Of a stretch of 64,000 nt of DNA, positions 1 through 64,000 are shown piece by piece. A model generated the notes under the pieces. That model did not search any database, was not told where the DNA came from, and was given only the letters and a program-made list of their open reading frames with translations. Position numbers and translations under genes: made by a program. The stretch comes from a virus. Every line of letters begins with the position of its first letter. Within the stretch, counting starts at the first letter, position 1. The stretch spans positions 1 to 64,000 of the IMG/VR virus record IMGVR_UViG_3300036770_004723. The stretch is one strand, 5' to 3'.

Positions 1-11
1 TAGTTTCCATG

Positions 12-33
12 GAGTACACTAAAAAATGTACTC
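12..33. other. Stem-loop at left edge
   Basis: GAGTACA at 12-18 pairs perfectly with TGTACTC at 27-33 around an A-rich 8-nt loop. No T-tract follows on either strand, so it is not a standard terminator. It lies just downstream of a leftward promoter candidate and could be a 5' leader structure. Function unknown. Confidence 0.5.
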
Positions 34-65
34 TAGTAAACAACTTTTTGATTTAAACTGTGTAC

Positions 66-94
66 ATTATACCAAAATAAGCTATATATGTATA
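66..94 (-). promoter_or_regulatory. Leftward sigma70-like promoter with extended -10
   Basis: Read on the minus strand: a perfect TATAAT (71 to 66) preceded by TGG, which makes the extended -10 TGnTATAAT, with TATACA (4 of 6 matches to TTGACA) 17 nt upstream. It would start a transcript near position 60 running out of the left edge of the window. This resembles an early promoter used by host RNA polymerase. The call rests on pattern matching only. Confidence 0.5.
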
Positions 95-103
95 TGCGTA
101 TTT

Positions 104-132
104 TTGACACACTTCGATCAGTTGGCTTTAAT
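104..132 (+). promoter_or_regulatory. Rightward sigma70-like promoter
   Basis: TTGACA at 104-109, a 17-nt spacer, then TTTAAT at 127-132 (5 of 6 matches to TATAAT). The predicted start near 139 lies only about 10 nt before the hairpin at 147-184, and no plus-strand gene follows. The product would be a very short RNA, or an antisense transcript into the minus-strand operon. It diverges from the promoter at 66-94. Confidence 0.45.
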
Positions 133-146
133 CGCAAGTTTAAATG

Positions 147-184
147 AAAAAAGGCTGGTCAATCTTTTGGACTGCCAGCCTTTT
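147..184 (-). terminator. Rho-independent terminator of the left minus-strand operon
   Basis: On the minus strand AAAAGGCTGG pairs with CCAGCCTTTT around a 16-nt loop (stem arms 175-184 and 149-158), and the second arm runs into six consecutive T residues. It lies directly after the 29-residue peptide gene that ends at 191. Read on the plus strand, the same hairpin is followed by only four T, so it may work weakly in that direction too. Confidence 0.8.
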
Positions 185-190
185 GATTAC

Positions 191-280
191 TTATATCTCA
201 AGTAGAAACCAAATAACTAAGGCACCAAATGCGATATAAAATAAGATCCCTAAACCTAAGGTTTTTAGTTTTTCCTTCAC
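191..280 (-). CDS. 29-residue single-span membrane peptide
   Basis: A short reading frame of 30 codons beginning with GTG at 280, with an AGAGG ribosome-binding site about 7 nt upstream. The peptide starts with a lysine-rich stretch (MKEKLK) followed by one continuous hydrophobic segment of about 20 residues ending FLLEI, so a one-pass membrane peptide with a positive N terminus is predicted. It is the last gene before the terminator at 147-184 and lies downstream of the gene ending at 365. Such tiny membrane peptides are common in large phages; no specific function can be assigned. A second in-frame GTG lies 8 codons upstream but lacks a good ribosome-binding site. Confidence 0.55.
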   Translation of the reverse strand: MKEKLKTLGLGILFYIAFGALVIWFLLEI

Positions 281-364
281 AATGACCTCTAATAACGTGT
301 CCACATGAACACCTGATCATATTAAACTAGGTAAAGGCATAAGTCAAGAACTTCATTATAAATA

Positions 365-811
365 CTATACTATATTTATGCTTTTGGTGAAAGGTAAGCT
401 TTGAGCATAAAAGTTTAGATCAGGATCTTTACTGCAATAGTACATGTCAAATCGTTCCATTAAATCCGTAACCTTGTGCGTACTAGCTGCCACCATTACT
501 TTTTTTGGTATATAGTAGGTATTAAAATCTATACTACAATCTAAATGATCAAAAGATCCTATCGTATAAACTACCTCAATCTTTTTACGGTCAAAGCCGT
601 AGTCTAAATTGTTGAACGATATTACACGATTATGTATATCGACAATATTGTTTAATAGCCTAACATCATCAAAATCAAGGCCAAACTTTTCAATAATTGG
701 ATGAATATGTTGGTAAAGTTCTGCTTGAGTTGGAATACCTGCAAATTCAAAATTTACTAGGTCTTCCTTGATCGGGGCATGTACAAAACATTTGAATTTT
801 CGGTATTCCAT
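365..811 (-). CDS. Hypothetical protein, 148 aa
   Basis: Not recognised. A soluble protein of mixed composition with many aromatic residues and no signal peptide or membrane segment. It starts with ATG at 811, with AGGA about 12 nt upstream, and ends with TAG. It follows the 228-residue gene by 14 nt and is near the end of the minus-strand operon that runs from 7186. Just beyond its stop codon is an imperfect AT-rich inverted repeat (about 358-379). No function is proposed. Confidence 0.75.
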   Translation of the reverse strand: MEYRKFKCFVHAPIKEDLVNFEFAGIPTQAELYQHIHPIIEKFGLDFDDVRLLNNIVDIHNRVISFNNLDYGFDRKKIEVVYTIGSFDHLDCSIDFNTYYIPKKVMVAASTHKVTDLMERFDMYYCSKDPDLNFYAQSLPFTKSINIV

Positions 812-825
812 AGTAGGTAATTATC

Positions 826-1512
826 CTAGTGATTGCATCCTAAGTTTTCATAATGGACAGTGTGTAAACTTTTCATTTGATTCCAGTAACTTTGCACCAA
901 GGAATCTGCCTTTGAAAAGATTGTATCGTAATCAGACAGGCGGTTTATCAAGCAATGCTTGATAGAAGAATGCCCATAACCAACTAAGTGCTTTAATTTA
1001 TAACAGCCGTGACTAGGAACATCAGGTAAGAATAAAGGTCGGTCTGTTTGTACACTTTCTTTAACTGCATCCAACGCTGATACCATAAGCTCTAAAGTTT
1101 GAGCGGTATTCAGTAAGCTTCTAAAACACTTTACTGATTCTATTTCAATAACGAATTCTTTAATCAAGGACTCAAGAAAATGATATTGATTTAAAACCGC
1201 ATTCTTATTGAAAACAACATCATCAGCACTGTTTGACTTATTTACAGCCTCAATTCCCGTTCTTATTTTTCTTAAATTCAATAGACTGAGTGGATCGGTT
1301 GCAGTGCCTTTTCCTATACAAGAAACTAGTGAAGTTAAAAAGCCGTTAGTTAATTCATCCATGTATTGAATGGCACATAAATGTTTTGCGTCCAAAGTAC
1401 AGGCAGATAACTGCATATAGGATTTTGGATATATAGGTAACATAGCTTTCGTTTTACAGTTTGATATTAAATCCCTTAAGCATTCAAGTGTATCTAGGTC
1501 TAAGATAGTCAT
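826..1512 (-). CDS. Hypothetical protein, 228 aa; paralogue of the gene at 3582-4268
   Basis: Not recognised as a known family, but it matches the other 228-residue protein of this operon. Both have an L..LISN.K block near the N terminus. Both also have a C-terminal block with P..P, then GH[ST]SI, then an I/L..Y...F...D stretch. It is mostly helical by appearance and has several cysteines (for example in ISNC and VSCIGKG). Start ATG 1512 has AGGAAACTTT directly before it. Its start overlaps the end of the 184-residue gene by 4 nt, so translation is probably coupled. Confidence 0.8.
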   Translation of the reverse strand: MTILDLDTLECLRDLISNCKTKAMLPIYPKSYMQLSACTLDAKHLCAIQYMDELTNGFLTSLVSCIGKGTATDPLSLLNLRKIRTGIEAVNKSNSADDVVFNKNAVLNQYHFLESLIKEFVIEIESVKCFRSLLNTAQTLELMVSALDAVKESVQTDRPLFLPDVPSHGCYKLKHLVGYGHSSIKHCLINRLSDYDTIFSKADSLVQSYWNQMKSLHTVHYENLGCNH

Positions 1513-2063
1513 AAAGTTTCCTGTTTAATAGGCATTAATGATCCTGAATGTCCAAGCTCACGTAAATAAACTAGATAGGCAATGCAATCTAAAGTGTCGC
1601 CTTTAGCAAGATGTGCATGAAATGCTTTTAGGCATTCTTCTTTTGTGTTGAAGAATCGACCATCACCGGCTTCTACATTTGTAGGCGGATTACGCCAGCC
1701 ATCTATTAAACCATGTTTTATTTGGGATTCAAGTAATTTTTGTTTTAACGCTGTTGTTGCTTTATCTACAACTAATTCTGTTTCTGTATGTAACTGTATA
1801 AGTGCAGGATCAAAAGTATCTGTGTTCCAGATAACAATTGTTTCAATTAGTGCAGAAGGATTTTGCGGATCAGCCGAACTAAAAGAAGAGGCATAAGCAT
1901 CATCAGGTAAAATAGCTGGAACCCAAGACACATTAATTTTTCGCCATTCTCCGGCTGTTACCATTAATGGGTCTAAACCTAATTCTTCTATTTCTTTTGT
2001 ATTCATGAAGGTTCTGTATTTTTGTTTAATGTTGGCCATACAAGGAATAATTTTATCACCCAT
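1509..2063 (-). CDS. Hypothetical protein, 184 aa
   Basis: Not recognised. ATG at 2063 is preceded by GGGGACTTTAAA, a good ribosome-binding site; the later in-frame Met (MANIKQ) has none. The central part carries a GWRNPPTN stretch and a region rich in Thr and Glu. It is soluble, with no membrane segment. It overlaps the 228-residue gene downstream by 4 nt, which supports membership of one operon. No function is assigned. Confidence 0.8.
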   Translation of the reverse strand: MGDKIIPCMANIKQKYRTFMNTKEIEELGLDPLMVTAGEWRKINVSWVPAILPDDAYASSFSSADPQNPSALIETIVIWNTDTFDPALIQLHTETELVVDKATTALKQKLLESQIKHGLIDGWRNPPTNVEAGDGRFFNTKEECLKAFHAHLAKGDTLDCIAYLVYLRELGHSGSLMPIKQETL

Positions 2064-2107
2064 TTTAAAGTCCCCGTTTAATTAAACGTTTAATAAAGTT
2101 AAATATT

Positions 2108-2929
2108 TTAATTTGTAAGACTGAAGCATTTTTTATATAGCTCTACATCATCTAGATTGCCGAATGTAACAGTTAGAGAATCAGAGTATACGACTATGGA
2201 AAAACCGAATCTTATCAGCTGTGTTTTAATAGGGTGTTTGGCTTCAAGTATTAAACTAATCAAGTTTTGATTTACGTGAAATTCAATAGCGTTTTGTTCT
2301 ACATTGAAGTATGTAAGATTAAGTTGTATGCCGCACCAATTCAATGAATTTACATTGTCCAGCATAGAGTCGGCTGTGTGCTTTAATAAACTAAATAAAG
2401 GCTCTAGCATTGAATTTGAATTTGATCTAAACCTTTTTGCAAGTACCACAGATAGACTTTCCATTGCACCAAATAATAACATAGCTGTCTGAATATCTAT
2501 AGGAGGGCAGGTTTTAGGATCACGGATAACCGTTTGATGACCTAAGACTAAAAATTTAGTACAAGACATATCCAGTGTAATACAATTCATTTGACGCATA
2601 CTTGCATCATCTCTATCTTTGCCTGTTAAAGGAATCAAAGATTCACTCGTAGTGTAAGTTAAATCGAGAAAGTTTGTAATAAAACTATTTTTAAAATATT
2701 TGATAGATTGATCGTACAAATCCTTTATCGAGTTCTTAAGTTCTTGCCTTACCAACTCTTCTTCGGCTACAGATTTATCTGGTGCCAATTCTGCATAATA
2801 GCAAATTGTGTTTGGCTCAGGTAAGCATGTTTTATTAAAAGTAACGTCGAAGCGCTTTGGAGTTAAAGGTCTAATAATTTCAGATATGTCTGTATTTTTA
2901 TCAAAAGTAAGAGCATAAGGTAGGTTCAT
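2108..2929 (-). CDS. Hypothetical protein, 273 aa
   Basis: Not recognised. I prefer the ATG at 2929 (protein starting MNLPYALTF) over the first in-frame ATG at 2947. AGGT sits at the usual 6-nt spacing before 2929, while nothing resembling a ribosome-binding site precedes 2947. The protein is soluble, has a Cys-rich middle (NCITLDMSCTK, then CPP) and a C-terminal part rich in beta-branched residues. It lies in the hypothetical minus-strand operon with short gaps to its neighbours. Confidence 0.8.
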   Translation of the reverse strand: MNLPYALTFDKNTDISEIIRPLTPKRFDVTFNKTCLPEPNTICYYAELAPDKSVAEEELVRQELKNSIKDLYDQSIKYFKNSFITNFLDLTYTTSESLIPLTGKDRDDASMRQMNCITLDMSCTKFLVLGHQTVIRDPKTCPPIDIQTAMLLFGAMESLSVVLAKRFRSNSNSMLEPLFSLLKHTADSMLDNVNSLNWCGIQLNLTYFNVEQNAIEFHVNQNLISLILEAKHPIKTQLIRFGFSIVVYSDSLTVTFGNLDDVELYKKCFSLTN

Positions 2930-2990
2930 TTTATTACCTGTAGTCATATTGAATCGACGTTACTGTTCAGATTACAATTTTAAATGCTAG

Positions 2991-3551
2991 TTAACGGACA
3001 TAAATTAATTCGTATGCAATCAAATTTTCTCTAGGTGCTGCATGTCGAAAATGTGTATGATCTCCAACAAAAGTAAAGTCATTATTTTTACTGTGTGTCC
3101 AAATTAAGGAAGGTTCTGAATTCTCGAATTTAAGCATACGAATTTCATCAGGCTCCCACCAAGGTACATTGATAAATAATGCTTCGGCCATACTAATAAC
3201 TTTTGTATCTTTAAAATCTAATGGTGGAACAGCATAAAGAACTGGTGCCTGTGTAGTACCATCACTATGGACGATTGGTAACAAAAAATTGTTTGTATCC
3301 TCTATGTGCTGTGCAAATTCGTCGATATATTGCCTATCCAACTTTTTCACTGAAGTCGATACTGACGCAGGTACAAATTGTTGTTTAAGTGCTGCCAGCA
3401 AAACTGCTTTAGGTACTTTGGTATCTATAAAGCAGTTAGCTAGTTTTACATAACGTTTCAACCAAACTTCCAGTATTGGATATTCCAGCATCAAAGCTTT
3501 ATAAGAACCTAACCCTTCAAATTTAGTAGTCTCATTATTTGGAATTTTCAT
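2991..3551 (-). CDS. Hypothetical protein, 186 aa
   Basis: Not recognised. Start ATG 3551 has AGGAACTTT immediately upstream. A helical N-terminal half is followed by a beta-rich C-terminal half with an INVPWWEPDE stretch and two His-rich loops (THSKNN, DHTHFRH). These could bind a metal, but nothing establishes this. The gene is 30 nt from the 228-residue paralogue upstream in the operon. No function is assigned. Confidence 0.8.
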   Translation of the reverse strand: MKIPNNETTKFEGLGSYKALMLEYPILEVWLKRYVKLANCFIDTKVPKAVLLAALKQQFVPASVSTSVKKLDRQYIDEFAQHIEDTNNFLLPIVHSDGTTQAPVLYAVPPLDFKDTKVISMAEALFINVPWWEPDEIRMLKFENSEPSLIWTHSKNNDFTFVGDHTHFRHAAPRENLIAYELIYVR

Positions 3552-3581
3552 AAAGTTCCTATCATAATTATTTTTGTATTA

Positions 3582-4268
3582 TTAGATCTCTTGCCTTATA
3601 CATTGAAAAGCAAAGGAAAGCTGCTTTTCGTACTTGCTTAGATATTCATTTATCCAGTAAACATAAAATTCATAGGTATCTATTGGACTGTCGATGCCTT
3701 TGAACAGATCAGTATACGCATCGATCTGGTCTTTTGCGCATTTTAGTATAGAAGTATGACCTGCCTTGGTTAGATTTAGTAGATCCAATGGAGTATTAGG
3801 TATCCTTAATCTAGAAGGTTGAGTATTTTCTATGTTGAAAACAGGTCCTTTTAATTTAAATTTATCTAGTTTATGTGATAATACTTGAGCTTCGTAGAAT
3901 AAAGGCACCAACTGTAACAGTACAGGATATTCAGCAAAAAATCTTGTTACTATGTTTTTAATGTCTGTGATGTTTTTAGTATGTGCCTCTAGAATTTCAT
4001 CATCTGGAAAATGCGTAGTAAAATCTTTTTGTAAGGTATTGAGGATAGTGTTCTTATCAAAGTATTTTAGATCTAAGCCCTTTAAGGTGTTAGTGGATAC
4101 TACTTTAACAGTGTTATTTTTTACTTCGGTCTTAAGTTCAGCACTGCCAAAAGAAGCAGGAAAAGACTTCGACTCTTTATAGTTTGATATTAAATTGATA
4201 AGAATTTGCTTATCTTTTTCCGAGAATACGTTTTTTGTTGTCAAAGTCTTAACCTGAGTCTTAATCAT
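3582..4268 (-). CDS. Hypothetical protein, 228 aa; paralogue of the gene at 826-1512
   Basis: Same length as the gene at 826-1512 and alignable with it. Shared features are LINLISNYK near the N terminus and, in the C-terminal third, P..P followed by AGHTSIL and an I.AY..LF..ID stretch. The pair probably arose by duplication within the operon, with three genes now between the copies. The fold appears helical and soluble. AGGG precedes the ATG at 4268 at normal spacing. No function is assigned. Confidence 0.8.
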   Translation of the reverse strand: MIKTQVKTLTTKNVFSEKDKQILINLISNYKESKSFPASFGSAELKTEVKNNTVKVVSTNTLKGLDLKYFDKNTILNTLQKDFTTHFPDDEILEAHTKNITDIKNIVTRFFAEYPVLLQLVPLFYEAQVLSHKLDKFKLKGPVFNIENTQPSRLRIPNTPLDLLNLTKAGHTSILKCAKDQIDAYTDLFKGIDSPIDTYEFYVYWINEYLSKYEKQLSFAFQCIRQEI

Positions 4269-4295
4269 TTAGAGTACCCTTACTAAAATTATTCG

Positions 4296-5186
4296 TTAGA
4301 TTTTACAAGCGCCTCCATCGCAGTCATTACTTTCGTCTGCTTGGCTTTCAGTATCATACTCAATGTCAGGATCAGGTACATCAAGATTATCCAGTGCATT
4401 AATATCTAGATCTACAGTTAGAAATTCATTTAGATCCCAAACTCTTTTAAGGGATGTTCCTGCAAAGTGCATTGAACGCATTACATTAGCTCGGATCTTA
4501 GCAGATACTTCAGGATATTCAGATTCAAAATCTGGAACAGGCTCATACATAAATGAGACAAGACTTTTTTCAACAGTTTTTTCAGTTTCACCTATAAAGC
4601 GATAAGTACCTAGTCTATAGATACGATCAAATTCAGAATCTTGATCGTAATCTTTAAATTGTGAAGTGTAAACATGAGTAGCCCAGCTAGGTAAGGCTTT
4701 CAAGTTATTCAGCATTTGCAGGTCTGCTTTGCTGTAAAATGAAATATAATTCTTATCTACTAATGCCAGATTGCTTTTTGTACATCGCTTAAAAAAATTT
4801 GGACTGTGTTCAAATCTATTTGTCATAAATTTGTCTTTAGTAAATAACTTACTAAATCCGTTTACCTGTACACCAAAAGTAGAGCCGTTCACTCTAGCTA
4901 ATTCAGTGTAAGAATAGTCATTTTGTGCTTCTGGTAACACTAATAACACAGATTCGTGTTTTAAATAATCATACTTATAGCCAATAGCTATATAGTTTGG
5001 TAGATCCGGATCTACTTCAACATCTGCCTTATATTGTGATAGAATAAGTAAAGATGTGCGGATATTGCTATCTTTATTCTTCTCAGCAAATACATTACCG
5101 ATCATACCAAAATTAATTTTTTGTAGACCACGTAAAGAAATTGGCTTAAAGTCGATCTCTAAAATTTGGTTCATTTCAGGTTTCAT
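4296..5186 (-). CDS. Hypothetical protein, 296 aa, acidic C-terminal tail
   Basis: Not recognised. ATG 5186 is preceded by AGGTAAGTTT. The last 35 or so residues are strongly acidic (DPDIEYDTESQADES) and end with two cysteines (CDGGACKI). Acidic tails often bind basic partners such as DNA-binding proteins, but that is only a thought here. The rest is mixed alpha/beta without membrane segments. Member of the hypothetical minus-strand operon. Confidence 0.8.
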   Translation of the reverse strand: MKPEMNQILEIDFKPISLRGLQKINFGMIGNVFAEKNKDSNIRTSLLILSQYKADVEVDPDLPNYIAIGYKYDYLKHESVLLVLPEAQNDYSYTELARVNGSTFGVQVNGFSKLFTKDKFMTNRFEHSPNFFKRCTKSNLALVDKNYISFYSKADLQMLNNLKALPSWATHVYTSQFKDYDQDSEFDRIYRLGTYRFIGETEKTVEKSLVSFMYEPVPDFESEYPEVSAKIRANVMRSMHFAGTSLKRVWDLNEFLTVDLDINALDNLDVPDPDIEYDTESQADESNDCDGGACKI

Positions 5187-5197
5187 AAACTTACCTA

Positions 5198-5581
5198 TTA
5201 CTGGATTGTTGAATTTATTTTGATATCAAGCGATTCCATACTAATACCTGATTTATTAAGGCGATCAATAAGAGTTTCTGCTTGTGAAGGACTCAGTATA
5301 CTTTGTTCCAAGTATTTTACTGTTTTCTTAATTTCCTCTATTTTTTCCAGCATGAAATTTATGCCTATTATATTAAATTCTGTTTGACCTACTTTGTATT
5401 GTTGGAATTCTGATAATTCAGGAACATGAATTGTCGAATTAGGTGAAGAACGCAACAAACGTTTTCGCCATTCAATATACTTGTTAGCTGTTTCTTCAAA
5501 GGCTATTTTTAAGTGTTCTTCAGTTAAAACCGTGTGTTCTTGTAATGGATCTAATTTCGTACTGTAATCAAGTTCCGACAT
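5198..5581 (-). CDS. Hypothetical helical protein, 127 aa
   Basis: Not recognised. Predominantly helical; residues about 75-120 have heptad-like spacing (LEKIEEIKKTVKYLEQ) and could form a coiled coil. AGGAT lies about 8 nt before the ATG at 5581. The start overlaps the end of the 147-residue gene by 14 nt, an arrangement typical of coupled phage genes. No function is assigned. Confidence 0.75.
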   Translation of the reverse strand: MSELDYSTKLDPLQEHTVLTEEHLKIAFEETANKYIEWRKRLLRSSPNSTIHVPELSEFQQYKVGQTEFNIIGINFMLEKIEEIKKTVKYLEQSILSPSQAETLIDRLNKSGISMESLDIKINSTIQ

Positions 5582-6011
5582 TTACATTATCCTCTACTGG
5601 AAGATCTAGTACGTCTTTATCTTCAGCAACATGCTTTAATTGGTGTGCTAAAATATAAAGATTTATATAGGCACCTACATCTTTTAATTTTTTACCGTAC
5701 CTATCTCGATAATCTGGTGTAGGTATAGATTCGACTTCGCTAATGAAATCCTGAATATTTTTACTTATTAAAACAGTGCTTTGCTTGCTCAGTAAGATTG
5801 GTCTGCCTACGTTCTTTAGAAAAGCATTATCTATGGCCGCTGTTATATTTTTTAAAATATCGTCTTCCACATAAGCTTTAGTATGCTGGTCTAGTACTTC
5901 TATAGTTTGAAGTACTATTTTTTGATCGTGCATACTTAACGCACTTTTATCAATTGACTCTAATAAAGGAATCAAAGATTTTAAATTTTTACTCTTCATG
6001 CTCTGTATCAT
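5568..6011 (-). CDS. Hypothetical helical protein, 147 aa
   Basis: Not recognised. All-helical appearance, with alternating Leu/Ile and Lys/Asp/Glu. ATG 6011 is preceded by AGGG at 6-nt spacing. Both ends overlap neighbouring genes (14 nt with the 127-residue gene, 23 nt with the 146-residue gene), which indicates tight translational coupling of three small helical proteins. No function is assigned. Confidence 0.75.
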   Translation of the reverse strand: MIQSMKSKNLKSLIPLLESIDKSALSMHDQKIVLQTIEVLDQHTKAYVEDDILKNITAAIDNAFLKNVGRPILLSKQSTVLISKNIQDFISEVESIPTPDYRDRYGKKLKDVGAYINLYILAHQLKHVAEDKDVLDLPVEDNVNVGT

Positions 6012-6429
6012 GATCTGCCCTTACAACTTCAAACAGCATTCCATGTGTATTTAATTCCTTTACCAAAGTATCTACGTTAGTGGAACTAACAAGCCATTCA
6101 GTGTTCATCAAGCTTTGTATGTTTCTGACAATAAACTGACCAATATATTCAGAAAAGTTTTCTTGTGCAAAAACACTTTCTTTTAAGATAATTGTGTCGA
6201 TAACACTAAAATCTTGGTCAATAGTATTTATACTGACAGGTTTCCATCCAGACTGTGCCGCATTCATATTTATTAAGGTTTTAGCTGAATAAAATACTGT
6301 AGAGTCAATTAAAAGATTCAGGTACGGCCTATCTGGCCTAGATGTCTCTGCGTCAAGACTTTGATACCAATATATTTTCTCTTTGATCGCTTCTTCAAGA
6401 TTTTTTAGTTCTACGTGACTTACTAACAT
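5989..6429 (-). CDS. Hypothetical protein, 146 aa
   Basis: Not recognised. ATG 6429 follows AGGAACCTT. It opens with an amphipathic helix (LEEAIKEKIYW). The middle contains DSTVFYSAKTLINM, and the tail is acidic and His-containing (DHDTEHEE). It overlaps both neighbours, by 23 and 35 nt. No function is assigned. Confidence 0.75.
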   Translation of the reverse strand: MLVSHVELKNLEEAIKEKIYWYQSLDAETSRPDRPYLNLLIDSTVFYSAKTLINMNAAQSGWKPVSINTIDQDFSVIDTIILKESVFAQENFSEYIGQFIVRNIQSLMNTEWLVSSTNVDTLVKELNTHGMLFEVVRADHDTEHEE

Positions 6430-7186
6430 AAGGTTCCTTAATTCGTACCGAATAGCATTGTTTTGAGTTTATAAAATTTGAAGACAGATTATCTATGTCT
6501 AAATATTTACATATTAAAAACACTAAATCTTTCTTTATTAAGATAACGCCCTTCACTAGAGCGTTATCTTCAATGTCATTTATTGAAATGTATCCACGCC
6601 CTGAGTTATCTTCTTTTACATCAAGATCGCAACGAAGACACAAGTAAGGCAAAACAAGATCTATCATGTCAAAGAAAATTTGTTCTGCAACATAATAAGC
6701 CCTTCCCCAATCGCAGTAACCTAACTGCTTTAGATAAAAACATTTACGTGTATCCAGGTCATACTCTAAAAAACTCGTAGGTATTACAACAGTTGACATT
6801 CTACCATTCACAAAACTTCTAGATGCCACTGGAAACATATGTTTATCACTGTACATGTGTTTGACCAAAAACAAGAATCCGGTTTCATCTATATCAATAT
6901 CAGAATTTAAATCCGCTCTTATAAAATCGTAGGCTGTTATATATGAAGTTCCGTGTACAAGCTTTGTTGCGGTACTGTCTACGATTTTGCTTGTGTTATC
7001 CTCAAAATTATATTCACATATTTTAATAGGTTTTTCTTCGTAAAGAAGCTTAGAAAAAGATTTATCATGCTTGTATGTTATAATAACTGATTCACAGCAA
7101 GCACTAAAACTTTTTATAAAATCTTTGAAGGCTAACTGCCAAGCAATAGATTTTTTATATCTTTTCCGAGTAGTTAGCCTTAACAT
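6395..7186 (-). CDS. Hypothetical protein, 263 aa, basic termini
   Basis: Not recognised. This is the first gene of the left minus-strand operon. ATG 7186 is preceded by AGGTAGTGT. Both ends are basic (TTRKRYKKS near the N terminus, SKSRRTKKS at the C terminus), while the body contains an acidic DSDIDIDET stretch and several cysteines. Basic ends would suit nucleic-acid contact, but no known domain is visible. A promoter candidate lies 68-96 nt upstream. Confidence 0.78.
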   Translation of the reverse strand: MLRLTTRKRYKKSIAWQLAFKDFIKSFSACCESVIITYKHDKSFSKLLYEEKPIKICEYNFEDNTSKIVDSTATKLVHGTSYITAYDFIRADLNSDIDIDETGFLFLVKHMYSDKHMFPVASRSFVNGRMSTVVIPTSFLEYDLDTRKCFYLKQLGYCDWGRAYYVAEQIFFDMIDLVLPYLCLRCDLDVKEDNSGRGYISINDIEDNALVKGVILIKKDLVFLICKYLDIDNLSSNFINSKQCYSVRIKEPYVSKSRRTKKS

Positions 7187-7253
7187 ACACTACCTTATAT
7201 TAAATGATCACAGGCATTCTTAATGTAATGCAACCTAGAAAACGATCTACAAT

Positions 7254-7282
7254 ATTTAAACGACACAATTGCTATATTGCAA
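7254..7282 (-). promoter_or_regulatory. Possible sigma70-like promoter before the left operon
   Basis: In the 171-nt gap 7187-7357 the minus strand reads TTGCAA (4 of 6 matches to the -35), 17 nt, then TTAAAT (4 of 6 matches to the -10). Transcription would begin near 7247, about 60 nt before the gene at 7186. The gap has no reading frame of note. It also holds inverted-repeat sequence (TTGC-n6-GCAA) around the candidate, so an operator is possible. Confidence 0.3.
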
Positions 7283-7357
7283 CAGGTATTTAAACTTTGT
7301 ATGTAGCCATCTAGCTGTGTTTGTCAAAAAGTTGCTCGCTTGAACCGTTTTTTAGTA

Positions 7358-7930
7358 CTACCCTAAAGGTAGTGGATCTTCAGCAAGGAAATCATCAAGT
7401 GTTCTACTATCGGTAGCAAGATACTTGGGTAAAAATACGCCTGAAGTTCCCGACTCCATAAGTTTAGACCTACCAAATTCACCAACACGCACAGCATAAA
7501 CTTTTGGCATAATACAACGATAGGCTTTTTTCAGTTCTTGCGGCTCACCACGCGCACAAGCCGCTGCATGAGATTTGCAGTCTAGTTTTAAACATTCGAT
7601 TAGTCTAGGTATATGCCAAAAACCGCTGTCCATGAATTCGGGTACTTCTGTTAAATACCAACCAACAAGCTCACGCTTTTCAATGTCTTCAACAATTTCA
7701 TGTTTATAGGGATCTAAAAATTTAAAACTTGAGTCAACAACCGTATATAGAAAATGTTTGTAACCTTGCTGTTCAGCCAAGTAAAGTTTAAGAGCGTACA
7801 TAAGGCGATTAGATAACTCTATGTTTCCAATTACTTCGGTTCCATTACGACACTCATTAAGCAAGTGAGCAACTTTAGCATGGGCTGATTCCTGGTTTAA
7901 CATGTTTAAAACTTGTGGTAGAATTTGCAT
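7358..7930 (-). CDS. Hypothetical protein, 190 aa
   Basis: Not recognised. ATG 7930 has AGGAC upstream at 8 nt. A helical first half with Cys and His (HLLNEC, LKLDCKSHAAACARG) is followed by a C-terminal segment ending in DDFLAEDPLPLG. It follows the methyltransferase C-terminal fragment by 15 nt and ends the middle transcription unit before the non-coding gap 7187-7357. No function is assigned. Confidence 0.75.
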   Translation of the reverse strand: MQILPQVLNMLNQESAHAKVAHLLNECRNGTEVIGNIELSNRLMYALKLYLAEQQGYKHFLYTVVDSSFKFLDPYKHEIVEDIEKRELVGWYLTEVPEFMDSGFWHIPRLIECLKLDCKSHAAACARGEPQELKKAYRCIMPKVYAVRVGEFGRSKLMESGTSGVFLPKYLATDSRTLDDFLAEDPLPLG

Positions 7931-7945
7931 TATGTACGTCCTTAA

Positions 7946-8659
7946 TTAATTCACAAAACGATGCAACAAATTTCGTGTCATTGCATTCACTTTGTTATAT
8001 TTTAGATAAACAGGCAACAACTGACGAGCAGTAGCAACATCACGACTCTTTGACATCAAAGCAGTTTTATTACGTGTTAGTAGTCTAGCAAGTTTATCAG
8101 GTTTATTTTTTAATATCCAAAGTAAGTTACTTAGTGTCAGAGTTTTAAGTGACTCAACATTAGCCTTACCTTTAGGTGGTTTGAGACCTACTGAGTGCAG
8201 TCTAACCAAATGATCTCTATCACGATAAGCAGATGCCATTCGATTACGAGCCAACACAAAATATTCTTTACTTAATTCAAATCCAACAAAACGTCTTAAA
8301 CAAACTAGTGCTATTTTACCAGTAGTACCTGATCCTAAAAATGGATCGAATACTATATCATTAGGATTAGACCACGAAAGTATGTGATCATATACTAATC
8401 TTTCTGGAAAAATTGCAGGATGTTTAAATGCTTCGACATCGTTAGTTGAGTGGCCTTTACCTACAGGATAATACCAAATGTTACCTTTAATCTTTTCAGT
8501 TCCAACTGGCTTTCGCTGTTTACCTGATCTCGCTGAACGCATCTTTTCATCAGTAACACTAAAGAAACTGTTTTTACGTGCGCCTTCTTTTTCAGGAAAC
8601 TTTGTGGGTATACGTATTGGATTGAATGTACGCGGTCTGCCTTTACTGAATACAAACAT
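7946..8659 (-). pseudogene. DNA methyltransferase, C-terminal part (separated by an in-frame stop)
   Basis: Carries the S-adenosylmethionine-binding motif I, DPFLGSGTTG, followed by FVGFELSKEYFVLARNRM, as in beta-class N6-adenine or N4-cytosine methyltransferases. The N-terminal part with the catalytic TSPPY motif is the reading frame at 8714-9034. The two are in the same frame, and the codons between them continue the protein (RYEQDFEYMFVFSKGRP) after a single TAA at 8714-8716. The first ATG of this part (8659) has no recognisable ribosome-binding site, so independent translation is doubtful. The C-terminal extension of about 110 residues is basic. Either an inactivated gene, a sequencing error, or a readthrough case. 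Confidence 0.8.
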
Positions 8660-8713
8660 ATACTCAAAATCTTGTTCATATCTGTTATGATTTTTAGGTA
8701 AACTATTTTTGTG

Positions 8714-9034
8714 TTAAATCATTGTGTCGTGTAGTTTAAAACCACACTCCATTGCAAACAAAGCTTGCCGAAAGCTTGTGCCTGTTTCGCTTTTATTAAT
8801 GGTAGCGTCACCTACTATCCAGACAAGGACACCTCCCAAACACGTTACACGGTATAAATTCTTTAATATTTGTTTCCAAACATCCTCGTTCCACTCAACA
8901 GAACCGTTGTACTTACGTAGATTATCGTATGGAGGACTGGTAACAGTTAAATGAATGGAATTGTCAGGAATCTCATGAAAATAATCTAGACAATTGCCAT
9001 TCGCTATCCAGTAATCAGAATTTTTAACTTTCAT
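8714..9034 (-). pseudogene. DNA methyltransferase, N-terminal part (truncated by TAA)
   Basis: A fragment of 106 residues with the order found at the start of beta-class DNA methyltransferases: NGNCLDYFHEIPDNSIHLTVTSPPYDN, which includes the catalytic motif IV TSPPY. Next comes a VWIVGDATI strand and FRQALFAMECGFKLHDTMI, where the TAA stops it. Family members continue at this point with an aromatic residue and ...FEYMFVFSKGRP, which is exactly what lies beyond the stop in the same frame. The start ATG at 9034 is 3 nt after the thyA stop, so it relies on coupling. Alone, this fragment lacks the cofactor-binding motif and should be inactive. Confidence 0.82.
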
Positions 9035-9037
9035 AGT

Positions 9038-10231
9038 TTAAATAGCTACATCAGCTTTGATCGCTGCACAATGTTCGTATTTTACAACCCGAACATTTGC
9101 CATTGTTAAATTCTTAAGATCATTCTTTTGTGTAGGTCCAACACCTATTGTAAACATGTAAGGCATTTCCTTACAACTATGTAAGTTGTTTGCTTGTTTT
9201 TGTAAGGCTTCTACATGATTTTCATAAATATGAATATCTCCAAAACTAAGTATCAAACGATTTGGTATCATTTGTGTAACCGCACAAAATAATGCGGTTA
9301 GTGCTGCATAGCTGGCTATGTTAAACGGCTGACCAAGAAAAATATCACTGGAGCGCATGTAGAGATGTGTATTTAACAAACGTGTTCTAGGTACAATGTG
9401 ATCTCTATAGCTATCAAGCAAGTCCAGAACTTCTTCATCATTTAAAGCGGAAAATTGGGTTTCCGTGATATCAAGTTTAATGCCATTTAAATATGTTGTG
9501 CCTTCAATAGTGTAAACATTGAACATTTTTAAATCACGTACACGGTAAATAGGGTCTGTTGTATCAACAGTACCGAATTGAAATAATGTATGGCAAGCTG
9601 GCAAGCTCTGTCTTCCCATTGCAGCTTGCTTTGTAGGATGATCATCTGTTGGTAATACAGCTGGATTCCAACTATCTACTATTAAACGGCGACAATTTGG
9701 TTTTAAAAGTAACGTATTTAAAACCTCTTGAATCTGATCAATGTTACGTGTGTAAACTGATCCAGTTTTAAAACCTGCTACAAATGTATATCCATTGTTT
9801 TTGCAGAACTGTGTTTTTTCGAACCAGTAAGGATCTTTGTTATAGATAATAGTAGTATCTTCACGGTTACGCCACTGCTGTCCATAAATAGGACCCAGAT
9901 CACCATTTTTATTGGCCCAGCCATCCCAAATGTGTACGTCAGCATCTAACAGTGGTTGAATATTTGTATGTCCATTGAGCATCCAAAAAAGTTCTTCAAA
10001 CATAGGTCTGATATAAACTTTCTTAGTGGAAAGCAGTGGAAATCCCGCCATTAAATGTGTTTCTAGCTGTGTACCAAAATATTTATAGGTATCGAATTCA
10101 GTTCTATTACCACTGAATGAACCTAATCGCATTATTTTATCCGCCATTTCCAGATAATCTGTATCAAGATCGTTAAGTCCGTTGTCCGCTTGATTACCTA
10201 AGATCAAAGGATTGGCTTTTGTAATATTCAT
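9038..10231 (-). CDS. thyA: Thymidylate synthase, long form
   Basis: Converts dUMP to dTMP using methylenetetrahydrofolate, supplying thymidine for phage replication. Visible family blocks: NRTE with the phosphate-binding Arg43, GFPLLSTK, IWDGWANKNGDLGPIYGQQW, CRRLIVDSWNP, catalytic Cys213 in LPACHTLFQF, DIFLGQPFNIASY, FGDIHIYENH, and the C-terminal PVAI-type end (here DVAI). At 397 residues it is well longer than E. coli ThyA (264). The excess is an N-terminal extension, an insert at about 122-162, and one of about 70 residues between 220 and 290. In the usual QRSCD motif the Cys is Ser (MRSSD). AGGAAACTAAATA precedes ATG 10231, which overlaps the upstream stop by 1 nt. Confidence 0.95.
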   Translation of the reverse strand: MNITKANPLILGNQADNGLNDLDTDYLEMADKIMRLGSFSGNRTEFDTYKYFGTQLETHLMAGFPLLSTKKVYIRPMFEELFWMLNGHTNIQPLLDADVHIWDGWANKNGDLGPIYGQQWRNREDTTIIYNKDPYWFEKTQFCKNNGYTFVAGFKTGSVYTRNIDQIQEVLNTLLLKPNCRRLIVDSWNPAVLPTDDHPTKQAAMGRQSLPACHTLFQFGTVDTTDPIYRVRDLKMFNVYTIEGTTYLNGIKLDITETQFSALNDEEVLDLLDSYRDHIVPRTRLLNTHLYMRSSDIFLGQPFNIASYAALTALFCAVTQMIPNRLILSFGDIHIYENHVEALQKQANNLHSCKEMPYMFTIGVGPTQKNDLKNLTMANVRVVKYEHCAAIKADVAI

Positions 10232-10641
10232 TATTTAGTTTCCTTATACTGAGAATGAATTGGATGATGTAAAAACAATTGAGTTGTATTACTTACAACG
10301 CCTGTGAATAGTGTAAGAAGTTGGTGGATCTTTGAATTAAATTCTGGATTATTATCCAATACCATTTGATTTAACTGTAACTCTATTTCAATCAAATGTT
10401 CTTCTCTTAAATTTTCTCCAAGTTCCTGTATTTTTCTGTTGAATGCTACAGCATACGCATCAGTTTCAACATAAGGAAACTCAAGAACGTTACTATCTAT
10501 TTCCAAAAATAAACCAAGTCCGTTACCTGTATTAGGTGAAGTAAAGGTAATAAACGCACTGGACTCAAAAGATATTAAGGCACTTTTGGTTAAAGGCGTT
10601 TCATAAGCGATTTGAAAAAAATTTGGCACAATTTTTATCAT
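10231..10641 (-). CDS. Hypothetical protein, 136 aa
   Basis: Not recognised. ATG 10641 has AGGAAACTC directly before it. It looks beta-rich at the N terminus (SALISFESSAFITFTS) and helical at the C terminus (NLREEHLIEIELQLNQM). Its start lies 41 nt inside the end of the upstream 171-residue gene, and its stop overlaps the thyA start by 1 nt, so the three genes are transcribed together. No function is assigned. Confidence 0.75.
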   Translation of the reverse strand: MIKIVPNFFQIAYETPLTKSALISFESSAFITFTSPNTGNGLGLFLEIDSNVLEFPYVETDAYAVAFNRKIQELGENLREEHLIEIELQLNQMVLDNNPEFNSKIHQLLTLFTGVVSNTTQLFLHHPIHSQYKETK

Positions 10642-11116
10642 GAGTTTCCTCTCTACATTCCATTAGATGTTGTTTGTTTATTCTGGCTAGAATTTTATAA
10701 TACGATAAAGGTCTGGCATTTTCTTCGCCTGCTATAACTGCATCTACCATATTAGCGTAAAATAATTTACCGGTTCTTCCTGCATTAGAGTCATAAATAG
10801 TATAACTGTCTTCGTTGCCTTCGACCAATATGCAATCCCAAACATAGTCATCTGCGTCAACATATAAGTTTAAATTCGGCACATAATAAATATAAATAAA
10901 TTCTTTATCCAACTTGTGTCCGTAAGTTGTAGGGCATTCAAACTGGATCCCTAATTCATCTAATATTTCTACGATCTTAGGGCGATTTGATTTAGATAAA
11001 GCAGATCCTAGAAAAACTATTAATAGGTCGATAGTTTTTAAGTTTTTACCTAATAACATAGCTAAACAGGCTAAATGTGAATCATGCTCATTGGTCTGTT
11101 GTACCAAGTTGATCAT
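10601..11116 (-). CDS. Possible papain-like (C39-type) fold protein lacking the catalytic Cys
   Basis: Near the N terminus, QQTNEHDSHLACLAMLLG resembles the start of C39-family cysteine peptidases (Q....DCG..CLAM.L). The Cys that follows Asp in active enzymes is Ser13 here. Later, YVWDCILVEGNEDSYTIYDSNAGRTGK matches the strand-turn-strand that normally carries the His and Asp (..VVV......DP..G), but no His is present at the usual place. This suggests a catalytically dead relative, or a chance resemblance. It is the first gene of the unit after the CTGTAAATA motif at 11150-11158 and the terminator at 11175-11213. Confidence 0.45.
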   Translation of the reverse strand: MINLVQQTNEHDSHLACLAMLLGKNLKTIDLLIVFLGSALSKSNRPKIVEILDELGIQFECPTTYGHKLDKEFIYIYYVPNLNLYVDADDYVWDCILVEGNEDSYTIYDSNAGRTGKLFYANMVDAVIAGEENARPLSYYKILARINKQHLMECREETHDKNCAKFFSNRL

Positions 11117-11149
11117 GTTACTTCCCCCATATTAAGTTTCTTTCACTTA

Positions 11150-11158
11150 TATTTACAG
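11150..11158 (-). promoter_or_regulatory. CTGTAAATA promoter-like motif
   Basis: On the minus strand CTGTAAATA ends 33 nt before the ATG at 11116. The same 9-mer occurs 33 nt before the RNase H gene and 32 nt before the exonuclease gene. It differs by one base in its last eight from TATAAATA, the T4 late promoter core. It follows the terminator of the preceding unit (11175-11213), as expected for a new transcription start. Confidence 0.6.
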
Positions 11159-11174
11159 TTTGAACATTTATAAG

Positions 11175-11213
11175 AAAAATGGCCTGCCGGATTGATATCT
11201 GACAAGCCATTTT
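11175..11213 (-). terminator. Rho-independent terminator
   Basis: On the minus strand AATGGCTTG pairs with CAGGCCATT (one G-T pair) around a 16-nt loop and is followed by TTTTT. Stem arms are 11203-11211 and 11178-11186. It ends the unit 15036-11224. The next gene (start 11116) has its own promoter motif at 11150-11158. Confidence 0.75.
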
Positions 11214-11223
11214 AATTAATTCT

Positions 11224-11595
11224 CTATTTCTTGATCTTAGCGTATTCTTCTCGAACTTTCTTTTGAAGTGGTTCAAGAAGATCATGAAGCGTGTTCCACT
11301 CTTCTTCAGTATCTGCTTTCAGTATTTGACAATGAACTCTTGATACAGCAATTAAGGCCATCATTGTATCTCTTTCATGGTCAACTGCATATTTACCGTT
11401 AAGTGCTACCGTATATTCACGCACAGAACGTTCGGCAATGTCTAACCAACGTTTACGTAATTTAGGATCTGGCTCAAAAGTATAGACAGCTTCCATGTAC
11501 TGATCAGCAAAAGATTTAGGTACTATAGATTCCTTCTTTTTCTTTTTAGGGAAAGTCAAGATCTTACCCGAAGACATGCTGATATTAATCTTCAT
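11224..11595 (-). CDS. N-terminal-tag family protein, 123 aa, lysine-rich
   Basis: Begins MKINISMSSGK, the tag shared by five consecutive genes (pattern M-K-[IV]-x-I-S-x-[SN]-[SAG]). A five-lysine run (FPKKKKKES) follows, then a helical body with DPKLRKRWLDIAERSVREY and a lysine-rich end. A basic protein of this type could bind DNA. AGGAAAAAC precedes ATG 11595, almost the same leader as in two neighbouring tag genes. It is the last gene before the terminator at 11175-11213. The body is not recognised. Confidence 0.78.
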   Translation of the reverse strand: MKINISMSSGKILTFPKKKKKESIVPKSFADQYMEAVYTFEPDPKLRKRWLDIAERSVREYTVALNGKYAVDHERDTMMALIAVSRVHCQILKADTEEEWNTLHDLLEPLQKKVREEYAKIKK

Positions 11596-11603
11596 GTTTT
11601 TCC

Positions 11604-12095
11604 TTAAGATTTCTTCATAATAAATTTAGCCAGTTTTTGGTAGCTATCGTCTTGCATCTTTTTCTTTTCTACTAGCTTACTTTCTTTTTGCATTTTTAGC
11701 AACAGTTTATCTATTTCAGCCAATTCTTTACGTAATTGCTTTTGCTTTTCTTTTAAAGCTTTTACTTTAGCTGATTGTATAATTTTATCTGTATTTTCTG
11801 AATTTCTATCTTCACTAGTTTTCTTAGGTTTTTCGTAAGGTAAAAATTTGAACTGTTTACCTGCACCTATAGAATTAATATCAATTCCTTTTGCTTTAAC
11901 GTTGGTTTTATTTCCAAACGCATTTTTAATCATTACCTTTTGACCACGTAAGGCAACAACTTTAACAGGTTTCTCGTGAGTTTCCCATTGATTTACTGTC
12001 TTGCCTTGTTTGATAAATTGTTTTCTTTCACGTAGAAGGTAAACGCCATCTAATTCAGGCAATTTACTGGCGCTAGTTGAGATCAATACTTTCAT
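11604..12095 (-). CDS. N-terminal-tag family protein, 163 aa, basic coiled coil
   Basis: Starts MKVLISTSASK (shared tag). Residues about 20-90 look like a small beta domain (VVALRGQKVMIKNAFG). Residues about 105-160 are a strongly charged helix with heptad spacing (KALKEKQKQLRKELAEI), probably a coiled coil, with a basic end. AGGAAGAAAT precedes ATG 12095. It overlaps the 101-residue gene by 4 nt. The body is not recognised and has no similarity to its tag-bearing neighbours beyond the tag. Confidence 0.78.
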   Translation of the reverse strand: MKVLISTSASKLPELDGVYLLRERKQFIKQGKTVNQWETHEKPVKVVALRGQKVMIKNAFGNKTNVKAKGIDINSIGAGKQFKFLPYEKPKKTSEDRNSENTDKIIQSAKVKALKEKQKQLRKELAEIDKLLLKMQKESKLVEKKKMQDDSYQKLAKFIMKKS

Positions 12096-12397
12096 ATTTC
12101 TTCCTTAAACACAACATTCCAATCCCACTCAAGCTGAGATCGATCAGGATCTGTGTCATAGTAAGCAGCTACAACATAAACTAAGTCACCAATGTCACCG
12201 CTAATTTCAAAGGTTTTATCCACTTGTCTAAGTGACTTAGGCATTAATGTTATTAACACAGGCTTTTTAAGTTCAGCACTTAATCTATTGATCTCTTCTT
12301 GTATTTCACTTGTTGATGTATTAGGTTTTGCCTTTACACTAGCAACAAATGTTTTTGAAGAATATTTAGTGGATGAAACACTGATCTTAATTTTCAT
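12092..12397 (-). CDS. N-terminal-tag family protein, 101 aa
   Basis: Starts MKIKISVSSTK (shared tag). The body is small and beta-rich; its C-terminal half contains VAAYYDTDPDRSQLEWDWNVVF, and the short link after the tag is basic. The start lies within the end of the 168-residue gene (11-nt overlap) and the end overlaps the 163-residue gene by 4 nt, so translation is coupled on both sides. Not recognised. Confidence 0.75.
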   Translation of the reverse strand: MKIKISVSSTKYSSKTFVASVKAKPNTSTSEIQEEINRLSAELKKPVLITLMPKSLRQVDKTFEISGDIGDLVYVVAAYYDTDPDRSQLEWDWNVVFKEEI

Positions 12398-12893
12398 AGG
12401 TTATACCAACTTCACTTAAAGTATCTGTTAGCATTTTATAACGTTTAAAATCTTGAATGTCTTCAGCTTGACCTATCTTAGCAAAAATTCTATTACAGAC
12501 AGAAGCTAATCTTTGCGCCAAATACCATTTAGCTTCATTAGCTGCTGTTACATCTTCTTTAGTGACTATTTCCAACATTTTCTTGAAAGCAAGATTGCCT
12601 ATTTTTAAAAGTGTTGGATCTATAGAAGAATAATGACTTTTATCATCGGCACCCTGAAATTTCAATTCACCCGATTTTTTGTTCAATAGGTCTTCCATTA
12701 TCTGATAAGACGTTCTAATAGCGCCATGAGGCTTTGCATTAAACATTCGGGTCAAAGTAAGACAAGAATCTATTATTGTCTTGTAGTGACTGTCGTACTG
12801 TTTAGTTTTCTTGAAATAAGTTTTAATAACCTTATTCAAAGTTTTTAAATTTATGTTATCGTTTGCTGCACTTAAACTGATCAAGATCTTCAT
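12387..12893 (-). CDS. N-terminal-tag family protein, 168 aa; paralogue of the next gene
   Basis: Starts MKILISLSAAN (shared tag), then an all-helical basic body. It is a paralogue of the 167-residue gene at 12890-13393. The tag is the same, and the C terminus ends with the same block, L.DTLS..GI.Y (here MLTDTLSEVGITYEN). The first 20 nt of coding sequence and the leader are identical to that gene over 34 nt. The ribosome-binding site is AAGGAAAAAC. It overlaps its paralogue by 4 nt. Function not recognised. Confidence 0.8.
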   Translation of the reverse strand: MKILISLSAANDNINLKTLNKVIKTYFKKTKQYDSHYKTIIDSCLTLTRMFNAKPHGAIRTSYQIMEDLLNKKSGELKFQGADDKSHYSSIDPTLLKIGNLAFKKMLEIVTKEDVTAANEAKWYLAQRLASVCNRIFAKIGQAEDIQDFKRYKMLTDTLSEVGITYEN

Positions 12894-12905
12894 TGTTTTT
12901 CCTTA
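12872..12905 (-). repeat. 34-nt identical leader/start repeat, copy 1
   Basis: Covers the ribosome-binding site, start codon and first codons of the 168-residue gene. It is identical to 13372-13405, exactly 500 bp away, over 34 nt, with mismatches on both sides. Identity extends through the untranslated leader, so selection on the peptide alone does not explain it. Confidence 0.85.
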
Positions 12906-13393
12906 ATATAAAATATGCCTTCAGCGGATAAAGTATCACGCAAGGTTTTATGGTGTCCGTATTTAGCTTCAGGATCAAATTTATGGTTGATCAGACTTTG
13001 CGCTGAATTATTTAAAGCAGCCAATCGATCAAATAAAGCTAAATGTTTTTTAGCTTCTTTTAAATTTATTCCTTTAAATTTCTTTAGCTCTGATTTAAGT
13101 TTTGCAAACGCTTTATATGAAAGATCTTGTTCATAAGTTTTAACCGCTGGATAACGTCGTTTTTCACTGACATTATCGTCTGCTGCATTTTCTGCCGCAA
13201 AGATCGCATCATCTAAATTGTCTGCTTTATCAGGTGCATTCAAAAATTTTGTCATAGCCAAAAAGAACTGGCTCATTCCAATATTTGGGATTAAGGCTGA
13301 GTCACATACTTCATGAATTAAAGTATTAAGTTTTTGAATTTTTTGTTCGGTAGACATAACATTACCAGAATTTAAACTGATCAAGATCTTCAT
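12890..13393 (-). CDS. N-terminal-tag family protein, 167 aa; paralogue of the previous gene
   Basis: Starts MKILISLNSGN (shared tag) and is helical, with a basic middle (YKAFAKLKSELKKFKG). It ends TLRDTLSAEGIFYIKEKQ, matching the C-terminal block of the 168-residue neighbour. The leader and first codons are identical in DNA to that gene. It is 9 nt after the 340-residue gene. Function not recognised. Confidence 0.8.
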   Translation of the reverse strand: MKILISLNSGNVMSTEQKIQKLNTLIHEVCDSALIPNIGMSQFFLAMTKFLNAPDKADNLDDAIFAAENAADDNVSEKRRYPAVKTYEQDLSYKAFAKLKSELKKFKGINLKEAKKHLALFDRLAALNNSAQSLINHKFDPEAKYGHHKTLRDTLSAEGIFYIKEKQ

Positions 13394-13405
13394 TGTTTTT
13401 CCTTA
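13372..13405 (-). repeat. 34-nt identical leader/start repeat, copy 2
   Basis: Second copy of the 34-nt sequence at 12872-12905, covering leader, start codon and first codons of the 167-residue gene. The two copies point to a duplication of the whole gene start, or to gene conversion that keeps leader and tag identical. Confidence 0.85.
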
Positions 13406-14425
13406 GTTGTTGCCTGCCCAATCAGCAATAGTTATATGTTCTACGCTAATTGTTTTACCTGTGATCTTGTGGGTCGCACGTAATTCAGCAACAAAACGAC
13501 CTTCAATAGCGGCAGTGCCTGCAACTGGCTGAGCTAATACAGTACGGAACCATCCAAGTTGCGTGCTATTTTGTACACAACGTTTGTCTGCATCACCTTT
13601 GCTATCAATTACGTTTGGAACAGCTACGCCAAGATCAGTTAATAGAGTCATTGCGTATTTTGAAACAGTTGTTTCGTCACGAATTAATTTCCAGACAAGA
13701 CTGTTATTCTTGGATCCGTCTTTGTTAGTGTACATCACAAGTTCAACATCATACATTTGCGTAATGTCTGTGATCTCTTCGTGTGTACTACCTATACTCC
13801 AAGTAACATTCCATGCTTCTGTTGCATTGGCCAATGTTAAAGTGGAAACGTTTTGTTCAATGCTTCGACCTTGATCCCATTGAGATCTTCTGTGAGAAGT
13901 TAATGCAAGTTCAATAAAATCATTGTGTACAATACTATATTTATTTCCAGGGATCCCTGTACCAACGAACAGAGTACCGTTAGGTAATAAAAAACTTGTA
14001 TTTAAAGCAGAAGCAAATTTACTAATTACTTCACCTTCATTTATCTCAGGCATTGGAATAGGATCTACTAAATTCGCTTCTTTTACAATTTCTTCTATTA
14101 CATCAGAGTAAGTTTCAACTATATATGGTTGAACTGCATTGTAAATAGACTGTTCTTGGTTAAAACCTAAATTGTGGTATTCTGCCACTTGCTGCCAATT
14201 ATTAATAACAGCATTCTTTAATCCATCTAGATCGGACTCTGTGATTTCGGGAAAAATTTCAGATTGATCAATTAAAATAGTTTCAGGTTTTCCATTTACC
14301 AAACGTACAACTTCTAGATTTGGATTTGAAAGTTTAACAATTTTAATACCATCGACGTCATAGCTCCCGTTACGAATAAAGCGATGAAAATCACTAAAGA
14401 TAATACTAGCAAAATTAAGTTTCAT
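13403..14425 (-). CDS. Hypothetical protein, 340 aa, possible virion protein
   Basis: Not recognised. It begins MKLNFASIIFSDFHRF, which has the alternating hydrophobic pattern of the neighbouring tag but not its exact residues. The N-terminal third is helical; the C-terminal two thirds look beta-rich, with NVTWSIGSTHEE and an end ISVEHITIADWAGNN. This composition is common in phage structural proteins, but there is no family evidence. AAGGAATTTATAGT precedes ATG 14425. It lies between RNase H and the tag-family genes, with which it is probably co-transcribed. Confidence 0.75.
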   Translation of the reverse strand: MKLNFASIIFSDFHRFIRNGSYDVDGIKIVKLSNPNLEVVRLVNGKPETILIDQSEIFPEITESDLDGLKNAVINNWQQVAEYHNLGFNQEQSIYNAVQPYIVETYSDVIEEIVKEANLVDPIPMPEINEGEVISKFASALNTSFLLPNGTLFVGTGIPGNKYSIVHNDFIELALTSHRRSQWDQGRSIEQNVSTLTLANATEAWNVTWSIGSTHEEITDITQMYDVELVMYTNKDGSKNNSLVWKLIRDETTVSKYAMTLLTDLGVAVPNVIDSKGDADKRCVQNSTQLGWFRTVLAQPVAGTAAIEGRFVAELRATHKITGKTISVEHITIADWAGNN

Positions 14426-14460
14426 ACTATAAATTCCTTTGATTAGATATCTACATTAAA

Positions 14461-15036
14461 TTATCTATATGACTTGAGAATGTCTAAGGACAATATTTTT
14501 TCTTTATAAAGAACATAGTCATAGATTCCTTTAAAAAGTTTAGGTAGCTCTACATCTAAAGAATCTGCTTTATTGGATTTAAATGCAATGTGAGAAGCTT
14601 TTTTAGCTAAAGTGTCTGCGCGTTCATTACCGAAAATACCTGAATGTCCTCGAACTTTATTGAATGTAATTATTCCAGCATCGTAAAGATTTCCAAGTAC
14701 TATAATAAGATCTCTGTTTTTTACCTCGGTTCCTGTGGAACTTATCCAGTTGCTCAATTTCCATCCTGAACGCCACTTTGTAACAGCATCAATAGTATAT
14801 TGGCTGTCTGTGTGTATGCAGATTTGTTTTTCACCACTTATATATTTCAGTGATCTGATTACGGCCATTAAACAACCTAATAATTCCATTTGATTGCTTG
14901 TAGCATGTAAAAAACTAACGCTCATACATCTGTAACGTTTTTTATTACCAAACATCCGTTCACAGTAAATTCCCAATCCTGAGGGACCTGGATTGTTTAT
15001 CGAAGATCCATCTGAGTATACATCAATTACTTTCAT
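14461..15036 (-). CDS. rnhA: Ribonuclease HI
   Basis: Cuts the RNA strand of RNA-DNA hybrids, for example to remove replication primers. The four acidic catalytic residues are all present: Asp9 in YSDGSS, Glu51 in NQMELLG, Asp77 in HTDSQY and Asp141 in NERADTLAKKA. The assisting His131 (RGHSG) and the NPGPSG loop are also there. The family core is about 155 residues; this protein has 191, the extra being a C-terminal tail of unknown role. AAGGAATTC precedes ATG 15036. The CTGTAAATA motif lies 33 nt upstream. It is transcribed divergently from the PAAR gene. Confidence 0.95.
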   Translation of the reverse strand: MKVIDVYSDGSSINNPGPSGLGIYCERMFGNKKRYRCMSVSFLHATSNQMELLGCLMAVIRSLKYISGEKQICIHTDSQYTIDAVTKWRSGWKLSNWISSTGTEVKNRDLIIVLGNLYDAGIITFNKVRGHSGIFGNERADTLAKKASHIAFKSNKADSLDVELPKLFKGIYDYVLYKEKILSLDILKSYR

Positions 15037-15069
15037 ACTGAATTCCTTTACACTAATTTATTACTATAG

Positions 15070-15078
15070 TATTTACAG
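15070..15078 (-). promoter_or_regulatory. CTGTAAATA promoter-like motif
   Basis: Minus-strand CTGTAAATA, 33 nt before the RNase H start at 15036, identical to the motifs at 11150-11158 and 63652-63660. It lies in the 55-nt gap between divergent genes. The plus-strand promoter of the tail operon must be in or near the same gap. The stretch TACACTAATTTAT at about 15050 recurs before the gene at 22000 and is a weak candidate. Confidence 0.6.
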
Positions 15079-15091
15079 ATCGAGGTATCTA

Positions 15092-15382
15092 ATGGGCAAG
15101 CCAGTTATTGTAAAAGGGAAAAATAGCACAGGTCATCCTCCTGGTTTTCCACCTACACCTGCAATTCAATGCAGCACTAAAGTATTTGCTACAAAAATAG
15201 GTGTGGTACGTCAAGGCGATAGTTATAAATTACATTGCTTTAAAGGCAGTTGCCATGTACCTAAAGTTGTTGCTGCAAGTAGAAAAGTGTTTGCAAACGG
15301 TAAAGGAATAGCGCGTTTAGGTGACAAACTTAGCTGCGGAGACAAAGCAGCTAACGGTGTAAATAAAGTAAGGGCCGGATGA
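15092..15382 (+). CDS. PAAR-repeat tail spike tip protein
   Basis: PAAR proteins form the sharp cone at the end of the contractile-tail spike and are held together by a metal ion. In this 96-residue protein two PAAR-type strands are visible (VFATKIGVVRQGD and VFANGKGIARLGDKLSCGD). Potential zinc ligands are several Cys and His (QCSTK, LHCFKGSCH, SCGD), and the Pro-rich start PPGFPPTPAIQ is typical. I chose ATG 15092, with GAGGT 6 nt upstream, over the upstream in-frame start at 14993. It overlaps the gp25-like gene by 4 nt and opens the baseplate operon. Confidence 0.9.
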   Translation: MGKPVIVKGKNSTGHPPGFPPTPAIQCSTKVFATKIGVVRQGDSYKLHCFKGSCHVPKVVAASRKVFANGKGIARLGDKLSCGDKAANGVNKVRAG

Positions 15383-15810
15383 TGTTTCCTTCTATAGCAA
15401 AAATATCAAGTAGTAGCCAAACAAGTGTTTTTAATTATACTTTTAGCGATGTCAATCTACAATTTAGTAACCAGCCTGATGAATTTGTCTATGATATAGA
15501 TGCCGTCATTCAGGCTTTTCTCATTTTGTTAGGTACTCCAAAGCGAGAACGTTGGTGGCGGCCTGAGTGGGGAACTTATAGTCTGGAAAAGCTTTTGTTT
15601 GAACCTTTTGATATAACAACAGCTGACCAAATAGCTGAAAGCATTAAATCTATTTCTGAATCTTCAACTAATGGAAATATACGTTTAATAATTGACGGTG
15701 TTAGTGTTAGACCTGACTATAGTACGCAAACATACGAAGTAAATTTAAGAATAAATGTGCCTGAGTTAGGCAATAAAAAAGTACAATTCTTTCTAAGACA
15801 GCCGGAATAA
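15379..15810 (+). CDS. gp25-like baseplate wedge protein
   Basis: Homologue of T4 gp25, the wedge protein that links the sheath to the baseplate. The family signature is visible as GTPKRERWWRPEWGTYSLEKLLFEPFD (residues about 54-80; T4-type members have ..R..RPE.G....LLFEP), followed by the helix ITTADQIAESIKS. The length of 143 aa is normal for the family. The ATG overlaps the stop of the PAAR gene, and the gp6/J-like gene follows after 9 nt, the standard order in contractile-tail operons. Confidence 0.9.
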   Translation: MMFPSIAKISSSSQTSVFNYTFSDVNLQFSNQPDEFVYDIDAVIQAFLILLGTPKRERWWRPEWGTYSLEKLLFEPFDITTADQIAESIKSISESSTNGNIRLIIDGVSVRPDYSTQTYEVNLRINVPELGNKKVQFFLRQPE

Positions 15811-15819
15811 GGATTCTTT

Positions 15820-17283
15820 ATGGTACGCGCAACTTCTTTAAATTCAGCAGTAGGTTTCAATCAACATGTTGCAGCCATTTTACAAGACTTCCAAAAACAA
15901 TATGCTTGGTTAGATAAAGAAAAAAGTAGTATAGGAGTATTTTTAGTCGATGCACTGGCAGGCATAAGTGAAGTAGGACAAACACATTTAATGTTTGCTA
16001 TGCGCGAAGCTTTTTTACAGAAAGCTCGCAGAGAAAGCAGTATATTGGCCGGTGTGAAATTTTTAGGTATAGAAATAAGTAGAAAAAGCGGATCTGCTGT
16101 AGTAGCTCAATTAAGAAATAATTCAGATAATGCGGTAACAATAAATGCGTTTTCTCAATTTAGTGTAGGTCAAAAACCATTTTATAATCCTAACGGTGCA
16201 ATACTTCAGCCTAGATCAATTTTAAATTTATTTCTTAAACAAGGTGAAGTAAAAATAAAAACTGTAGATTTGTCTTCATTGGATTTGGTTTTCCCTGTTA
16301 TTAATCTAGATGTGCCTGAACACATAGTATCAAATGAAGATATTCAGATAAATACAATTAGCAATAACATTAGAACTCAATGGTATAAACATTCTGATTC
16401 ACTGTATGAATTAAATTCAAGTGACAGAAAATACATGGAAACCACAACAGAAAAAGGTGACGTAAGCTTTTTGTTTGGTAACGGAGAGTTCGGTACTAAA
16501 TTGCCGGATAAAGGAATTTTAGAAATACGTTACATAATTACACAAGGATCTAACGGCAATATAGGAAGTCCAGGTGCAGTAGTAAACTACAATGTAAATA
16601 ACTCAATTAACGGTGTTACTGTAGAAGGCGCTGTCGGCGGATCTGATCAGAAAAATGCAGATTTCTATAAATTTTATGGCAGCAGGTTATTTGAAAGCCG
16701 AGGCAATTTAATAAAACCTTCTGACTGGGAGGCGCTGGCAGAGTATCCAGATATTGCAGATATAGTTCCACAAGGACAAAAAGATTTAGCTCCAGATGAT
16801 CCAAGCTACATGAACGTAGTAAGATTATGTGTGTTACCTATTAATAGTAGTAATTGGGGAGGAGCCAATCCAAACCCAACAAGTGGTCAGTGGACTAGAT
16901 TTTTAAAATATGTAAAAGAAAGATCTGGAAGACATTTAACAATTATCCCACATAATCCAGAAAAGATCTTAGTCGATATTTCTATTGAAGTCTACGTTTA
17001 TGAAGATCAAAATACAGAAATGTTAAAAACCGAAATACTTGAAGACATAAATAAGTTTTTTGCCCGTAGAACCGGTATATTAGGTCGTGCTTTAATACCT
17101 AGCAGCGATCTTGATCGTGTAGCACGTAGAACCTTAGATAATAAAATACGTGAAGGTGTTGACTACATTAAAATATTAAGTCCGACTGTAGATATAATTC
17201 CGGCTTCGAAAATCGAATACGTTAGTCCAAGATCAATTCAAGTACTTGTTAAGTACACTGATCGTAAACGCGAGACTTTCTAA
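15820..17283 (+). CDS. Baseplate wedge protein, J/gp6-like
   Basis: Baseplate_J-type protein that forms the wedge ring around the spike. The helical N terminus (FLVDALAGISEVGQTHLMFAMREAF) is followed by VKFLGIEI. The conserved FLFGNGEFGTKLPDKG and ITQGSNGNIGSPG blocks (about residues 210-260) match the F.G.G..P..G / G..GN...G signature. The C-terminal region has VDISIEVYVYEDQ and FFARRTGILGRALIPSS. At 487 residues it is within the J-family range and shorter than T4 gp6. AAGGATTCTTT precedes ATG 15820. It overlaps the next gene by 1 nt (TAATG). Confidence 0.92.
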   Translation: MVRATSLNSAVGFNQHVAAILQDFQKQYAWLDKEKSSIGVFLVDALAGISEVGQTHLMFAMREAFLQKARRESSILAGVKFLGIEISRKSGSAVVAQLRNNSDNAVTINAFSQFSVGQKPFYNPNGAILQPRSILNLFLKQGEVKIKTVDLSSLDLVFPVINLDVPEHIVSNEDIQINTISNNIRTQWYKHSDSLYELNSSDRKYMETTTEKGDVSFLFGNGEFGTKLPDKGILEIRYIITQGSNGNIGSPGAVVNYNVNNSINGVTVEGAVGGSDQKNADFYKFYGSRLFESRGNLIKPSDWEALAEYPDIADIVPQGQKDLAPDDPSYMNVVRLCVLPINSSNWGGANPNPTSGQWTRFLKYVKERSGRHLTIIPHNPEKILVDISIEVYVYEDQNTEMLKTEILEDINKFFARRTGILGRALIPSSDLDRVARRTLDNKIREGVDYIKILSPTVDIIPASKIEYVSPRSIQVLVKYTDRKRETF

Positions 17284-20200
17284 TGAAAAATTTAACTAAC
17301 TTACTTATTGAAATGTTAAGAGCAGATCCTTTAATATCTTCTGCTCACGATGTAATAGATGAATACTTCAAACAAAATGTTACTCAATATATCGATCAGT
17401 TTGAACAATTACGTGCCATCAATGAAAATACACCTAATCAAATTGTAGACGATAGCATTAGATTAATAGGTATGAATATACCTAATTGGGTAATGGAAGC
17501 GAACGGTAATAATATACGTCAATGTTTTTACCACCTAACTCAATTCTATCAGGTTTCCGGTGTAAATGCTTACCCAAAATTTATTGAATTTCTATTGGGT
17601 AGAGGTTTTAAAGTAAGTAATCTTTATACAAGCGATTATGTTTCTTTTTACACAGAACCGAAAGGAAAATTAGTCCACGAAGGCGGCACATGGTTTAGTA
17701 CAAGTCATGTAGATCTTGAAGTTTACGCTAACAATATTTTAAATGCGTACCCTTTAACCTTGAATGATCAAGATGTAGTTTGGATCAAAAAAAGTCTAGA
17801 TTATGAAAAACAACCTCAGTGGAAAAAAGACGATATTGATAACGATATAAATTTAATGATTAAAAACGGAACAGTGTACGGTATCAATGATGCTGTTTAT
17901 GCTTACACTGTACTAGATAAAAGAATCATTGATTTGTTTTATCAATTTGCACCTATTGAAGAAGTAGTGCGCGGTATTTACATGACTATTGCTTCAGCAG
18001 CAAATTTAATTATATCAATGAGTGTTGTTGAAGAAGGAATTGATTTTGTAGATCTTAGCTCAGCCAATCCGTTAACTGTGATTTTAGAGCTTAATAGTAT
18101 GTTAAGCGCAGGTAAAGAGTATAAATACTATGCCAGAGTTATTTGGGACAATGAAAGTGAAACCATTGAACCTATTAAAATAACTTGGGCGGATCATGGT
18201 TATACTCTAATAGATAAAGATACAATTATTTTTGCAGAAGTAGAAAATCTTATACGTAAAAATGTAGTTTTACAATATACTTGTGTTGGAAGATCCTTAT
18301 CCAGTACAATTACTGTGTATCAGGGAGGCGTCGAATTAGTACCTGCTGAAGTATTAATAAGCGGCTCTAATATTCTTAGAGAAAATTCAGTAACTCAATT
18401 TAAGGTTTTAGGTAATTTTCGTGGTCCTCAAGGTGACACTAAGATACGTGAAATATTCGATGTAGAAAATGTCAAATTTTATTCTGAAAGTGAACACGTT
18501 TCGGTAAACGGTTTTCAAGTAAAAGTAAACAGAATCTTTGAAGATAAAAATATTAAATTGTTTGCTGAATACACAACCAGCGAAAATGTTATAATAGCAA
18601 CAGAATACGATGTTGTACTAAAACAAAATCTTAAACCAGTATTACCTATTAATATAATACAAAGATTTTTCAAATTGGTAATAGATGTAAATGGTGAGGT
18701 ATTAGGTGAATCTGAAGAATTTGGAGACTTGGTTCAAGGAACAACTTACAGATTTCTTACACAAGTACTTTATTCTAACAATCAAGTTGTTGATGTTAGA
18801 TGTGACAATTTATTATCCAGTCCTGTTATTACTATTGATTCCTCTGATAAATTTTTAGTCACCGCAACTGGATCTAACTACTCTAATGTATTCACGTCCA
18901 AGTACGTAGAAAATGATGAAACCTTAATTGTTGAAACTAAAAAACTGTGCATGTTTCCTCAAATAGAATTGTTGAATTTGGAAATCCAAGGCCCAAGTTT
19001 TATAAAAGAAGGAGAAGTGCAAAACTACACAGTTATAGCCGAGTGGAGTAGTGGTCAATACAGCAGTGTACCTGCGGCTACCTTAACAAGTAAAGAAAGT
19101 TTATTAGGTAATCAATTACTGTACGCTTTGGATATCAACAACTTCGGCCAAGTAACTGCGCCTGTAATAGGTAGAACGCGGCCTGCTTTGTTAACAGCAA
19201 AAACACAACGTTACACTGACGGTCAATGGATAAGCACACAAAGAATTATTGAAATTAAAAATACAGAAAGAGAACCAGTTACTTTAGATATTATAATGTC
19301 TGAAGTTATTAATGAAGGAAATATACTTCCCTTATATTTCTACGCGAATTGGTCTGACGGAAAACGAACTCAGGTATTACCAAACAAAGTTGTTTTAAAA
19401 ACAGACAGTAGAGTATTATGCTCTATGATCCGTGAAAATGAAAACAGTCCTGATCTATTTCAAGAATTTAAGTATGGTGGATTATCTATTGAAAACGATC
19501 CTAATTTGGTTTTCACTGATTTTGAAAATGGTGTAGAATGCAAACAATTAAATCTTGAATACTCTAGACCTAGTTCAATAAAAGGATTAGTAACTATTTC
19601 TTTCGAGTATACAGATCCTGCCTCTAGTGTTACACTTACTTATGATCGTATTTTCACAGCCATAGCCTATATTGTAACACCTACAGATATAGAGCTAGAT
19701 TCACCTGTTGTAATGGGTGAAGGTACACGATATTTTGTCCGTGCTTTAGTGACGTATGAAGACAGTTCAGTAAAAGAAGTGGATGCGATTTGGAAAATAA
19801 CGGATACTGTAGGTGACACTGAAGATCTAGATGCGGATATAAGCCAAGGCTTCTTTACACTAGATCAAATAGTCCAAAGCTTAATCGGTGAGTCAAAAGA
19901 AAATATAACAGATTTAGCTTTAAGTGGGCAAAATTTAGATCAATTCCAAATAAGAAGTCTTGTCCAAGGCGAGCCTTTATTCAGATCGCTACAAAACCAA
20001 CCTATACTAGGTCAAACTTGGCCGCAAAAACTTGCGATTTTATATGCCCAATATAGTGAAGCACTTCCTAGATGTGTGGTGCAAACACGTTTTGGAGATC
20101 AAGACGCTAAATTTGTTTTAAATTGTTCGTTCTACGCACTTCAAGACCAAAAAGTAATAGATGTAATAGATAAAGAAGTAGAGCCTTCTAATAAAATTTT

Positions 20201-21926
20201 AAATTGGTATATAACTGGTGATGTTGAAATAGTAGCGAATTTATACAATTTTTATTCTTACGGTCTTGTAGTAAAATACGATGACACCGGCGTAGAATAT
20301 TTAGTAAGTAATGATTGGAGTATTGAACTATATGCTGATGATACTTTTGATCAGCGACGTGAATTAATCAGAACTATAGTAATGCGTGACGGTGATAGCA
20401 TATTGCCTATGGATAATGATGGTAGCGGAACACGTAAAACTGTCGATGAATTAACAACTGAAGAAATGTTGAATATAATGCCTACTAGCAGCGTAGTTGA
20501 CATAGATCAAAATGGTTATCTGTATCCAAGAATAAATGAAAATATTAGAGCAGTCATTACAGCTGATTATGATGATGGTGAACAAGTATTTAGTGAGTCA
20601 CTAAGTATCTACATGAGAAAACAAAATACTAGATTGAAAAAGATTGAAATAGCCTTAATAGGTCCAACAGGAAATTTAACTTATGATTTTAAAACTAAGT
20701 TAAAAGACGAACCTAATGAATGGTCTTTTGTTTCACCTGAAAACGTAGTTTACTATCAATTCAAGGCTTTTTTAACACGTATGGATAGTATAGATCCTGT
20801 AGAGCTATCTAAAAACTTATTTTGGAAAGCTGAACCCATAGGTACAGGTGTTAGTTTTGATGAATTGACTGGCCGACTTTATGTACAAAGACAATTTGAT
20901 GATAGTGATATAACTATAGTGGCTAAATATGAAGAAGAGTTCCGTGAAAGCGAAACAAGTTCAACTGTATTTCTAGAGGAGATTGTAGCAAGATCTATTT
21001 TAAAAATTTTTGCACATAAAGCCTTGGATGCAATTGATGTAGTGGGTTCTTTGCATACAAATAGCGGTACAACTTATTACCCAAAAGTAGATGTTGTTAG
21101 ACGTGATGGATCATTGGCACAAAATGTTTTGCAATTTGCTCTTGTTTCTGGTCCTAACGATGTAAGTTTGACAGCTGATCTGTTAGGTTTTGTTATACCA
21201 AAAAGAACAACAGATGCAACAATGATCATTCGTGCTTTAGCGACAGAAGGATCGAGAGTTATAAAGAGAGATCTTGAGATAAATATACTAGCTTCTTTTG
21301 TTCCTATGGATTTAGTCATAAACAGTAATCCTAGCGGCCTTAGAGATAATAGTAAATATTTTCTAAAAGCTTTTTTAGAAATGCGTGATAATACTGTATA
21401 TGATGCAACTCAAGAATGTTACTGGTTATTGGATACAAACTTTAATGGTTTAAATTTAGGAAATCGCAATGGCATACTCGAAGTTCCTTATGTTGAGAAA
21501 GATACTGAGATAGTAATTCGTTGTATATATACACGTAATGAAAAATCTTTTGAGAAAAAACACGTTATTACCATACAATCAAGTTATCCAATATTTTTCA
21601 GTGAGGTTGCTCAACCTATAGATGATCAATTTTTGCAGACAATATTGGCAGGTAGTAAATTTCTTAGGTTGTTGAGTGATGTAGGTGGAAAATTTACTTG
21701 CGCACCTAATGCCAATGAGTACTGCTATTTTGCTTGTAAAAAATCTAATGGAATTGCCAATATAGCTATAGTACCTAGTTCAAGTAATCAAGTTAATTGG
21801 GGAGGTATGTTAATGCCTGTTGAAGTAACTAGAACTTATTTGGACGGTACTGCTGAAATTTGGAATATTTACAGAAACACAGTTAGAGGCTTTGGTGTTG
21901 CAGAATTTAGTGTAGCATATACTTAA
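17283..21926 (+). CDS. Giant baseplate wedge/tail protein with Ig-like repeats, 1547 aa
   Basis: Its place after gp25- and gp6-like genes and its N terminus (about residues 1-150, with NENTPNQIVDDSIRLIGMNIPNWV) fit a T4 gp7-like or tail-protein-I-like wedge component. Most of the rest (about 230-1430) is a chain of beta-sandwich repeats resembling bacterial Ig-like (Big_2) domains. Examples are VTPTDIELDSPVVMGEGTRY followed by FVRALVTYEDSS, and LDIIMSEVINEGNILPLYFY. At least ten such units are suggested by recurring 'G..Y.F.A..TY.DN' stretches. The C terminus has a separate Cys-containing domain. It is larger than T4 gp7 (about 1030 aa). It may extend outwards from the baseplate and bind host surface or other fibres. 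Confidence 0.75.
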   Translation: MKNLTNLLIEMLRADPLISSAHDVIDEYFKQNVTQYIDQFEQLRAINENTPNQIVDDSIRLIGMNIPNWVMEANGNNIRQCFYHLTQFYQVSGVNAYPKFIEFLLGRGFKVSNLYTSDYVSFYTEPKGKLVHEGGTWFSTSHVDLEVYANNILNAYPLTLNDQDVVWIKKSLDYEKQPQWKKDDIDNDINLMIKNGTVYGINDAVYAYTVLDKRIIDLFYQFAPIEEVVRGIYMTIASAANLIISMSVVEEGIDFVDLSSANPLTVILELNSMLSAGKEYKYYARVIWDNESETIEPIKITWADHGYTLIDKDTIIFAEVENLIRKNVVLQYTCVGRSLSSTITVYQGGVELVPAEVLISGSNILRENSVTQFKVLGNFRGPQGDTKIREIFDVENVKFYSESEHVSVNGFQVKVNRIFEDKNIKLFAEYTTSENVIIATEYDVVLKQNLKPVLPINIIQRFFKLVIDVNGEVLGESEEFGDLVQGTTYRFLTQVLYSNNQVVDVRCDNLLSSPVITIDSSDKFLVTATGSNYSNVFTSKYVENDETLIVETKKLCMFPQIELLNLEIQGPSFIKEGEVQNYTVIAEWSSGQYSSVPAATLTSKESLLGNQLLYALDINNFGQVTAPVIGRTRPALLTAKTQRYTDGQWISTQRIIEIKNTEREPVTLDIIMSEVINEGNILPLYFYANWSDGKRTQVLPNKVVLKTDSRVLCSMIRENENSPDLFQEFKYGGLSIENDPNLVFTDFENGVECKQLNLEYSRPSSIKGLVTISFEYTDPASSVTLTYDRIFTAIAYIVTPTDIELDSPVVMGEGTRYFVRALVTYEDSSVKEVDAIWKITDTVGDTEDLDADISQGFFTLDQIVQSLIGESKENITDLALSGQNLDQFQIRSLVQGEPLFRSLQNQPILGQTWPQKLAILYAQYSEALPRCVVQTRFGDQDAKFVLNCSFYALQDQKVIDVIDKEVEPSNKILNWYITGDVEIVANLYNFYSYGLVVKYDDTGVEYLVSNDWSIELYADDTFDQRRELIRTIVMRDGDSILPMDNDGSGTRKTVDELTTEEMLNIMPTSSVVDIDQNGYLYPRINENIRAVITADYDDGEQVFSESLSIYMRKQNTRLKKIEIALIGPTGNLTYDFKTKLKDEPNEWSFVSPENVVYYQFKAFLTRMDSIDPVELSKNLFWKAEPIGTGVSFDELTGRLYVQRQFDDSDITIVAKYEEEFRESETSSTVFLEEIVARSILKIFAHKALDAIDVVGSLHTNSGTTYYPKVDVVRRDGSLAQNVLQFALVSGPNDVSLTADLLGFVIPKRTTDATMIIRALATEGSRVIKRDLEINILASFVPMDLVINSNPSGLRDNSKYFLKAFLEMRDNTVYDATQECYWLLDTNFNGLNLGNRNGILEVPYVEKDTEIVIRCIYTRNEKSFEKKHVITIQSSYPIFFSEVAQPIDDQFLQTILAGSKFLRLLSDVGGKFTCAPNANEYCYFACKKSNGIANIAIVPSSSNQVNWGGMLMPVEVTRTYLDGTAEIWNIYRNTVRGFGVAEFSVAYT

Positions 21927-21999
21927 GTAATTACATAGATTGATGTGAGTAGTACACTAATTTATATCAAAGTTTTATATTTAATAGGAAATTCTTAAA

Positions 22000-24366
22000 A
22001 TGATTCCAGATCGTTTATTATTGACTCCAGAAGGTAGATCGGCTTTATTAAGTGCAGAAGCAGGCGGCATAAAAATCCGCCCTGCTTCTTTTCGCATAGG
22101 TAACTATTCAGGTGTAGCTACACCTGATACACCTACGGATATTCTAGGTGATGTACTTTTTGAAGACACTTTATTTTTATGTGAAGTAATTTCAGGTAAT
22201 ACCGCGAGATTTACAGTGGAAATACCTAAAACCGATAGTACTATCAGTATAACAGAAGCAACAGTTAAACTGGAAAGTGGTGAGACACTAGGTTACGTCC
22301 GCACTAGTGTTCCATACGATAAAGCAGCCAATAGAAAAATTCGTTTAAGTTTTATGTTACATCTAGATGAAAATATTGCACATGTAATTGATGTTACTTT
22401 AAGTACGTTCGGTTCTGTACCTAGTGTAATTTCTTTAGATGAATTACCTTCACCTGTAAACAGCATTGCCAATACTTTAGTAGTATTAGACTTGCAAAAG
22501 AATGGCCTTGATGATTATAGCCCTGAATTAGTTTATAGATTTGGTGCAGGAGGTTCTGTTTGGGGCTTCAGCGGTTGTACAAGATTATTCAATGGCAATG
22601 TGAATTTCACAGATAGCGCAAATTTCGAGCAGGATTCTGTTATCGAAGATTACGAACTAGAAACAGACGATGAAGTTATTTGCTTTATAAGTAGTGGAAA
22701 AGGTGCAGGATCCACAAGAAGATTTAAAGTAATAGCAAATAAATTTATGGCAGTTAATGCGGGATTTGTAGATGCAGATAACAGTTCTGTTCTACATATA
22801 TGGAGGCAGATTGGAGGCATTAGTGGATCGGCAGGTTTAGGTTTACCTGACAGAAATGGTGTAGGTCCCGATTGGGTACTTGTAGCAGGAGAATCTAATA
22901 AATTGCCTTATTGGGCACCTGCTTCAAACGGTGCCTCTAAAACTCGTGGTAATATTTATAACCCGCCAGGTAAGTTAAAAGTACTTCCTATTACATTAAT
23001 GCCTACTGCAAGCCAAAAATCTTTTGTTTTATATAATGAAGATCCTTTGTCTTCCAGTGACGAAGAAAGTTGGATTCACAGATACTCATATCGAAAAAAT
23101 CCTTCTTATTCTATGATTGCCTTAGGTAATGTTAATCAGTTACATACATCGTACAATCTTTATAATAATATGCTGGAATTTCCAGAAGATGTCCCAATTG
23201 AAGCTATTATTGATGCTAGACTTTTTGAGCTTGATTCACATACAGGCACCAGAATGTTTATGAAATCAAATACTCATGTAGGTGACAGTTTAAAACGTGA
23301 ATTTGATTTACCTGCATTACCTGAAGATTCATCTAATGTCTTTGTGTATTTGGAAAGAACATTATTGAGTCCCGCAACGTATACAATCGATCTGTCTAAG
23401 AATAAGCTTGTTTTTTATGAAGCACCTAAAATCGGCCTTAAATTTGAAATCAATGTAATGGCCTATGAAGATATTGTAGGTTTTGCTACATTGATGCACG
23501 TACATCAGGTAACGGTTACTGATAGCAGACGTGTTTTTGTTCTGCCTTTTTCCGTAGGTACAAAAGAAAACATTTTAATTAACTTGAATGGTTTGCATTT
23601 ATTCAAAGATGAATATGTATTGATCGGAAATAAAATTGTTACCAATGTCGATATTCAGGTAAATGCAACAGGACCTTTGGATTTAGAATTTATTATATTC
23701 GAAAACGTAAGATCAGAAGGCACGGCAGATACTGCTTTACGTAATATTGTAGTGGATGCAGTATTGAATAAAGACGGATTGGTTTTAATTAGAAATGGCG
23801 CGGATAATATCCCAATACCTTTGCCAAAAATAAATATTACTTCTAGTGACGGTATTAAAATAGAAGGGAATTTTCCAAACTTCCATTTAACACTACCCGC
23901 AGTTAAAAGTAAAAACGATCAATTTAGTGCTATATCTAAAACAGAAAAAGCGTTGAACTCTAATGAATTAAATGCAACTTTTAAAGTAGAGTTCCGAAAT
24001 GACATCATGATAAAAATTGATGCTTATTTCGAAGCACAGCTAGGTCCAGGATTTAAATCAAGTTCAGGTCTAGAGGAAATGCAATTCGGTGTCGGATTTA
24101 AAACTTTAAAAAGTAGCCAGCCTGAGTTAGGTAGAAATATCAAAGGTACTGGTATTTCAGGTTTTTCTGTAAGCACTGAAGCAGCTACAGGCGTAGTAGC
24201 TTATAGCAATGGCAGTGTAGGTGATGCTATTATACTAAAAGCAGAAAATAATCCACAAGGATATATTGAAATAGTGGCTACATTAAAGTTGGTAAATACT
24301 AAAGTAGGTGATTACGGATCCAACGCTCGTATAACACTAAGCGGTATAGTAATACCTGTAGGTTAA
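22000..24366 (+). CDS. Tail-collar-fibre-like structural protein, 788 aa
   Basis: The N terminus (IPDRLLLTPEGRSALLSAEAGGIKIRPASFRIGNYSG) resembles the N-terminal attachment domain of phage tail fibres (L.T..G...L..A...G....F....IG). The middle is beta-rich, with a repeated hairpin pattern DSSNVFVYLERTLLSPATYTID. The C-terminal 150 residues look like a distal beta-sandwich. AGGAAATTCTTAAA precedes ATG 22000. The 73-nt gap before it is the longest in the operon so far and contains TACACTAATTTAT, also seen before 15092, so an internal promoter is possible. It is probably the fibre that anchors later fibre proteins to the baseplate. Confidence 0.7.
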   Translation: MIPDRLLLTPEGRSALLSAEAGGIKIRPASFRIGNYSGVATPDTPTDILGDVLFEDTLFLCEVISGNTARFTVEIPKTDSTISITEATVKLESGETLGYVRTSVPYDKAANRKIRLSFMLHLDENIAHVIDVTLSTFGSVPSVISLDELPSPVNSIANTLVVLDLQKNGLDDYSPELVYRFGAGGSVWGFSGCTRLFNGNVNFTDSANFEQDSVIEDYELETDDEVICFISSGKGAGSTRRFKVIANKFMAVNAGFVDADNSSVLHIWRQIGGISGSAGLGLPDRNGVGPDWVLVAGESNKLPYWAPASNGASKTRGNIYNPPGKLKVLPITLMPTASQKSFVLYNEDPLSSSDEESWIHRYSYRKNPSYSMIALGNVNQLHTSYNLYNNMLEFPEDVPIEAIIDARLFELDSHTGTRMFMKSNTHVGDSLKREFDLPALPEDSSNVFVYLERTLLSPATYTIDLSKNKLVFYEAPKIGLKFEINVMAYEDIVGFATLMHVHQVTVTDSRRVFVLPFSVGTKENILINLNGLHLFKDEYVLIGNKIVTNVDIQVNATGPLDLEFIIFENVRSEGTADTALRNIVVDAVLNKDGLVLIRNGADNIPIPLPKINITSSDGIKIEGNFPNFHLTLPAVKSKNDQFSAISKTEKALNSNELNATFKVEFRNDIMIKIDAYFEAQLGPGFKSSSGLEEMQFGVGFKTLKSSQPELGRNIKGTGISGFSVSTEAATGVVAYSNGSVGDAIILKAENNPQGYIEIVATLKLVNTKVGDYGSNARITLSGIVIPVG

Positions 24367-24377
24367 AGGAATATTCT

Positions 24378-25883
24378 ATGAATTTTTCCACACGATTGGA
24401 ATTAATATCTAATCAAACAGATCCTGATCAAAGTCTAGGTAAACTAGACAGTTTAGGATCTGTTAAATTTGACACAGAACAAGCTGCAAATCCTTTAAAT
24501 ATATCTTTTGCTTATGATAAAAAAGCAGGAATACTTTCTTTAGTTTTATCTCCAGACAACATAATACAGGCTACAGGTTTTATCACGGAAAGTATGGTAG
24601 GTACGGGATTACGAGGCGGGAAAGGTAAAAGGGGACGTGATGGAAAAAATGGAAGATTAGGTTATGATGGAAAAACTGGGAAAACGGGATGTGTAGGGTT
24701 ACCAGGTAAAAAAGGTAAAAAAGGTCTAAGTGGAAAAGATGGCGAAGATGGACCTATTGGGCCAATAGGTTATGCAGGTCCAATAGGCGAAGATGGCGAA
24801 GATGGCGAAGATGGCGATAAAGGTATTATAGGACATGAAGGTTCAAGAGGTCTAACAGGTTCTAGCTGTTGGCAAGGTGAAGAAGGAATTCAAGGACCTA
24901 AACCTTTTGAATTTGTACATTTTTCACCTACTCCACCAAATGACTTAACTGTTTATCTTTGGGCACAGCCTGTAGAAATTTCTGTAGATCCGACAACACC
25001 TGCTATACCGCAAACTCCAATGTCAGGATCTATAGAAAGTAAAAGTATGAATGTGCCGACTGTAGGATCTGGTTGGTATCAAGGAACATTATACTTTAAT
25101 CTAAGTAGTTTTCAAGGAGGCACTGGACCATTTATATATAAATGGTCAGGTGACTACTCAGGAAAGTTAGAATTAGTTGTTGTAGACACAGGCGAAGCCA
25201 GTCAAAACCTAAATTTAAGATGTAGACTTTATTTAAATGAGACTACTGTTAAAAGATTGGAAGGCAAAGTGTATCTTGAAATAACAGATTCATCTAACGG
25301 ACAAAAGTTAAACTTAGAGGCCAATTACTCTTTTATCGTACAAGCTACTTTAATTGTTGGTGGGGGCGGTGGTGGAGGCGGTGGTGGTTGTATACTATAC
25401 GGCCAAAAAGTTTTAACAGTCACCAAGAAAAATGTTTTAATAGAAAATGTTTTATTAGGTGACAGTTTATTAGGGTGTGATATTAAAGGCGTTCCAGATT
25501 CTTCTGGAGGCAGCATGAAATATTTTGAGTGGTCTACAACAAATCTTATTGAACATGAAACGGATGTGTATGTAAGAAAAGCTGATCACTCAACACATAA
25601 TGTTTACTATGAAATAAACGGTGATCTGTGTTTAACAGGCGAAGAAGCACTTTTAGTGTGCCGTAATGAACATTGGCGCTTTTTGCGGGTAGTTAATATA
25701 AAAATAGGTGATCTGCTCAAGCATATAGATGGAACAAAAAAGATTACTGAAATAAAGAAAATCGAAAAAGATGTTAAAGTAGTCAGTTTAGATGTTGAAA
25801 GCATTGATATGTTTTATGTGAACGGTTACGTTATACATAATAAAGAAGCTTTAGATGCAGAATACAAACAAATAGAATATTAA
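24378..25883 (+). CDS. Collagen-like fibre protein with C-terminal (degenerate) Hint domain, 501 aa
   Basis: Domain order: N-terminal domain shared with three paralogues (1-75, ending ATGFITES), Gly-X-Y collagen triplets (about 77-173) with Cys105 in the tenth triplet, a beta domain (about 178-325), ten glycines (328-337), and a Hint (intein/hedgehog-type) domain from Cys338 to Asn488. The Hint part keeps the first Cys (CILYGQ) and the His-Asn end (VIHN). The block B TxxH motif has changed to TGEE, and Lys489 takes the place of the +1 Cys/Ser/Thr, so self-cleavage or splicing may be lost. Thirteen residues follow HN. It is probably a trimeric stalk in the tail. AAGGAATATTCT precedes the ATG. 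Confidence 0.85.
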   Translation: MNFSTRLELISNQTDPDQSLGKLDSLGSVKFDTEQAANPLNISFAYDKKAGILSLVLSPDNIIQATGFITESMVGTGLRGGKGKRGRDGKNGRLGYDGKTGKTGCVGLPGKKGKKGLSGKDGEDGPIGPIGYAGPIGEDGEDGEDGDKGIIGHEGSRGLTGSSCWQGEEGIQGPKPFEFVHFSPTPPNDLTVYLWAQPVEISVDPTTPAIPQTPMSGSIESKSMNVPTVGSGWYQGTLYFNLSSFQGGTGPFIYKWSGDYSGKLELVVVDTGEASQNLNLRCRLYLNETTVKRLEGKVYLEITDSSNGQKLNLEANYSFIVQATLIVGGGGGGGGGGCILYGQKVLTVTKKNVLIENVLLGDSLLGCDIKGVPDSSGGSMKYFEWSTTNLIEHETDVYVRKADHSTHNVYYEINGDLCLTGEEALLVCRNEHWRFLRVVNIKIGDLLKHIDGTKKITEIKKIEKDVKVVSLDVESIDMFYVNGYVIHNKEALDAEYKQIEY

Positions 25884-25892
25884 GAAGGTAAT

Positions 25893-26543
25893 ATGTCAAA
25901 ATTAACTACAGTTCCTGTAGGTTTAATTACTGCACCTTCAGGGCAAGATGGTGCAAAACTTCAGGTAAAAAATAAAGCAATTGTACCGGTAACAACACAA
26001 GATCAAAATGTCACACCGATAACAAAAATGGAATTCGATGCAAGCGTAGGTGTTTTGACAATTGTTTTTTTAAACAATTCTTCTATGCCTGTTAGTGGTT
26101 TCCCTACTTTATCTGATATACCTCAAGGACAACAAGGACCTGAAGGAGAACCAGGAATTGATGGTCGTGATGGTCGTGATGGTCGTGATGGAAAAGATGG
26201 TGAAATTGGTTGTGTTGGCCCAGTAGGTGAAACTGGTGATCAAGGTGAAGATGGTAGAGATGGATTAGAGGGACCTATTGGCCCAATAGGTATTCAAGGA
26301 CCTCAAGGAAAAAGAGGTGAACGTGGGAAAAAAGGAGAGCAAGGAGATCAAGGACCACCCGGTAAACAAGGATTACCTGGTATAGAGGGACCACGAGGAA
26401 AAATTGGCAAACAAGGTCCACCAGGAAGAATAAATATTTTAGTAAGTGAAACAGATCCTGGTCCAAGTTTAGGTATCGGCGGTATTTGGGTAAATCCTTT
26501 AATAGGTCAAGTCGCAGATGATACCGCACAATTTTTTTCATAA
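25893..26543 (+). CDS. Collagen-like fibre protein, 216 aa
   Basis: N-terminal paralogous domain (1-78, ending VSGFPTLSD), Gly-X-Y triplets at about 79-179 with Cys107 in the tenth triplet (GEIGCVGP), then a short C-terminal cap SETDPGPSLGIGGIWVNP related to the cap of the next gene (IQSEQPGAVGAGAIWIRP). Collagen-like phage proteins form trimeric stalks. The Cys could form interchain disulphides or anchor a partner. Codons GGTCGTGAT are repeated three times in a row at 26164-26190. AAGGTAAT precedes the ATG; 9 nt separate it from the previous gene. Confidence 0.85.
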   Translation: MSKLTTVPVGLITAPSGQDGAKLQVKNKAIVPVTTQDQNVTPITKMEFDASVGVLTIVFLNNSSMPVSGFPTLSDIPQGQQGPEGEPGIDGRDGRDGRDGKDGEIGCVGPVGETGDQGEDGRDGLEGPIGPIGIQGPQGKRGERGKKGEQGDQGPPGKQGLPGIEGPRGKIGKQGPPGRINILVSETDPGPSLGIGGIWVNPLIGQVADDTAQFFS

Positions 26544-26552
26544 GGTAATTTT

Positions 26553-27044
26553 ATGAGTATAACACAAATTCCTTTAGATTTAATAAGTCCTGGTGCAGTT
26601 TCTGGAGTATTAAGTGCTGCCGGTAATTCAGTTCATGTCACACCAAGCTCAAACGATGTAAATGAATTAAGAGGATTTTATGATCCTTCACAAGGAATAT
26701 TAACTTTAAGTATTCCAAACATTGGAAAAATAAATATCGCAGGTTTTCCAACAAAATCGGATGTTGGTGTAGGCAGACAAGGACCTAGCGGTCGAGATGG
26801 ATCTGCTGGCATTGACGGGTTGATAGGTGAAGCAGGCACAAAAGGTTCTCTTGGTTGTCGTGGCCCTGAAGGACCTCAAGGAAGACAAGGTGAAAGAGGA
26901 CCAAGAGGTTTAGTAGGTCCTCAAGGACAACAAGGCATTCAAGGCATTCAAGGTAATGACGGACGTGATGGAAAAGTTTTAATATTCATACAAAGTGAAC
27001 AACCTGGTGCAGTTGGCGCGGGCGCAATTTGGATAAGACCTTAG
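26553..27044 (+). CDS. Collagen-like fibre protein, 163 aa
   Basis: Third of four paralogues: N-terminal domain with MSITQIPLDLISP and IAGFPTKSD, collagen triplets at about 74-140 with Cys102 again in the tenth triplet (GSLGCRGP), and the C-terminal cap ending GAGAIWIRP. The shared N terminus suggests that all four attach to the same site or co-assemble. AAGGTAATTTT precedes the ATG. A 45-nt gap with no gene follows. Confidence 0.85.
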   Translation: MSITQIPLDLISPGAVSGVLSAAGNSVHVTPSSNDVNELRGFYDPSQGILTLSIPNIGKINIAGFPTKSDVGVGRQGPSGRDGSAGIDGLIGEAGTKGSLGCRGPEGPQGRQGERGPRGLVGPQGQQGIQGIQGNDGRDGKVLIFIQSEQPGAVGAGAIWIRP

Positions 27045-27089
27045 TAGGTTCGGTTCTTTTTGGATAAACTTTATTATTAGGAAATAAAA

Positions 27090-27566
27090 ATGCAGATCAA
27101 AAAATTAAATTTAGATACTAAATCTTTTTTATCAAGTTCGATGGATACAGAAACAGCCTTACTTTCAGCCAATAGCGCTGTAGAGTATTACAAAACAGAA
27201 ATGCGTAAACTTTTTCCTATCTTTATGGTACAAGCTACTGTAAGAAAGGTTTTAGGTGGTGACAGCATGTATCTCGTTTTTGCGAATGTCGGTAGTAAAG
27301 ACGAAGCACCTAATAATATAATGGATAATGTTAGTGGCTACTTCACTATTGTTATTGATGTTGCTCGTGGTGAAAAATATAAACCAATTGAAAAATTTGA
27401 AGCAGAAATGGTACGAGGTGGTGTATCCAAACGTGTTCAATCTTTTGGTGTAAAAAGCTTTAGAAAGATCAGCGGTGCCGATCCTATTGAAGTAACAAAA
27501 AAAGTTGTCAAGTGGTATGCTACTAATAAAGAAGCTTTAGAAAGTTTGCCTGTTAGTGTTTATTAA
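27090..27566 (+). CDS. Hypothetical protein, 158 aa
   Basis: Not recognised. It is probably a small alpha/beta protein: a helical start (TETALLSANSAVEYYKTEMRK), then strands (FMVQATVRKVLGG, YFTIVIDVARG), then a basic stretch (VSKRVQSFGVKSFRK). It is located between two fibre genes, so it could be a minor structural protein or a fibre assembly chaperone, but no similarity supports either. AGGAAATAAAA precedes ATG 27090. Confidence 0.7.
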   Translation: MQIKKLNLDTKSFLSSSMDTETALLSANSAVEYYKTEMRKLFPIFMVQATVRKVLGGDSMYLVFANVGSKDEAPNNIMDNVSGYFTIVIDVARGEKYKPIEKFEAEMVRGGVSKRVQSFGVKSFRKISGADPIEVTKKVVKWYATNKEALESLPVSVY

Positions 27567-27584
27567 TAATTGGGGATTAGGATT

Positions 27585-30500
27585 ATGGCAAGGCTACGTT
27601 TTAGATCGCCTTATAATAACAAATGGTTAGATGCTTGCAATCATCAAATATTTATCAGGTCCCCTGATAATAGAACTTGGTATCAATTAGATCCAAAACG
27701 TGCTAGTGTCCGTGATGGTGGAAATTTAAATTGGTTAGAACTTGATTGTAATCCTGATCCACTTTTTGATGAACCTTGTGCATTTAAAGATATAGCAAGC
27801 GTTAACTGTCCTAGTGGTACTCCTACAATTGAGTTAGGTTCAGGTGACGGTACTGGAAGTAATGGTCCTCAATTCAATTTAGTAAATGGTTATCCGGCAG
27901 GTTACGACTTGCCGGATGCTGGTTCTTCAGGATTTTTCTTAGATACTTTAATATCAAGTGCAAAAGGTTTAGCTATCAAAAGACCTGCTTTAAATTTTGC
28001 ACTAGAGTCCTATGATCCGTCAGGTACAACAAGTAATTTAGGTCGTGGTACATACGATAACCCTAATTATTTGTGGGCAACTACATTTAGTAGTGGCTGT
28101 GCTATTACCGAAACAATTTACGATCTTGGATTAGTAGCTGGTTGGTATGAAATTCCATTTGCTTGTTATCACCCTGAAGGTATTAGCGTAGACGTTTATT
28201 ATTTAGGTAGACGCATTGCAACAACATGTGGACGCATTAAAGATCGTTACAAGATTGAATTCTTTTTTGATCCAAGTGCAGGATCTGGTGAAAGTCGGAT
28301 AATGATCAGAGTACGTGGTGAAGAATCAACACGTTGGTCATTAATGGTTATAGGGCCAAAACAAAATTTAAGTGTATACAATTTAGATTGGACAGATTTA
28401 ACTCAAGCGCTTGCCATACGCCAAGATGAATATAATGGTACTCCTATATTTCCAGCACCTTGTCACGCCACAGTATTTCCAAGAACATATAAAACTAATG
28501 ATGGAAAATGGTTTTATGAATTTCATCACTATGTAGGTGAGAACGCAGATCCTACTGAAATCGCTAGAATGGTTTTAGACTATAGTAGTTGGATGAATCA
28601 TGATAAATTTGAAATATATCATGGAGGTCTAAGAATTGGAAGTACAATGGATCCAACTACTTTATTAGGTATGATTGAATTTTTGTGGGAACCTAATCGT
28701 TTTGTTATACCTGTACCAGATTTAATGATAAGGGTTAGTGCAGAAAATAGAGAATACGGCCAAGATATAATGAGCTGGTATTATACATTATTCTGTCAAA
28801 ATACTGCTGGATATAGAGCGAATCCTTGGCCTTGTGAAACGCCTATTGCAGGTTTAAGTAGCATGGGACATAGTAGCACCGAAGATAACTATAACATGGA
28901 TAACGGAGTACAAAAAGGTGTTGTTAGTGTAAAAGTTATTCCTTACGGAGACTTCAACTACTCTGTTAGTATATTCGATATAGATCAGAATTTAATTTCT
29001 TATACTGAAGCATCTAAAACAGCATTTATTCAGTTTTTTATTTTTAAAGATCAACATGGGAATTCTAGAAATAGAATAACAGTAAGGATCGATGCACCGC
29101 TAGGATCAAGCTGGACTTACTTTGTAGGTTGTCCTGTTGAATTAATTGATATTGAAATAGATGATAAAGTTGTTCCTGTGTGCGATGGAGATGTTGAGAT
29201 ATCAATTCAAAATTTAAGTATTCAAAAAAATACAACAGGCAAATTTACATTGAATACTAATATTCCTGTCCCATCTGATCTAACTATTAACGTAGCTACT
29301 TCTGACGGTACAGCGTTGAGTGCATTAGGTGCAGCAAACTACGGAGGATTACCTAATATCTACGGTATTTTCAATGATGTAGACTCTATATCTGATGGTG
29401 CTACGGTAGCAACTAAATCTGGTAGATTTTTAATACAGAATTTTCCAACTGCTTCAGTTATTTTTGATAACGGTTGGGGAAATTTAGCAAATCCAGAGTA
29501 CAAAGGTAAGACACTTGGTAGCAACACTAGATTTGCTGAAAATATTCTAACATCTACATTTGCAAATTTAAGTCCAGATGCAAGAGTTTTAATAAACTCT
29601 TGGAAGCATCGCTTAGGTGATTTAAGTGGTAAACGTTGGTTAATATTAACCGACACCTCAGACAGCTTAAGTGATTTTTCAGTAATATGTTCAAACTTTA
29701 TTCAGAGCATGATAAACATTTATGGATTAACTGTACAAGTAGTCAAAGACGATTACAGTAACTTACCTGCTCTGTATGATATCCTAACAATTGCAAATAG
29801 CAAAAAATGGGCAGATGTAGGCAAATATAGTTCAGGAGGCGTACATTATATTAATAGAGTTCTACAAGGATATAAGAGTCCTGTAGCTATAGGCATAGCC
29901 ACACAAATAAAACAAAATAAAGTTTTTCACGCCTATTTTAAAAATAGCGCAAATCGTTTATCTGAAAATATTTTTATACGTGACGTAATGAATTGTTTTA
30001 CCGGCGTTAAGTTGCAATGGAATGAACAAGTATCTAAATCACTGTCGGTTCCAAGTGTAAGTTTAAATGTACACACTCAACAATTTCCTGATACACCACT
30101 AACAAATGGTATAACTGAACAAAAATTAGATACTGATTTTTCAGTTATTGATATGCGTTATGATACTGTTGTAAATTTAGATCCTGATTATGAAGCTAGA
30201 TCAGGAACTGTTGTTATTCCAGCAGGTCAAAGTTCAGGAACATTTGATGTACGTACTTTAGATCCAGCAGCCAATCCAGTCGGTAAATTCTTTTTCCTAG
30301 ATCTTTTGACATCTTCTTATGGTGATATAGTTGAAGAACAAGGTAAAGCAACAATAATTAATTCTACAGCACCTAATCCTGTAACAGACGTACACTTCAC
30401 AAAAACATCTTATGCTGCAATGACATGGACAAGCGACGCAGGATGCAGTGTGGTATTTGGTGTAGATTCTGCTAATCTAGATCTTGGTGACATGATTGGT

Positions 30501-30896
30501 TCATTGGCTGCTGGAGAATTTGATTCAAATCCTTCAGGTAATTTTAATAACGCCCGTTATTATAAAGTAGGCAGTTATAAAAATGATTCTACTCTCACTT
30601 ATGAGTGCAAATGGGAATACGTGGTTAAGGTAAAGGATTACGCAGCTAATTTAGTTTTTTTACCTACATCAATCACCAGTTTTCAACCTATTTCCTCGAA
30701 TAAACGTTTTATAGTTTCTATGAATGTGCCAGCAGGTACAGAAGTAGATCAAACGGCAATAGTGGAAGCAAACTTAATTATTAAAGATAGTTTAGGTAGA
30801 ATATCGAAAAGTAATACAGTGACAATTGTTTTAACTTACGTAGTTCCTGGTTGGGGAGGTGGCGGTGATACTGGACCTAGCGGAATTGTTTTCTAG
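27585..30896 (+). CDS. Large modular tail-fibre protein with split Calx-beta domain, 1103 aa
   Basis: I chose ATG 27585, with GGGGATTAGGA upstream, not the TTG at 27570. The N terminus contains FIRSPDNRTWYQLDP. Three copies of a beta module follow at about 170-265, 294-407 and 437-517. Each holds a VYY.G / EIYH.G / SIFD hairpin, then IRV....W.Y, and the second and third end in a Cys (LFCQN, VGCP). Next is the first half of a Calx-beta domain (about 541-577, ending TSDGTA). An inserted alpha/beta domain of about 285 residues comes next, and then the second half (about 864-930, SGTVVIPAGQSSGTF). The end is glycine-rich (GWGGGGDTG). Probably a receptor-facing fibre. Confidence 0.8.
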   Translation: MARLRFRSPYNNKWLDACNHQIFIRSPDNRTWYQLDPKRASVRDGGNLNWLELDCNPDPLFDEPCAFKDIASVNCPSGTPTIELGSGDGTGSNGPQFNLVNGYPAGYDLPDAGSSGFFLDTLISSAKGLAIKRPALNFALESYDPSGTTSNLGRGTYDNPNYLWATTFSSGCAITETIYDLGLVAGWYEIPFACYHPEGISVDVYYLGRRIATTCGRIKDRYKIEFFFDPSAGSGESRIMIRVRGEESTRWSLMVIGPKQNLSVYNLDWTDLTQALAIRQDEYNGTPIFPAPCHATVFPRTYKTNDGKWFYEFHHYVGENADPTEIARMVLDYSSWMNHDKFEIYHGGLRIGSTMDPTTLLGMIEFLWEPNRFVIPVPDLMIRVSAENREYGQDIMSWYYTLFCQNTAGYRANPWPCETPIAGLSSMGHSSTEDNYNMDNGVQKGVVSVKVIPYGDFNYSVSIFDIDQNLISYTEASKTAFIQFFIFKDQHGNSRNRITVRIDAPLGSSWTYFVGCPVELIDIEIDDKVVPVCDGDVEISIQNLSIQKNTTGKFTLNTNIPVPSDLTINVATSDGTALSALGAANYGGLPNIYGIFNDVDSISDGATVATKSGRFLIQNFPTASVIFDNGWGNLANPEYKGKTLGSNTRFAENILTSTFANLSPDARVLINSWKHRLGDLSGKRWLILTDTSDSLSDFSVICSNFIQSMINIYGLTVQVVKDDYSNLPALYDILTIANSKKWADVGKYSSGGVHYINRVLQGYKSPVAIGIATQIKQNKVFHAYFKNSANRLSENIFIRDVMNCFTGVKLQWNEQVSKSLSVPSVSLNVHTQQFPDTPLTNGITEQKLDTDFSVIDMRYDTVVNLDPDYEARSGTVVIPAGQSSGTFDVRTLDPAANPVGKFFFLDLLTSSYGDIVEEQGKATIINSTAPNPVTDVHFTKTSYAAMTWTSDAGCSVVFGVDSANLDLGDMIGSLAAGEFDSNPSGNFNNARYYKVGSYKNDSTLTYECKWEYVVKVKDYAANLVFLPTSITSFQPISSNKRFIVSMNVPAGTEVDQTAIVEANLIIKDSLGRISKSNTVTIVLTYVVPGWGGGGDTGPSGIVF

Positions 30897-31377
30897 GTCA
30901 GGACATACAGTTCAATCTTTATTAATTGAATCATCTAATCTAAATAACCCTCCGATTATAATCGGAGGGTTTGCTAGACATCTACATGATCTAAAAGGTT
31001 TTAATGATATTGATTGGCTTTGCTATGACCAGACTAGTTTTGTGCAAATGTGCAATTTAATGAATAAACATTTTGAGTTAATAGCTATTTCCATATGCAA
31101 AGACTACTTTTATTATAAAGAAGTTGTTGGCGCGAACAAAATAATTCATCAGGTTCATACTTTACCTAATGTTGGTTGTCACCATGATTTTTTAAACTAT
31201 GCTGATTTTACTGTTAGCTGCATAGGCTTTAATTATACGACTATAATTAAACATCGTTTATTTGATTATGATCTTAAACAAAGTATTTTAAGAAAAAACG
31301 AAAGTTATGTTAAACCTTTTGATAGATCTAGGATCAAGAAATATACGGATCGTGGATTTAAAATGAATTTAATTTAG
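30865..31377 (+). CDS. Nucleotidyltransferase-fold protein, 170 aa
   Basis: Contains the signature of the nucleotidyltransferase superfamily: IIIGGFARHLHDLKGFNDIDW, that is GG, 13 residues, then D-x-D, as in poly(A) polymerase and related enzymes. Later, HHDFLNYADFTVSCIGFNY could supply the third acidic residue. It is short, so possibly only the catalytic domain. What it modifies is unknown. The gene starts inside the end of the 1103-residue fibre gene: GGAGG at 30855 is 5 nt before GTG 30865, and another GTG lies at 30859. A perfect 26-bp palindrome sits in the coding region just before the GG motif. An enzyme among fibre genes is unusual. Confidence 0.6.
   Translation: MILDLAELFSRSGHTVQSLLIESSNLNNPPIIIGGFARHLHDLKGFNDIDWLCYDQTSFVQMCNLMNKHFELIAISICKDYFYYKEVVGANKIIHQVHTLPNVGCHHDFLNYADFTVSCIGFNYTTIIKHRLFDYDLKQSILRKNESYVKPFDRSRIKKYTDRGFKMNLI
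30946..30971. repeat. Perfect 26-nt palindrome inside the nucleotidyltransferase gene
   Basis: The 13 nt AACCCTCCGATTA are followed directly by their exact reverse complement, giving a GC-rich stem with essentially no loop. It starts 50 nt after the stop of the 1103-residue fibre gene. In RNA it would form a very strong hairpin, but there is no following T-tract. It could attenuate transcription, limit RNA decay, or bind a dimeric protein as DNA. Confidence 0.9.
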
Positions 31378-31387
31378 GATAAGAAAA

Positions 31388-34300
31388 ATGGCTGGAACAC
31401 CTTTTGTATCAGTTTATGAAAATTTAAATGCAGATCCAGCAGACACAGTTGCGAATTATACTTGGAAATACGATCACGAGTATATTGTTTATGTAGTAGA
31501 AAGACATAAACGTACTGAATTAGGTATGAGTTATACACTAACACTAAGATCTGCTATAGGTTCATCTGATAGAGGATTTATCGCCAAACACATCGACTGC
31601 TATGTTATATTTGATCAGCAGGATATGAAAATAAAAACACAGACTAGACAAGGTGATTGGTGTCCGATAGTAAAAATACTAGAAAGACCTGTAACATTTG
31701 GTGTAACTGATCATACTTCTGAGAATTGGGAAGAGTGGTGGACAGGTACGGCAGCTCAAGTATCAAAACCTTGGGAAGATGACTACGAATATTTTGTACT
31801 TTCAAGTCAAGGTGCTGCCCCTGGAAATATAGGTTGGTCAAGTTTTGTTACTTCTTTACATTTTTTTATACCTGAAGAATTTGAACAAGTCCCTATAAAT
31901 GGTGAGTGCTTTATGCGCCCCACTGTGGATGGAGGTATTAAGTTTTGGCGTCCACATTGGGGTGGAAATAAAAGTAGTAGATACGTAGCTACTTGGGGCA
32001 ACGTATCTATTATTTCACATATATATAGAAGAAAAATTCGTTTTGATACAGCACCATCAAAACAATTTAATAGTTGGTTTAAAAAGCAAATATTCGGTTT
32101 TCCTTATGGCGTATATGCAGGTAATAAATGGCGCGATGCGAAGCCATGTAATTGGGTAGAAGATAAAGAAGTTATTATGATGACCTTGGACTGTTCTGGT
32201 CCTGACGAATTAGCTTCCTCTTATTTTTTTACCGATAGTGCTATGTTTACTTTGCCTAGTAGTGTAATGAATTATAGTGAAGGGGGCATGGTATGCGAGT
32301 CGGGAGTTAGTCATTTTACCATGTTAAATACTCCCAATTTTGCAAGACACGGTGTTAAAACTGTGCATACCTACGGAGATGATGGTGCAACTGTTTTTGT
32401 AATGTATGAAAAACTGGATGTTTTAGCTGACGATCCTGTTATTATTGTTCCTCCTGAACCAGATCCTAAGCCGCCGTCATGTTCAGACTGTGTAAGGGCA
32501 GGATCTATTTGGGAACAAACTGCAAATATTGAAGTAAAATTTTTAAAGCCTGTTGATTGGCAATTACGTAATTACCGTTACGTGTGGTCCGGTGATATAG
32601 GTAATGGAAATGTTGAGTTACTTGGAACCGAAGACAAAGGGCGTATTGCCAAAATTCGTTTTGCAAAACAAATGGCAGTTGAAGACTCTTCAACCTTTTT
32701 ACCTGTTAATATTGTAGTAGAAGTATTTGACGAAGATTATAGTGCAATAGGTATATCTGATAAAGATAGCGCAGTAATATCTTTTGAATTGCCTTGTGTA
32801 ATATTAGCGAACGAACCTAATATATCTATACAGGATTTAAGTATTATAGAAGGTGATGTCGATAATAAAATACTGTTAAAAATTTCTGCCAGTGAGCCAG
32901 CTGAAGGTGGAGATATAACAGTTGATTGGACTACAGTTGAAGACACTGCAACGAATAATGTAGATTATTACCAAGCTAGCGGGACCGCTACTATAGTCGA
33001 AGGATCAAGTGAAGCTATTGTGGAAATAATGTTGATAGGTGATGATATTTTAGAAAGCAATGAAACTTTTATTGTACGTATTTCAAATGCAAGTCGTGGA
33101 AATATTGTTAAAGATACAGGTATCATAACTATACTAGATGATGATGCAAGTCCTTGCGGTGTAGATACGCCAGCAGGCGGTGCAGGTGTAACAGAAACAA
33201 CACATTTCTTAGGCTCTAATCCTGGACGTGTTATAGTTACATTTGAAATGTACGGTGTACAAGATAAAATGGAAATTTTTTATGAAGGAAATTTAGTTGC
33301 GGCCACAAGCCCAGGTCCTGATGGTAAAAATGTACCAGGAGGTAATATTTTAAATCCTGGATTCGTTAGCGATCAAGGTAATCTTTCTTTTGACTATTTT
33401 GGTCCACCTAGAGCAACTTCATTTATGATCAGAATGACAGGTCCTGATGGAACTGAATGGAATTATAAATTTAATTGCCCTGTTCCTTTCGATGGTGGAT
33501 GGGATGGAAAATTAGATGCAGTTCCTACATTAATATTCGATCCTTTAGGTAATGGTACTGAGTTTGACGCAGGTTTGTTTATTATGCCTGATGGATCTAT
33601 CCAAGCAACTTCTGCTTCAGGACCTTTAGGTTATTGGAGTGGGGCAATTGCAAATAGCTCTAATTCCGAAGTAAAATTTGAAGTTATTTCTGGTACGGCA
33701 AGTGTACATAATAATGCTCCGGATTTTTCACCTTTAGCATCTTCCAGACAAATATGGTTACGTCTTCCATTAAATTCTCCTGTTACTGAAGTAACTATTA
33801 GAGTTTATTTGCGTGAAGCCGGTTCTACAACAGCAATAGTAACTAAAGACGTGGTGTTAAAAGTAGGATCTGGAGGAACTGGAGGTGGAGGCAATGGCTG
33901 TTTTATTTACGGCACATTGATCGACATGGCTGACGGTACTAAAAAGAAAATTGAAGATATTGTTGTAGGTGATAAATTAAAAACTTTATTAATACCTGAT
34001 ATGCCGGACGCAAGTGCAGAAGATCCTACCAGCTATTTCGATTGGTCTGAAATAGCTATCGCACCTACTTATGCGGAATGTTATGTAAAAGATGTGGATC
34101 ATAATAGCTTTAGTTATTATTACAAAATATTTGCAGAAAATATGTTTGAACCTTTATGTATAACAGTAGAACATCCGGTATTAGTTAAATTTCAAGAACA
34201 AGGTATGGAATGGCATTGGGATACACCAGCTAGATTAAGAATAGGTGATTATCTTTATAATAATAAGATGGAAGCAGTTAAAATTTTGACGATAGAAATA

Positions 34301-34420
34301 GTGGTTGAAAAAATAAATACCGCTAATTTAAACGTAGAAAATTTAGATACATATTTTGCTAACGGTATATTTGTACATAATAGTGAAAATACAGAAACAC
34401 CTAAAGAACCTATAGGGTAA
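31388..34420 (+). CDS. Tail-fibre protein with Calx-beta and intact Hint domain, 1010 aa
   Basis: Order: N-terminal region of about 370 residues (unrecognised), Cys-rich linker (SCSDCVRAG), beta domain, a complete Calx-beta domain (about 477-588, ISIQDLSIIEGD to ILDDDAS), and a beta module with EIFYEGNLV...WNYKFNCP related to those in the 1103-residue fibre. Another beta domain, a glycine-rich linker and a Hint domain from Cys838 to Asn998 follow. The Hint domain has block A CFIYGTLIDMADG, block B TVEH (TxxH) and the FVHN end, followed by Ser999 and 11 more residues. All residues for autocatalytic cleavage or splicing are present; there is no room for a homing endonuclease. AGGATAAGAAAA precedes the ATG. 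Confidence 0.85.
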   Translation: MAGTPFVSVYENLNADPADTVANYTWKYDHEYIVYVVERHKRTELGMSYTLTLRSAIGSSDRGFIAKHIDCYVIFDQQDMKIKTQTRQGDWCPIVKILERPVTFGVTDHTSENWEEWWTGTAAQVSKPWEDDYEYFVLSSQGAAPGNIGWSSFVTSLHFFIPEEFEQVPINGECFMRPTVDGGIKFWRPHWGGNKSSRYVATWGNVSIISHIYRRKIRFDTAPSKQFNSWFKKQIFGFPYGVYAGNKWRDAKPCNWVEDKEVIMMTLDCSGPDELASSYFFTDSAMFTLPSSVMNYSEGGMVCESGVSHFTMLNTPNFARHGVKTVHTYGDDGATVFVMYEKLDVLADDPVIIVPPEPDPKPPSCSDCVRAGSIWEQTANIEVKFLKPVDWQLRNYRYVWSGDIGNGNVELLGTEDKGRIAKIRFAKQMAVEDSSTFLPVNIVVEVFDEDYSAIGISDKDSAVISFELPCVILANEPNISIQDLSIIEGDVDNKILLKISASEPAEGGDITVDWTTVEDTATNNVDYYQASGTATIVEGSSEAIVEIMLIGDDILESNETFIVRISNASRGNIVKDTGIITILDDDASPCGVDTPAGGAGVTETTHFLGSNPGRVIVTFEMYGVQDKMEIFYEGNLVAATSPGPDGKNVPGGNILNPGFVSDQGNLSFDYFGPPRATSFMIRMTGPDGTEWNYKFNCPVPFDGGWDGKLDAVPTLIFDPLGNGTEFDAGLFIMPDGSIQATSASGPLGYWSGAIANSSNSEVKFEVISGTASVHNNAPDFSPLASSRQIWLRLPLNSPVTEVTIRVYLREAGSTTAIVTKDVVLKVGSGGTGGGGNGCFIYGTLIDMADGTKKKIEDIVVGDKLKTLLIPDMPDASAEDPTSYFDWSEIAIAPTYAECYVKDVDHNSFSYYYKIFAENMFEPLCITVEHPVLVKFQEQGMEWHWDTPARLRIGDYLYNNKMEAVKILTIEIVVEKINTANLNVENLDTYFANGIFVHNSENTETPKEPIG

Positions 34421-34433
34421 TCTAAGGAGTAAT

Positions 34434-34649
34434 ATGCCTAGAACTGTTAGATTAAGGGTCAGAGATATTAAAAATGTTTCTGATCCTTTTCACATTAAAA
34501 ACTTCCATAAAGGAGGTTGGAAAGTAAGAACTTCAAAAGGATGGGTACGTATGGTTCCGGCCAATACGAAAATAGTAAATCCCGATTTTGATTCTTCGAA
34601 ACCTGATAGCAATGAAAACCCAAAGTTTACAAATATAATTGGTGAGTAA
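34434..34649 (+). CDS. Small basic protein, 71 aa
   Basis: Not recognised. It has a basic N-terminal half (RTVRLRVRDIKN, FHKGGWKVRTSKGWVRMVP) and a polar tail. The start and the KGWVRMVPANTK stretch faintly resemble the first 40 residues of the 1103-residue fibre (MARLRFRS, NRTWYQLDPKR), so it may be a detached fibre N-terminal module. AAGGAGTAAT precedes ATG 34434. The gap to the next gene is 2 nt. Confidence 0.65.
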   Translation: MPRTVRLRVRDIKNVSDPFHIKNFHKGGWKVRTSKGWVRMVPANTKIVNPDFDSSKPDSNENPKFTNIIGE

Positions 34650-34651
34650 AG

Positions 34652-35428
34652 ATGAATCTTACACAAATACCAATGGCTTTGGTAAAGCCTCAAACAGGCG
34701 CTATAGCAGGCCAAACAGTTAGTGTCGTAAGTCCAGAAAAATTAGGTACTGAGGATCCGCAATCAGGGTTAGTTCCTGCTGTAATACAAGGAACTTATGA
34801 TAGTGAAAGCGGAACAGTAACATTAGTAAATGCTGACGATAGTATTGTTACCATAACTGGATTTCCAACTGAGAGATCATTACCGCAAGGCCACAGAGGA
34901 CCTGAAGGTAAAGTTGGCTTACGTGGTTTACCTGGTAGGTCAGGACGAGATGGTAAACCAGGAATACAAGGTTGTCCAGGAGTTAAAGGAGATCGTGGAT
35001 TACGTGGGCCGATAGGGCCAGAAGGGCCAAGAGGCCCACAAGGAGAAATAGGTAAAACAGGTGAGAAAGGTGATAAGGGAGATAAAGGTGACGCAGGTGC
35101 TGACGGCGTAGAACCTGAATATTTAAAAACTAGTCGTGGTGTTTCTATCACAATAAAAAGAAGTGGCGGAAATATACAAAGCGGCTATTATGAAAATATT
35201 TTACAGGATAGAACAATTACTGTGCTTTTCCCGCGTAACCTTGTTAACCAAGTAGCATCAATAATTCTTTTCTTTAAAAATCCTAGCAGCTACCAAGCAC
35301 AAAATTACGAAATAGGGAACTATTTTTATGATGACCTTGAAATTGGTGGCTTTACAATAACTTTAAAAGGTACTGTACCTACACCGCTAGAAGCTTGGCA
35401 ATTCTGGTGGCTGGTAATGGGCGATTAA
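34652..35428 (+). CDS. Collagen-like fibre protein, 258 aa
   Basis: Fourth collagen-like paralogue: N-terminal domain beginning MNLTQIPMALVKP and ending ITGFPTERS, Gly-X-Y triplets at about 80-152 with Cys108 in the tenth triplet (GIQGCPGV), then a beta-rich C-terminal domain of about 105 residues (NIQSGYYENILQDRTITVLF) unlike the short caps of the other paralogues. It lies 7.6 kb from them, separated by fibre genes, so the family was dispersed by rearrangement. Probably a trimeric stalk with a distal knob. Confidence 0.83.
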   Translation: MNLTQIPMALVKPQTGAIAGQTVSVVSPEKLGTEDPQSGLVPAVIQGTYDSESGTVTLVNADDSIVTITGFPTERSLPQGHRGPEGKVGLRGLPGRSGRDGKPGIQGCPGVKGDRGLRGPIGPEGPRGPQGEIGKTGEKGDKGDKGDAGADGVEPEYLKTSRGVSITIKRSGGNIQSGYYENILQDRTITVLFPRNLVNQVASIILFFKNPSSYQAQNYEIGNYFYDDLEIGGFTITLKGTVPTPLEAWQFWWLVMGD

Positions 35429-35429
35429 T

Positions 35430-35951
35430 ATGCAAACAGATTCTAAATATGTAAGTTTTGATCCTGAAAGATGCGGATCTAGTAATATTACAGGTATCTA
35501 TTCAAACCCAGCTTTAGCTAAAACTCAAAACGTTGTACTTATATCAGGTCTTGAGTTATCACAATATCGCAATGCACCAAATGATTTTGGTATAGATCAA
35601 GACAAAAGATTTACCCGAATTAATCGGGCAGAAAACTCCATTGTCAAAACAATCGCTCAAGAAAGAAATATTGCAAAAAACGATATTATCAAACCTATTC
35701 AAGTAGACTTAAGCTCTAGTGAAATTTCTGAATTATTTGAATACATTCCTGACATGACTCTTCAACTAAATTTAATGAGCGGACTGCATTTGACTTTAGC
35801 AAACAAATCTTCTGTTTGTAGGTTATGGTGCAGGTCAGAGTCAGGTGATTGGTTATTTAAAGACCATTCATACGAGCAACTTATTAAAGTTGCAAAAGCA
35901 ATTAACGCGCGTAGAGAAGCTATGAGTGAAAATGTCTACGCCACTTTCTAA
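35430..35951 (+). CDS. Hypothetical protein, 173 aa
   Basis: Not recognised. It starts 1 nt after the stop of the collagen-like gene with no clear ribosome-binding site, so coupling is likely. It contains FDPERCGSSN near the start and a C-terminal half with LHLTLANKSSVCRLWCRSESGDW followed by a helix. Paired with the upstream fibre, it may be an accessory structural protein or fibre chaperone; neither is shown. Confidence 0.68.
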   Translation: MQTDSKYVSFDPERCGSSNITGIYSNPALAKTQNVVLISGLELSQYRNAPNDFGIDQDKRFTRINRAENSIVKTIAQERNIAKNDIIKPIQVDLSSSEISELFEYIPDMTLQLNLMSGLHLTLANKSSVCRLWCRSESGDWLFKDHSYEQLIKVAKAINARREAMSENVYATF

Positions 35952-35968
35952 AGTCTAAGGCTTAATCT

Positions 35969-36907
35969 ATGGATCAGCTATTAGTAAGTTTAATTACGGA
36001 GTGTTTAGCTAAATCAACTACATTAGGCATAACAGGATCTAATACAGTTGTATTATCTGTAGGTGCATCAGATAATGAAAGTGTTAATATTTATGTGAGT
36101 TACATAGAACCGAATTTAGCGGAGCTTCCGTTAAATTTTATGTGGTTGGTGGCAGATCAAAATAGCGGTAATTACAGAAAACTATTAAAGCGTGTTTCAC
36201 GTATAAGTACACCGCCATTTAATAATACTTATATTGAGTTAAGTACACGGCAAGAAGTTTTAACCAATTACATGCAATATGATCAAGCTAGCTTGATCCG
36301 AAGCGCTTTAATTAACCACGTTGTTAGTACAGGTAACAGTCACAATGCAACACCTACACAATTAAGTTCTGTTAATGTAGGTGGAGATCAAATGGTAGGG
36401 CAGTTGTTAGCCCGAGCCAATTGGAGAACTGTTCCATTAGTGCCTACAGAATTTATACCAAATCAAAGATTGATCGATGCACAGAATGCGCAAACAAATG
36501 GATTCTACACGATCATAATGCAGTTAAATTCTAGAGTAAGTAAAGTAGAGGAAGAACTAAGGAATTTAAAACTAGGTAGGATAAAAGAATTAGAGGATAG
36601 AGTTACATTAATTGAAGAAACTGGTAATGGATCTATTGATATAGGTATTGTACCAAGAACTTATGTTCACATACAAGAAACGGAACAAAGTATTTGGACA
36701 ATTAATCATAGACTAGGTAATACAGACCTAATAGTTCAATACTGGGTAGCTCAATTAGATGGTGATGGAAAAACAGTTTACGAAGTTGCTGTAGCTGAAT
36801 CTATAACTTTGTTAGATGGTGAATTTTTAGTTGTAGAACATAACATGCCGGTAAAAGGTAAGGTTGTAATTCTTGAGGCAGGTTTAGATCCTGCACCTAT
36901 TAATTGA
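35969..36907 (+). CDS. Tail-fibre protein with coiled coil and distal WxIxH domain, 312 aa
   Basis: The N-terminal two fifths look structural (LTNYMQYDQASLIRSALINHVV). A coiled coil follows at about 190-220 (LNSRVSKVEEELRNLKLG, ELEDRVTLIEE). The C-terminal domain opens with YVHIQETEQSIWTINHRLG, the motif (H.Q....W.I.H.LG) also found in the genes at 41239 and 41859 and in altered form at the end of the 566-residue fibre. A trimeric fibre with a distal binding domain is likely. AAGGCTTAATCT precedes the ATG. The four-gene membrane/secreted cassette follows. Confidence 0.72.
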   Translation: MDQLLVSLITECLAKSTTLGITGSNTVVLSVGASDNESVNIYVSYIEPNLAELPLNFMWLVADQNSGNYRKLLKRVSRISTPPFNNTYIELSTRQEVLTNYMQYDQASLIRSALINHVVSTGNSHNATPTQLSSVNVGGDQMVGQLLARANWRTVPLVPTEFIPNQRLIDAQNAQTNGFYTIIMQLNSRVSKVEEELRNLKLGRIKELEDRVTLIEETGNGSIDIGIVPRTYVHIQETEQSIWTINHRLGNTDLIVQYWVAQLDGDGKTVYEVAVAESITLLDGEFLVVEHNMPVKGKVVILEAGLDPAPIN

Positions 36908-36933
36908 AAATCCAAAGGTAATGGAGTGCCTTA

Positions 36934-37884
36934 ATGAAAGTTTTTACATTAGTTTTTATTTTACTTTTGTCTTTTAATTGTTGGCCTCACAGTTTAAAGA
37001 TAGAAAACAAGCCAACAATATATCTGGTAACACAGAATCCGTTAGGTGCTTATTATGGAGATAGAGTAGCAAATCATTTAGCAAAGTCATTTAAAGATCA
37101 CCAAATAAATACATACTACCTGAACATGGATATAGGCACGTCAGATTCTAATATTAATTATTTGCTGAATTTGATAGTAGATGACATAAATAAAGTAAAT
37201 CCCAGCTTTGTTTTTGTTCATAATTCAGGACTGACGGTAGCCCTGAAAAAAGAATTAGGTTCGAAGTATATAATAAGTGATTTCTCAGTAACTAATACTA
37301 AGGATGACGTGTTACTAGAAGATCCTATAACAAAACTTATTTCTATATTAGATGCTTTTGACTACACAGTAGGTAAATATTATATAATAACGGATAAGAC
37401 AAATCAAAGTAAAAGAAATTCTTCTTTGTTCAAAAGATTGCTAAAAGCTAACAAAGTTAAAGACGTAGACATAGAGATACTTGAGGTCTCTGATGCAAAG
37501 AATTTAACTAAAGAGTTAAATAGACTTAACGGTTTACCTAAAGGTGTTATATTTAATGCGCTGTACTTGCTTCGTGATAATGAATTAAATAAAATAAAAT
37601 ACGCGGTAGAGCTGAAAAATCAACTAACAGAATTCAATAAAAAACACATTGATGTCAGTCCTTACTTAAGTGTTGGAGGCAATGAAGCACTTATATTTCT
37701 AATTGACTTAAATCAAGCCAACAGCTTTTTTAAAAAGTATATCAATAAGTCTTCAGATTCTGAAATAGAAAGGGCAAACTTTAAGGTATTGTTGAATGTT
37801 GATAGATTCGATAAGCTGGGATTAAAGGAGCATTATATGAAAAATATAAATGTTATTGATGGAGTAATTTATGACAAACATTAA
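36934..37884 (+). CDS. Secreted periplasmic-binding-like protein, 316 aa
   Basis: A signal peptide is clear: MKVFTLVFILLLSFNCWPHS, with a likely cleavage around residue 20. The mature part is alpha/beta and resembles type 1 periplasmic binding proteins of the ABC_sub_bind kind. It has repeated strand-helix units such as IYLVTQNPLGAYYGD, PSFVFVHNSGLTVALKKELG, YIISDFSVTN, VGKYYIITDKTNQSKR and GVIFNALYLL. This is an inference from the overall pattern; no ligand can be named. AAGG lies well upstream of ATG 36934. It overlaps the next gene, a one-pass membrane protein, by 14 nt. An exported solute-binding-like protein inside a tail-fibre operon is unexpected. Confidence 0.6.
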   Translation: MKVFTLVFILLLSFNCWPHSLKIENKPTIYLVTQNPLGAYYGDRVANHLAKSFKDHQINTYYLNMDIGTSDSNINYLLNLIVDDINKVNPSFVFVHNSGLTVALKKELGSKYIISDFSVTNTKDDVLLEDPITKLISILDAFDYTVGKYYIITDKTNQSKRNSSLFKRLLKANKVKDVDIEILEVSDAKNLTKELNRLNGLPKGVIFNALYLLRDNELNKIKYAVELKNQLTEFNKKHIDVSPYLSVGGNEALIFLIDLNQANSFFKKYINKSSDSEIERANFKVLLNVDRFDKLGLKEHYMKNINVIDGVIYDKH

Positions 37885-38158
37885 TCCTAATCATATAAAG
37901 AGTTTGCTTATTATATTTGTAGCAATAGCGCTCTTTATGTTTTTAGGAGAGTTTTTTCTTAATGCAAAGGATGATAAAGAAAAAGCAATAAAAAACGAAA
38001 TAGTACTGTGCGCAAGCGCAATATGTATTAATAAGAAAATTGGACATCAATGTCTTGAAATAGATCCTGCCATGACACGGATAGTAATCGCAGAAGATCC
38101 TAATTCTAAGTCTCAACGTATTATCATAGAGACAGGAAACAGTTGTGCAAACAACTAA
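37871..38158 (+). CDS. One-pass membrane protein, 95 aa
   Basis: A short polar N terminus is followed by one hydrophobic span (about residues 10-30, LLIIFVAIALFMFLGEFF). The C-terminal domain of about 60 residues contains four cysteines (LCASAICINKK, HQCLEI, NSCANN), which would fit a disulphide-bonded periplasmic domain. GGAG lies before ATG 37871, inside the end of the secreted-protein gene. The gap to the next gene is 9 nt. No family is recognised. Confidence 0.7.
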   Translation: MTNINPNHIKSLLIIFVAIALFMFLGEFFLNAKDDKEKAIKNEIVLCASAICINKKIGHQCLEIDPAMTRIVIAEDPNSKSQRIIIETGNSCANN

Positions 38159-38167
38159 GGGCTTAAA

Positions 38168-38698
38168 ATGGGTGATGTGTTTAAAGTGATATTAGATCAG
38201 TCACCAAGCACCGCAATTCTACTGCTGATTATTCTAGGTATGTCGTGGTTCATTTATAGTCACGCATTGCCTGCTATTCAAAATTTAAAAAATCATGAAA
38301 TAGAAAAAGAAGCGTGGATTAAAGAGCGTAATGATCTTAATACTATAATTGCCAACCACGTAGTTAACGATAAAACAGAACAGTTAATACAAGAATTAAT
38401 AAAAACTTGTCAGGCCACACATCAAAAAGTTTCTGAACTATCTTTACAAGTAGATGATGATTTTGAAAAGCTTGCAAAAGAAGTAGAGAACTTAATGCGT
38501 TTGTATCGTGAACTGATAGCATCAAGTGATAGTAATATGCTAAGAAGAACAGAAGGAGTGGATGCGAACCTTCAGTTAATAACGCAGCAAGTAAGTATTG
38601 TAAGTCACAAGTTATCAGGAATAACAGGCTTACTGGTTGGGAACCAACATAGAGCTGCACTCGAACTCATGGGTAGTGAGTTTAAGGATCTCAAGTGA
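38168..38698 (+). CDS. Membrane-anchored coiled-coil protein, 176 aa
   Basis: N-terminal transmembrane span at about 15-32 (TAILLLIILGMSWFIY), then a long charged helical region (about 40-150) with heptad-like spacing (ELSLQVDDDFEKLAKEVENL), suggesting a coiled coil. AAGGGCTTAAA precedes ATG 38168. It overlaps the next gene by 1 nt (TGATG). With the two genes before it, it makes a membrane/periplasm set. Not recognised. Confidence 0.7.
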   Translation: MGDVFKVILDQSPSTAILLLIILGMSWFIYSHALPAIQNLKNHEIEKEAWIKERNDLNTIIANHVVNDKTEQLIQELIKTCQATHQKVSELSLQVDDDFEKLAKEVENLMRLYRELIASSDSNMLRRTEGVDANLQLITQQVSIVSHKLSGITGLLVGNQHRAALELMGSEFKDLK

Positions 38699-39426
38699 TG
38701 TCTCTTGAATTTAAATCGATCATTTGCGAAACCAATTCAAGATCTTGGTTGTGCAAGAACCAACTAATAAGAATGTTTCTGAATTCGAAAAAATACAAAT
38801 TCAGTAATACAAGTTTAACAGTGCTTGAATCTGAAATAGATCTTACAACAGATCTAATTCGTTTAACGGAAAAAGAATTTTTAGATAATTTAGATATTAT
38901 CGAGGCCAGAAGAAACATACTGGAAAAATCCAGATTGTTGATGGCTACTCACATTGATTCTTTAAAGTCGAACACAAAATTAGAGCCTAGTCTATTGTTA
39001 GTGTATATGGCGGTCAAACAAAAATACATCAAAGTTTTGTTAGACAGATTAGCGGTATTCCTTCAACAAGAAAAAGAATTAAGCTATCCAGAAATAAGCA
39101 ATTTTTTATGTAGCGTATTAAACCACTTGGCCTTGATCTTAAGTGAGATAGACTATTTGGTATTCTGGAAGTCAGTGGACAATTTTGATCCTTTTGTTAC
39201 AATAGACTATTTAGATCTCGTGTTTACACGGGATATAGATAGAAACTTTATAACAGAAAGATTAAAATTTTATAAGGAAAATAATCTGTTACGTGATCCA
39301 TTTTTGTGTGTGAAGTTATATGTAAGTGCAGAAAGATTGGATAGTGATACAACATTATCTGATAGCTACGAACTTGCATTAGTAGAAATAAAAAAGTGTG
39401 GTTTTAAAATAATCTCCATTCTGTAG
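38698..39426 (+). CDS. Hypothetical helical protein, 242 aa
   Basis: Not recognised. ATG 38698 in TGATG overlaps the preceding stop; the GTG at 38695 is less likely. Helical throughout, with LTVLESEIDLTTDLIRLTEKEF and several Leu-rich helices and no membrane span, so probably cytoplasmic or a peripheral partner of the membrane proteins. It is the last gene of the four-gene cassette. The next gene (39455) has a different base composition. Confidence 0.7.
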   Translation: MSLEFKSIICETNSRSWLCKNQLIRMFLNSKKYKFSNTSLTVLESEIDLTTDLIRLTEKEFLDNLDIIEARRNILEKSRLLMATHIDSLKSNTKLEPSLLLVYMAVKQKYIKVLLDRLAVFLQQEKELSYPEISNFLCSVLNHLALILSEIDYLVFWKSVDNFDPFVTIDYLDLVFTRDIDRNFITERLKFYKENNLLRDPFLCVKLYVSAERLDSDTTLSDSYELALVEIKKCGFKIISIL

Positions 39427-39454
39427 TAAATAATCTTAAATAACTGAGGTATAT

Positions 39455-41155
39455 ATGTCTAAGCAATACGGTAATCTGGTATTCATGGGTCAAGGCCAAG
39501 TAAAAAACTTCACACCTGAAAAACTGGCGGCAGATCCAGTAGGTGTTGGTTTATGGGAAGGTCGCGTATGGACCAACGAAACTGAAAAATGTATTAAGTT
39601 CTTTTTAGATGGTGAAGTTAAGCAAGTTGCTGAAGGCGGTTCACTGGAAGATTATTTACGTCGTGACGGCACACTGAACATGTTGGCAGACCTGACTTTA
39701 AGTTCAGATGATCAAAGTGCTGCCGCAGACACTACTGCTGTAAGTAAGAAACATGTTGAAACTCGCTTATCTACCAAACAAAATACTGTAACTGGCGCAG
39801 CAACTTCAATCGTTACAGCAGATTTAACTGCTGAACGTGTTGCTGTTTCTGATGCAAGCGGTAAAGTTGCAGTTTCTGCTGTTACTACTACTGAATTGGG
39901 CTATGTTGGCGGTGTTACTTCAGGCATTCAAGCACAGATCGACAGCAAACAAGATGACCTTGGTTATGTACCAGTAAATCGCGCTGGTGATAGCATGACC
40001 GGCCAGCTGGCAATGAACAACGAACGTATCATTGGTGTAGGCGCTCCAGTTAACGCAAACGATGCAATTCGTAAGATCGATCTTGATACTGCAATCGCAA
40101 ACTTAAACTGGCAAGATGACGTATTAGCAATTCAAGTTGATAATACTTTAGTTCCAGAATTAGTTGAAGGTTCTCGTTACATTGTCACTGACGTTGCAAA
40201 TTTAAATGCGGGTTTCGGTGTTATTGCTGATGTAGCAAATAATGATATCGTTGAATATGTCGGCGGTGCTTTCGTTGTTGCATACGATATTAGTGCTGCT
40301 GGTGCGCAAGCTGCTGGTACTTTTACTACCAATATTGCTGACGGTTCATTCTATCGTTACAATGGTTCATGGTCACGTTTCGAAGGTGTTGACAGTATTG
40401 TTGCTGGTACGGGTTTAGTGCGTTCAGGTAACGTTTTCAACGTTAACATGGGTGCCGGTATTTCTGAATTACCTTCAGATGAAATCGGTATTGATGTACG
40501 TGCTAACGGTGGTTTATTTCTTACTGAAGATGGTTCAGTTGCCTCAACTGGTGCAAGCGCACAATTAGCTGTACTGTTACAGTCTACTGGCGGTCTGGAT
40601 ATCGGTGTTGACGGTGGCGTACAAGTTAAATCACAAGGTATCGTCGCAGCAATGTTAGGTGCTGTTGCTGCAAACGGTTTAACTGGTGGTAACGGTGTAG
40701 CTGTTAGTGTTTTAGCTGCTGACGCTTCTTTAACTGTTGATGTGTCTGGCGTTAAATTAAATGAAACACACACTGACGGCATTTATGCCCGTCAAGATGG
40801 TGCAGATTTTACTGGCGCTGTTACTGTACAGGCTCCAACTGCTAATGCAAATCCGGCTACAAAACTGTATGTTGATACAAAAGAAACTGCGTTACAGGAT
40901 GCTATCACAGCAGTAAATGCTCGCGTAACTGACGGTCATTTTGTTTATGATGGTACTGCTGCCGCTGCGTCAACACACACTGTTGCACACGGTATCGGTC
41001 AGAAATATGTTTCTGTAACTGTAGTAGATGAATTCGACAACGTTGTTGGCGTTGATGAAATTACTTATGTTGATGCAAACACTTTAACAGTTTCTGTATT
41101 GCCTGCAAGTAAAATCCGTGTAATCTGTGTTGGTTCGGCTCCAGTAGTAGCATAA
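39455..41155 (+). CDS. Tail-fibre protein, 566 aa, distinct base composition
   Basis: It has recognised fibre features. The N-terminal module YGNLVFMGQGQVKNF is related to that of the next gene. Repeats include LTAERVAVSDASGKVAVSA and KQDDLGYVPVN. The shaft motif DSMTGQLAMNNERIIGVG followed by PVNANDAIRK is widespread in phage fibres. A C-terminal domain STHTVAHGIGQKYVSV matches the W.I.H.LG distal domain family. Codons here use C and G in third position much more than neighbours (CGT, CTG, GGC, GCA/GCT rich in Ala, Val and Asp). High expression or recent acquisition could explain this. GAGGTATAT precedes the ATG. A terminator follows at 41182-41208. Confidence 0.85.
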   Translation: MSKQYGNLVFMGQGQVKNFTPEKLAADPVGVGLWEGRVWTNETEKCIKFFLDGEVKQVAEGGSLEDYLRRDGTLNMLADLTLSSDDQSAAADTTAVSKKHVETRLSTKQNTVTGAATSIVTADLTAERVAVSDASGKVAVSAVTTTELGYVGGVTSGIQAQIDSKQDDLGYVPVNRAGDSMTGQLAMNNERIIGVGAPVNANDAIRKIDLDTAIANLNWQDDVLAIQVDNTLVPELVEGSRYIVTDVANLNAGFGVIADVANNDIVEYVGGAFVVAYDISAAGAQAAGTFTTNIADGSFYRYNGSWSRFEGVDSIVAGTGLVRSGNVFNVNMGAGISELPSDEIGIDVRANGGLFLTEDGSVASTGASAQLAVLLQSTGGLDIGVDGGVQVKSQGIVAAMLGAVAANGLTGGNGVAVSVLAADASLTVDVSGVKLNETHTDGIYARQDGADFTGAVTVQAPTANANPATKLYVDTKETALQDAITAVNARVTDGHFVYDGTAAAASTHTVAHGIGQKYVSVTVVDEFDNVVGVDEITYVDANTLTVSVLPASKIRVICVGSAPVVA

Positions 41156-41181
41156 TACAGATTTATAACAAGATAAAAACT

Positions 41182-41208
41182 ATGGGGCGTTAATTCGCCC
41201 CATTTTTG
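41182..41208 (+). terminator. Rho-independent terminator after the 566-aa fibre gene
   Basis: ATGGGGCG (41182-41189), a 6-nt loop, CGCCCCAT (41196-41203), then TTTTG. It is a strong GC stem with a T-tract. It would separate the unusual fibre gene from the adhesin array, either fully or as an attenuator. Confidence 0.85.
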
Positions 41209-41238
41209 TTTCTTCATTTTACACACGAAGGAAAACCT

Positions 41239-41847
41239 ATGAAATTTTTAGGTAAAATAAATCTCATGGGTAACACTGTAAAAAATATGACTATTGATAG
41301 CGACGATCAGGGAATTGAATTTCCAGGTGAAGGTCGCTTAGTTAGAAAAAATGGTCGCTTACTTTTAGGTGTTGCTTATATAGATGGATCAACGCAAGGA
41401 ATTGCGTATGTTCCTATGTTACAGGAAAAGAATACACACTTACATGATCAAACTGTTCCTAGTGTTGAGTGGATAATTACACACAACATGAATAGCACTA
41501 GATTAGCTGTGCAAGTTTGGCCAGAAGGTGAAGTAGGTACAGCTGAAAAAATCGAAGCAATTGATGCGGATACTGTACGAGTTACTTTTAGTATTCCAGT
41601 AACAGGCACCGCAACTGTTATTGTTGGTAATATAGATGGCTTACCTAAACCAGATATTCGTTTCGAACAAGCAGTAGTAGACCAAACTTCTGTAATGATA
41701 AATCACGGCTTAGGTTATGAACCAATTATACGTGTTCTAAACGAAGGCGGTTTAGAATTACTGAATTATTCCGTAACTCACCCAACAGTAAATAGTTCTA
41801 TGTTGACGTTTACCGATCAAACATCAGCAACAGTATACTGTTTTTAA
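41239..41847 (+). CDS. Fibre protein with WxIxH domains, 202 aa
   Basis: ATG 41239 with GAAGGA upstream is preferred to the upstream in-frame TTG at 41206, which lies in the terminator. The N-terminal module (FLGKINLMGNTVKNMTI) is similar to the start of the 566-residue fibre. At about 75-140 is the domain THLHDQTVPSVEWIITHNMN, and a second, shorter copy follows (VDQTSVMINHGLG). So it is a short fibre unit with two distal domains in tandem, perhaps produced by duplication of a fibre end. Confidence 0.75.
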   Translation: MKFLGKINLMGNTVKNMTIDSDDQGIEFPGEGRLVRKNGRLLLGVAYIDGSTQGIAYVPMLQEKNTHLHDQTVPSVEWIITHNMNSTRLAVQVWPEGEVGTAEKIEAIDADTVRVTFSIPVTGTATVIVGNIDGLPKPDIRFEQAVVDQTSVMINHGLGYEPIIRVLNEGGLELLNYSVTHPTVNSSMLTFTDQTSATVYCF

Positions 41848-41858
41848 GGAGATCGTAT

Positions 41859-42083
41859 ATGGCGATTCAGCTTACAGTACAATCTCACACACATTTACAG
41901 CAAGTACCTAGCAGTATGTGGGTAATAACGCATAATCTAGGTAGATTGCCTGCAATTGATGTTTATGTTAATCATCAAGGATCTTTGCAAAAAATTCAAC
42001 CAAAGAATATTGTAAAGCAAGATGATAATGTTTCGAAAATCTATTTCAGTCAACCTATGACTGGACAAGCGAGGGCGATCTAA
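41859..42083 (+). CDS. Single WxIxH fibre domain, 74 aa
   Basis: The whole protein is one distal-domain copy: SHTHLQQVPSSMWVITHNLG, then a strand-rich tail ending FSQPMTGQARAI. It matches the domain in the preceding gene (H.H.Q..PS..W.ITHN). It ends in TAATG, overlapping the next start by 1 nt. It could be an independently made knob protein or a leftover of a broken fibre. AAGGAGATCGTAT precedes the ATG. Confidence 0.72.
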   Translation: MAIQLTVQSHTHLQQVPSSMWVITHNLGRLPAIDVYVNHQGSLQKIQPKNIVKQDDNVSKIYFSQPMTGQARAI

Positions 42084-42631
42084 TGTTAATAGATGGCGCA
42101 CAACTATTAGAAGGCAGCACCTTAGAAATATCACCAATTGATTTTGGTACAGAGTTTCCGGTCAGTGCTGATGACGGCAAACGTTTCAAAAAAGAAGGAA
42201 CTGATGCAGGTAACTACGTGTATTCATTGTTTTTAAACAAATGGATAAAAGTAGATAATGTTAGTTTTAATAGCTATGATATAAGTGCAAGCATATTTGA
42301 TAGACCTAGATCTAATGATGTTGTAGTGCGACATATCGCAGCACGTACCTTTTATCTTAAAAAAGATTTAGAAGGTTCTTTAGCTAGTGCAAACTTAGCA
42401 GCAACAGATTTAACTGTGTTCGATGTTTTTGTTAAAAATGAAAATTCTAACACAAAAGTAGCTACATTAAAATTTTTAGCAGGATCTAGTATTGGTGTAT
42501 TTGAAAGCCTAGATACTCAAAATAGTATCATACTAGGTCGAGGCTACGAACTAATAATTGTAGCACCTGAAAATCGTGATGCAACTTTATCCAGTATTGC
42601 AATTACTCTATCAGGATACTTATTCGTCTGA
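42083..42631 (+). CDS. Fibre-tip-like protein, 182 aa
   Basis: The N-terminal quarter (FPVSADDGKRFKKEG, YVYSLFLNKWIKVD) resembles a fibre attachment repeat. The remaining part, with ARTFYLKKDLEGSLASANLA through VAPENRDATLSSIAITLSGYL, has the pattern of distal beta domains at phage fibre ends (TF.I.K......TF..G...G.F.........D.L...AP...D..L..I..TL.G). Possibly a receptor-contacting knob. Coupled to the previous gene by TAATG. Confidence 0.7.
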   Translation: MLIDGAQLLEGSTLEISPIDFGTEFPVSADDGKRFKKEGTDAGNYVYSLFLNKWIKVDNVSFNSYDISASIFDRPRSNDVVVRHIAARTFYLKKDLEGSLASANLAATDLTVFDVFVKNENSNTKVATLKFLAGSSIGVFESLDTQNSIILGRGYELIIVAPENRDATLSSIAITLSGYLFV

Positions 42632-42638
42632 GGTAAAT

Positions 42639-43565
42639 ATGGATCTGATTCAGTGGGACAAGTCGGCACTGTTAAATTTAATGGGAAATACAAATGGTAA
42701 TACTGAATGGTTGTTCTGTTACATGGACACAGACCAACTTGTTCCGCTGATGGAAGAAACCACTTCATTAAATGCCTTTCAGTATTTTGCACAGCATTGT
42801 ATAAGTACCAGAATATTATTGATGCGGGCTATAAATAATTCTATTGTGGATAAATTTGCTAGCATCCTATACAATGACGCTAATAGAATTTTTCACCACA
42901 GAGGAACTTTAGATGTTCCTTCTTCAAATCTTAAACGTATTGTACCTGTTAATCAGTACATAGAAAACATCAACGAACTCAGTTGGTTAAATTCAAATAT
43001 CCCCTTCTACTCTAGCGCTTTAATAAATTCAAGTCAAAGAAGTCAAAACATTTTAATTCCAATGCAGACTAAGTTAGTATTCGAATTCCACGATTTAATT
43101 GAAATAAATTCTATAAACTACTCAAATGCTTTGAGTTCAGTAGCGTCCAACCGACCGGATTTTCTTCAAATAGAATACAAAACAGATTTAGATCAGGATT
43201 GGATATCACTTCCTGAGATTACAGCTAATAACGCAAGCACGTCATTACAAACTTTTTTAATCAATGTATCATGCAAAGCCCTGAGAGTAGGTTCAAGAAA
43301 AACAAGTTTAGGTACTAACTGGTTGTTCGATACAATACAATTTAATACATTAATGGATAAGCATTTTCTAGGTGAAGAAGTTAGGTCTCTTATTATGATA
43401 CCTATTCCGAACAGCGGGCATGTCAATCCATCTATTTGGGGAACCGGTGTAAAAGTATTTGCTTTTGGCCTAAATGAATTAAAGATGAACATTCTTAAAA
43501 CAGATCGTTTTGTAGAATTAGGTGTAATAGCATCTAGATTAAGTTCAAAGGCGGTGATATTATGA
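42639..43565 (+). CDS. Adhesin array, A-type protein A0, 308 aa
   Basis: First and most divergent A-type member. ATG 42639 with GAGGTAAAT is chosen over the upstream in-frame ATG at 42576, which lies inside the previous gene. The middle (about 150-255) looks like an F5/8-type C (discoidin) beta-sandwich: LVFEFHDLIEINSINYSNAL, LQIEYKTDLDQDWISLPEI, KALRVGSRK. The end (RSLIMIPIPNSG...ELKMNILKTDRF) corresponds to the C-terminal block of other A members. It overlaps the B1 gene by 4 nt. Confidence 0.6.
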   Translation: MDLIQWDKSALLNLMGNTNGNTEWLFCYMDTDQLVPLMEETTSLNAFQYFAQHCISTRILLMRAINNSIVDKFASILYNDANRIFHHRGTLDVPSSNLKRIVPVNQYIENINELSWLNSNIPFYSSALINSSQRSQNILIPMQTKLVFEFHDLIEINSINYSNALSSVASNRPDFLQIEYKTDLDQDWISLPEITANNASTSLQTFLINVSCKALRVGSRKTSLGTNWLFDTIQFNTLMDKHFLGEEVRSLIMIPIPNSGHVNPSIWGTGVKVFAFGLNELKMNILKTDRFVELGVIASRLSSKAVIL

Positions 43566-44074
43566 AAATGAATGTTGCTGCATCAAATCTAATGTTTCAA
43601 AGAAATTTATCAAGTCCTGTTGCTTTAAAATATCAAATTATTTTTGTACAAGGCTTTACTCACACTGCCTTAGAGCTAGAGAACAACTTTAATAATGTTG
43701 TTGGAGGCACGTTAACAAACATAAATACTTTAATAACTCAAATTGCAGGCAGAGGCGGAAAAGTAGTAGCTTTTGCTGAATTATTACCTAATACAGATCC
43801 TGTACTTAAAAATAACTTTGTTAATTTACTTGATTTTAATTGGAGTAAATTAAATCCAACTATTATAGCATCAGGTACACCTGACTGGTTTTTAATTTAC
43901 GTAAGAAATTCAAACGTAGCTTATAATGCGGCAGGTCCTTGTGTTTGGTCCGTGTATGGCACTATTACAAATTTTTCAGGTAACGGCGACCTTAAAGTAG
44001 GTAATAGAAATATGCTACTAGGTCAAATGTACAGCATGGGCAATTTTAGATTGAAACGTGAGGAAGTAATATGA
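43562..44074 (+). CDS. Adhesin array, B-type protein B1, 170 aa
   Basis: B-type features: an FAELLP block, IIASGTPDWFLIYV, then VYGTITNFSGNGDLKVGN and the C-terminal NFRLK. In other B copies the same positions read SGTASFFTIFF, SVGIEGSNADLIL and DFDFKL. So this is a small beta-rich structural protein, probably partner of the neighbouring A protein. It overlaps both A0 and C1 by 4 nt (ATGA type), which points to fixed stoichiometry. Confidence 0.68.
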   Translation: MKMNVAASNLMFQRNLSSPVALKYQIIFVQGFTHTALELENNFNNVVGGTLTNINTLITQIAGRGGKVVAFAELLPNTDPVLKNNFVNLLDFNWSKLNPTIIASGTPDWFLIYVRNSNVAYNAAGPCVWSVYGTITNFSGNGDLKVGNRNMLLGQMYSMGNFRLKREEVI

Positions 44075-44460
44075 GTAATAACCTTCTTCATCAGGCTAAT
44101 TTATTCGGCCAAGATTTCGATCAAAGTCTTTTCTTTTTCCGTCCAAAACAATTCACGTTTGATTTAAAATTGGATGATCTTGAAATAGTTAATACATCCA
44201 ATCCATTCTTAAATTTTAACTCTGAACCGATTAAAGTTGATTTTATAGATTCAAAAAATACAATTTTTGAATTCAATACAAACTCTTTGTCGGTGGATAT
44301 TATAAGATCTAAATCTAGTAAGTTTTCTTTTTCAGGTATGGGTATAAATTTAGGTATTTTGACAGCAAACAAAACATTAAATTCGCAGTTCACAAATACA
44401 ATAAATTCAAATATAGTGTTTGTACGTGAATCCTTTTTAAGCATTTCAATTTCAATTTGA
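44071..44460 (+). CDS. Adhesin array, C-type protein C1, 129 aa
   Basis: An unusual small protein rich in Asn, Ser, Phe and Ile (KQFTFDLKLDD, FSFSGMGINLGIL) that looks like repeated beta strands. It ends VFVRESFLSISISI, nearly identical to the end of C2 at 48833-49429. The DNA around the stop (TTTCAATTTCAATTTGAGG) is also nearly the same. No known family. GAGGAAGTAAT precedes ATG 44071 inside B1. Confidence 0.68.
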   Translation: MSNNLLHQANLFGQDFDQSLFFFRPKQFTFDLKLDDLEIVNTSNPFLNFNSEPIKVDFIDSKNTIFEFNTNSLSVDIIRSKSSKFSFSGMGINLGILTANKTLNSQFTNTINSNIVFVRESFLSISISI

Positions 44461-44468
44461 GGTAAAAC

Positions 44469-45467
44469 ATGGAAACATTTGGATTAAATGCCACAATCAC
44501 TGAAGCAATGAAAAATACTATGCCGACTAGAGCATTAGCTTATTTATTTAACAATACTATGCCTGTGGATTTTAATTCACTTGGATTCCCACTGACAGCA
44601 AAAGGTCTTATCGAAAATTGCTCCAATGTACTAGTATTAAATAGTTACTTCGTTAATACAGAAGCCCGTAGTACATATTTTACAAGCTCTGCTTCTTTAA
44701 TTAAATCTGGTGATGTTGTAGCACAGTATCGCGGTGAACCCGTAACTGTACGTGAAGGTGCAAATGTAAGTTCTTCTTTTGCAGATCACGTCGTATGGTA
44801 TCCTAAATCAATTACCTGTAAAAATGACTACCGTGATCATAATACTTTTACTTGTTTTATGTACAAGACAAATGGTGAGTACGGTTTTGACGGCTTAGAT
44901 ACTTTTATTGCACGTACTACAGAAAACGACGAAGCAATTGTTTTTGAGTATGATACGGAACTTAGTGTTAATTGCTTTGGTATCAAGCAAAGCACAACAG
45001 TAGGTCAAGTAGCCAATCAGTTTGTTGTAGAGCGATGGGACGGCAATACGTGGGTAAGTATTGAAACAACGCCCGCCAATCAAACAGGCTATTTAATAAT
45101 TCGTTTTGCTGAAGTAACTGCTTCAAGATTCCGTATTAGGAAAATTGCTACTACAGGCGCTGTGGCTAACATTGATGTGGCGTTTGCTTACTTCGGTAAA
45201 TTTGGTTTTGCTCAAAATGAATTAAGAAAAAATGTAGTAGCGCCTAAATTTGCGATTATTGTACCAGAGCATATTTCAGCAACCACACTGAACAATTTAA
45301 TTACAAAGCAGAATGATATTTACGGAAACAGAAATTCAGATACTGATCATCTAATCATGTGCAGTGCTGGAACACCAGATCAAAATGTCTATATGCGAGT
45401 AAATTTTCCGTCAAACGACGTAAACAGTAAATACAATTTTTATCTGGTAGCAGGGCAATTACTTTAA
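44469..45467 (+). CDS. Adhesin array, A-type protein A1, 332 aa
   Basis: Begins METFGLNA, has YLFNNTMPVDFN, then HVVWYPKSITCKNDYRDHNT, GFDGLDTF, and a discoidin-like domain (about 155-245: EAIVFEYDTELSVNCFGIKQ, ERWDGNTWVSIE, SRFRIRK). The end block is FAIIVPEHIS...IMCSAGT. It aligns along its full length with A5 (52366-53352). Discoidin-type domains bind sugars or lipids, so a surface-binding role is plausible. GAGGTAAAAC precedes the ATG. Confidence 0.75.
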   Translation: METFGLNATITEAMKNTMPTRALAYLFNNTMPVDFNSLGFPLTAKGLIENCSNVLVLNSYFVNTEARSTYFTSSASLIKSGDVVAQYRGEPVTVREGANVSSSFADHVVWYPKSITCKNDYRDHNTFTCFMYKTNGEYGFDGLDTFIARTTENDEAIVFEYDTELSVNCFGIKQSTTVGQVANQFVVERWDGNTWVSIETTPANQTGYLIIRFAEVTASRFRIRKIATTGAVANIDVAFAYFGKFGFAQNELRKNVVAPKFAIIVPEHISATTLNNLITKQNDIYGNRNSDTDHLIMCSAGTPDQNVYMRVNFPSNDVNSKYNFYLVAGQLL

Positions 45468-45478
45468 GGCGATTGTTT

Positions 45479-46597
45479 ATGAAAATGTTAGGACTAAAAA
45501 ACTCGTTAGCTAAAGCCTTTTCTGATACGGTAGTAGGTACTACTTTTGCAGAAGGTCACTATAATTGCACTGTATTTTTGTTTGATGAACCTATACCGAC
45601 GGATTTAAATACATTCAGGTCAGCCTCCGCCGGATATAAAAGTGATTTTAATTATGAATTAGTCAAAGATTGTGTTGGTATGTTTAATGCTAAATTCTAC
45701 TACGATCAGGCTAAAGATAAATTTGCTTTAACAAATGCAACAGGGGCATCTGAAAATCAGTCAAGTAGTTTAAGAAAAAACGATCAATACGCTCCAGAAG
45801 GTATAAGTTGCTTACTTCTACCTTCAGTTAGCCCAACATCAATGGTTACGCCAGTAGCATCAACACTCCCAACAAATACATTATATTACGCGCCATCTGT
45901 GTTGAAACAACTTCCAGCTTCATTAAGTGTTACAGATATACAAGGAACCTCAGATTTTTCTGCGATAACACAGGTAGAGAATTTTGCGCACCCTAGATTA
46001 GGATCGAATAGACCTGTAAAAAATATACTAAATTTAGTATACGGGGACCCAAACGGATTTGGATCTCACCCAAGAATTAGAATAATATCAAAATATAAAC
46101 AAGCTAAAACATTTGATAGAATTTTGATAAAGATTTCATATAGCATTAGGGTAGATGCTTGCACATTACGCATACACGCTAAATCAGGCCAAGGAGCTTT
46201 TAACCTAGTTACTGAATTTAGGTTTGTTCCGACCGAGACAGGTAAATATTTAGAAATAAACTTACCTCCATTTGAAGCAGATACTATTCATTTAAGTGGG
46301 CATTTTTTAGCGGGCGGTTTGACTCAAGGAAGTCCTGGTGTCATAAATTTAAGTGAATTGGTTTTTGGTAGATCAGGACAAACTTCTGAAGTACCGGCGT
46401 TAACCTCTAATTTCGGAATAGTAGCGTTTGGTACAAAAGATTATGGTTTAAGAATGAATGATCCTAACGGAAGATTTGTTCAATCGCATGTACCAATGTT
46501 TTTACTTGAAACTGGATCTGGTATAACAAAGCTAGATACGAATTTGAACGTACCTACAAATTTCCTCCGTCTAAATAAAAATGTAGAATTTGGATAA
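45479..46597 (+). CDS. Adhesin array, A-type protein A2, 372 aa
   Basis: ATG 45479 preceded by AAGGCGATTG is preferred to TTG 45473. Starts MKMLGLKNSLAKAF and has VFLFDEPIPTDLN, the A-type start motif. The middle looks like a beta-sandwich with KYLEINLPPFEADTIHLSG, which corresponds to KYVKINFPRKMVKGISVYSRG in A6. The end block FGIVAFGTKDYGL...MFLLETGSG matches the A pattern. Probably a structural adhesin; partner of B2, which begins 4 nt after its stop. Confidence 0.7.
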   Translation: MKMLGLKNSLAKAFSDTVVGTTFAEGHYNCTVFLFDEPIPTDLNTFRSASAGYKSDFNYELVKDCVGMFNAKFYYDQAKDKFALTNATGASENQSSSLRKNDQYAPEGISCLLLPSVSPTSMVTPVASTLPTNTLYYAPSVLKQLPASLSVTDIQGTSDFSAITQVENFAHPRLGSNRPVKNILNLVYGDPNGFGSHPRIRIISKYKQAKTFDRILIKISYSIRVDACTLRIHAKSGQGAFNLVTEFRFVPTETGKYLEINLPPFEADTIHLSGHFLAGGLTQGSPGVINLSELVFGRSGQTSEVPALTSNFGIVAFGTKDYGLRMNDPNGRFVQSHVPMFLLETGSGITKLDTNLNVPTNFLRLNKNVEFG

Positions 46598-46601
46598 TAA
46601 C

Positions 46602-48269
46602 ATGCTGACAAATACATCTTTCGACTTATGTACATTAGGTCAATTTAGTGCGGCACAACAAACACCTTTTGATAATACTAATGTGGTAATTTTATCAATT
46701 TGGGAAGGAAGTTTGCTGTCCGAAGAAGAAATTCAAAAAATACACAATTCAAATTTTAATATAAGTCCTATATATCATCAATATGACGGATATTACATAA
46801 AAGACGTGAACAGTTATGAAGGCCAGTGGATTAAGAGCACTAATCCTAACGTGGGATTAGTTGGCATGGGTAGGCGTGAATTAGTTCGTTGCGTATTTAA
46901 TAATTTTACGAACAAAGCTTTAGGTAATACAATATACGAGAGAATTTTCCAGTTTTCAAAAGATCAGGGTCAAATAAAAGCTAAAGCGTCTGGAACAGCT
47001 CAAATGTTTAGCCTGTGTATTGTAAATCAAGACATTGATGCTAGTGCAGCAGTAAATGCAAATAATAGAGCAAACTTTTTAATATTCGGTAGCTGTGGTG
47101 ATTTTAACTCAGACGCAGATTTAAAATTGAGTAGTGTGAATATTTTGCAAGATAGTTCTGTCCGTATTGCGGATATGAGATTCGAGTTTGATTTATTTAG
47201 CTCTATCGAGTTAATAGATCCTGTTATTCCTGTGTATGAGTACAGGGAAATAATTCCTTCTATGACAGGTTATTCGAACTCCGTAGCTACAATTACGGCC
47301 AGTGGTGAATACGATCCTAGTACATATCCTGCCTGGAAAGCCTTTCAACGCAACGGGCTGCAAAATTATTACTTAGCTACTCCAAATATGTCAAATGGAA
47401 TACCCTCAGGATTTAACGTAACAAGTTCAGGTAACTATAATAGCAATTATTTACCTTCCCGACTATTCAACTCCGTAGATGCAACTACAGGGCAAGATGG
47501 GTGGTTTAGTCAATATCCTGGATCCGCACCAACAGATTTAAATCCACACTGGGCGCAGATCGAATATCCTGCTCCGGTAAGGATCGATGCGTATGTAATA
47601 CAAAATTCAGCAGATCCTGAGATCGTGAAAGCCTTAAAAGGCGGATTACTTGCTAGTAATGACGGTATAAATTGGGCAACACTTGATACTTGGGAATACA
47701 CAGCAGCTAGTGCGGTTAGTTTAGGATTAAGACCTATTAGGTTAATAAGTTCACCTGCTAAATATAAATTTTATAGACTAGCAATCTATAAAACTAATGA
47801 AGCTACGCATAATGGTGTTTTCTTAAACTATGTTAGTATACCAAGATTATATTTACTTTCTAAAGAAGTTAATGAGTATCAAACTAATCCAAGAATGTTT
47901 ACGATCACAAGTACACTAAATACTGATTCTTGGCTGTCTGAACTTAGGGCGGCATCTGAAGCAAATCCTTATTGGCTTAAGGTTGAATTTGCGGTCGCCA
48001 AAGTTGTTACTGCCTACAGAATATGGAATGGTGATAAACCTCACATGTTGAGTGGCAGTGTACAAGCAAGCAATGATAATCAGAACTGGACAACATTAGA
48101 TAGTATTGACTTGCAGACTGTGCCTACAAATTACACTTGGCGGAATCTAGTAGAGCTAAATAATTCGGTGGCATATAAATACTATAGGCTTAATATCGTC
48201 CGTATCAGTGAATGGAGTGCTGTGTGCGTAGGTGAGTGGGTTCTGTTTGAATCCATACTTGTAGAATAA
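46602..48269 (+). CDS. Adhesin array, B-type protein B2 with two discoidin domains, 555 aa
   Basis: ATG 46602 is used; the TTG at 46590 lies in the previous gene. Residues about 1-205 are a B module (VVILSIWEGSLLSEEEI, SGTAQMFSLCIV, SDADLKLSS, DMRFEF). Two F5/8-type C domains follow. One is at about 280-410 (WFSQYPG, HWAQIEYPAPVRIDAYVIQN, LLASNDGINWATLD, YKFYRLAIYKT). The other is at about 425-550 (YWLKVEFAVAKVVTAYRIWN, VQASNDNQNWTTLD, YKYYRLNIV). A preceding stretch (AWKAFQRNG) suggests remains of a third. Such domains commonly bind glycans, so this is a strong receptor-binding candidate. Confidence 0.82.
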   Translation: MLTNTSFDLCTLGQFSAAQQTPFDNTNVVILSIWEGSLLSEEEIQKIHNSNFNISPIYHQYDGYYIKDVNSYEGQWIKSTNPNVGLVGMGRRELVRCVFNNFTNKALGNTIYERIFQFSKDQGQIKAKASGTAQMFSLCIVNQDIDASAAVNANNRANFLIFGSCGDFNSDADLKLSSVNILQDSSVRIADMRFEFDLFSSIELIDPVIPVYEYREIIPSMTGYSNSVATITASGEYDPSTYPAWKAFQRNGLQNYYLATPNMSNGIPSGFNVTSSGNYNSNYLPSRLFNSVDATTGQDGWFSQYPGSAPTDLNPHWAQIEYPAPVRIDAYVIQNSADPEIVKALKGGLLASNDGINWATLDTWEYTAASAVSLGLRPIRLISSPAKYKFYRLAIYKTNEATHNGVFLNYVSIPRLYLLSKEVNEYQTNPRMFTITSTLNTDSWLSELRAASEANPYWLKVEFAVAKVVTAYRIWNGDKPHMLSGSVQASNDNQNWTTLDSIDLQTVPTNYTWRNLVELNNSVAYKYYRLNIVRISEWSAVCVGEWVLFESILVE

Positions 48270-48293
48270 ACCGTTAATTAGTTGAGGTAAATA

Positions 48294-48833
48294 ATGAAAT
48301 TTAATAAAGGTGCTATGTTAGCACATACATTCGCATACCACAGAACAGATCTTGCGAATACAGCTAGTGTTACTGTTAGCTTTTTTACAGGGCCTGTGGA
48401 TTTAACAGCGACTGAACGAAATGTTTTCAACAGTGCCGTTGTAACCGCAGTAGCTAATGGTTTAATTAGTCATAGTGCTGCACGTACAGAACTCTTGAAG
48501 ACACGTACTGAATTAGGTCAATTATTTTTACCTAATTTTACTCAACGTCGGATCGGCGCAACACCTGATGAACGCATTTGGATGTTCACTCAACGTACTG
48601 AAGAAATGACGGGCTTAGCCGCAGGCACACCAACATTTGCACTAATCAGTTTGCATGGTGGAGGCGCTGCATATCAGGCAGGTAACATTTGTCGAACTAT
48701 GTTTGCTTGTTCTGTTGGTGCAGTAGGTGAGCCAAACGTTGAATTCGAATACAATGGAAATATTGTTGTAGGTCAACGTTATAAAATAAATGATTTCCGT
48801 TTCAAGATAAATAACTTACTTGGAGAAATCTAA
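48294..48833 (+). CDS. Adhesin array, B-type protein B3, 179 aa
   Basis: B-type motifs: VSFFTGPVDLTATE, LFLPNFTQRR, ERIWMFTQRTEEM, AGTPTFALISL, CSVGAVGEPNVEFEY and KINDFRFKI. Compared with neighbours, third codon positions are somewhat richer in G and C. It overlaps C2 by 1 nt (TAATG). GAGGTAAATA precedes ATG 48294. Probably a structural subunit alternating with A proteins. Confidence 0.7.
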   Translation: MKFNKGAMLAHTFAYHRTDLANTASVTVSFFTGPVDLTATERNVFNSAVVTAVANGLISHSAARTELLKTRTELGQLFLPNFTQRRIGATPDERIWMFTQRTEEMTGLAAGTPTFALISLHGGGAAYQAGNICRTMFACSVGAVGEPNVEFEYNGNIVVGQRYKINDFRFKINNLLGEI

Positions 48834-49429
48834 TGCCAAGTGTTCACATAGCTTCGTATTATGCGAATAGGTTTGATCCTGATACATTGTTTCCAGAACT
48901 TGCTATGTTCAAGAGTTCTGATGTTTTTTACGGTACAAATTTAACAGCATTAAATATAGAGGGCTTAGAGTTTACTCCTAAATTTGAAGGCACTTCAGTA
49001 AATGCACTGTATGTTAAAGATGTTGCAACAGATCTTTTAAGTAATTTTATACCTGAAGGCAATCCATTAATATCTAATCAAGTGGTAAATACTTTATCAG
49101 TTGTTAGTTTGATGGCAACATTAGGTTTGACATACTTAACTAATCCTTTCGCTGAGTTTGATATGGGAAATCAAATGAAAGCGGATCAACAAATTTACGC
49201 AACATACTCAATAGACTACAATTTAAAAAATATTGTCAATAAGTTAGATTACATGACCGATCTAGCTTTTGAATCTAAATCAGAAAATCAAAATCAATTT
49301 GTTCATGCAGGATACAAATTTTTTCTGATCAATACAATCGAACCAATGGAATCTTCTTTTATATCCAATTCTATCCCTAGTCCGGTTTTCATTAGAGAAT
49401 CTGTTTTAAGTATTTCAATTTCAATTTGA
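48833..49429 (+). CDS. Adhesin array, C-type protein C2, 198 aa
   Basis: C-type member 69 residues longer than C1. The N-terminal part (IASYYANRFDPDTLFPEL) is followed by Asn/Ser/Phe-rich strands. It ends PVFIRESVLSISISI, matching C1, and the DNA across the stop and the following GAGGTAAA is conserved as well. In both cases the next gene is A-type. The conserved tail may be an assembly or docking peptide. Confidence 0.7.
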   Translation: MPSVHIASYYANRFDPDTLFPELAMFKSSDVFYGTNLTALNIEGLEFTPKFEGTSVNALYVKDVATDLLSNFIPEGNPLISNQVVNTLSVVSLMATLGLTYLTNPFAEFDMGNQMKADQQIYATYSIDYNLKNIVNKLDYMTDLAFESKSENQNQFVHAGYKFFLINTIEPMESSFISNSIPSPVFIRESVLSISISI

Positions 49430-49437
49430 GGTAAAGT

Positions 49438-50382
49438 ATGTTTATATTAGGTGAGAACGCACACGCATCGAGTATTTTAGCGCAAGCTGGAACTCAATGG
49501 AATTTGTTTTTATTTACAGGTACTGCCCCTACCTCAGTAGATAATGTTCCATTCAACATCAGTAATATGCAAGAAATTTATGCAAATGCTGTTGCAGGTT
49601 TACGTTTGTTAGGTGTCAACAGCACAATGTACGGACAAGAATTAATTGCATTTGAAAACGTTGCACAACTGTTTGCCTTAAAAATGCACGGCGCACGTAC
49701 AACCAACGGCATTGCAGGTATTCAATTATTACCTCAAAATATTACAAGTAACATTGCAGGTCTTGAAAAACCCGCAGGCTACGTAAACGGATTAGAGAAC
49801 AATCCTTTAGCTAATGCAACAGCTTCAACGCACTTACTGGCCAATAACTGGATCGAGTACGATTTTGGTACAGATGTGAGTGTTAATCGTGTACTATTCG
49901 GTAATAACTCTAATACTGCACGTAATGCTACTAGTATGGCAATTGAATATTTTGATGGTAATGCTTGGCAGATAGCTGCCAATAACATTGCGATTAAAAC
50001 ATATGTGGCCGCAGGGATTGAAAGCAATTTCGCACCAATAACAGCACAACGTTGGAGAATTCGTTTCCTGAATGATACAGGTACAGTAGTCTCTAATACA
50101 TTAATCTACAACTTTTTGCGTTTCTTTGGTGCAGAAGTTCCTGTAGATGTTATGTCAAAAGAAAATTTAGATTTTACTTGGGCTATGTTGGTTCCTGCTC
50201 AACCTACTGTAGCATCCATATATGAAAATTTGTTTGCTCAACGTGTTCCTGCTTTTATTGTCAGTGCTGGAGGACCTGTTGATGGAGCAACCGCACTATT
50301 AAATAGAAAACGTGCAACTATTAACGACATTATTAGTTGTGTAAGTTTAAAAGTTAAAACAGCTGTAACTGACGAGGTTTAA
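49438..50382 (+). CDS. Adhesin array, A-type protein A3, 314 aa
   Basis: A-type start motif LFLFTGTAPTSVD. The discoidin-like middle (about 120-230) has WIEYDFGTDVSVNRVLFGNN, IEYFDGNAWQIA and AQRWRIRFLND. The end block WAMLVPAQPT...AFIVSAGGPVDGATALLN...DIISCVSLK aligns with A4. GAGGTAAAGT precedes the ATG. The B4 gene begins 1 nt after its stop. Probable surface-binding structural protein. Confidence 0.73.
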   Translation: MFILGENAHASSILAQAGTQWNLFLFTGTAPTSVDNVPFNISNMQEIYANAVAGLRLLGVNSTMYGQELIAFENVAQLFALKMHGARTTNGIAGIQLLPQNITSNIAGLEKPAGYVNGLENNPLANATASTHLLANNWIEYDFGTDVSVNRVLFGNNSNTARNATSMAIEYFDGNAWQIAANNIAIKTYVAAGIESNFAPITAQRWRIRFLNDTGTVVSNTLIYNFLRFFGAEVPVDVMSKENLDFTWAMLVPAQPTVASIYENLFAQRVPAFIVSAGGPVDGATALLNRKRATINDIISCVSLKVKTAVTDEV

Positions 50383-50383
50383 T

Positions 50384-50923
50384 ATGATATTAGCTACTGA
50401 TGCAATGATTCCACTGATGAATCAGGCTCCAATTATTGGCGTAACTCACCGCAAACTATTAACTATGTATGATGGGAGTATGGTGACTAAAGCAGACATA
50501 GAAGCTGCTTTATACTCAACAGTAAGCGGTAGCGGTATTATGAATGGTACTACACGAGGGCAGTATCGCCAAGATCTAATTCATAATCTTATACTGGCAA
50601 AAGGTGGGATACTACGAGGTTTCATTAATTACGCAGCTGCTTTAACTCCGCAAATGAACGGTGCCAAACGTTTACGTTTTCCTTTGAGTGAACGTAATGA
50701 AGAACTTACTAAGTCAGCTGTAGGTAATGTTACGTTTTTCACTATGGCAATTGTAGGGAATAATGTGGCTAATCCAACCACTAACACAGCGGTTTATTGG
50801 TTAGGTGTCGGCACTGTTGGTGTTCCAGGTAGTGGCGCAGATATGGAACTATTCGGTGCTGCAATTGACAACACTCGCGCAGTTCGTGCTAATGATTTAA
50901 TATTTGATTTTAGTGGAGTTTAA
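50384..50923 (+). CDS. Adhesin array, B-type protein B4, 179 aa
   Basis: B pattern: LRFPLSERNEELTKSAVGNVTFFTMAIV, then VYWLGVGTVGVPGSGADMEL and the end DLIFDF. The N-terminal half (MIPLMNQAPIIG) differs from other B copies. It is tightly packed between A3 and A4 with 1-nt gaps, and GACGAGGTTTAAT lies before its ATG. Probably made in fixed ratio with A3. Confidence 0.7.
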   Translation: MILATDAMIPLMNQAPIIGVTHRKLLTMYDGSMVTKADIEAALYSTVSGSGIMNGTTRGQYRQDLIHNLILAKGGILRGFINYAAALTPQMNGAKRLRFPLSERNEELTKSAVGNVTFFTMAIVGNNVANPTTNTAVYWLGVGTVGVPGSGADMELFGAAIDNTRAVRANDLIFDFSGV

Positions 50924-50924
50924 T

Positions 50925-51818
50925 ATGTTGATCCACAACGGCGCTAACGCAATGCAAAGTATACAAGATTATTGCGGCCCTAATTGGCAAATATTTTTTA
51001 TGGATTCTCATGTATTTGGTGAATCTGTACCAACAAAACTAAGTGATTTAGTTTTTGATCCTTCTGATGTAGATCATTTATTGACAAGATCTCGGGCAGT
51101 AGTTCAAGCAACTTCTAACATTGTGAATGGGGTACTTTCATTTACCCATAGTTCATCACTTGTTAGTTGCAGACAAAACGGCTTGCCTGTTCAAAATACA
51201 ATGCAAGATTCTATACCTCTTTATAGTGTGGCACCTACTAATGTAAAAGCAGGTGGAGGTAGAACCCAATTAACTTTAGCTGAAAGATTGGCCTTACTAA
51301 ATGATGATAATGTCGGTACATCTTTTCCACTAAATGCTTTACCTCAAACTTTAGTTTTTGATTGTATTCCAAACAATATTAAATTTGTTGAAATTGAATT
51401 CGGTACTCAAATTCCAATCTTTGATATTGTTACTGAATCCGTTGCTTCCGGTGCTATGCAACATACAAAAACTTTAGTAGGCAGCTCAAGATACAGAATA
51501 GATAATGTTCGAGATGATATTAAACAAGTAACATTGTCTTTCGGTCAATCACAAACAATATTCGAAGTGCGTGCAATTAGATTTTTCACTGACCAAATTA
51601 TTGCGGATTCTGTTGCCGAATTTGATTACGCTATCTTACGTCCAGTATCTTGGAATACTGCTATTACAGGGATTAATGCTCCGGCTCCTTACCTGTTGAT
51701 TAGTTGTGGAGGACCTATGAGTAATGCGGAACTACGAACCAACCGTCAAACTTATAAACCTAATGATATTGTTTCATTAATGCACTTACAATTAAAACCT
51801 CAAATTCTGGAGATCTAA
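50925..51818 (+). CDS. Adhesin array, A-type protein A4, 297 aa
   Basis: ATG 50925 is chosen, one nt after the B4 stop and 21 nt after the in-frame TTG at 50904. The start has NWQIFFMDSHVF followed by VPTKLSDLVF. The middle is beta-rich (KFVEIEFGTQIPIFDIVTES, QVTLSFGQSQTIFEVRAIRFF). The end block is YAILRPVSW...APYLLISCGGPMSNAELRTN...DIVSLMHLQLK, closely matching A3. Coupled to B5 with a 1-nt gap. Confidence 0.72.
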   Translation: MLIHNGANAMQSIQDYCGPNWQIFFMDSHVFGESVPTKLSDLVFDPSDVDHLLTRSRAVVQATSNIVNGVLSFTHSSSLVSCRQNGLPVQNTMQDSIPLYSVAPTNVKAGGGRTQLTLAERLALLNDDNVGTSFPLNALPQTLVFDCIPNNIKFVEIEFGTQIPIFDIVTESVASGAMQHTKTLVGSSRYRIDNVRDDIKQVTLSFGQSQTIFEVRAIRFFTDQIIADSVAEFDYAILRPVSWNTAITGINAPAPYLLISCGGPMSNAELRTNRQTYKPNDIVSLMHLQLKPQILEI

Positions 51819-51819
51819 T

Positions 51820-52314
51820 ATGATTGCACTATCTCCAACAATGAAACAGTTGTTGTCAGCCAAATACGAACAAAGTAATTCAAGTAAAAAAGTAATGTGG
51901 GTTTTTAGTGGCAATATTCCAACTAAAAATCAAATTACAGCTTTAGTTCAATCTGATGGAACTGTAAGCTCAAATGCGTTGAAAGCTTTAGGTACATTAA
52001 GACTTAGCGTAGCTTATCCTGCAACTGTATTGCCTAGAAAAGTAAATGCAGATTTACTTCGGTGGGAACTAGCTCAAAGAAACGAAGCTTTTACAACTCA
52101 CTCACCTGGAGTAGCTAATTGGTTTGTATTCATGTATGTGGCTACAAATATTAATGAACCTGCTTACAGTACTGATGCTAAAATATACCAAGCCTTTATA
52201 GGGGCAGTCGGTGACATAGGTACGCCAAATGTAGATATGGAATTGTTAGGTGGTCAAGTTGAATCCGATAAGATCTATAAGACTACAGATTTCGAGATCA
52301 AAACATTAGCCTAA
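51820..52314 (+). CDS. Adhesin array, B-type protein B5, 164 aa
   Basis: B pattern: KKVMWVFSGNIPTKNQI, LRWELAQRNEAF, GVANWFVFMYV, AFIGAVGDIGTPNVDMELLG and the end DFEIKTLA. It closes the second sub-block of the array and is followed by the hairpin at 52319-52344. GAGATCTAAT precedes the ATG. Confidence 0.7.
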   Translation: MIALSPTMKQLLSAKYEQSNSSKKVMWVFSGNIPTKNQITALVQSDGTVSSNALKALGTLRLSVAYPATVLPRKVNADLLRWELAQRNEAFTTHSPGVANWFVFMYVATNINEPAYSTDAKIYQAFIGAVGDIGTPNVDMELLGGQVESDKIYKTTDFEIKTLA

Positions 52315-52318
52315 ATAC

Positions 52319-52344
52319 TTAGGTGGGTAAGTTTACCCACCTAA
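52319..52344 (+). terminator. Stem-loop between array sub-blocks
   Basis: TTAGGTGGGTAA and TTACCCACCTAA are perfect reverse complements separated by GT, giving a 12-bp stem whose innermost pairs probably open. The following CTCAATTTG is only partly T-rich, so termination may be incomplete. It lies between B5 and A5, the only larger gap in the array. Confidence 0.6.
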
Positions 52345-52365
52345 CTCAATTTGACGGGTAGTTAT

Positions 52366-53352
52366 ATGGAAACATTTGGATTAAATGCTAGCATTGTGGC
52401 TGGTATACAAAACATATATGGCAGCAGCGGCGTAGTTTATCTATTTGACTCTGACATGCCTGAAAATTTTAACCAGATAGATACTAAGTTTCTTATTGAA
52501 AATAGTAGACTCATTAGTTCAGTAAACTTGAGTGCAAAACCAAATACTTCTTATCTATCAATTACATCTAAAGGTAACTATGTAAAAAATGCAGATGTTA
52601 TAGCAAAATATAAAGGTGAACCTGCTATATATTTCGATGGTACAAAGAATTTTACAGCGTACCCAGATCATTTAGTTTATTACCCTAAATCTATTACCTG
52701 CAAAAATGATGATAGAGATCATCAAACTTTATTAAACTTCATGTACAAACAAGTTGATGATTATGGATACACTGGATTAGATACAAATATACTAAGGCAC
52801 GTAGAGGACGGTGAATTTATTGTTTTTGAATACGATCAAACAGTAGAGGTCAATTGCTTTGGTGTTAAACAAGATTCTGCTAACGGCACTCAGTTTATAA
52901 AATTAGATTTAGAGTATTGGGATCAAAATACATGGATACCCATTACAAGCACACCAAATGAAATAAATGGATACTATATTATAAAATTCAATGCAGTTAC
53001 CTCAAATAAATTCAGATTGCGTAAATCAATTTCAGCAGGAACTGCCACTGTTAAGATCAAGGTTGCTTTTGCATATTTTGGTAAAATTGATTACATATTG
53101 TCCGACATTCGTATAAATATCTCTGAAATGAAATGGGGTATGTTAATGCCAGATCCTTTAAGTTCTTACCTAAATAATGCTATCCAAAAACAAAATGATG
53201 TTTATAGTCAGATTAACCAAGATACAAAACATTACATATTGTGCAGTGCAGGTACAATGGATGCAAATAAAGAATTAAAGTTGTCTACAAAAAATTTGAA
53301 TTCTGGTTCAGATAGATACGGACAGACTTTAATTTTAGGTCAAATAGGTTAA
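52366..53352 (+). CDS. Adhesin array, A-type protein A5, 328 aa (close paralogue of A1)
   Basis: ATG 52366 is used (TTG at 52351 is unlikely). It begins METFGLNA exactly like A1 and shares YLFDSDMPENFN, HLVYYPKSITCKNDDRDHQT, GLDTN, IVFEYDQTVEVNCFGVKQ, NTWIPI, FRLRK, VAFAYFGK and ILCSAGT. With A6 and B6 it repeats the A1-A2-B2 order, so the triad was probably duplicated as one unit. Discoidin-like middle, possible glycan binding. Confidence 0.77.
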   Translation: METFGLNASIVAGIQNIYGSSGVVYLFDSDMPENFNQIDTKFLIENSRLISSVNLSAKPNTSYLSITSKGNYVKNADVIAKYKGEPAIYFDGTKNFTAYPDHLVYYPKSITCKNDDRDHQTLLNFMYKQVDDYGYTGLDTNILRHVEDGEFIVFEYDQTVEVNCFGVKQDSANGTQFIKLDLEYWDQNTWIPITSTPNEINGYYIIKFNAVTSNKFRLRKSISAGTATVKIKVAFAYFGKIDYILSDIRINISEMKWGMLMPDPLSSYLNNAIQKQNDVYSQINQDTKHYILCSAGTMDANKELKLSTKNLNSGSDRYGQTLILGQIG

Positions 53353-53364
53353 TAAGGTGAGCGT

Positions 53365-54954
53365 ATGAAACATATAGGTATAATGGAAAGTGGTCTAAAT
53401 TCCATGATTCAAAATAAGTCTACAGCGGTAGGTCTAGTATCTAGTGCTATGGTGGAAAACTGTGCACTTTATTTGTTTAAAGGTAAACAGCCTGACTTTA
53501 ACGATCTCGATCTTAAAATTCAAGCATCTAATTCAGAAGGTTTGAAATCTTTTTTGATTTCCCAGTCAGATGTTAGAATACCCTTCAAACTTAAAACATC
53601 TAAATTTGGAAATCAAATAAGACTGAGTTTAGATAATGCTTCTCACGACATAAGCACAAACAGAGATAGAGTATCAAAGTTTCCTGTAGATTTAAGTGCC
53701 GAATCTTACCAAGATATTATCCCATTAATGAATTCTAATAGTCAGAACGGTTTTAACATAACTGTTTCCAGTATGGCAGTATCTAACCCAGGATTCAAGG
53801 CGTTCCAAAAAACAACCGAACCTTTTCCATCTTTTGGCTGGCTAAGTGCTTTTGTTTCTACCAATTATAATGTTTTTTCTGTACCTGAATGGATTCAAGT
53901 AGAGTTCCCCTCCGCCGAAGTAGTAAATGCTTTTTCTATTAGAAACGGATCAGAATCAAATATAGTACGAGGTAGATTAATAGCAAGCAACAATTTAACG
54001 GATTGGACTGATCTAAAAGATTTTTCTCCCAGCAAAACAGGTTACGCGATATCCCCTAAATTTATTTTTGAAAATAATACAGCATTTAAATACTATAGGC
54101 TAAATATATTCGAAACATCTGAAAACAGTAGAGTAGGTGTAGGTGAATTTCAATTATTCAAGGCAATAGGTAAAGTAAATGGTATAATGTATGGAATCAA
54201 TAACTATAGAATTCAATTTAATGTCCCTACATCAACACCTATCTTAAGTTTGCCTGTCATAGTGCCATCTGCGTATGAAAACCTACAAACATTTTACGAA
54301 AAATCTGTTCTTTCCGGTGCAGTTCGTATAGATCAATATAACAGATTTAGTAATATGGGTCTTATGGCAGGAGAACTGGGAGATTTACGTTACGCACAAT
54401 CGGGTGAGCAGTATGAAAATAGAGGAACTGCTTTAGCCTTAAGAACGGATCAAGTAGTAGATGCCAATTGTATAGTAATGTACATAATGCACACCCACTG
54501 GCCAAGAGCTACAGCACCACTTAGATTTTTCATACACGATGAACAAGACGTAATTCATGAAATTCCTTTAGCGGATTATGAAGTTAATAAATACGTGAAA
54601 ATTAATTTCCCGCGTAAGATGGTTAAAGGTATATCCGTATATTCAAGAGGCGTTGAATCAAGACAAACAATATCAGGCATGAGATTCTGTTATTTTAATG
54701 TACTTACCTTAGGCTTGGACGTAGCGGATTCTTCTGTATTTCAAAATGAAGTAGATTACACAGCAGCTTTATTGGTTATTGACGAAGATTCTACAACTAG
54801 ATCTTCCATACATGTCCCTCCAATGTTAGTTATGTCAGTAGGAAATTCTGAAAGCAACGCCGAAGTTATATTAGATAATGTTTTCGGTAAAATAGTAAAT
54901 TCTTCAGCAGTATTGTCCTCTAAGATTTTAGATTTACCTTTGCTAGGAAGTTAA
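53365..54954 (+). CDS. Adhesin array, A-type protein A6 with discoidin domain, 529 aa
   Basis: Start motif LYLFKGKQPDFN. A full discoidin domain lies at about 130-268 (PGFKAFQ, PEWIQVEFPSAEVVNAFSIRN, LIASNNLTDWTDLKD, FKYYRLNIF, GVGEFQLF), much like those in B2. A later part matches A2 (KYVKINFPRKMVKG). The end has PPMLVMSVGNSESNAEVILDN. The extra domain relative to A2 shows that discoidin units move between A and B proteins. AAGGTGAGCGT precedes the ATG. Confidence 0.78.
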   Translation: MKHIGIMESGLNSMIQNKSTAVGLVSSAMVENCALYLFKGKQPDFNDLDLKIQASNSEGLKSFLISQSDVRIPFKLKTSKFGNQIRLSLDNASHDISTNRDRVSKFPVDLSAESYQDIIPLMNSNSQNGFNITVSSMAVSNPGFKAFQKTTEPFPSFGWLSAFVSTNYNVFSVPEWIQVEFPSAEVVNAFSIRNGSESNIVRGRLIASNNLTDWTDLKDFSPSKTGYAISPKFIFENNTAFKYYRLNIFETSENSRVGVGEFQLFKAIGKVNGIMYGINNYRIQFNVPTSTPILSLPVIVPSAYENLQTFYEKSVLSGAVRIDQYNRFSNMGLMAGELGDLRYAQSGEQYENRGTALALRTDQVVDANCIVMYIMHTHWPRATAPLRFFIHDEQDVIHEIPLADYEVNKYVKINFPRKMVKGISVYSRGVESRQTISGMRFCYFNVLTLGLDVADSSVFQNEVDYTAALLVIDEDSTTRSSIHVPPMLVMSVGNSESNAEVILDNVFGKIVNSSAVLSSKILDLPLLGS

Positions 54955-54956
54955 TT

Positions 54957-55985
54957 ATGAAAATTAATCACAGTTTTGCTCACAATCTTTTTAGTCCTCT
55001 GTGCTCAAAATACAAACCTAGTACGTATGGGACGTGCCTAGTAATTTCATTATGGTCAGGCACAAGTCTAACAAACAATGAACTTATTAACATTGAAAAT
55101 AATAGATCTAGCTTTAATATACCTGGTAATTTTATGGGGTTTGCTACAGAACACAGTAATAGAAAAGAATTAGCTAGATTAACTTTACCTAGTTTTTCAG
55201 ATAGATTTACTGTTAACGAAGAGGATTTTAAGTTAGCTTTTACAAAAAGAATAGAAGATTTTATTTTTGTTTCTTCTGGCACTGCTTCTTTTTTCACAAT
55301 CTTTTTTGCCCGTGACAACTTTACTGCGTACAACGGTGATATAGCTAATAACAGCGGATCTTGTTTAATATCAGGTAGTGTAGGTATTGAAGGCAGCAAC
55401 GCAGATTTGATTTTAAGTCAATTAAATATTATTGATTCTAATATAGTAATCAAGGACTTCGATTTCAAATTAATTTCTACGACTTTACAAAGATTTTGGC
55501 TATCTGCCGATCTACCCGAAGGGAATATTAGATTACCGTTATATAATATTTTAGATCAGACCACAACAGGCTGGAAAAGCTTTGCAAGATCAGGAGCAGG
55601 TAAAACAGTGTCAGATGTTGAGTGGTTAAGTTTATGGAATAACCTAACAACAGGCATCAAAATAATGGGTGACGATGGCAGGGTAGCTTTCTTATCTGTA
55701 GATAAATTAAAACCTTCAGGTGTCGATGATTTAACTAAAACAATAAAAACGCCAGCGAATTACGACTGGACAAATAATAGTGCAAGTAATTATTTTTACC
55801 ATCATGAAATCGTAGGGAATAATGCAGCTGGAGGAGATTATTCTATTTTATGTTTGACTTCAAATGCTAATGGAGGTATATGGAACGAAAGTAATAGGTT
55901 CGCTTTCATGAACTACACCAACCCAAACAATGGCATAACTTACGCAGGTAAGCCTAATTGGCCGTTTACTCTTTACATTCACTAA
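54957..55985 (+). CDS. Adhesin array, B-type protein B6 with C-terminal tip domain, 342 aa
   Basis: Residues 1-180 are a B module closest to B2 (LVISLWSGTSLTNNEL, NRKELARLTLPSF, SGTASFFTIFF, SVGIEGSNADLIL, DFDFKLIS). The C-terminal 160 residues form a different domain with WLSADLPEGNIRLPLYN, WKSFARSG and repeated Trp and Asn/Gly-rich turns (SNANGGIWNESNRFAF), which would suit ligand contact. Last gene of the array; the lysis genes begin 9 nt later. Confidence 0.73.
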   Translation: MKINHSFAHNLFSPLCSKYKPSTYGTCLVISLWSGTSLTNNELINIENNRSSFNIPGNFMGFATEHSNRKELARLTLPSFSDRFTVNEEDFKLAFTKRIEDFIFVSSGTASFFTIFFARDNFTAYNGDIANNSGSCLISGSVGIEGSNADLILSQLNIIDSNIVIKDFDFKLISTTLQRFWLSADLPEGNIRLPLYNILDQTTTGWKSFARSGAGKTVSDVEWLSLWNNLTTGIKIMGDDGRVAFLSVDKLKPSGVDDLTKTIKTPANYDWTNNSASNYFYHHEIVGNNAAGGDYSILCLTSNANGGIWNESNRFAFMNYTNPNNGITYAGKPNWPFTLYIH

Positions 55986-55994
55986 GGAAATATT

Positions 55995-56327
55995 ATGCAA
56001 GATCAAGTGTCAGCAGCGAATTTATTGGGACCACTGTTAAAATATAGTTGGGACTACTTTGTTATATCCTATTTATTTACAATGTTAGGTATAGCCATTC
56101 ACTATGTAAAAAAATGCGTACAGGAAAAATTAGATTTTGTACTTTACTGGACAGCAAACAAACAAAGTAGTATTCTGGTAGTTTTAACCGCAACAGCTAG
56201 TTACTTTACTACTTTGTTCGTGGATCCTAATCCTAATCTTTTAACTTTCTTGGCCATAAGTTACATGGCAGATAGTATGCTGAATAAAGATGGAGGACCT
56301 AAAAATGACAGAAGAAGCTCAGACTAA
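55995..56327 (+). CDS. Holin-like membrane protein, 110 aa
   Basis: Two to three hydrophobic spans are visible: about 20-40 (FVISYLFTMLGIAIHYV), 58-75 (SSILVVLTATASYFTTLFV) and 80-92 (LLTFLAISYMAD). A charged C terminus follows (KDGGPKNDRRSSD). Size, topology and position before spanin-like and DUF1353 genes fit a holin that controls timing of lysis. This is inferred from context; no family signature was identified. AAGGAAATATT precedes the ATG. The end overlaps the start region of the next gene. Confidence 0.6.
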   Translation: MQDQVSAANLLGPLLKYSWDYFVISYLFTMLGIAIHYVKKCVQEKLDFVLYWTANKQSSILVVLTATASYFTTLFVDPNPNLLTFLAISYMADSMLNKDGGPKNDRRSSD

Positions 56328-56646
56328 ATTGCCCTGGTATAAAAAATATTTTAATATACTGGTCTTTGTTTTGCTGGCTATTGCTGCTGGGATAGGTGCG
56401 GCGTTCGCTAATAGACGTGTGTTACCTCAAGAAAAACAGGACGCATTAGATAAGAGTCTGATTGATGAAAAGATTGATATATCTAACCAAATGGATGCGG
56501 ATTTGGATGCTAAAATTATAAAGGCTTTAGATACTTCAGCTAAAGCAAGTGAAACTATAGAAGAAATTAAACTAGCGGATAGTTTAAAAACAGATGACGA
56601 AAAAATCGAAGACCTTAATGATTTTATGGCAGACAGAAGAAGATGA
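56305..56646 (+). CDS. One-pass membrane protein with helical tail, 113 aa
   Basis: ATG 56305 has GGAGG 8 nt upstream, so it is preferred to ATG 56290. A short polar N terminus, one transmembrane span (about residues 17-38, FNILVFVLLAIAAGIGAAFA), then a charged helical region (LDAKIIKALDTSAKASETIEEI). The topology fits an inner-membrane spanin partner or an antiholin. The lipoprotein at 57122 would be the outer-membrane partner if it is not self-sufficient. It overlaps the DUF1353 gene by 4 nt. Confidence 0.55.
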   Translation: MTEEAQTKLPWYKKYFNILVFVLLAIAAGIGAAFANRRVLPQEKQDALDKSLIDEKIDISNQMDADLDAKIIKALDTSAKASETIEEIKLADSLKTDDEKIEDLNDFMADRRR

Positions 56647-57143
56647 CAGAACAATTTAAAGTAAGTACATCCAAAGTAAATACAGGATTTTGCCCACCTC
56701 CAATATTTTTAAATAAATTGCGGTTAGAATCTCTTGAAGGTGGATACAAATTTATACTGATCAATGATTTCACTATGGAATTTTCTTGGGACCTAGAAAA
56801 AAATATTGTGGTGCGAAAAGGAGATATTCAGGTAAGGAAGTACGTCACTGTTTCACTTACTGCTTGCTCTGGATTTGAAACGGATCTAATAAGCAGTCCT
56901 CGATTTTTATGGTCGCTGTTTCCTCCAGCAGGATCAGGTTTAATGTCTAGTGTAATACACGATTTACTTTATCGTAATGACGTACCTTCACCAGACGGCA
57001 AATATTTCGATCAAAAGGCAGCCGACAAGATCTTCAGAGCAGGTTTAGATATAGAGGAAAATGTTAGTGTCTGTAAGAAAGTTGCAATGTATACAGCTCT
57101 TAAATTGGCGGGGATTAGAGCATGGAAAGAAAATCGAAAATAA
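56643..57143 (+). CDS. DUF1353 family protein, 166 aa
   Basis: The DUF1353 signature is present: GFETDLISSPRFLWSLFPPAG, then SSVIHDLLYRN and an ADKIFRAGL helix (family: GF.TD..S.P......P..G....A...HD.LY). The family is widespread in phages, often beside lysis or tail genes; its biochemical role is unknown. The His-Asp pair and the TD motif suggest a metal site, but this is speculation. It overlaps both neighbours, by 4 and 22 nt, so it is translated with the lysis genes. Confidence 0.85.
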   Translation: MTEQFKVSTSKVNTGFCPPPIFLNKLRLESLEGGYKFILINDFTMEFSWDLEKNIVVRKGDIQVRKYVTVSLTACSGFETDLISSPRFLWSLFPPAGSGLMSSVIHDLLYRNDVPSPDGKYFDQKAADKIFRAGLDIEENVSVCKKVAMYTALKLAGIRAWKENRK

Positions 57144-57595
57144 TATTACTTTCTTTGTTTCTTTTAGGGTGTTCGGGCACACCTACAGAAAGAAAAGAAG
57201 TGATACTGAAAGAAATAAAAGAGTTTGAGTACACAGAAATAAAAAGTGTTGAAGTACCTAAGCCTTTTGTTAATGATGTTAAAAAATTCATTGACAGCAA
57301 CGGGCAATCATGGGCACTGGTACATGTAGATGATTTGTACTTGATTAAGCAGGCTTATGTAAGTGCAGAACAAAATGCTGAACTTGTAAAACAGCTTAAT
57401 CAAATTAACTATCTTACGGCACAAAGGGCTAATCTTATCAGGGAGTTAGTTGTCTTAGAGGCATATAGAGCGGAAAAGATGAAGATTAGTCTGGAAGACG
57501 AAAGAGCAGATTTTAGAGAACAGCAAATAAGAGCTAACATAGAAAACTTAACCTTAAAGATCATTACCATAATGTCATTAGGTTTAGCACTATAA
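57122..57595 (+). CDS. Spanin-like lipoprotein, 157 aa
   Basis: N-terminal lipoprotein signal: a basic start (MERKSKI), a hydrophobic segment, then the lipobox LLGCSG with the lipidated Cys at residue 17. The long middle is helical and charged (EQNAELVKQLNQINYL, RAEKMKISLEDERADFREQQI). The C terminus is hydrophobic (LTLKIITIMSLGLAL). An outer-membrane lipid anchor plus a C-terminal membrane segment is the layout of unimolecular spanins such as T1 gp11, which fuse the two membranes at the last step of lysis. The C-terminal segment is short (about 15 residues), so an o-spanin paired with the protein at 56305 is an alternative. Confidence 0.65.
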   Translation: MERKSKIILLSLFLLGCSGTPTERKEVILKEIKEFEYTEIKSVEVPKPFVNDVKKFIDSNGQSWALVHVDDLYLIKQAYVSAEQNAELVKQLNQINYLTAQRANLIRELVVLEAYRAEKMKISLEDERADFREQQIRANIENLTLKIITIMSLGLAL

Positions 57596-57608
57596 TAAGT
57601 AATACGTA

Positions 57609-57635
57609 AAAATGGGAGGCAATGCCTCCCATTTT
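57609..57635. terminator. Bidirectional terminator between convergent operons
   Basis: AAAATGGGAGGC, a 3-nt loop AAT, then GCCTCCCATTTT: a perfect 12-bp stem with A and T tracts, so it works on both strands. It follows the plus-strand lysis gene by 13 nt and abuts the stop codon of the minus-strand MazG-like gene at 57636. Confidence 0.95.
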
Positions 57636-58517
57636 CTATTCGAAATCTTTGAATACCTCAGTATCCAATACAAATATCATACGCGCACCAACATTAGAAT
57701 CAAGTGATACATAAGGATAGGCACTCAAAATCAATGAGTTAAATTTAAAATTTGAACACTCACGAATATAATTACAAACGGATTCATTCAGAGCCAAAAC
57801 ATTACAAATTTTTTCAATGTAAGTTTTCTGCTCTCTGTATATTACAGCGGCTGCACCTTCATTAGTATCGTTCTCAATAGTATTTAAACTATAGTCCTGA
57901 TTGAAATTAGGTGTAGTAATAACGATTACTCTTTCTTGTTCTTCTAAGGTAACTAACTTAATGCTTTGGACTACTCTATAGTTTTCGGCTTCTTTTAACG
58001 ACTTGGATATGGCTAAATTTAAACAATGTACAAATTGAGAATGTTTGAGTGATCCTAGTTCTTTAGGTCTTAGTGAAAAACCGTAGAAGCATAGTGAATC
58101 TAAGTATTTATAAAGATCTGAATACTCTTGAGTTACATTAGTGAATCCTTCAACAGAAGCCAGCCTGAGATGATCAGGTTTGCTGTTATGTTTCTCTCTT
58201 ATCTTATCCCCTAAGTCAACAATTTTGTGTACTTCTTTTGTGATCTTACCTTCCAAGTCTACGGAAAAAGATTCAGCGGCTAACAGTAGAGTTATTAAAG
58301 AGCCTGACATTTCTTGATCTAATTCACCTACAGGTCTAGAATATACATAATCAACAAAAGATAAAACTTGTTCTTTTGTTAAATTCATAGCCTGCATGGT
58401 TTCAATAGATTCTTCTGCAAATCTAGAAGCTCTTTCTTTTTTGTCTAATGCGACATGTACTCCAAAGGTTTTAGTTGCCCAATATTTTAATCGTTTGGTG
58501 TAATTTTCTAGTGCCAT
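57636..58517 (-). CDS. MazG-like nucleotide pyrophosphohydrolase, 293 aa
   Basis: The N-terminal 100 residues match the phage MazG-like family: KKERASRFAEESIETMQAMN (the EExxE metal-binding helix), then VDYVYSRPVGELDQEMSGSLITLLLAAESFSVDL. Such enzymes hydrolyse NTPs or dNTPs to monophosphates and pyrophosphate. The expected second acidic pair is only partly kept (QEMSGS, where ExxD is common). The C-terminal 170 residues are an added domain of unknown function with YREQKTYIEKICNVLAL. AAGGAAAAATAA precedes ATG 58517. It is the last gene before the bidirectional terminator. Confidence 0.82.
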   Translation of the reverse strand: MALENYTKRLKYWATKTFGVHVALDKKERASRFAEESIETMQAMNLTKEQVLSFVDYVYSRPVGELDQEMSGSLITLLLAAESFSVDLEGKITKEVHKIVDLGDKIREKHNSKPDHLRLASVEGFTNVTQEYSDLYKYLDSLCFYGFSLRPKELGSLKHSQFVHCLNLAISKSLKEAENYRVVQSIKLVTLEEQERVIVITTPNFNQDYSLNTIENDTNEGAAAVIYREQKTYIEKICNVLALNESVCNYIRECSNFKFNSLILSAYPYVSLDSNVGARMIFVLDTEVFKDFE

Positions 58518-58550
58518 TTATTTTTCCTTTAAAAACTTTAGATAGATGCT

Positions 58551-59000
58551 TTATATTTGATCCAAAACATCCTTTAAATACCTATCCTGAGTTAAGACTA
58601 CATGGTTACAGTTTTCTTGGTCGAAGCAGCCTTCAATAAATGATTCCCAATTTTTATCCATCATGTTGACAAAAGCTTGAGGCGATCCGCGATCTACGTA
58701 ACGCATCAAATATTCTTGCTTACACTCAACGTTTGGGTAAATTAAAGTAAATGGCAGACCTAACTGAACTAGACCTTGACGTACATCACTGTGTGAGGAA
58801 ACAAGAATAATATCAAAGTTTCCTTCTGTATAAAGTGCTGATATGTGTGCCAAATAGTTTTGAGGAAAATTACTTTTATCCCATTTACTGCTATCGCTGT
58901 CAGCAACATTTAGATCTGAATTGGCTTTTAACCAACTTTTACCTATACCAGGAAAACCTGATATGATGGTAGGTGATTTTGAACTTATACTAATTTTCAT
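58551..59000 (-). CDS. P-loop kinase-like protein, 149 aa
   Basis: Walker A motif GFPGIGKSW at residues 16-24, followed by VADSDSSKW and later LVSSHSDVRQGLVQLGLPF. A Lys/Arg-rich lid region (YLMRYVDRGSPQAF) is also present. This layout is that of small phage nucleotide- or polynucleotide-kinase-like ATPases; the substrate is unknown. The N terminus MKISISSKSPTI resembles the tag on the 11-13 kb genes. GGGGTAAAAC precedes ATG 59000, which overlaps the previous gene by 4 nt. Immediately downstream is the MazG-like enzyme, which fits nucleotide metabolism. Confidence 0.75.
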   Translation of the reverse strand: MKISISSKSPTIISGFPGIGKSWLKANSDLNVADSDSSKWDKSNFPQNYLAHISALYTEGNFDIILVSSHSDVRQGLVQLGLPFTLIYPNVECKQEYLMRYVDRGSPQAFVNMMDKNWESFIEGCFDQENCNHVVLTQDRYLKDVLDQI

Positions 59001-59482
59001 TGTTTTACCCCAAACATTACATGTGAATTTGTTACCACAACAGTATTAATACCTAAAGCAAGTAAAGTCGATGCCGTCACTTTTGATCTGTACTCTTTAG
59101 CATAAGGATCAGTGTAATAGCATAATTCAATGCAAGAAGCCTCTACTAAATTTGCTCTACCTATATCATCATTGTCGTCAAGTGAGAATACTTTGACTGT
59201 ATCTACATCACCTTTTAATTTAGGATACGGCCAAATACCTTTACCATTTAAATCAAAAGAAACAGCTTTATTGATTCCAAATTTCTTTTCGAAAGCTGAT
59301 TCACCTGACTGTGGGTAGGTTTGAACTGAAACGGGGCAAGTTAGAAATACATTGTATGTATTTCTATCATTATTAAACATTTCCACTAAATTTTGTAAGG
59401 GAACACAATTATTTAGGTATTCCATTAATTTGCCATAGTTTGATATCAAGCCGTAGGTTGGGTCTGGAGTTAATTTTGCCAT
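58997..59482 (-). CDS. Hypothetical protein, 161 aa
   Basis: Not recognised. Alpha/beta appearance with IGRANLVEASCIELCYYTDPYAKEY and a closing strand-helix-strand (ASTLLALGINTVVVTNSHVMF). AAGGCAACTTTAG precedes ATG 59482. It overlaps the P-loop kinase start by 4 nt, so the two are probably made together. No function is assigned. Confidence 0.72.
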   Translation of the reverse strand: MAKLTPDPTYGLISNYGKLMEYLNNCVPLQNLVEMFNNDRNTYNVFLTCPVSVQTYPQSGESAFEKKFGINKAVSFDLNGKGIWPYPKLKGDVDTVKVFSLDDNDDIGRANLVEASCIELCYYTDPYAKEYRSKVTASTLLALGINTVVVTNSHVMFGVKQ

Positions 59483-59561
59483 CTAAAGTTGCCTTACTCT
59501 GTTTATTTTGTTCTTGCCAAAAGGCATTTAGAATACTACTAAGGAGTTTGAAATTTAAACA

Positions 59562-59789
59562 TTATGGACGTCCTGATCTTTTATTTAGTTTTGCCTTTAA
59601 CCTGTCCAATTGCTTTGATTTAATTTTCGAAGGAACAGTACGAAACTTCAAACTCATTTCACTTAATATATCTGATTTAACTGCTTGTCCTATAATCTTG
59701 ACGGTAACTTCGTTAGAAAATGCACCGTTACTTTCATCCAATGTTAAAGAGTCTTGCTGTGCATTTCCTTGACCTACTAAATTTTTCAT
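59562..59789 (-). CDS. Small hypothetical protein, 75 aa
   Basis: Not recognised. The N-terminal half is polar; the C-terminal half is strongly basic (RTVPSKIKSKQLDRLKAKLNKRSGRP), possibly nucleic-acid-binding. ATG 59789 has GAGGAC upstream but at a rather long distance. It lies in line with the neighbouring minus-strand genes, with short gaps either side. The plus-strand reading frame over the same bases (59440-59772) crosses gene ends and is judged a shadow. Confidence 0.55.
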   Translation of the reverse strand: MKNLVGQGNAQQDSLTLDESNGAFSNEVTVKIIGQAVKSDILSEMSLKFRTVPSKIKSKQLDRLKAKLNKRSGRP

Positions 59790-59811
59790 ACTAAGTTACC
59801 GTCCTCTTAAA

Positions 59812-60612
59812 TTAAATGGTAAAGGCAGACCTACGGTTCTTGCGTCCTGTTCTAATCTCTTCTGTTGCTGAACAATGAACCCAACCACTAAATGCACCTG
59901 TACTTGGATTATGAAATTCCAAAATTAACTGGTCATATTGAATACCGCTAGAGTTTTTAATCCAATCCCATAGTGCTTTATTACCTAAAGAACCTTTGAT
60001 TTCAAAATCAACTGCTTCGCCTCGTGGATGTTGCTTACTGCTGTAGTAGTTATTCCACAAGTGCAGTAAAATAGCATACGAATCCATTTTGGAATTAGTT
60101 GCGTTTTTAATTAAATCACGTAAGAACATAGTAGCGTGTACAAAAGTAATTAATGTATCAGCAGTAGGTTCGCTATTACTACTACGCTTGTAAGTTTTTT
60201 GAATGTACTTAGAAAATCCATCACGATAAGTCGCTGCGTACTCTACTTCAGGTCCGCGATACCAGCTATTAGGCGTAAAACTCCCAAATTTAGATCTACA
60301 TACTTCCAAAACATTTGCAGCTGTGTACCTAGCGTTTTCAATTATATCAATACGATTGGCTGGAACTCTATTCTCAAGGCCGTATTTTTTAGCGTTATCG
60401 CTGGCAATCAATTCTTTATACGTGAAGTTATCACTTAATTCTTCATTCATATTTATATCAAGATACCCATCCTTATCAAGATCTTTATATCGATCACTGA
60501 GTTGGTCTCGAATTTGTTCTATAGTAAAGAGTTTTTGGTTAACAATTGCTTTTTTAGGTGCCAAATTTTCTTTGGCTAACAAAGTATAAGGATTTGATTC
60601 TGTGATATACAT
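59812..60612 (-). CDS. M15-type peptidase endolysin, 266 aa
   Basis: A zinc-dependent peptidase that cuts peptidoglycan cross-links. Metal ligands are His195 and Asp202 in QHPRGEAVDF and His246 in WVHCS, with the substrate Arg119 in NSWYRG. NFTYKELIASDNA and ENARYTAANVLEVCRSKFG match the start of the M15_3 domain. A helical stretch of about 55 residues (135-190) is inserted between SWYRG and the HxxGxAxDF motif. The N-terminal 60 residues are an extension with an EF-hand-like calcium loop DLDKDGYLD (44-52). There is no signal peptide, so holin-dependent release is expected; the holin-like gene is on the other strand at 55995. AAGGTATTCGTC precedes the ATG. Confidence 0.85.
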   Translation of the reverse strand: MYITESNPYTLLAKENLAPKKAIVNQKLFTIEQIRDQLSDRYKDLDKDGYLDINMNEELSDNFTYKELIASDNAKKYGLENRVPANRIDIIENARYTAANVLEVCRSKFGSFTPNSWYRGPEVEYAATYRDGFSKYIQKTYKRSSNSEPTADTLITFVHATMFLRDLIKNATNSKMDSYAILLHLWNNYYSSKQHPRGEAVDFEIKGSLGNKALWDWIKNSSGIQYDQLILEFHNPSTGAFSGWVHCSATEEIRTGRKNRRSAFTI

Positions 60613-60624
60613 GACGAATACCTT

Positions 60625-61221
60625 TTATTTAGTTACGTAATTACGAAAACGTGTTTTTCTTGCAGGTTCTTCATTAAATGTTTTTCTAATTTTTTCAACA
60701 AAATCATTAAATTTGTCGGTATTTTTCTTATTACAGTACAGTCGATGAATGGATCCTACTTTATTAGATAGGTCTGGATTGCCCATTATACCTGCAAGAT
60801 AATGATTAAGGCAAACGTATTGTAAATGACTATCCAGCTCAAGATATAGATTATACGGCATTTGTACTCTATTACATACTTCAATACAGTCAAAGGGATA
60901 TCCTTTATAGTAAAGAACTTGACGTCCAATAGACTCTAAGTACTTAGCCATGTCGGAACCGTAAACATCATAATGTAGTGCAGTGTAGTATTCACTTACT
61001 TCAAAAGTATTTGCCAGACATTTTATACTCATTAACTTAATGCCGTATTTAATACAGACGATATCAAGAATATCATTAAGTTTTTTTACAAGTACCGAAT
61101 GTCCTTCAATAAAACTAGTTAAATTCAAAAGAGCTTGTTCTTTATTTTTACCTGTGATCAAAGATTTTGAGTAAAAGTTCATCAAAGAATTTAATTCAGC
61201 TTTAAATTTGTCTTCACGCAT
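60625..61221 (-). CDS. Hypothetical protein, 198 aa
   Basis: Not recognised. Helical and soluble, with several Cys and Tyr in a YYKGYPFDCIEVCNRVQMPYN stretch, and a basic C terminus (EPARKTRFRNYVTK). AAGGTATATTAA precedes ATG 61221, which overlaps the 261-residue gene by 8 nt. The endolysin gene follows 12 nt downstream. No function is assigned. Confidence 0.75.
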   Translation of the reverse strand: MREDKFKAELNSLMNFYSKSLITGKNKEQALLNLTSFIEGHSVLVKKLNDILDIVCIKYGIKLMSIKCLANTFEVSEYYTALHYDVYGSDMAKYLESIGRQVLYYKGYPFDCIEVCNRVQMPYNLYLELDSHLQYVCLNHYLAGIMGNPDLSNKVGSIHRLYCNKKNTDKFNDFVEKIRKTFNEEPARKTRFRNYVTK

Positions 61222-61999
61222 TTAATATACCTTGTTCTTGCAGAAAATCAAGATACGGGATATTACTGGCATCTGATTTTAAATTAATTATAAGGCTAGT
61301 AAATTCTTTATTTATTTTAATGGATTCAGCTTGAGGATAACCGAAGTACTTTGGCTCTAGATAATTAGTCATGTCTATTTTATACTTACGTCGTAGTGTA
61401 AGAGTTAACTCTACAACCCAATTACATAATTCCCACTCACGTATTGAGTCACGTTTAGCCGAGGACCAAAGTGAATCAAGACTATATTTGATCTCTAGTA
61501 CAATTTGAACACTGGTCAATATTTCTTTATTTTCAGAGAAAAGTTTAGGTAAATCACTTATGTTTTTGAGCATATTCAAATCAATATATCTGTTTAATCT
61601 TGTGCAAATAGGGAAAGCATCAGAGGTGTTGTTTTCAAAACATGTGGAATACTTAACATAAGGTACTTTATTTATTTTGAAAACCGTTAAAAACACAGAA
61701 TCGAATTTATTATTTTCTACAAATGAAAAATTACCTATCAATTTTTCCATAGCAATGTCTACAGGTATAAGGTTCAAATAGATAGGAATGTCATAAAGAG
61801 AGCCAATAGCAGAGTCACAACTTTTTTTATCGGCACTGGGTAGATAGCAAGATTGTACTTTGCCTCTATTTACGTAAAATACTTTAAATTTGTTTTTCTC
61901 AAGAATCTCTTTATTAGCAGGATCCTCAAGAATTGTAAGATCTTGATTTGCTAAAGACACGTAGCATTGTGCAACTTTTGGATCAATGCTGGTTTTCAT
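61214..61999 (-). CDS. Hypothetical protein, 261 aa
   Basis: Not recognised. Mixed alpha/beta. The middle contains FDSVFLTVFKINKVPYVKYSTCFE, followed by helices and REWELCNWVVELTLTLRRKYKID. No membrane span. AAGGCCAAACT precedes ATG 61999. Part of the minus-strand unit downstream of the exonuclease. No function is assigned. Confidence 0.75.
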   Translation of the reverse strand: MKTSIDPKVAQCYVSLANQDLTILEDPANKEILEKNKFKVFYVNRGKVQSCYLPSADKKSCDSAIGSLYDIPIYLNLIPVDIAMEKLIGNFSFVENNKFDSVFLTVFKINKVPYVKYSTCFENNTSDAFPICTRLNRYIDLNMLKNISDLPKLFSENKEILTSVQIVLEIKYSLDSLWSSAKRDSIREWELCNWVVELTLTLRRKYKIDMTNYLEPKYFGYPQAESIKINKEFTSLIINLKSDASNIPYLDFLQEQGILNA

Positions 62000-62010
62000 A
62001 GTTTGGCCTT

Positions 62011-62643
62011 TTATTGAGAACAGTCTTTTAAATATCTAGGTATGAGAATATGATTACTTTGTGAAATTTCTTTAAAGAAGCTGTGTTCTTTATTTAAATA
62101 CTGTGGAATAAAAACAGTTAGTTCGTGGTCAGCCATGTCCAAACATCTAAGTAAAACACTTTGAATATCAAGCCAAGGCGTAGAATAACTGCTTTCTGCA
62201 CCAAAATAAGTTAGACCAAATTTAAAAGAATTTCCATGTATTTTTTCCAAATCTTTTATCAGATCTTTAAATCCACACTCAAATTTATCTAGATCAACAT
62301 GTGTTTTCTTATTGTAAGGCAAACGTTTACCAAAAGATGTTTGTACATATAAATGGCTAACGTTCAGTATATGTTCTGAAATACTATTAGATGCCCCAAC
62401 AATACTCCGTGTAAAATAATTAGTTTTTAATTCGGTACTTACATAAGTACCGAGTCTATTCGCGTCGGAAACTTTTGGTACTGAAGCCAAGACATTTATA
62501 AAGTTTTCTTGTATTACTTTTACTGCACCACGGGCAACTTGTGCAGTATTATGAGGAAGAACTAGTGCGGTATGTTTATTCAGAGTTTGATATACAATTA
62601 AATCTAGAACGTTATAGGTACTAGCATAAACTATTTTAGACAT
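62011..62643 (-). CDS. Hypothetical protein, 210 aa
   Basis: Not recognised. ATG 62643 with AGGTTAACATTG upstream is preferred to the TTG one codon earlier. Alpha/beta appearance with VYASTYNVLDLIVYQTLN at the start, HTALVLPHNTAQVARGAVK, and ELTVFIPQYLNKEHSFFKEI near the end. It lies between the exonuclease (13 nt upstream) and the 261-residue gene. No function is assigned. Confidence 0.75.
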   Translation of the reverse strand: MSKIVYASTYNVLDLIVYQTLNKHTALVLPHNTAQVARGAVKVIQENFINVLASVPKVSDANRLGTYVSTELKTNYFTRSIVGASNSISEHILNVSHLYVQTSFGKRLPYNKKTHVDLDKFECGFKDLIKDLEKIHGNSFKFGLTYFGAESSYSTPWLDIQSVLLRCLDMADHELTVFIPQYLNKEHSFFKEISQSNHILIPRYLKDCSQ

Positions 62644-62656
62644 CAATGTTAACCTA

Positions 62657-63619
62657 TTAAATAGTTAATGTTGGCTTGAACTCAAAAGATTTTTCTAGTT
62701 TTCTTACTTTCTTTTCTACTTCTTTTAGGTCAGGCACGAGGTAAGAACTTATTTTTTTATCAACTTTTAAATCTGTTTTAATGGTTACAAGTTCTCTACA
62801 CATAAGGGCAAGAGACTGATAGAAAGGATCTGATAACTTTTTACCTAAAGCGCCTTTATGTTGAGCAGACAAGATTTCTTCAAGTGTATCGTATTCTTGA
62901 ATTAGTTTAATTGCTGTTTTTTCACCTAACCCCGGTATACCTGGAATGTTATCAGACGCATCGCCACAAAGAGCCAGAAAATCAACAAAAGTAGAAGGCA
63001 ATACACCATATTTCATCAAACAGTCTTGATAAGTAACCGTTAATTCTTCACAGTTAGCTTGTTTAGGTAAACGTAGTCTTGTATCAGGTTTTAATAATTG
63101 GGCAAAATCTCCATCACGACTATGTATAAGTTTTCTACATTTCAGTTGAAAGCATAAACTACCTATAACATCATCAGCTTCACCTAAAGGACTTCTAATA
63201 GTTTGAATGCCACGAGCTTTTAAGATTTCAATGGCCATATCAATTTGAGGTCTCAGGATTGAAGATTTTTCGTCGTTCTCTCTATTTCCTTTATAGCCTG
63301 TTAAGAACTTTTCGGCCAATTTATTTGCATTTTCACCAACAGCATAACTTAAAAATGTTTGCATTAAAAGCTTACGGTAGTCGCTTCCTTTTTTATGGTC
63401 AAAGACAACTACAAGATTAATACTATCGTTTGTACGTAATCTTCTTTCCATCAAATGATTTATCATTGCAAGGAAAGTCTTTAAAGCCCCTGTAGGTACT
63501 CCTTTGCTTGTATGCAACTTTTGAGATTCTGCATTAGCATAAAACGCACGATTCATAAAGTTGTGGCCGTCAACTATATCCAAAACTTTTGACGCTTTTC
63601 CTGATTTAGTTTTTTTCAT
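62657..63619 (-). CDS. 5'-3' exonuclease / flap endonuclease, 320 aa
   Basis: Related to T5 D15-type and Pol I N-terminal nucleases, which remove primers and trim flaps. The acidic metal-binding blocks are present: VDGHNFMNRAF, VVVFDHKKGSDYRK, GEADDVIGSL, HSRDGDFAQLL and CGDASDNIPGIPGLGEKTA (the last is the helix-hairpin-helix DNA-binding motif). Length and order match single-domain phage enzymes. GGAAAAGATGCG precedes ATG 63619, and the CTGTAAATA motif lies 32 nt upstream. Probably the first gene of the unit that ends at the 57609-57635 terminator, and a partner of the RNase H in primer removal. Confidence 0.93.
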   Translation of the reverse strand: MKKTKSGKASKVLDIVDGHNFMNRAFYANAESQKLHTSKGVPTGALKTFLAMINHLMERRLRTNDSINLVVVFDHKKGSDYRKLLMQTFLSYAVGENANKLAEKFLTGYKGNRENDEKSSILRPQIDMAIEILKARGIQTIRSPLGEADDVIGSLCFQLKCRKLIHSRDGDFAQLLKPDTRLRLPKQANCEELTVTYQDCLMKYGVLPSTFVDFLALCGDASDNIPGIPGLGEKTAIKLIQEYDTLEEILSAQHKGALGKKLSDPFYQSLALMCRELVTIKTDLKVDKKISSYLVPDLKEVEKKVRKLEKSFEFKPTLTI

Positions 63620-63651
63620 CGCATCTTTTCCGCTTATATGTTTATACTAAG

Positions 63652-63660
63652 TATTTACAG
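63652..63660 (-). promoter_or_regulatory. CTGTAAATA promoter-like motif
   Basis: Third exact minus-strand CTGTAAATA, 32 nt before the exonuclease start. The surrounding sequence (ACTGTAAATACTTAG) is also similar to the site before RNase H (TCTGTAAATACTATAG). It lies in the 43-nt gap after the 103-residue gene. Confidence 0.6.
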
Positions 63661-63662
63661 TA

Positions 63663-63974
63663 TTAATGCTGCCAACTATTATTATTTTTAATTATTTCTT
63701 GATTTGGATGTTTTTCCAGATACTCACGTAGATTGCCATATAGCTTTCGTGTGTTCAATTTTCTGTCGGACATATAACAATAACAGGTTAGCTTATCATC
63801 AGAATCTAACATAGGTAAACACTGTTTTACTTTTTCCATGAAGTTAAACATAAAATTGTGTGCATCATTTACATCAGATGTTTCGCAGAGAATAACTGTT
63901 TTAACCCCACTTAAAGTATTTTTAGCAAAATGCGGTACGGTAAGAACGCTAGAATGTACAAGTTGAATTTCCAT
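63663..63974 (-). CDS. Hypothetical protein, 103 aa
   Basis: Not recognised. Small alpha/beta protein (VKTVILCETSDVNDAHNFMFNFMEKV, then LTCYCYMSDRK and a helical basic end). AAGGATTATGCT precedes ATG 63974. Its stop is just before the CTGTAAATA motif of the exonuclease unit, so it probably belongs to an upstream unit outside the window. No function is assigned. Confidence 0.7.
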   Translation of the reverse strand: MEIQLVHSSVLTVPHFAKNTLSGVKTVILCETSDVNDAHNFMFNFMEKVKQCLPMLDSDDKLTCYCYMSDRKLNTRKLYGNLREYLEKHPNQEIIKNNNSWQH

Positions 63975-64000
63975 AGCATAATCCTTGAGTTGTGTTTGGT

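Follow-up and report, generated by a model that had tools for sequence, protein, structure and literature searches.

Two fibre proteins encoded in the window, the 64,000-nucleotide stretch of DNA analysed here (positions 1 to 64,000 of IMG/VR record IMGVR_UViG_3300036770_004723, a virus record of 286,584 bases), end in complete Hint domains, with the HINT (hedgehog/intein) superfamily fold over the whole domain. I consider it probable, at roughly 0.6, that the Hint is a self-releasing autoprocessing module at the C-terminus of a tail fibre, similar to the A-type BILs. According to this reading, Cys1 would attack the preceding glycine to give a thioester, resolved mainly by hydrolysis, which would release the Hint and leave a fibre ending in the glycine of the linker; cyclisation of the asparagine at the HN motif could shed the short C-terminal tail too. 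The Hint would then be a temporary C-terminal cap or folding aid. The copy on the larger protein should be active. In the collagen-like protein a Glu takes the place of the block-B His, as in two divergent relatives, so its Hint would most likely be retained as a structural end domain. Fold, motifs, purifying selection, presence or absence at the junction and copying between fibre genes are computed results; cleavage and its timing, hydrolysis in preference to transfer, the cap role and the retention of the altered copy are inferred from them.

The fibre region holds the genes 17283, 22000, 24378, 25893, 26553, 27090, 27570, 30859, 31388 and, further on, 34652, in this order; the names coll1 (24378), fibA (27570) and fibB (31388) were coined in the present analysis. 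coll1 (24378..25883, + strand) encodes a collagen-like tail-fibre protein of 501 amino acids with a C-terminal Hint (Pfam Collagen, E=1.3e-14), and matches PHROG 38766, a virion structural protein, over residues 19–491, spanning both the collagen part and the Hint (E=5.4e-61). Its ten-glycine linker (residues 328–337; 25359..25388, +) leads to Cys338 at nt 25389, and the altered Hint runs from there to Asn488 (25389..25841, +), with Cys1 and HN (residues 487–488) kept and the block-B His replaced by Glu in the motif TGEE (residues 420–423). A 13-residue C-terminal tail starting at Lys489 follows (25842..25880, +). fibB (31388..34420, +) encodes a large fibre-like protein of 1010 amino acids with a Calx-beta domain (residues 497–586, E=2.4e-10) and a C-terminal Hint, and matches PHROG 38766 through the Hint part only (residues 814–1000, E=1.4e-9). 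Here the linker is GSGGTGGGGNG (residues 827–837; 33866..33898, +), the intact Hint extends from Cys838 at nt 33899 to Asn998 (33899..34381, +), with TVEH at residues 926–929 and HN at 997–998, and the 12-residue C-terminal tail begins with Ser999 (34382..34417, +), whose codon ends at nt 34384. Translation thus bears out the preliminary description, which had placed the Hint starts at these two cysteines behind glycine-rich linkers, had credited fibB with an intact catalytic set (Cys838, TVEH, HN, Ser999), and had noted in coll1 the lost block-B His and the Lys489 after HN.

The third large gene, fibA (27570..30896, +; PHROG 26008, E=9.3e-117), encodes a fibre-like protein that has no Hint and ends in the glycine-rich stretch GWGGGGDTGPSGIVF; in phage NCTB and in the related records L068 and L102, fibA runs on into Gly-Cys-Hint. 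Between fibA and fibB, in the position of the NCTB-type fibA Hint, lies a small ORF (30859-31377) whose start overlaps the fibA end; it has a weak nucleotidyltransferase match (PHROG 1614, E=0.011). Two more collagen-like fibre genes lacking a Hint (25893-26543 and 26553-27044, both +; Collagen match) stand between coll1 and fibA, and another collagen-like gene, 34652, lies downstream of fibB. The tail protein 17283 belongs to PHROG 14098, and the conserved neighbour of coll1 (22000..24366, +; PHROG 21488, E=2.6e-166) was used for finding relatives. The small gene before fibA (27090-27566) has two tandem counterparts in the related contig L101 (9052-9516 and 9513-9995), which are 25% and 50% identical to it.

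General domain libraries recognise these Hints poorly. For fibB, the Pfam matches are weak and both under the cut-off (Hom_end_hint, E=0.0025; PT-HINT, PF07591, E=0.064, with 13.9 bits, or 17.5 bits in the genome search, set against a cut-off of 27.7), and NCBIfam intein_Cterm matches fibB only (16.7 bits, cut-off 15.6); no Pfam Hint match was obtained for coll1 at E<=1. A family profile built without the window identifies both domains (coll1, E=1.8e-45; fibB, E=1.4e-43), also when the nearest relatives L098, L099 and L101 are left out (1.9e-40 and 4.2e-37). It finds no third Hint among the 90 window ORFs of at least 80 amino acids, and the two are the only family-model matches in the whole 286,584-base record. 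The Pfam PT-HINT search marks two intein-like places elsewhere in that record (G000), at ~87150-87350 (-) (L001) and ~81118-81261 (-) (L002); these are intein-like insertions in two long ORFs, and the L002 ORF apparently holds two of them. Both ORFs resemble topoisomerase or gyrase subunits.

A profile of 11 family members, both window copies included, matches the BIL domain 2lwy over nearly its whole length (E=1.4e-11). AlphaFold2 models of the two Hints, built from 25 related sequences, have a mean pLDDT of 89.5 (fibB) and 90.0 (coll1). The structure nearest to the models is BIL2, 6y75 (fibB, Z 20.7, rmsd 1.7, 140 residues aligned; coll1, Z 20.3, 1.5, 136), and they also superpose on 2lwy (fibB, Z 19.4, rmsd 1.5, 134 residues; coll1, Z 18.8, 1.5, 130) and, among other structures of similar Z, on the hedgehog domain 1at0 (fibB, Z 18.4, rmsd 2.0, 137; coll1, Z 17.4, 1.9, 130). 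The Hint identity claimed in the preliminary description therefore stands on profile and models alike.

The likeness to hedgehog (Z 18.4 and 17.4), which becomes linked to cholesterol in this way, fits the preliminary description's idea of a covalent attachment: an amine or thiol on a second fibre, on some other virion protein or on the cell surface would take over the Gly-Cys thioester. This chemistry is open to any thioester-making Hint, the glycine-rich linkers would leave the end exposed, and the sequence alone is compatible with hydrolysis and with transfer to an acceptor, the two not being told apart at this level. Ligation of this kind seems quite improbable, as no acceptor or accessory domain was found and a short tail alone comes after the Hint.

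Residue conservation was assessed in two sets. The first consists of 20 distinct Erwinia-type coll1 proteins, left from 62 ORFs (filtered by score and length) after removing identical sequences. Gly-1, Cys1, the Thr and His of block B and both residues of HN are each present in 20/20 of these, and the linker residues −2 to −7 beside the invariant Gly-1 are variable (1.15–2.06 bits), which suggests specific conservation of the bond that would be cut. Median dN/dS between pairs is 0.097 in the Hint and 0.09 in the beta region that precedes it, compared with 0.13 in the N-terminal plus collagen part and 0.215 in the tail of 10 residues. These values are rough, since each region has its own pair set (45 to 150 pairs); they point to strong purifying selection on the Hint.

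The second set is a table of 25 domains from the window and its relatives. It omits the near-identical Erwinia-type copies, which belong to the first set, as well as L003 (a duplicate of the window), L100 (same Hint as L099), L097 (same coll1 as L007), L129, a marine group and the partial hits L060-L066. All 25 domains have HN, and 22 have Cys1. Among these 22, Gly precedes Cys1 in 19, while two near-identical copies have Asp there and one has Gln; the block-B Thr is present in every one, and the block-B His in 19/22, with Glu in the other three. The residue after HN is of eight kinds (K, S, L, A, T, V, M and R). The window copies thus share with A-type BILs both Cys1 and the C-terminal HN; the block-B TxxH is present in fibB (TVEH) and absent in coll1 (TGEE). 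The BIL trait of having no conserved +1 nucleophile holds over the 25 domains, yet in the Erwinia-type coll1 proteins this residue is Thr in 19 of 20 (Val in the other). The window copies do not conform to class 1 inteins, being C-terminal with a tail of 12–13 residues, and with Lys (24378) or Ser (31388) at +1.

The preliminary description had also envisaged splicing through Ser999. A-type BIL splicing would excise the Hint and join the fibre glycine to the short tail, in fibB to SENTETPKEPIG. The Thr of the 19/20 Erwinia-type copies, which counts against the self-release reading in that it keeps splicing possible there, and the Ser of 31388 are in line with it. Elsewhere, however, position +1 is occupied by K, L, A, V, M or R, so that the nucleophile is not conserved, and evolution is faster in the tail than in the Hint (0.215 against 0.097). 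Passages of two papers on BILs describe mainly cleaved products where the +1 nucleophile is lacking (PMC7664689), and A-type BILs as having HN and being able to splice, with cleavage dominant, through a freed amine (PMC4031507). Considering this behaviour together with the variable +1 residue, cleavage is the best reading and would be the conserved reaction; splicing would be minor, and as the main function of the domain it is very improbable.

Comparison with Hint-less orthologues suggests that the Hint is a removable C-terminal module in the related jumbo phages. The coll1 protein of Dickeya phage JA29, which is 50.5% identical to that of Y3 and 48.8% to that of S35 over the shared part, ends in ...RITARNPK; at the same place in the alignment, Y3 continues as ...VVARNPVNTSTTG-C and S35 as ...VVARNPTNTATSG-C. 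As the JA29 end matches just before the Gly-Cys junction, the Hint-less protein nearly equals the predicted product of self-removal. The Hint-less coll1 proteins of L092 and L111 stop a few residues earlier than JA29. Such orthologues indicate that the fibre can exist without the Hint.

That the Hints all remain in place as stable, beta-rich end domains or trimer-adapting domains, their catalysis unused, is a possible though unlikely alternative. Purifying selection is expected of a retained structural Hint as well, and 3 of the 22 domains with Cys1 lack Gly-1; both points speak against self-release. Moreover, the altered copy persists as a complete domain, as does a separate 153-residue Hint without Cys1 and without the Thr and His of block B, implying that a non-cleaving Hint can be useful in this phage group. 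Catalysis left unused fits poorly with the intact copies, in which Gly-1 and the full catalytic set are invariant beside a variable linker, and with Hint-less orthologues that stop at about the junction. Neither virion proteomics nor biochemistry on these fibre proteins was found in the literature searched.

The altered coll1 copy had been called degenerate in the preliminary description. The coll1 Hints of the window, L101 and L099 are 35.0–40.6% identical to one another, and in all three a Glu replaces the His of block B, with Gly-Cys, Thr and HN preserved. The reading as a decaying pseudo-domain was rejected because three divergent phages share the His-to-Glu change with the other residues kept; with three distinct sequences, the case is suggestive. 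The block-B His is the most conserved intein residue according to part of a 2014 review (PMC4031507), which counts two inteins without it, one a degraded pseudogene and the other using a Lys elsewhere. These comparisons suggest that N-terminal cleavage in the coll1 Hint would be slow or absent, yet that the domain is not useless. It is conceivable, if distinctly unlikely, that the phage group has two grades of Hint on its fibres, a self-removing finisher and a retained Hint with a new role at the tip. The retained grade would be either the fused Hint with the His-to-Glu change or the free-standing one that lacks Cys1, and its role might be, for instance, to hold a long-lived thioester or to bind the glycine tails left by its active sisters.

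Among 50,697 phage records, a tblastn search with the fibB Hint matched 74 at E<=0.01, and in 51 the match covered 80% or more of the query. Ordinary inteins, such as one in a DNA helicase, account for part of the 74. The coll1 Hint matched 46 records, namely 43 Erwinia phages, 2 Dickeya phages and phage NCTB. The fibre locus is kept in jumbo phages of a group named Lupandier in a passage of the PaBG paper (PMC7412058). As in the window, L101 combines an altered coll1 Hint and an intact fibB Hint with a Hint-less fibA. L098, a contig that starts inside fibA, has a fibB of the same kind as these two, and L129, from the same sample, has a coll1 of the same kind (TLEE), near-identical to that of L101. 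L099 has the altered coll1 Hint and no further family match in its 261-kb record; the short contig L100 carries an identical Hint. In NCTB, L068 and L102, an intact coll1 Hint is directly followed by the separate 153-residue Hint and then by fibA with an intact Hint, and fibB has none. The separate genes (L004:9744-10205, L068:13939-14400 and L102:8376-8837) overlap the coll1 end by one base; their product retains HN in all three phages, and the NCTB and L102 versions are 39% identical.

The Erwinia-type phages, Dickeya AD1, Yersinia fHe-Yen9-02 and Afa-NA1 have an intact coll1 Hint, one Hint each in the stretches fetched. Alignment shows coll1 without a Hint in Dickeya JA29, L092 and L111; L103, L116 and L117 have coll1 proteins of similarly short lengths (324, 314 and 314 aa; lengths only). 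The L111 and L117 records (130 and 230 kb) have no family match. The preliminary description had raised the question of whether an intact and an altered copy co-occur in relatives. The pair does recur in L101, but an obligatory pairing is ruled out by L099, whose single family match in 261 kb is an altered copy; nor does the survey of relatives favour it, the Erwinia-type phages having one intact copy each and others none at the locus. The coll1 of the Alcaligenes phage Afa-NA1 (L007, 78 kb) and of the Salmonella phage Sen-NF (L097, 109 kb) is apparently the same, and as the named hosts are unrelated, the naming or assembly may be questionable.

Beyond this group, Gly-rich-Cys-Hint ends occur near the C-terminus of proteins in the phage contigs L057 and L058; these proteins are not established as fibres. 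Single-protein scans of viral contigs with the coll1 C-terminus, 22000 and 17283 found no relative, the scan with the fibB Hint returned mostly Hints of another kind, and no PADLOC family matched. L013-L035 contain another type of phage Hint, with a Met-Cys start between Pro-rich stretches and an HNK end, followed by 12–367 residues where complete; they often lie on short, marine-looking contigs.

In a tree of the Hint domains, the coll1 and fibA copies of the NCTB type form a sister pair (SH-aLRT 96, UFBoot 99), and for this reason forcing all coll1 Hints to be monophyletic is rejected (AU p=0.0013 and 0.0025 in two tests). The two results together indicate that the Hint module was copied between fibre genes in the NCTB-type lineage. 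For the origin of the window's copies, several groupings are compatible with the data. The TxxE Hints group with support of 55/91, and their grouping with fibB (AU 0.181 and 0.234), with Erwinia-type coll1 (AU 0.373) or, as a common origin, with the separate Hints (AU p=0.32 and 0.397) is not rejected; the same holds for coll1 and fibA Hints as one group (AU 0.233), with a low RELL support of 0.0495.

A patchy distribution, and the copying from one fibre gene to another (coll1, fibA) in NCTB-type phages, are also what would be expected of selfish mini-inteins, mobile parasites useless to the phage, and ordinary inteins exist elsewhere in the same genome. Nevertheless, this reading is extremely unlikely for domains of ~140–170 amino acids, too small for a homing endonuclease, that occupy a C-terminal position in this phage group, evolve under strong purifying selection and do not keep the splicing nucleophile.

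Hints in phages have been recorded before: GenBank records of this group carry the label "intein domain", and some phage proteins in BFVD are named Hint, while unnamed BFVD entries of 506, 1304 and 153 aa have the lengths of the three NCTB Hint proteins. No paper on Hint domains of phage fibres was found in the literature searched, most subscription papers lying outside it. I regard the domain as real, conserved and of a known kind in a little-studied setting; what is unusual is the conserved altered form and the movement between fibre genes. If the Hints cleave, they would provide a protease-free, self-timed finishing of fibre ends after folding. A conserved His-to-Glu form would be a natural experiment on the tolerance of Hint chemistry to change, and the presence, absence and transfer of the module among fibre genes of one operon make its role testable by comparing relatives.

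Self-removing C-terminal chaperones of phage fibres and procollagen C-propeptides are removable C-terminal aids; the Hints resemble them in position and proposed role, with unrelated folds and chemistry. With the A-type BIL CthBIL4 (2lwy) and Tetrahymena BIL2 (6y75), they share the HINT fold, Cys1, TxxH, HN and the lack of a conserved +1 nucleophile. Unlike BILs, they are found at the C-terminus of collagen-like or Calx-beta fibre proteins, behind glycine-rich linkers, and one phage lineage has Glu for the block-B His. The hedgehog autoprocessing domain (1at0) has the fold and the C-terminal position in common with them, and probably the release of the N-terminal partner at Cys1; the phage Hints differ in having no sterol-recognition region (their tails being 13 and 12 residues), in keeping HN, and in having no known acceptor. 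The PT-HINT of polymorphic toxins is likewise an autoprocessing Hint in surface or exported proteins. It sits just before a C-terminal toxin domain, as described in a section of PMC3482391, whereas the phage fibre Hint is followed by a short tail only and scores below the Pfam PT-HINT cut-off. Close counterparts, with an orthologous locus and architecture, are the tail proteins labelled "intein domain" in NCTB and Erwinia phages (PHROG 38766). In the NCTB type, coll1 and fibA carry intact Hints and a separate Hint lacks Cys1; in the window the altered Hint is that of coll1 and the intact one that of fibB.

Follow-up and report, generated by a model that had tools for sequence, protein, structure and literature searches.

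Lodged between the fibre and structural genes of a virus recorded in IMG/VR, four genes (g1 to g4) prove to be real and co-inherited, having stayed together in Pseudomonas, Erwinia, Dickeya and Yersinia phages even though the corresponding parts are often less than a third identical. They encode a secreted protein with a predicted periplasmic-binding-protein fold, two one-pass membrane proteins and a soluble protein with a predicted helical bundle. This architecture is well supported; from it we infer a function, namely that the four products form a non-virion complex across the cell envelope that controls the end of infection, either by timing lysis or by responding to superinfection. Among the explanations weighed below this is the one we favour, albeit tentatively, the lysis or superinfection role being a guess from position and analogy.

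Four genes inherited as a unit

The window, that is, the whole 64,000-nucleotide stretch analysed here, comprises the first 64 kb of a virus record of 286,584 bases. Within it, g1 (36934..37884, 316 aa), g2 (37871..38158, 95 aa), g3 (38168..38698, 176 aa) and g4 (38695 or 38698..39426, 243 or 242 aa) follow one another on the plus strand, with g1 and g2 overlapping by 14 nt, a gap of 9 nt between g2 and g3, and the start codon of g4 overlapping the stop of g3, an arrangement also present in several other lineages. The cassette sits between fibre-like g0 (35969..36907, plus strand) and the virion structural gene g5 (39455..41155, plus strand; phrog_16122, E 2e-121), which is the positional counterpart of PaBG gp257. 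Despite belonging to phrog_24148, labelled 'HNH endonuclease', g0 has no HNH match in Pfam and looks like a fibre protein. Because a scan of the window gave no credible terminator at either end of the cassette, and promoter-like sites occur at chance level, g1 to g4 are likely, judging by gene position, to be transcribed together with the fibre genes, and presumably late.

The surrounding fibre region has several features of its own. A fibre-like protein encoded at 31388-34420 carries a C-terminal Hint/intein-type domain (CFIYGTLIDMADGTKKKIEDIVVGDKL...ANGIFVHNS), and NCTB neighbours are annotated as intein-domain tail proteins. A collagen-repeat fibre protein lies at 34652-35428 (Pfam Collagen, E 3.7e-12), while a small protein with a nucleotidyltransferase-like GG...DxD motif (30859-31377) is encoded between two large fibre genes. 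Fibre genes also appear to have been duplicated: the METFGLNATI/METFGLNASI paralogues are found at 44469-45467 and 52351-53352, and the products of 44071-44460 and 48833-49429 both end in (V/I)RES(F/V)LSISISI.

Tblastn and profile searches recovered g1 to g4 in the same order in NCTB, Dickeya phages JA29 and JA11, Erwinia phage SNUABM_5 and Alexandra, and profile searches recovered them in PaBG (gp253-256), Lu11, Y3, Yoloswag and AD1. The four are also present in five IMG/VR lineages (L006, L008, L011, L013 and L016), in nine PaBG-like contigs, and in fHe-Yen9-02 and HRDY3; in another IMG/VR lineage, L017, the contig ends inside g3. Lu11 (L060, about 15511-15773) and HRDY3 (L076, 8129-8512) both have g2, yet it is unannotated there. 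With Alexandra proteins as queries, g4 found matches in 61 phage records and g1 in 57. Identity between the window and other members is mostly 15-32% for g1 to g4 and 34-50% for g5, and lineages with about 15-30% identity have the neighbours and gene order of the cassette in common. The phage group itself is already known, and the four genes are old within it. In Motura, profile searches found no cassette and a search for the empty site found no g5 either; since this phage does without g1 to g4, the cassette is not indispensable throughout. Outside phages, short-motif scans of 84,980 bacterial and archaeal genomes, which fall short of proving absence, found no relative of g4 or g2, and none of g4 was found among the plasmids scanned.

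Are these four genes, then, maintained by selection as a unit? In five close pairs, dN/dS was 0.089-0.127 for g1, 0.025-0.102 for g2, 0.037-0.147 for g3 and 0.049-0.095 for g4, so that each of the four is under purifying selection in the pairs tested. Pairwise identities correlate among g1 to g4 and with their neighbours (r about 0.7-0.93; against g0 and g5, 0.87-0.93 for g1, g2 and g4 and 0.70-0.72 for g3), the pattern that vertical inheritance of the whole unit would produce. A sequence-only reading of this DNA had proposed four ORFs forming one system that would recur in relatives. The ORFs are indeed real, with unchanged coordinates, dN/dS between 0.025 and 0.147 throughout, and the same four genes in the same order in distant phages. 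That reading had also put the system forward as a strong candidate for an undescribed one, and a limited check of the literature turned up no account of the cassette as a unit; database labels on its members are hypothetical, membrane protein or ABC transporter.

A secreted protein with a predicted binding-protein fold

The product of g1 begins with MKVFTLVFILLLSFNCWPHS, a signal-peptide-like segment without a lipobox, and homologues occur in all searched phages of the group except Motura. In the Dickeya and Erwinia phages (L002, L003, L004 and L005), the annotated g1 start leaves out the signal segment. Better starts are found at upstream in-frame codons inside the end of g0 (GTG in JA29), where they give MAGK/MARN-type openings, are preceded by purine-rich, Shine-Dalgarno-like sequences and encode a hydrophobic, signal-like segment. 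With these starts, the extended g1 shares 115-130 nt with the g0 counterpart in each of the four enterobacterial phages that were measured, and the fHe-Yen9-02 record already annotates the longer version. The published Dickeya and Erwinia starts are therefore probably too late, and once starts are corrected every g1 inspected has a signal-like N-terminus.

A likeness of g1 to periplasmic solute-binding proteins had been noticed from the letters alone, and the predicted structure strengthens it. The AlphaFold2 model (14 sequences; pLDDT 75.5, pTM 0.68) is a two-lobe alpha/beta protein for which Foldseek returned 162 PDB matches at E<=0.001. The best PDB matches by VIA-align are 6hnj/6hni (CD0873), 3lft (TrpX) and 3lkv (a V. 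cholerae homologue), all at Z 16.0-16.6 with an rmsd of 4.2-4.8 over 258-263 residues, the next match reaching Z 13.8. A type I periplasmic-binding-protein fold is thus well supported by prediction. We take these four entries to be ABC_sub_bind (PF04392) proteins. Because none of 20 g1 members matches PF04392 in Pfam, even at E<=1, g1 is, as far as the model goes, a fold relative of that family and not a filed member. More generally, g1 to g4 have no meaningful Pfam match, searches with PF00497, the amino-acid solute-binding family, gave no match in the phage's own genome, and PDB sequence searches gave chance matches only. Relatives of g1 in viral contigs were found when alignments of relatives were used for the scan, whereas g1 alone found nothing.

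One scenario is that g1 captures solutes: it would bind an amino acid or small molecule and feed a host transporter or phage-made uptake, as PstS of marine phages does. That its closest folds include the tryptophan-binding protein (3lft) and CD0873 speaks for this. However, the cassette includes no permease or ABC ATPase gene, g2 to g4 have one transmembrane segment or none, g4 is not an ATPase, and no g1 member matches the Pfam model of that binding-protein family. We therefore consider solute capture very unlikely.

Two one-pass membrane proteins and a soluble partner

Both g2 and g3 have a single strongly hydrophobic segment, with Kyte-Doolittle maxima of 2.75 and 1.99, respectively. In g2 this segment spans residues ~12-30 and is preceded by positive charge in 19 of 19 members, fitting a predicted N-in/C-out orientation with a short periplasmic domain. 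The Cys-rich domain earlier claimed for g2 holds up in that its cysteines (C47, C52, C61 and C92, all following the transmembrane segment) are invariant in 19 aligned sequences, but there are only four of them, which probably form two disulfides. In g3, the segment (residues ~16-34) follows a short N-terminus and is succeeded by an invariant proline, P35; the C-terminus is usually (D/E)L(R/K)xL(R/K)-like. Lysine and arginine number 0-1 before the segment and 1-5 just after it, which fits an N-out/C-in orientation for g3, a prediction given how short its N-terminal segment is. Its coiled coil, proposed from the character of the sequence and from weak SMC-like model matches of relatives, would then be cytoplasmic. 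The description of g3 as a membrane-anchored coiled-coil protein thus keeps its single anchor, while the charge pattern would place the putative coiled coil on the cytoplasmic and not the periplasmic side. PADLOC found no match for the window proteins and only weak, coiled-coil-type matches for relatives of g3.

For g4, the expectation of a helical soluble protein was borne out. The AlphaFold2 model (13 sequences; pLDDT 88.7, pTM 0.86) consists of a five-helix bundle (residues 3-157) and a small alpha/beta C-terminal domain (158-242), and there is no convincing transmembrane segment. Six residues (F35, E58, E150, R188, Y192 and K206) are invariant across all 22 sequences, a Vibrio phage sequence included. 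Structure searches gave no clear PDB match, only ordinary helical bundles (best Z 9.3), and a viral library yielded four strong matches, all to unnamed or uncharacterised proteins. By sequence, g4 matches phrog_19088 'ABC transporter' (PHROG 19088, E 6.7e-6), and thus shares the family match that carries this label in PHROGs and GenBank, but its predicted structure differs: searches for an ABC ATPase or permease domain gave no Pfam match and no NCBIfam match of note, and the helical bundle with its alpha/beta domain is neither an ABC ATPase nor a permease. We reject the identification, and regard the label as misleading and g4 as mislabelled.

A g4 is also present in six records of Vibrio phages, each about 191-196 kb long. 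In SRILMA, the Vibrio phage examined, g4 (L075, 14920-15759) overlaps a preceding one-pass coiled-coil gene (14522-14920) that matches the g3 profile weakly (E 8e-5); position and the start-stop overlap lend the match support. A search of the entire SRILMA genome detected neither g1 nor g2. The presence of a g3-g4 pair without detectable g1 or g2 suggests that g3-g4 is a separable core, to which g1-g2 were joined or from which they were lost. The pair adjoins an endonuclease VII gene on one side and an endolysin gene plus a tRNA cluster on the other, a setting that we take to be comparable to the T4 rI interval, although that interval is wide and the parallel no more than a hint. The same stretch of SRILMA (12490-17406) holds consecutive small genes, the products of which mostly have similar C-terminal motifs (PEDFI, PEEFI, PEWFL and PEMFI among them); these may represent a common tag, or the genes a tandem family.

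Virion parts or a complex in the infected cell?

Given where the cassette lies, its products might be minor virion or assembly factors that help to make or fit fibres, or parts of low abundance in the particle. In the members examined the genes do sit amid fibre and structural genes, and their identities track those of g0 and g5 at the correlations given above, a pattern that joint inheritance would equally produce. If they took part in cytoplasmic tail assembly, however, the signal peptide of g1 and the transmembrane segments of g2 and g3 would be ill suited to the task. Nor does any of the four resemble a tail part, in line with the sequence-only reading, there being no tail-family match in Pfam or PHROGs. 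Fourteen proteins have been identified in CsCl-purified PaBG particles (PMC7412058, Table 1). These include gp257, gp261 and gp263 but not gp253-256, the PaBG counterparts of g1 to g4; with 14 bands this proteome is shallow and covers abundant proteins only, and the same paper mentions further, unnamed virion-associated proteins (PMC7412058). The literature searched yielded no second virion proteome for the group. Taken together, we consider a virion or assembly role improbable: g1 to g4 are probably made in the cell, where they would form an envelope-spanning complex, and are probably not parts of the virion.

An envelope complex might also act against competitors; the sequence-only reading had suggested sensing, exclusion or receptor masking at the host envelope. 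In this scenario a complex of the periplasm and inner membrane would stop the DNA of related phages from entering, and g1 would be the part that blocks. In T4, Imm and Sp work in the same envelope compartment as the one predicted here. Further, g1 is among the faster-evolving parts: JA29 and Alexandra share 29% identity in g1 and 51% in g4, and its dN is the highest of the four genes in every close pair tested. At the same time, its dN/dS of about 0.1 is not that of a diversifying protein, and PADLOC returned nothing specific. Genes for exclusion are as a rule early and patchy in their distribution, whereas nearly every member of this old group has the cassette, and has it in the region running from the fibre to the lysis genes. 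Superinfection exclusion by blocked injection is accordingly possible but on balance unlikely; a position in a late operon and near-universal presence are explained at least equally well by a role in regulating the end of infection.

The cassette and the lysis genes

Downstream of the cassette, in the same gene run and about 16 kb away, the window contains a lysis-like module (55995..57595, plus strand). It comprises a holin-like protein with two hydrophobic peaks (55995-56327), a one-pass protein (56290-56646), a DUF1353 protein (56643-57143) and a spanin-like lipoprotein with an Rz-like spanin model match and a C-terminal hydrophobic segment (57122-57595); an endolysin-family match follows on the opposite strand (59812-60612). 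The spanin-like gene was found in five of five genomes searched. In Lu11 and HRDY3 the cassette is only about 1 kb from the lysis genes: g4 is followed by g5 and one short ORF, and then by one-pass, holin-like, spanin-like and M15-peptidase-like genes.

Might the cassette itself be the lysis machine, with a holin and an antiholin among its products? Two one-pass membrane proteins and a secreted regulator would provide suitable parts, and the position recalls that of T4 t, which directly follows the fibre genes. Yet the separate downstream module encodes a spanin-like protein as well as a stronger candidate for the holin, and no similarity to T or RI emerged: the T-holin family had no match in six genomes, and hhalign gave probabilities of 0.2-1.4% for g2 and g3 against T4 RI and T, a weak comparison given the single T4 sequences used. 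Since the lysis genes lie elsewhere, the cassette is probably not itself the lysis machine, and we rate that idea as highly improbable.

That the cassette might instead control lysis is suspected mainly because it sits between the fibre and lysis genes. Presumed production with the late proteins, from genes upstream of those for lysis, makes control of the end of infection the most probable role; exclusion ranks second and an assembly or minor virion role third. We picture g1 to g4 as a non-virion complex across the inner membrane of the infected cell. Exported g1 would act in the periplasm as a receptor or regulator with a solute-binding-protein fold and dock on the periplasmic Cys domain of g2; g2 would meet g3 within the membrane, and the cytoplasmic coiled coil of g3 would hold g4, the output part. 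The separable g3-g4 core would have gained g1-g2 as its input half. Presumably produced alongside the late proteins, the complex might hold or time lysis, or respond to a second phage. Physical association of the four products, the topology of g3 and the direction of signalling are all presumptive here. The role would resemble that of T4 periplasmic RI, membrane holin T and cytoplasmic RIII, with unrelated parts and a separately encoded holin.

A bolder version, which we consider rather unlikely as it stands, has the cassette as a signalling device: the periplasmic receptor would read a small molecule or an incoming phage component and signal through g2 and g3 to g4 in the cytoplasm so as to time the exit of a giant phage, the g3-g4 core being able to travel alone, as in the Vibrio phages, and g1-g2 serving as an exchangeable input half.

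Co-conservation in the face of such divergence points to an important, unstudied step in giant-phage infection. If a binding-protein receptor does sense conditions or other phages, phages would have one more means of choosing when an infection ends. The preferred reading also offers a function that can be tested for proteins now listed as hypothetical or, mistakenly, as ABC transporters, and relatives isolated on cultured hosts (PaBG, Alexandra, JA29 and Y3) put it within reach of the bench.

Comparison with known systems

Compared with ABC_sub_bind proteins (CD0873 of C. difficile, TrpX of S. pneumoniae, 3lkv of V. cholerae), g1 has the same predicted fold over its whole length, a signal peptide and a predicted periplasmic location, but no detectable sequence similarity. 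It also differs in its genetic company: instead of adjoining permease and ATPase genes, its neighbours are g2 to g4 and fibre and structural genes, so that its linkage is with a pair of one-pass membrane proteins and a helical, soluble one. PstS of marine phages, an acquired host uptake protein, is likewise a phage-encoded periplasmic binding protein; in contrast to PstS, g1 comes close to no Pfam model, is conserved within a single phage group and belongs to a fixed set of four genes.

A parallel in design is T4 lysis inhibition, where the regulator RI is periplasmic (PMC8385771, PMC11413866) and the T/RI/RIII system as a whole combines membrane, periplasmic and cytoplasmic parts (PMC11413866). 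The cassette would share this architecture, and the architecture only: a periplasmic regulator with a signal peptide, a membrane part and a cytoplasmic part. Position is comparable too, T4 t coming directly after the tail-fibre genes and the cassette between the fibre and lysis genes. Unlike the T4 system, to which we found no homology in the weak comparison with RI and T, the cassette keeps its four genes together and leaves the holin-like gene to be encoded apart, and its predicted receptor with a solute-binding-protein fold is a component without counterpart in T4.

Follow-up and report, generated by a model that had tools for sequence, protein, structure and literature searches.

Our bioinformatics results point to an expanded, heterogeneous tail garland, of the kind described for phages 7-7-1 and Milano, as the product of a 15-gene array in a jumbo phage, and we hold this reading with moderate confidence. 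The array lies at positions 42639-55985 of the window, i.e. of the whole 64,000-nucleotide stretch that was analysed (bases 1-64000 of a 286,584-bp record, a jumbo phage of 286.6 kb). The garland beads would exist in many versions, several of which carry a sugar-binding domain as an insert, so that a mixed adhesin collar is probably present on the phage. The array had been proposed, from sequence, to encode adhesin-type diverged paralogues decorating one structure, and this is probably the case, with one protein family (B) homologous to the 7-7-1 garland protein and another (A) bearing a CBM32/discoidin-like domain.

Organization of the array and its protein families

The 15 genes (g01-g15) are all open, co-directional and closely packed, as first described. 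The spacing of 1-12 nt or overlaps given in that description applies to most junctions, which are overlaps or gaps of a few nucleotides, but two gaps are wider, of 24 nt (5' of g07) and about 51 nt (5' of g13), the latter being counted to the likely g13 start at 52366. Baseplate and tail-fibre genes are found 5' of the array, and genes for small membrane proteins, resembling a lysis region, are found 3' of it. A scan for promoters and terminators did overall no better than on shuffled sequences. The features of the locus are as follows.

39455..41155, + strand: u1, conserved tail/virion structural protein, 5' marker of the locus; 36-52% identity in the jumbo phages of the group
42083..42631, + strand: u4, syntenic, directly 5' of the array; orthologues in related phages
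42639..43565, + strand: g01, A-type, 308 aa; A HMM (relatives only) E 4e-13
43562..44074, + strand: g02, B-type, 170 aa; B HMM (relatives only) E 1e-31
44071..44460, + strand: g03, C-type by position and ends, weak family support, 129 aa; C HMM E 0.023
44428..44482, + strand: 55-nt direct repeat, copy 1, covering the C-gene end, the junction and the A-gene start
44469..45467, + strand: g04, A-type, 332 aa; A HMM E 2e-60
45473..46597, + strand: g05, A-type, 374 aa; A HMM E 5e-8
46590..48269, + strand: g06, B-type unit at the N terminus, then two discoidin F5/8 C domains, 559 aa (the ATG at 46602 may be the start); B HMM E 3e-28 over residues 20-201, Pfam F5_F8_type_C E 3e-11 in two stretches
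48294..48833, + strand: g07, B-type, 179 aa; B HMM E 2e-30, phrog_17152 E 1e-6
48833..49429, + strand: g08, C-type, 198 aa; C HMM (relatives only) E 2e-8
49397..49451, + strand: 55-nt direct repeat, copy 2, 82% identical to the copy at 44428-44482
49438..50382, + strand: g09, A-type with a discoidin-like insert, 314 aa; A HMM E 8e-69
50384..50923, + strand: g10, B-type, 179 aa; B HMM E 1e-45
50904..51818, + strand: g11, A-type (start probably the ATG at 50922); A HMM E 6e-25
51820..52314, + strand: g12, B-type, 164 aa, modelled; B HMM E 2e-41, AlphaFold pLDDT 80
52351..53352, + strand: g13, A-type, g04 paralogue (start probably the ATG at 52366); A HMM E 1.5e-40
53365..54954, + strand: g14, A-type plus a discoidin domain, 529 aa; A HMM E 8e-8
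54957..55985, + strand: g15, B-type N-terminal unit plus a C-terminal domain, 342 aa; B HMM E 1e-24 over residues 12-172, Pfam search without a match

Plain BLASTP connected only part of the 15 members; therefore, family HMMs were built from relatives only, with every window sequence excluded and with reversed window proteins as decoys. These HMMs gave significant similarity among the assigned members of A and of B: six B units (g02, the g06 N terminus, g07, g10, g12 and the g15 N terminus) were recovered at E 1e-45 to 1e-24 (best decoy 0.05) and seven A proteins (g01, g04, g05, g09, g11, g13 and g14) at E 8e-69 to 8e-8 (best decoy 0.0095). The sequence-only reading had proposed three alternating families, of which A and B stand, but the C family is firm for g08 only. 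A single C family is unconvincing for g03, which does not rise above the decoys with the C HMM (best decoy 0.00085); g03 and g08 are 86% identical over their last 14 residues and have similar N termini. The alternation is approximate, since the gene order is A B C A A B B C A B A B A A B, with a B directly 3' of an A gene in 5/7 cases. The g04-g05-g06 and g13-g14-g15 runs look like a duplicated A-A-B block, to judge from the order of the genes and from the similarity between g04 and g13 (42% identity, BLASTP E 1e-92).

Profile-profile comparison of A with B aligned their C-terminal parts (profile positions 253-322 of A with 112-178 of B) at E 8e-6 and, colinear with this match, their N termini at E 0.0075; the best of 60 column-permuted control profiles reached 0.28, and the reversed profile reached 0.46. 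Discoidin-type Pfam matches were significant in three of the 15 array proteins. The curated cut-off was passed by g06 alone (43.9 bits versus 28.2 in the PF00754/PF22633 test, E 3e-11), with g09 (E 1.5e-5) and g14 (E 2e-4) falling just under it, and the discoidin part of g14 is 42% identical to one of the g06 domains. The remaining A proteins (g01, g04, g05, g11 and g13) gave no PF00754/PF22633 match in the Pfam search. The g09 model matches the jelly-roll fold of CBM32 structures (best 7d29, E 5.8e-6), with an overall pLDDT of 60 and a poor model outside the lectin domain. The description of A as discoidin-like is therefore borne out, at a weaker level, by g09 and g14, but the clearest such domains belong to g06, which has a B-type N terminus and in which both domains sit behind the B unit and are not inserted. 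Given the core shared by A and B and the discoidin/CBM32 signal in the middle of A, A is most plausibly a B-type bead into which a CBM32/discoidin-like domain has been inserted; in A members lacking a discoidin match, the insert would be present by family membership only. Phage-borne discoidin domains are already known and have been reported in jumbo phages (PMC7824862); F5/8 type C/CBM32 domains occur elsewhere on an enzyme or a eukaryotic receptor, whereas here they appear in or on a garland-type bead.

Relationship of the B units to phage garland proteins

A model of g12 built from 24 aligned sequences (mean pLDDT 80) had one confident Foldseek match in the PDB, 9rkv_A (probability 1.00, E 1.1e-3, target TM-score 0.61), chain A of the entry '9RKV, Agrobacterium phage 7-7-1 tail fibers', and all subsequent fold matches had a probability <=0.1. 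When the B profile was searched against 31 phage 7-7-1 proteins, 7-7-1_000105 came first (E 3.5e-6) and 7-7-1_000103 second (0.011), with the best decoy at 0.2. The two are nearby paralogues. In hhalign, B and the 7-7-1 garland aligned with a probability of 89% and E 2.4e-6. With 7-7-1_000105 as the query, 9rkv_A was found at E 5e-11 and 44nx_B, a 'structural protein', at E 0.0036; the latter was also the one entry picked up by the B profile among PDB sequences, at an insignificant 0.068. The A profile by itself gave no match to the 7-7-1 garland proteins. Based on its length of 141 aa, the same as that of 9rkv_A, and its place behind the fibre gene, 7-7-1_000103 is taken to be gp014, which forms a garland around the most distal part of the baseplate and contacts the short and long tail fibres (PMC12796354). 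On this profile and model evidence, B is homologous to the 7-7-1 tail garland protein.

In phage 7-7-1, the tail fibre gene (000102) is followed by 103, 104 and 105, both garland-like genes being annotated 'structural protein', and the diverged paralogues are thus clustered side by side behind a fibre gene, as they are here behind u1-u4. The u4 profile matched the C-terminal residues 479-553 of the 7-7-1 tail fibre (E 4e-4, best decoy 0.1), so that the gene order agrees too. The garland of phage Milano, in which a thread is suspected, consists of gp125 and gp127, which are about 30% identical; according to the same study, garland proteins have the fold and the dimer of T4 gp8 and A511 gp105 (PMC10811340). 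The latter two were absent among the g12 fold matches listed, and they are located near the fibre bases, whereas garlands are found at the tips. The array shares with the 7-7-1 (gp014, 9RKV) and Milano garlands a bead domain whose homology is borne out by fold and profile, but those garlands belong to another phage lineage and have one or two bead types, as compared with six B and seven A here, and lectin insertion has not been reported for them, whereas it appears to be present in A. Jumbo phages with several kinds of tail fibre and tailspike, such as the branched phiKp24 type, would be alike in working, as many receptor-binding proteins per virion serve to tune or widen recognition; the array proteins, in contrast to fibres and depolymerases, are short beta-sandwich proteins, and no sequence similarity between them was seen.

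Occurrence and variation among related phages

The layout had been thought to be without precedent, yet a syntenic array is carried by at least ten deposited isolates, where nearly all of its genes are annotated hypothetical; a literature search found no published description of it. These arrays, whose homology to that of the window is significant, are found in Erwinia phages Alexandra, Yoloswag, Y3 and several SNUABM isolates, in Dickeya phages AD1 and JA11/13/29/33 and in Yersinia phage fHe-Yen9-02, placed between homologues of u1 (mostly of u1-u4) and a lipoprotein or membrane-protein gene. The u1 alignment was usable, and the u4 alignment was too variable. The arrays of Alexandravirus, Sasquatchvirus (Y3), Yoloswagvirus, Salmondvirus (JA11) and fHe-Yen9-02 represent the same system as the one described here, with genes of about 1.0 and 0.5 kb alternating in the same place and with homologous B units, but their members are deeply diverged, and the window adds g13, g15 and the two discoidin domains behind the B unit of g06. 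A DNA-level search of phage records with the array, a tblastn search with g06 and a single-protein gpJ search of viral contigs each returned no match.

By profile, B copies number six in the window and in G001, five in G004, L059 and L060, seven in NCTB, four in Alexandra and Y3 and three in JA13 and fHe-Yen9-02, and no B match was found in PaBG, Lu11, CBB and RaK2. As PaBG and Lu11 are related phages, the wider group can do without the array; in PaBG, the corresponding part of the genome holds large genes annotated as adhesins. This distribution bears on an unlikely reading, in which the array would encode the hair-like tail appendages of hairy Myoviridae, with A, B and C as the hair subunits. 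Its appeal is that Y3 is one of the hairy phages, for which the hair proteins are described as unknown (PMC6143709); B is present in Y3 and JA13, and PaBG has no B homologue and was described in print without mention of hairs. On the other hand, CBB and RaK2, from the other hairy lineage (CBB and RaK2-like phages), also lack a B homologue, so hairs are possible without B, the homologue that has been placed, that of 7-7-1, is at the fibre tips and not on the sheath, and the tail appendages of JA11, JA29 and AD1 were called unclear in the original paper.

Gain, loss and replacement of members are seen between close relatives, the sequence-only reading having proposed to compare isolates for gain and loss of pairs. 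For example, L059 and L060 have flanks of 98.8% and 97.6% nucleotide identity, but their A genes in the g05 slot could not be aligned by blastn and encode proteins that are 27% identical; the B protein that follows is 77% identical, and a small gene farther on is 47% identical and has an extra neighbour in one of the two phages, whereas the remaining array proteins are 97-99.7% identical. Across 19 pairs from the Alexandra group, selected for an identity above 80% in the tail genes next to the array and not independent of one another, mean identity was 85% in those tail genes versus 55% in the array; the array was the less identical of the two in 18/19 pairs, the remaining pair being identical. 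The array thus changes far more quickly than other parts of the tail and is a variation hotspot.

Dickeya phages JA11 and JA13 have been reported to carry identical tail fibres, although only JA11 forms plaques on D. dianthicola (PMC6143709). In their 35-kb tail region, the array accounts for 116/136 amino-acid differences, at a rate of 3.75% as compared with 0.25% elsewhere in the region. Positive selection is not claimed for this divergence because most of the nucleotide changes are silent (486, as compared with 116 amino-acid changes). Nor is the array the only site at which the two phages diverge: a genome scan revealed several differences outside the tail module, so the difference in host range is not assignable to the array. 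The Ala-to-Thr substitution reported in a discoidin protein between JA11 and JA33 corresponds to A174T in the array gene gp073.

The variation is also relevant to a reading that we consider less likely still than hairs, namely that each A-B (or A-B-C) neighbour set forms its own adhesin or receptor-binding complex and that no common garland exists. A precedes B in five of the seven cases and A-B neighbours recur in relatives, and between L059 and L060 the variable A and the next B change jointly, if unequally. Yet the proposal of two separate families, A and B, that join into distinct A-B adhesins is unsupported, because A resembles a B unit with an insertion; sharing a core with B, A could pair with itself. 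The pairs are not strict either, as A-A and B-B neighbours occur and the B copy number varies among relatives, and the known homologue, the 7-7-1 garland, is one ring. That the products act outside the virion, as soluble lectins released at lysis or inside the cell, with the location among tail genes incidental, is very improbable: published work yielded no virion proteomics or mass spectrometry for any array member, and the genes 3' of the array, which in relatives are annotated near the lysis region, encode small membrane proteins and a lipoprotein, but in 7-7-1 the B homologues carry the annotation structural protein and a virion structure shows one of them, most relatives have the array inside their block of tail genes, and an informal look at the array proteins noticed no obvious secretion signals.

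A proposed mixed garland and its implications

In the garland that we favour, B proteins would be the beads, A proteins would have that core split into N- and C-terminal halves by a discoidin/CBM32-like lectin, g06 would be a bead with two lectin-like domains behind it, and C proteins may serve as connectors. With lectins of several specificities presented at the tip of the tail, binding of surface glycans would be multivalent, and members duplicated, lost or replaced as cassettes would shift specificity without any change in the main fibres. Presence in the virion, a single mixed garland, glycan binding and an effect on host range are what we infer, and a chain of about 13 bead types would be an extrapolation from garlands with one or two. 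More tentative, and on balance somewhat doubtful, is the broader idea of a jumbo phage lineage with a combinatorial collar, in which about a dozen swappable garland beads, several of them lectin-bearing, would recombine as cassettes and set or broaden host range independently of the fibres, perhaps also forming the tail appendages. Garland proteins are already known, and the literature searched contained no description of a large, lectin-bearing and hypervariable garland array.

Together, these data offer an identity for a block of 'hypothetical' genes, about 10-16 per phage, that is shared by dozens of isolated jumbo phages infecting plant-associated bacteria, and supply candidates for tail appendages of unknown protein make-up. 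The array may be a second host-range determinant besides the fibres, which bears on the JA11/JA13 puzzle. From an evolutionary point of view, the array suggests a simple way in which adhesion may be diversified, by putting lectins into a polymerising bead and keeping many versions of it.

Repeat and hairpin at the array

Two copies of a 55-nt repeat, 82% identical, are found in the adhesin-like array:

44428-44482, 55-nt repeat, first copy
49397-49451, 55-nt repeat, second copy

Each copy covers the end of a C gene, the junction, and the start of an A gene, and recombination between cassettes may use the repeat as a seam when they are exchanged. A strong terminator-like hairpin (8 pairs, 41182-41203) lies between u1, the conserved tail gene 5' of the array, and u2; on the plus strand of the array, the terminator scan found no hairpin equal to it in strength. 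The C-terminal domain of g15 (54957-55985; residues 176-342), which gave no match in a Pfam search, may be a further adhesin head.

Tail-module proteins

By appearance, two tail-region proteins end in a domain that looks to be of the Hint/intein type:

24378-25883, collagen-like tail-region protein
31388-34420, second tail-region protein

The NCTB counterparts of both genes are annotated "intein domain." The tail module also encloses a gene (36934-37884) whose product begins like a signal peptide and may be of the substrate-binding type, and in many relatives this module includes genes annotated "ABC transporter."

Array content and placement in related phages

A further small gene type, termed D, lies between B and C in two near-identical phages, between which both its sequence and its copy number vary:

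L060, 13334-13969, D
L059, 13261-14262, D

In PaBG (L004), the corresponding part of the genome (223239-230760) lacks B genes and contains large genes annotated as adhesins together with a fibrinogen-domain protein. In both G004 (L053, 72000-91900) and NCTB (141-154 kb), a long distance separates the array from the tail gene u1, so it seems that the block can relocate as a unit.
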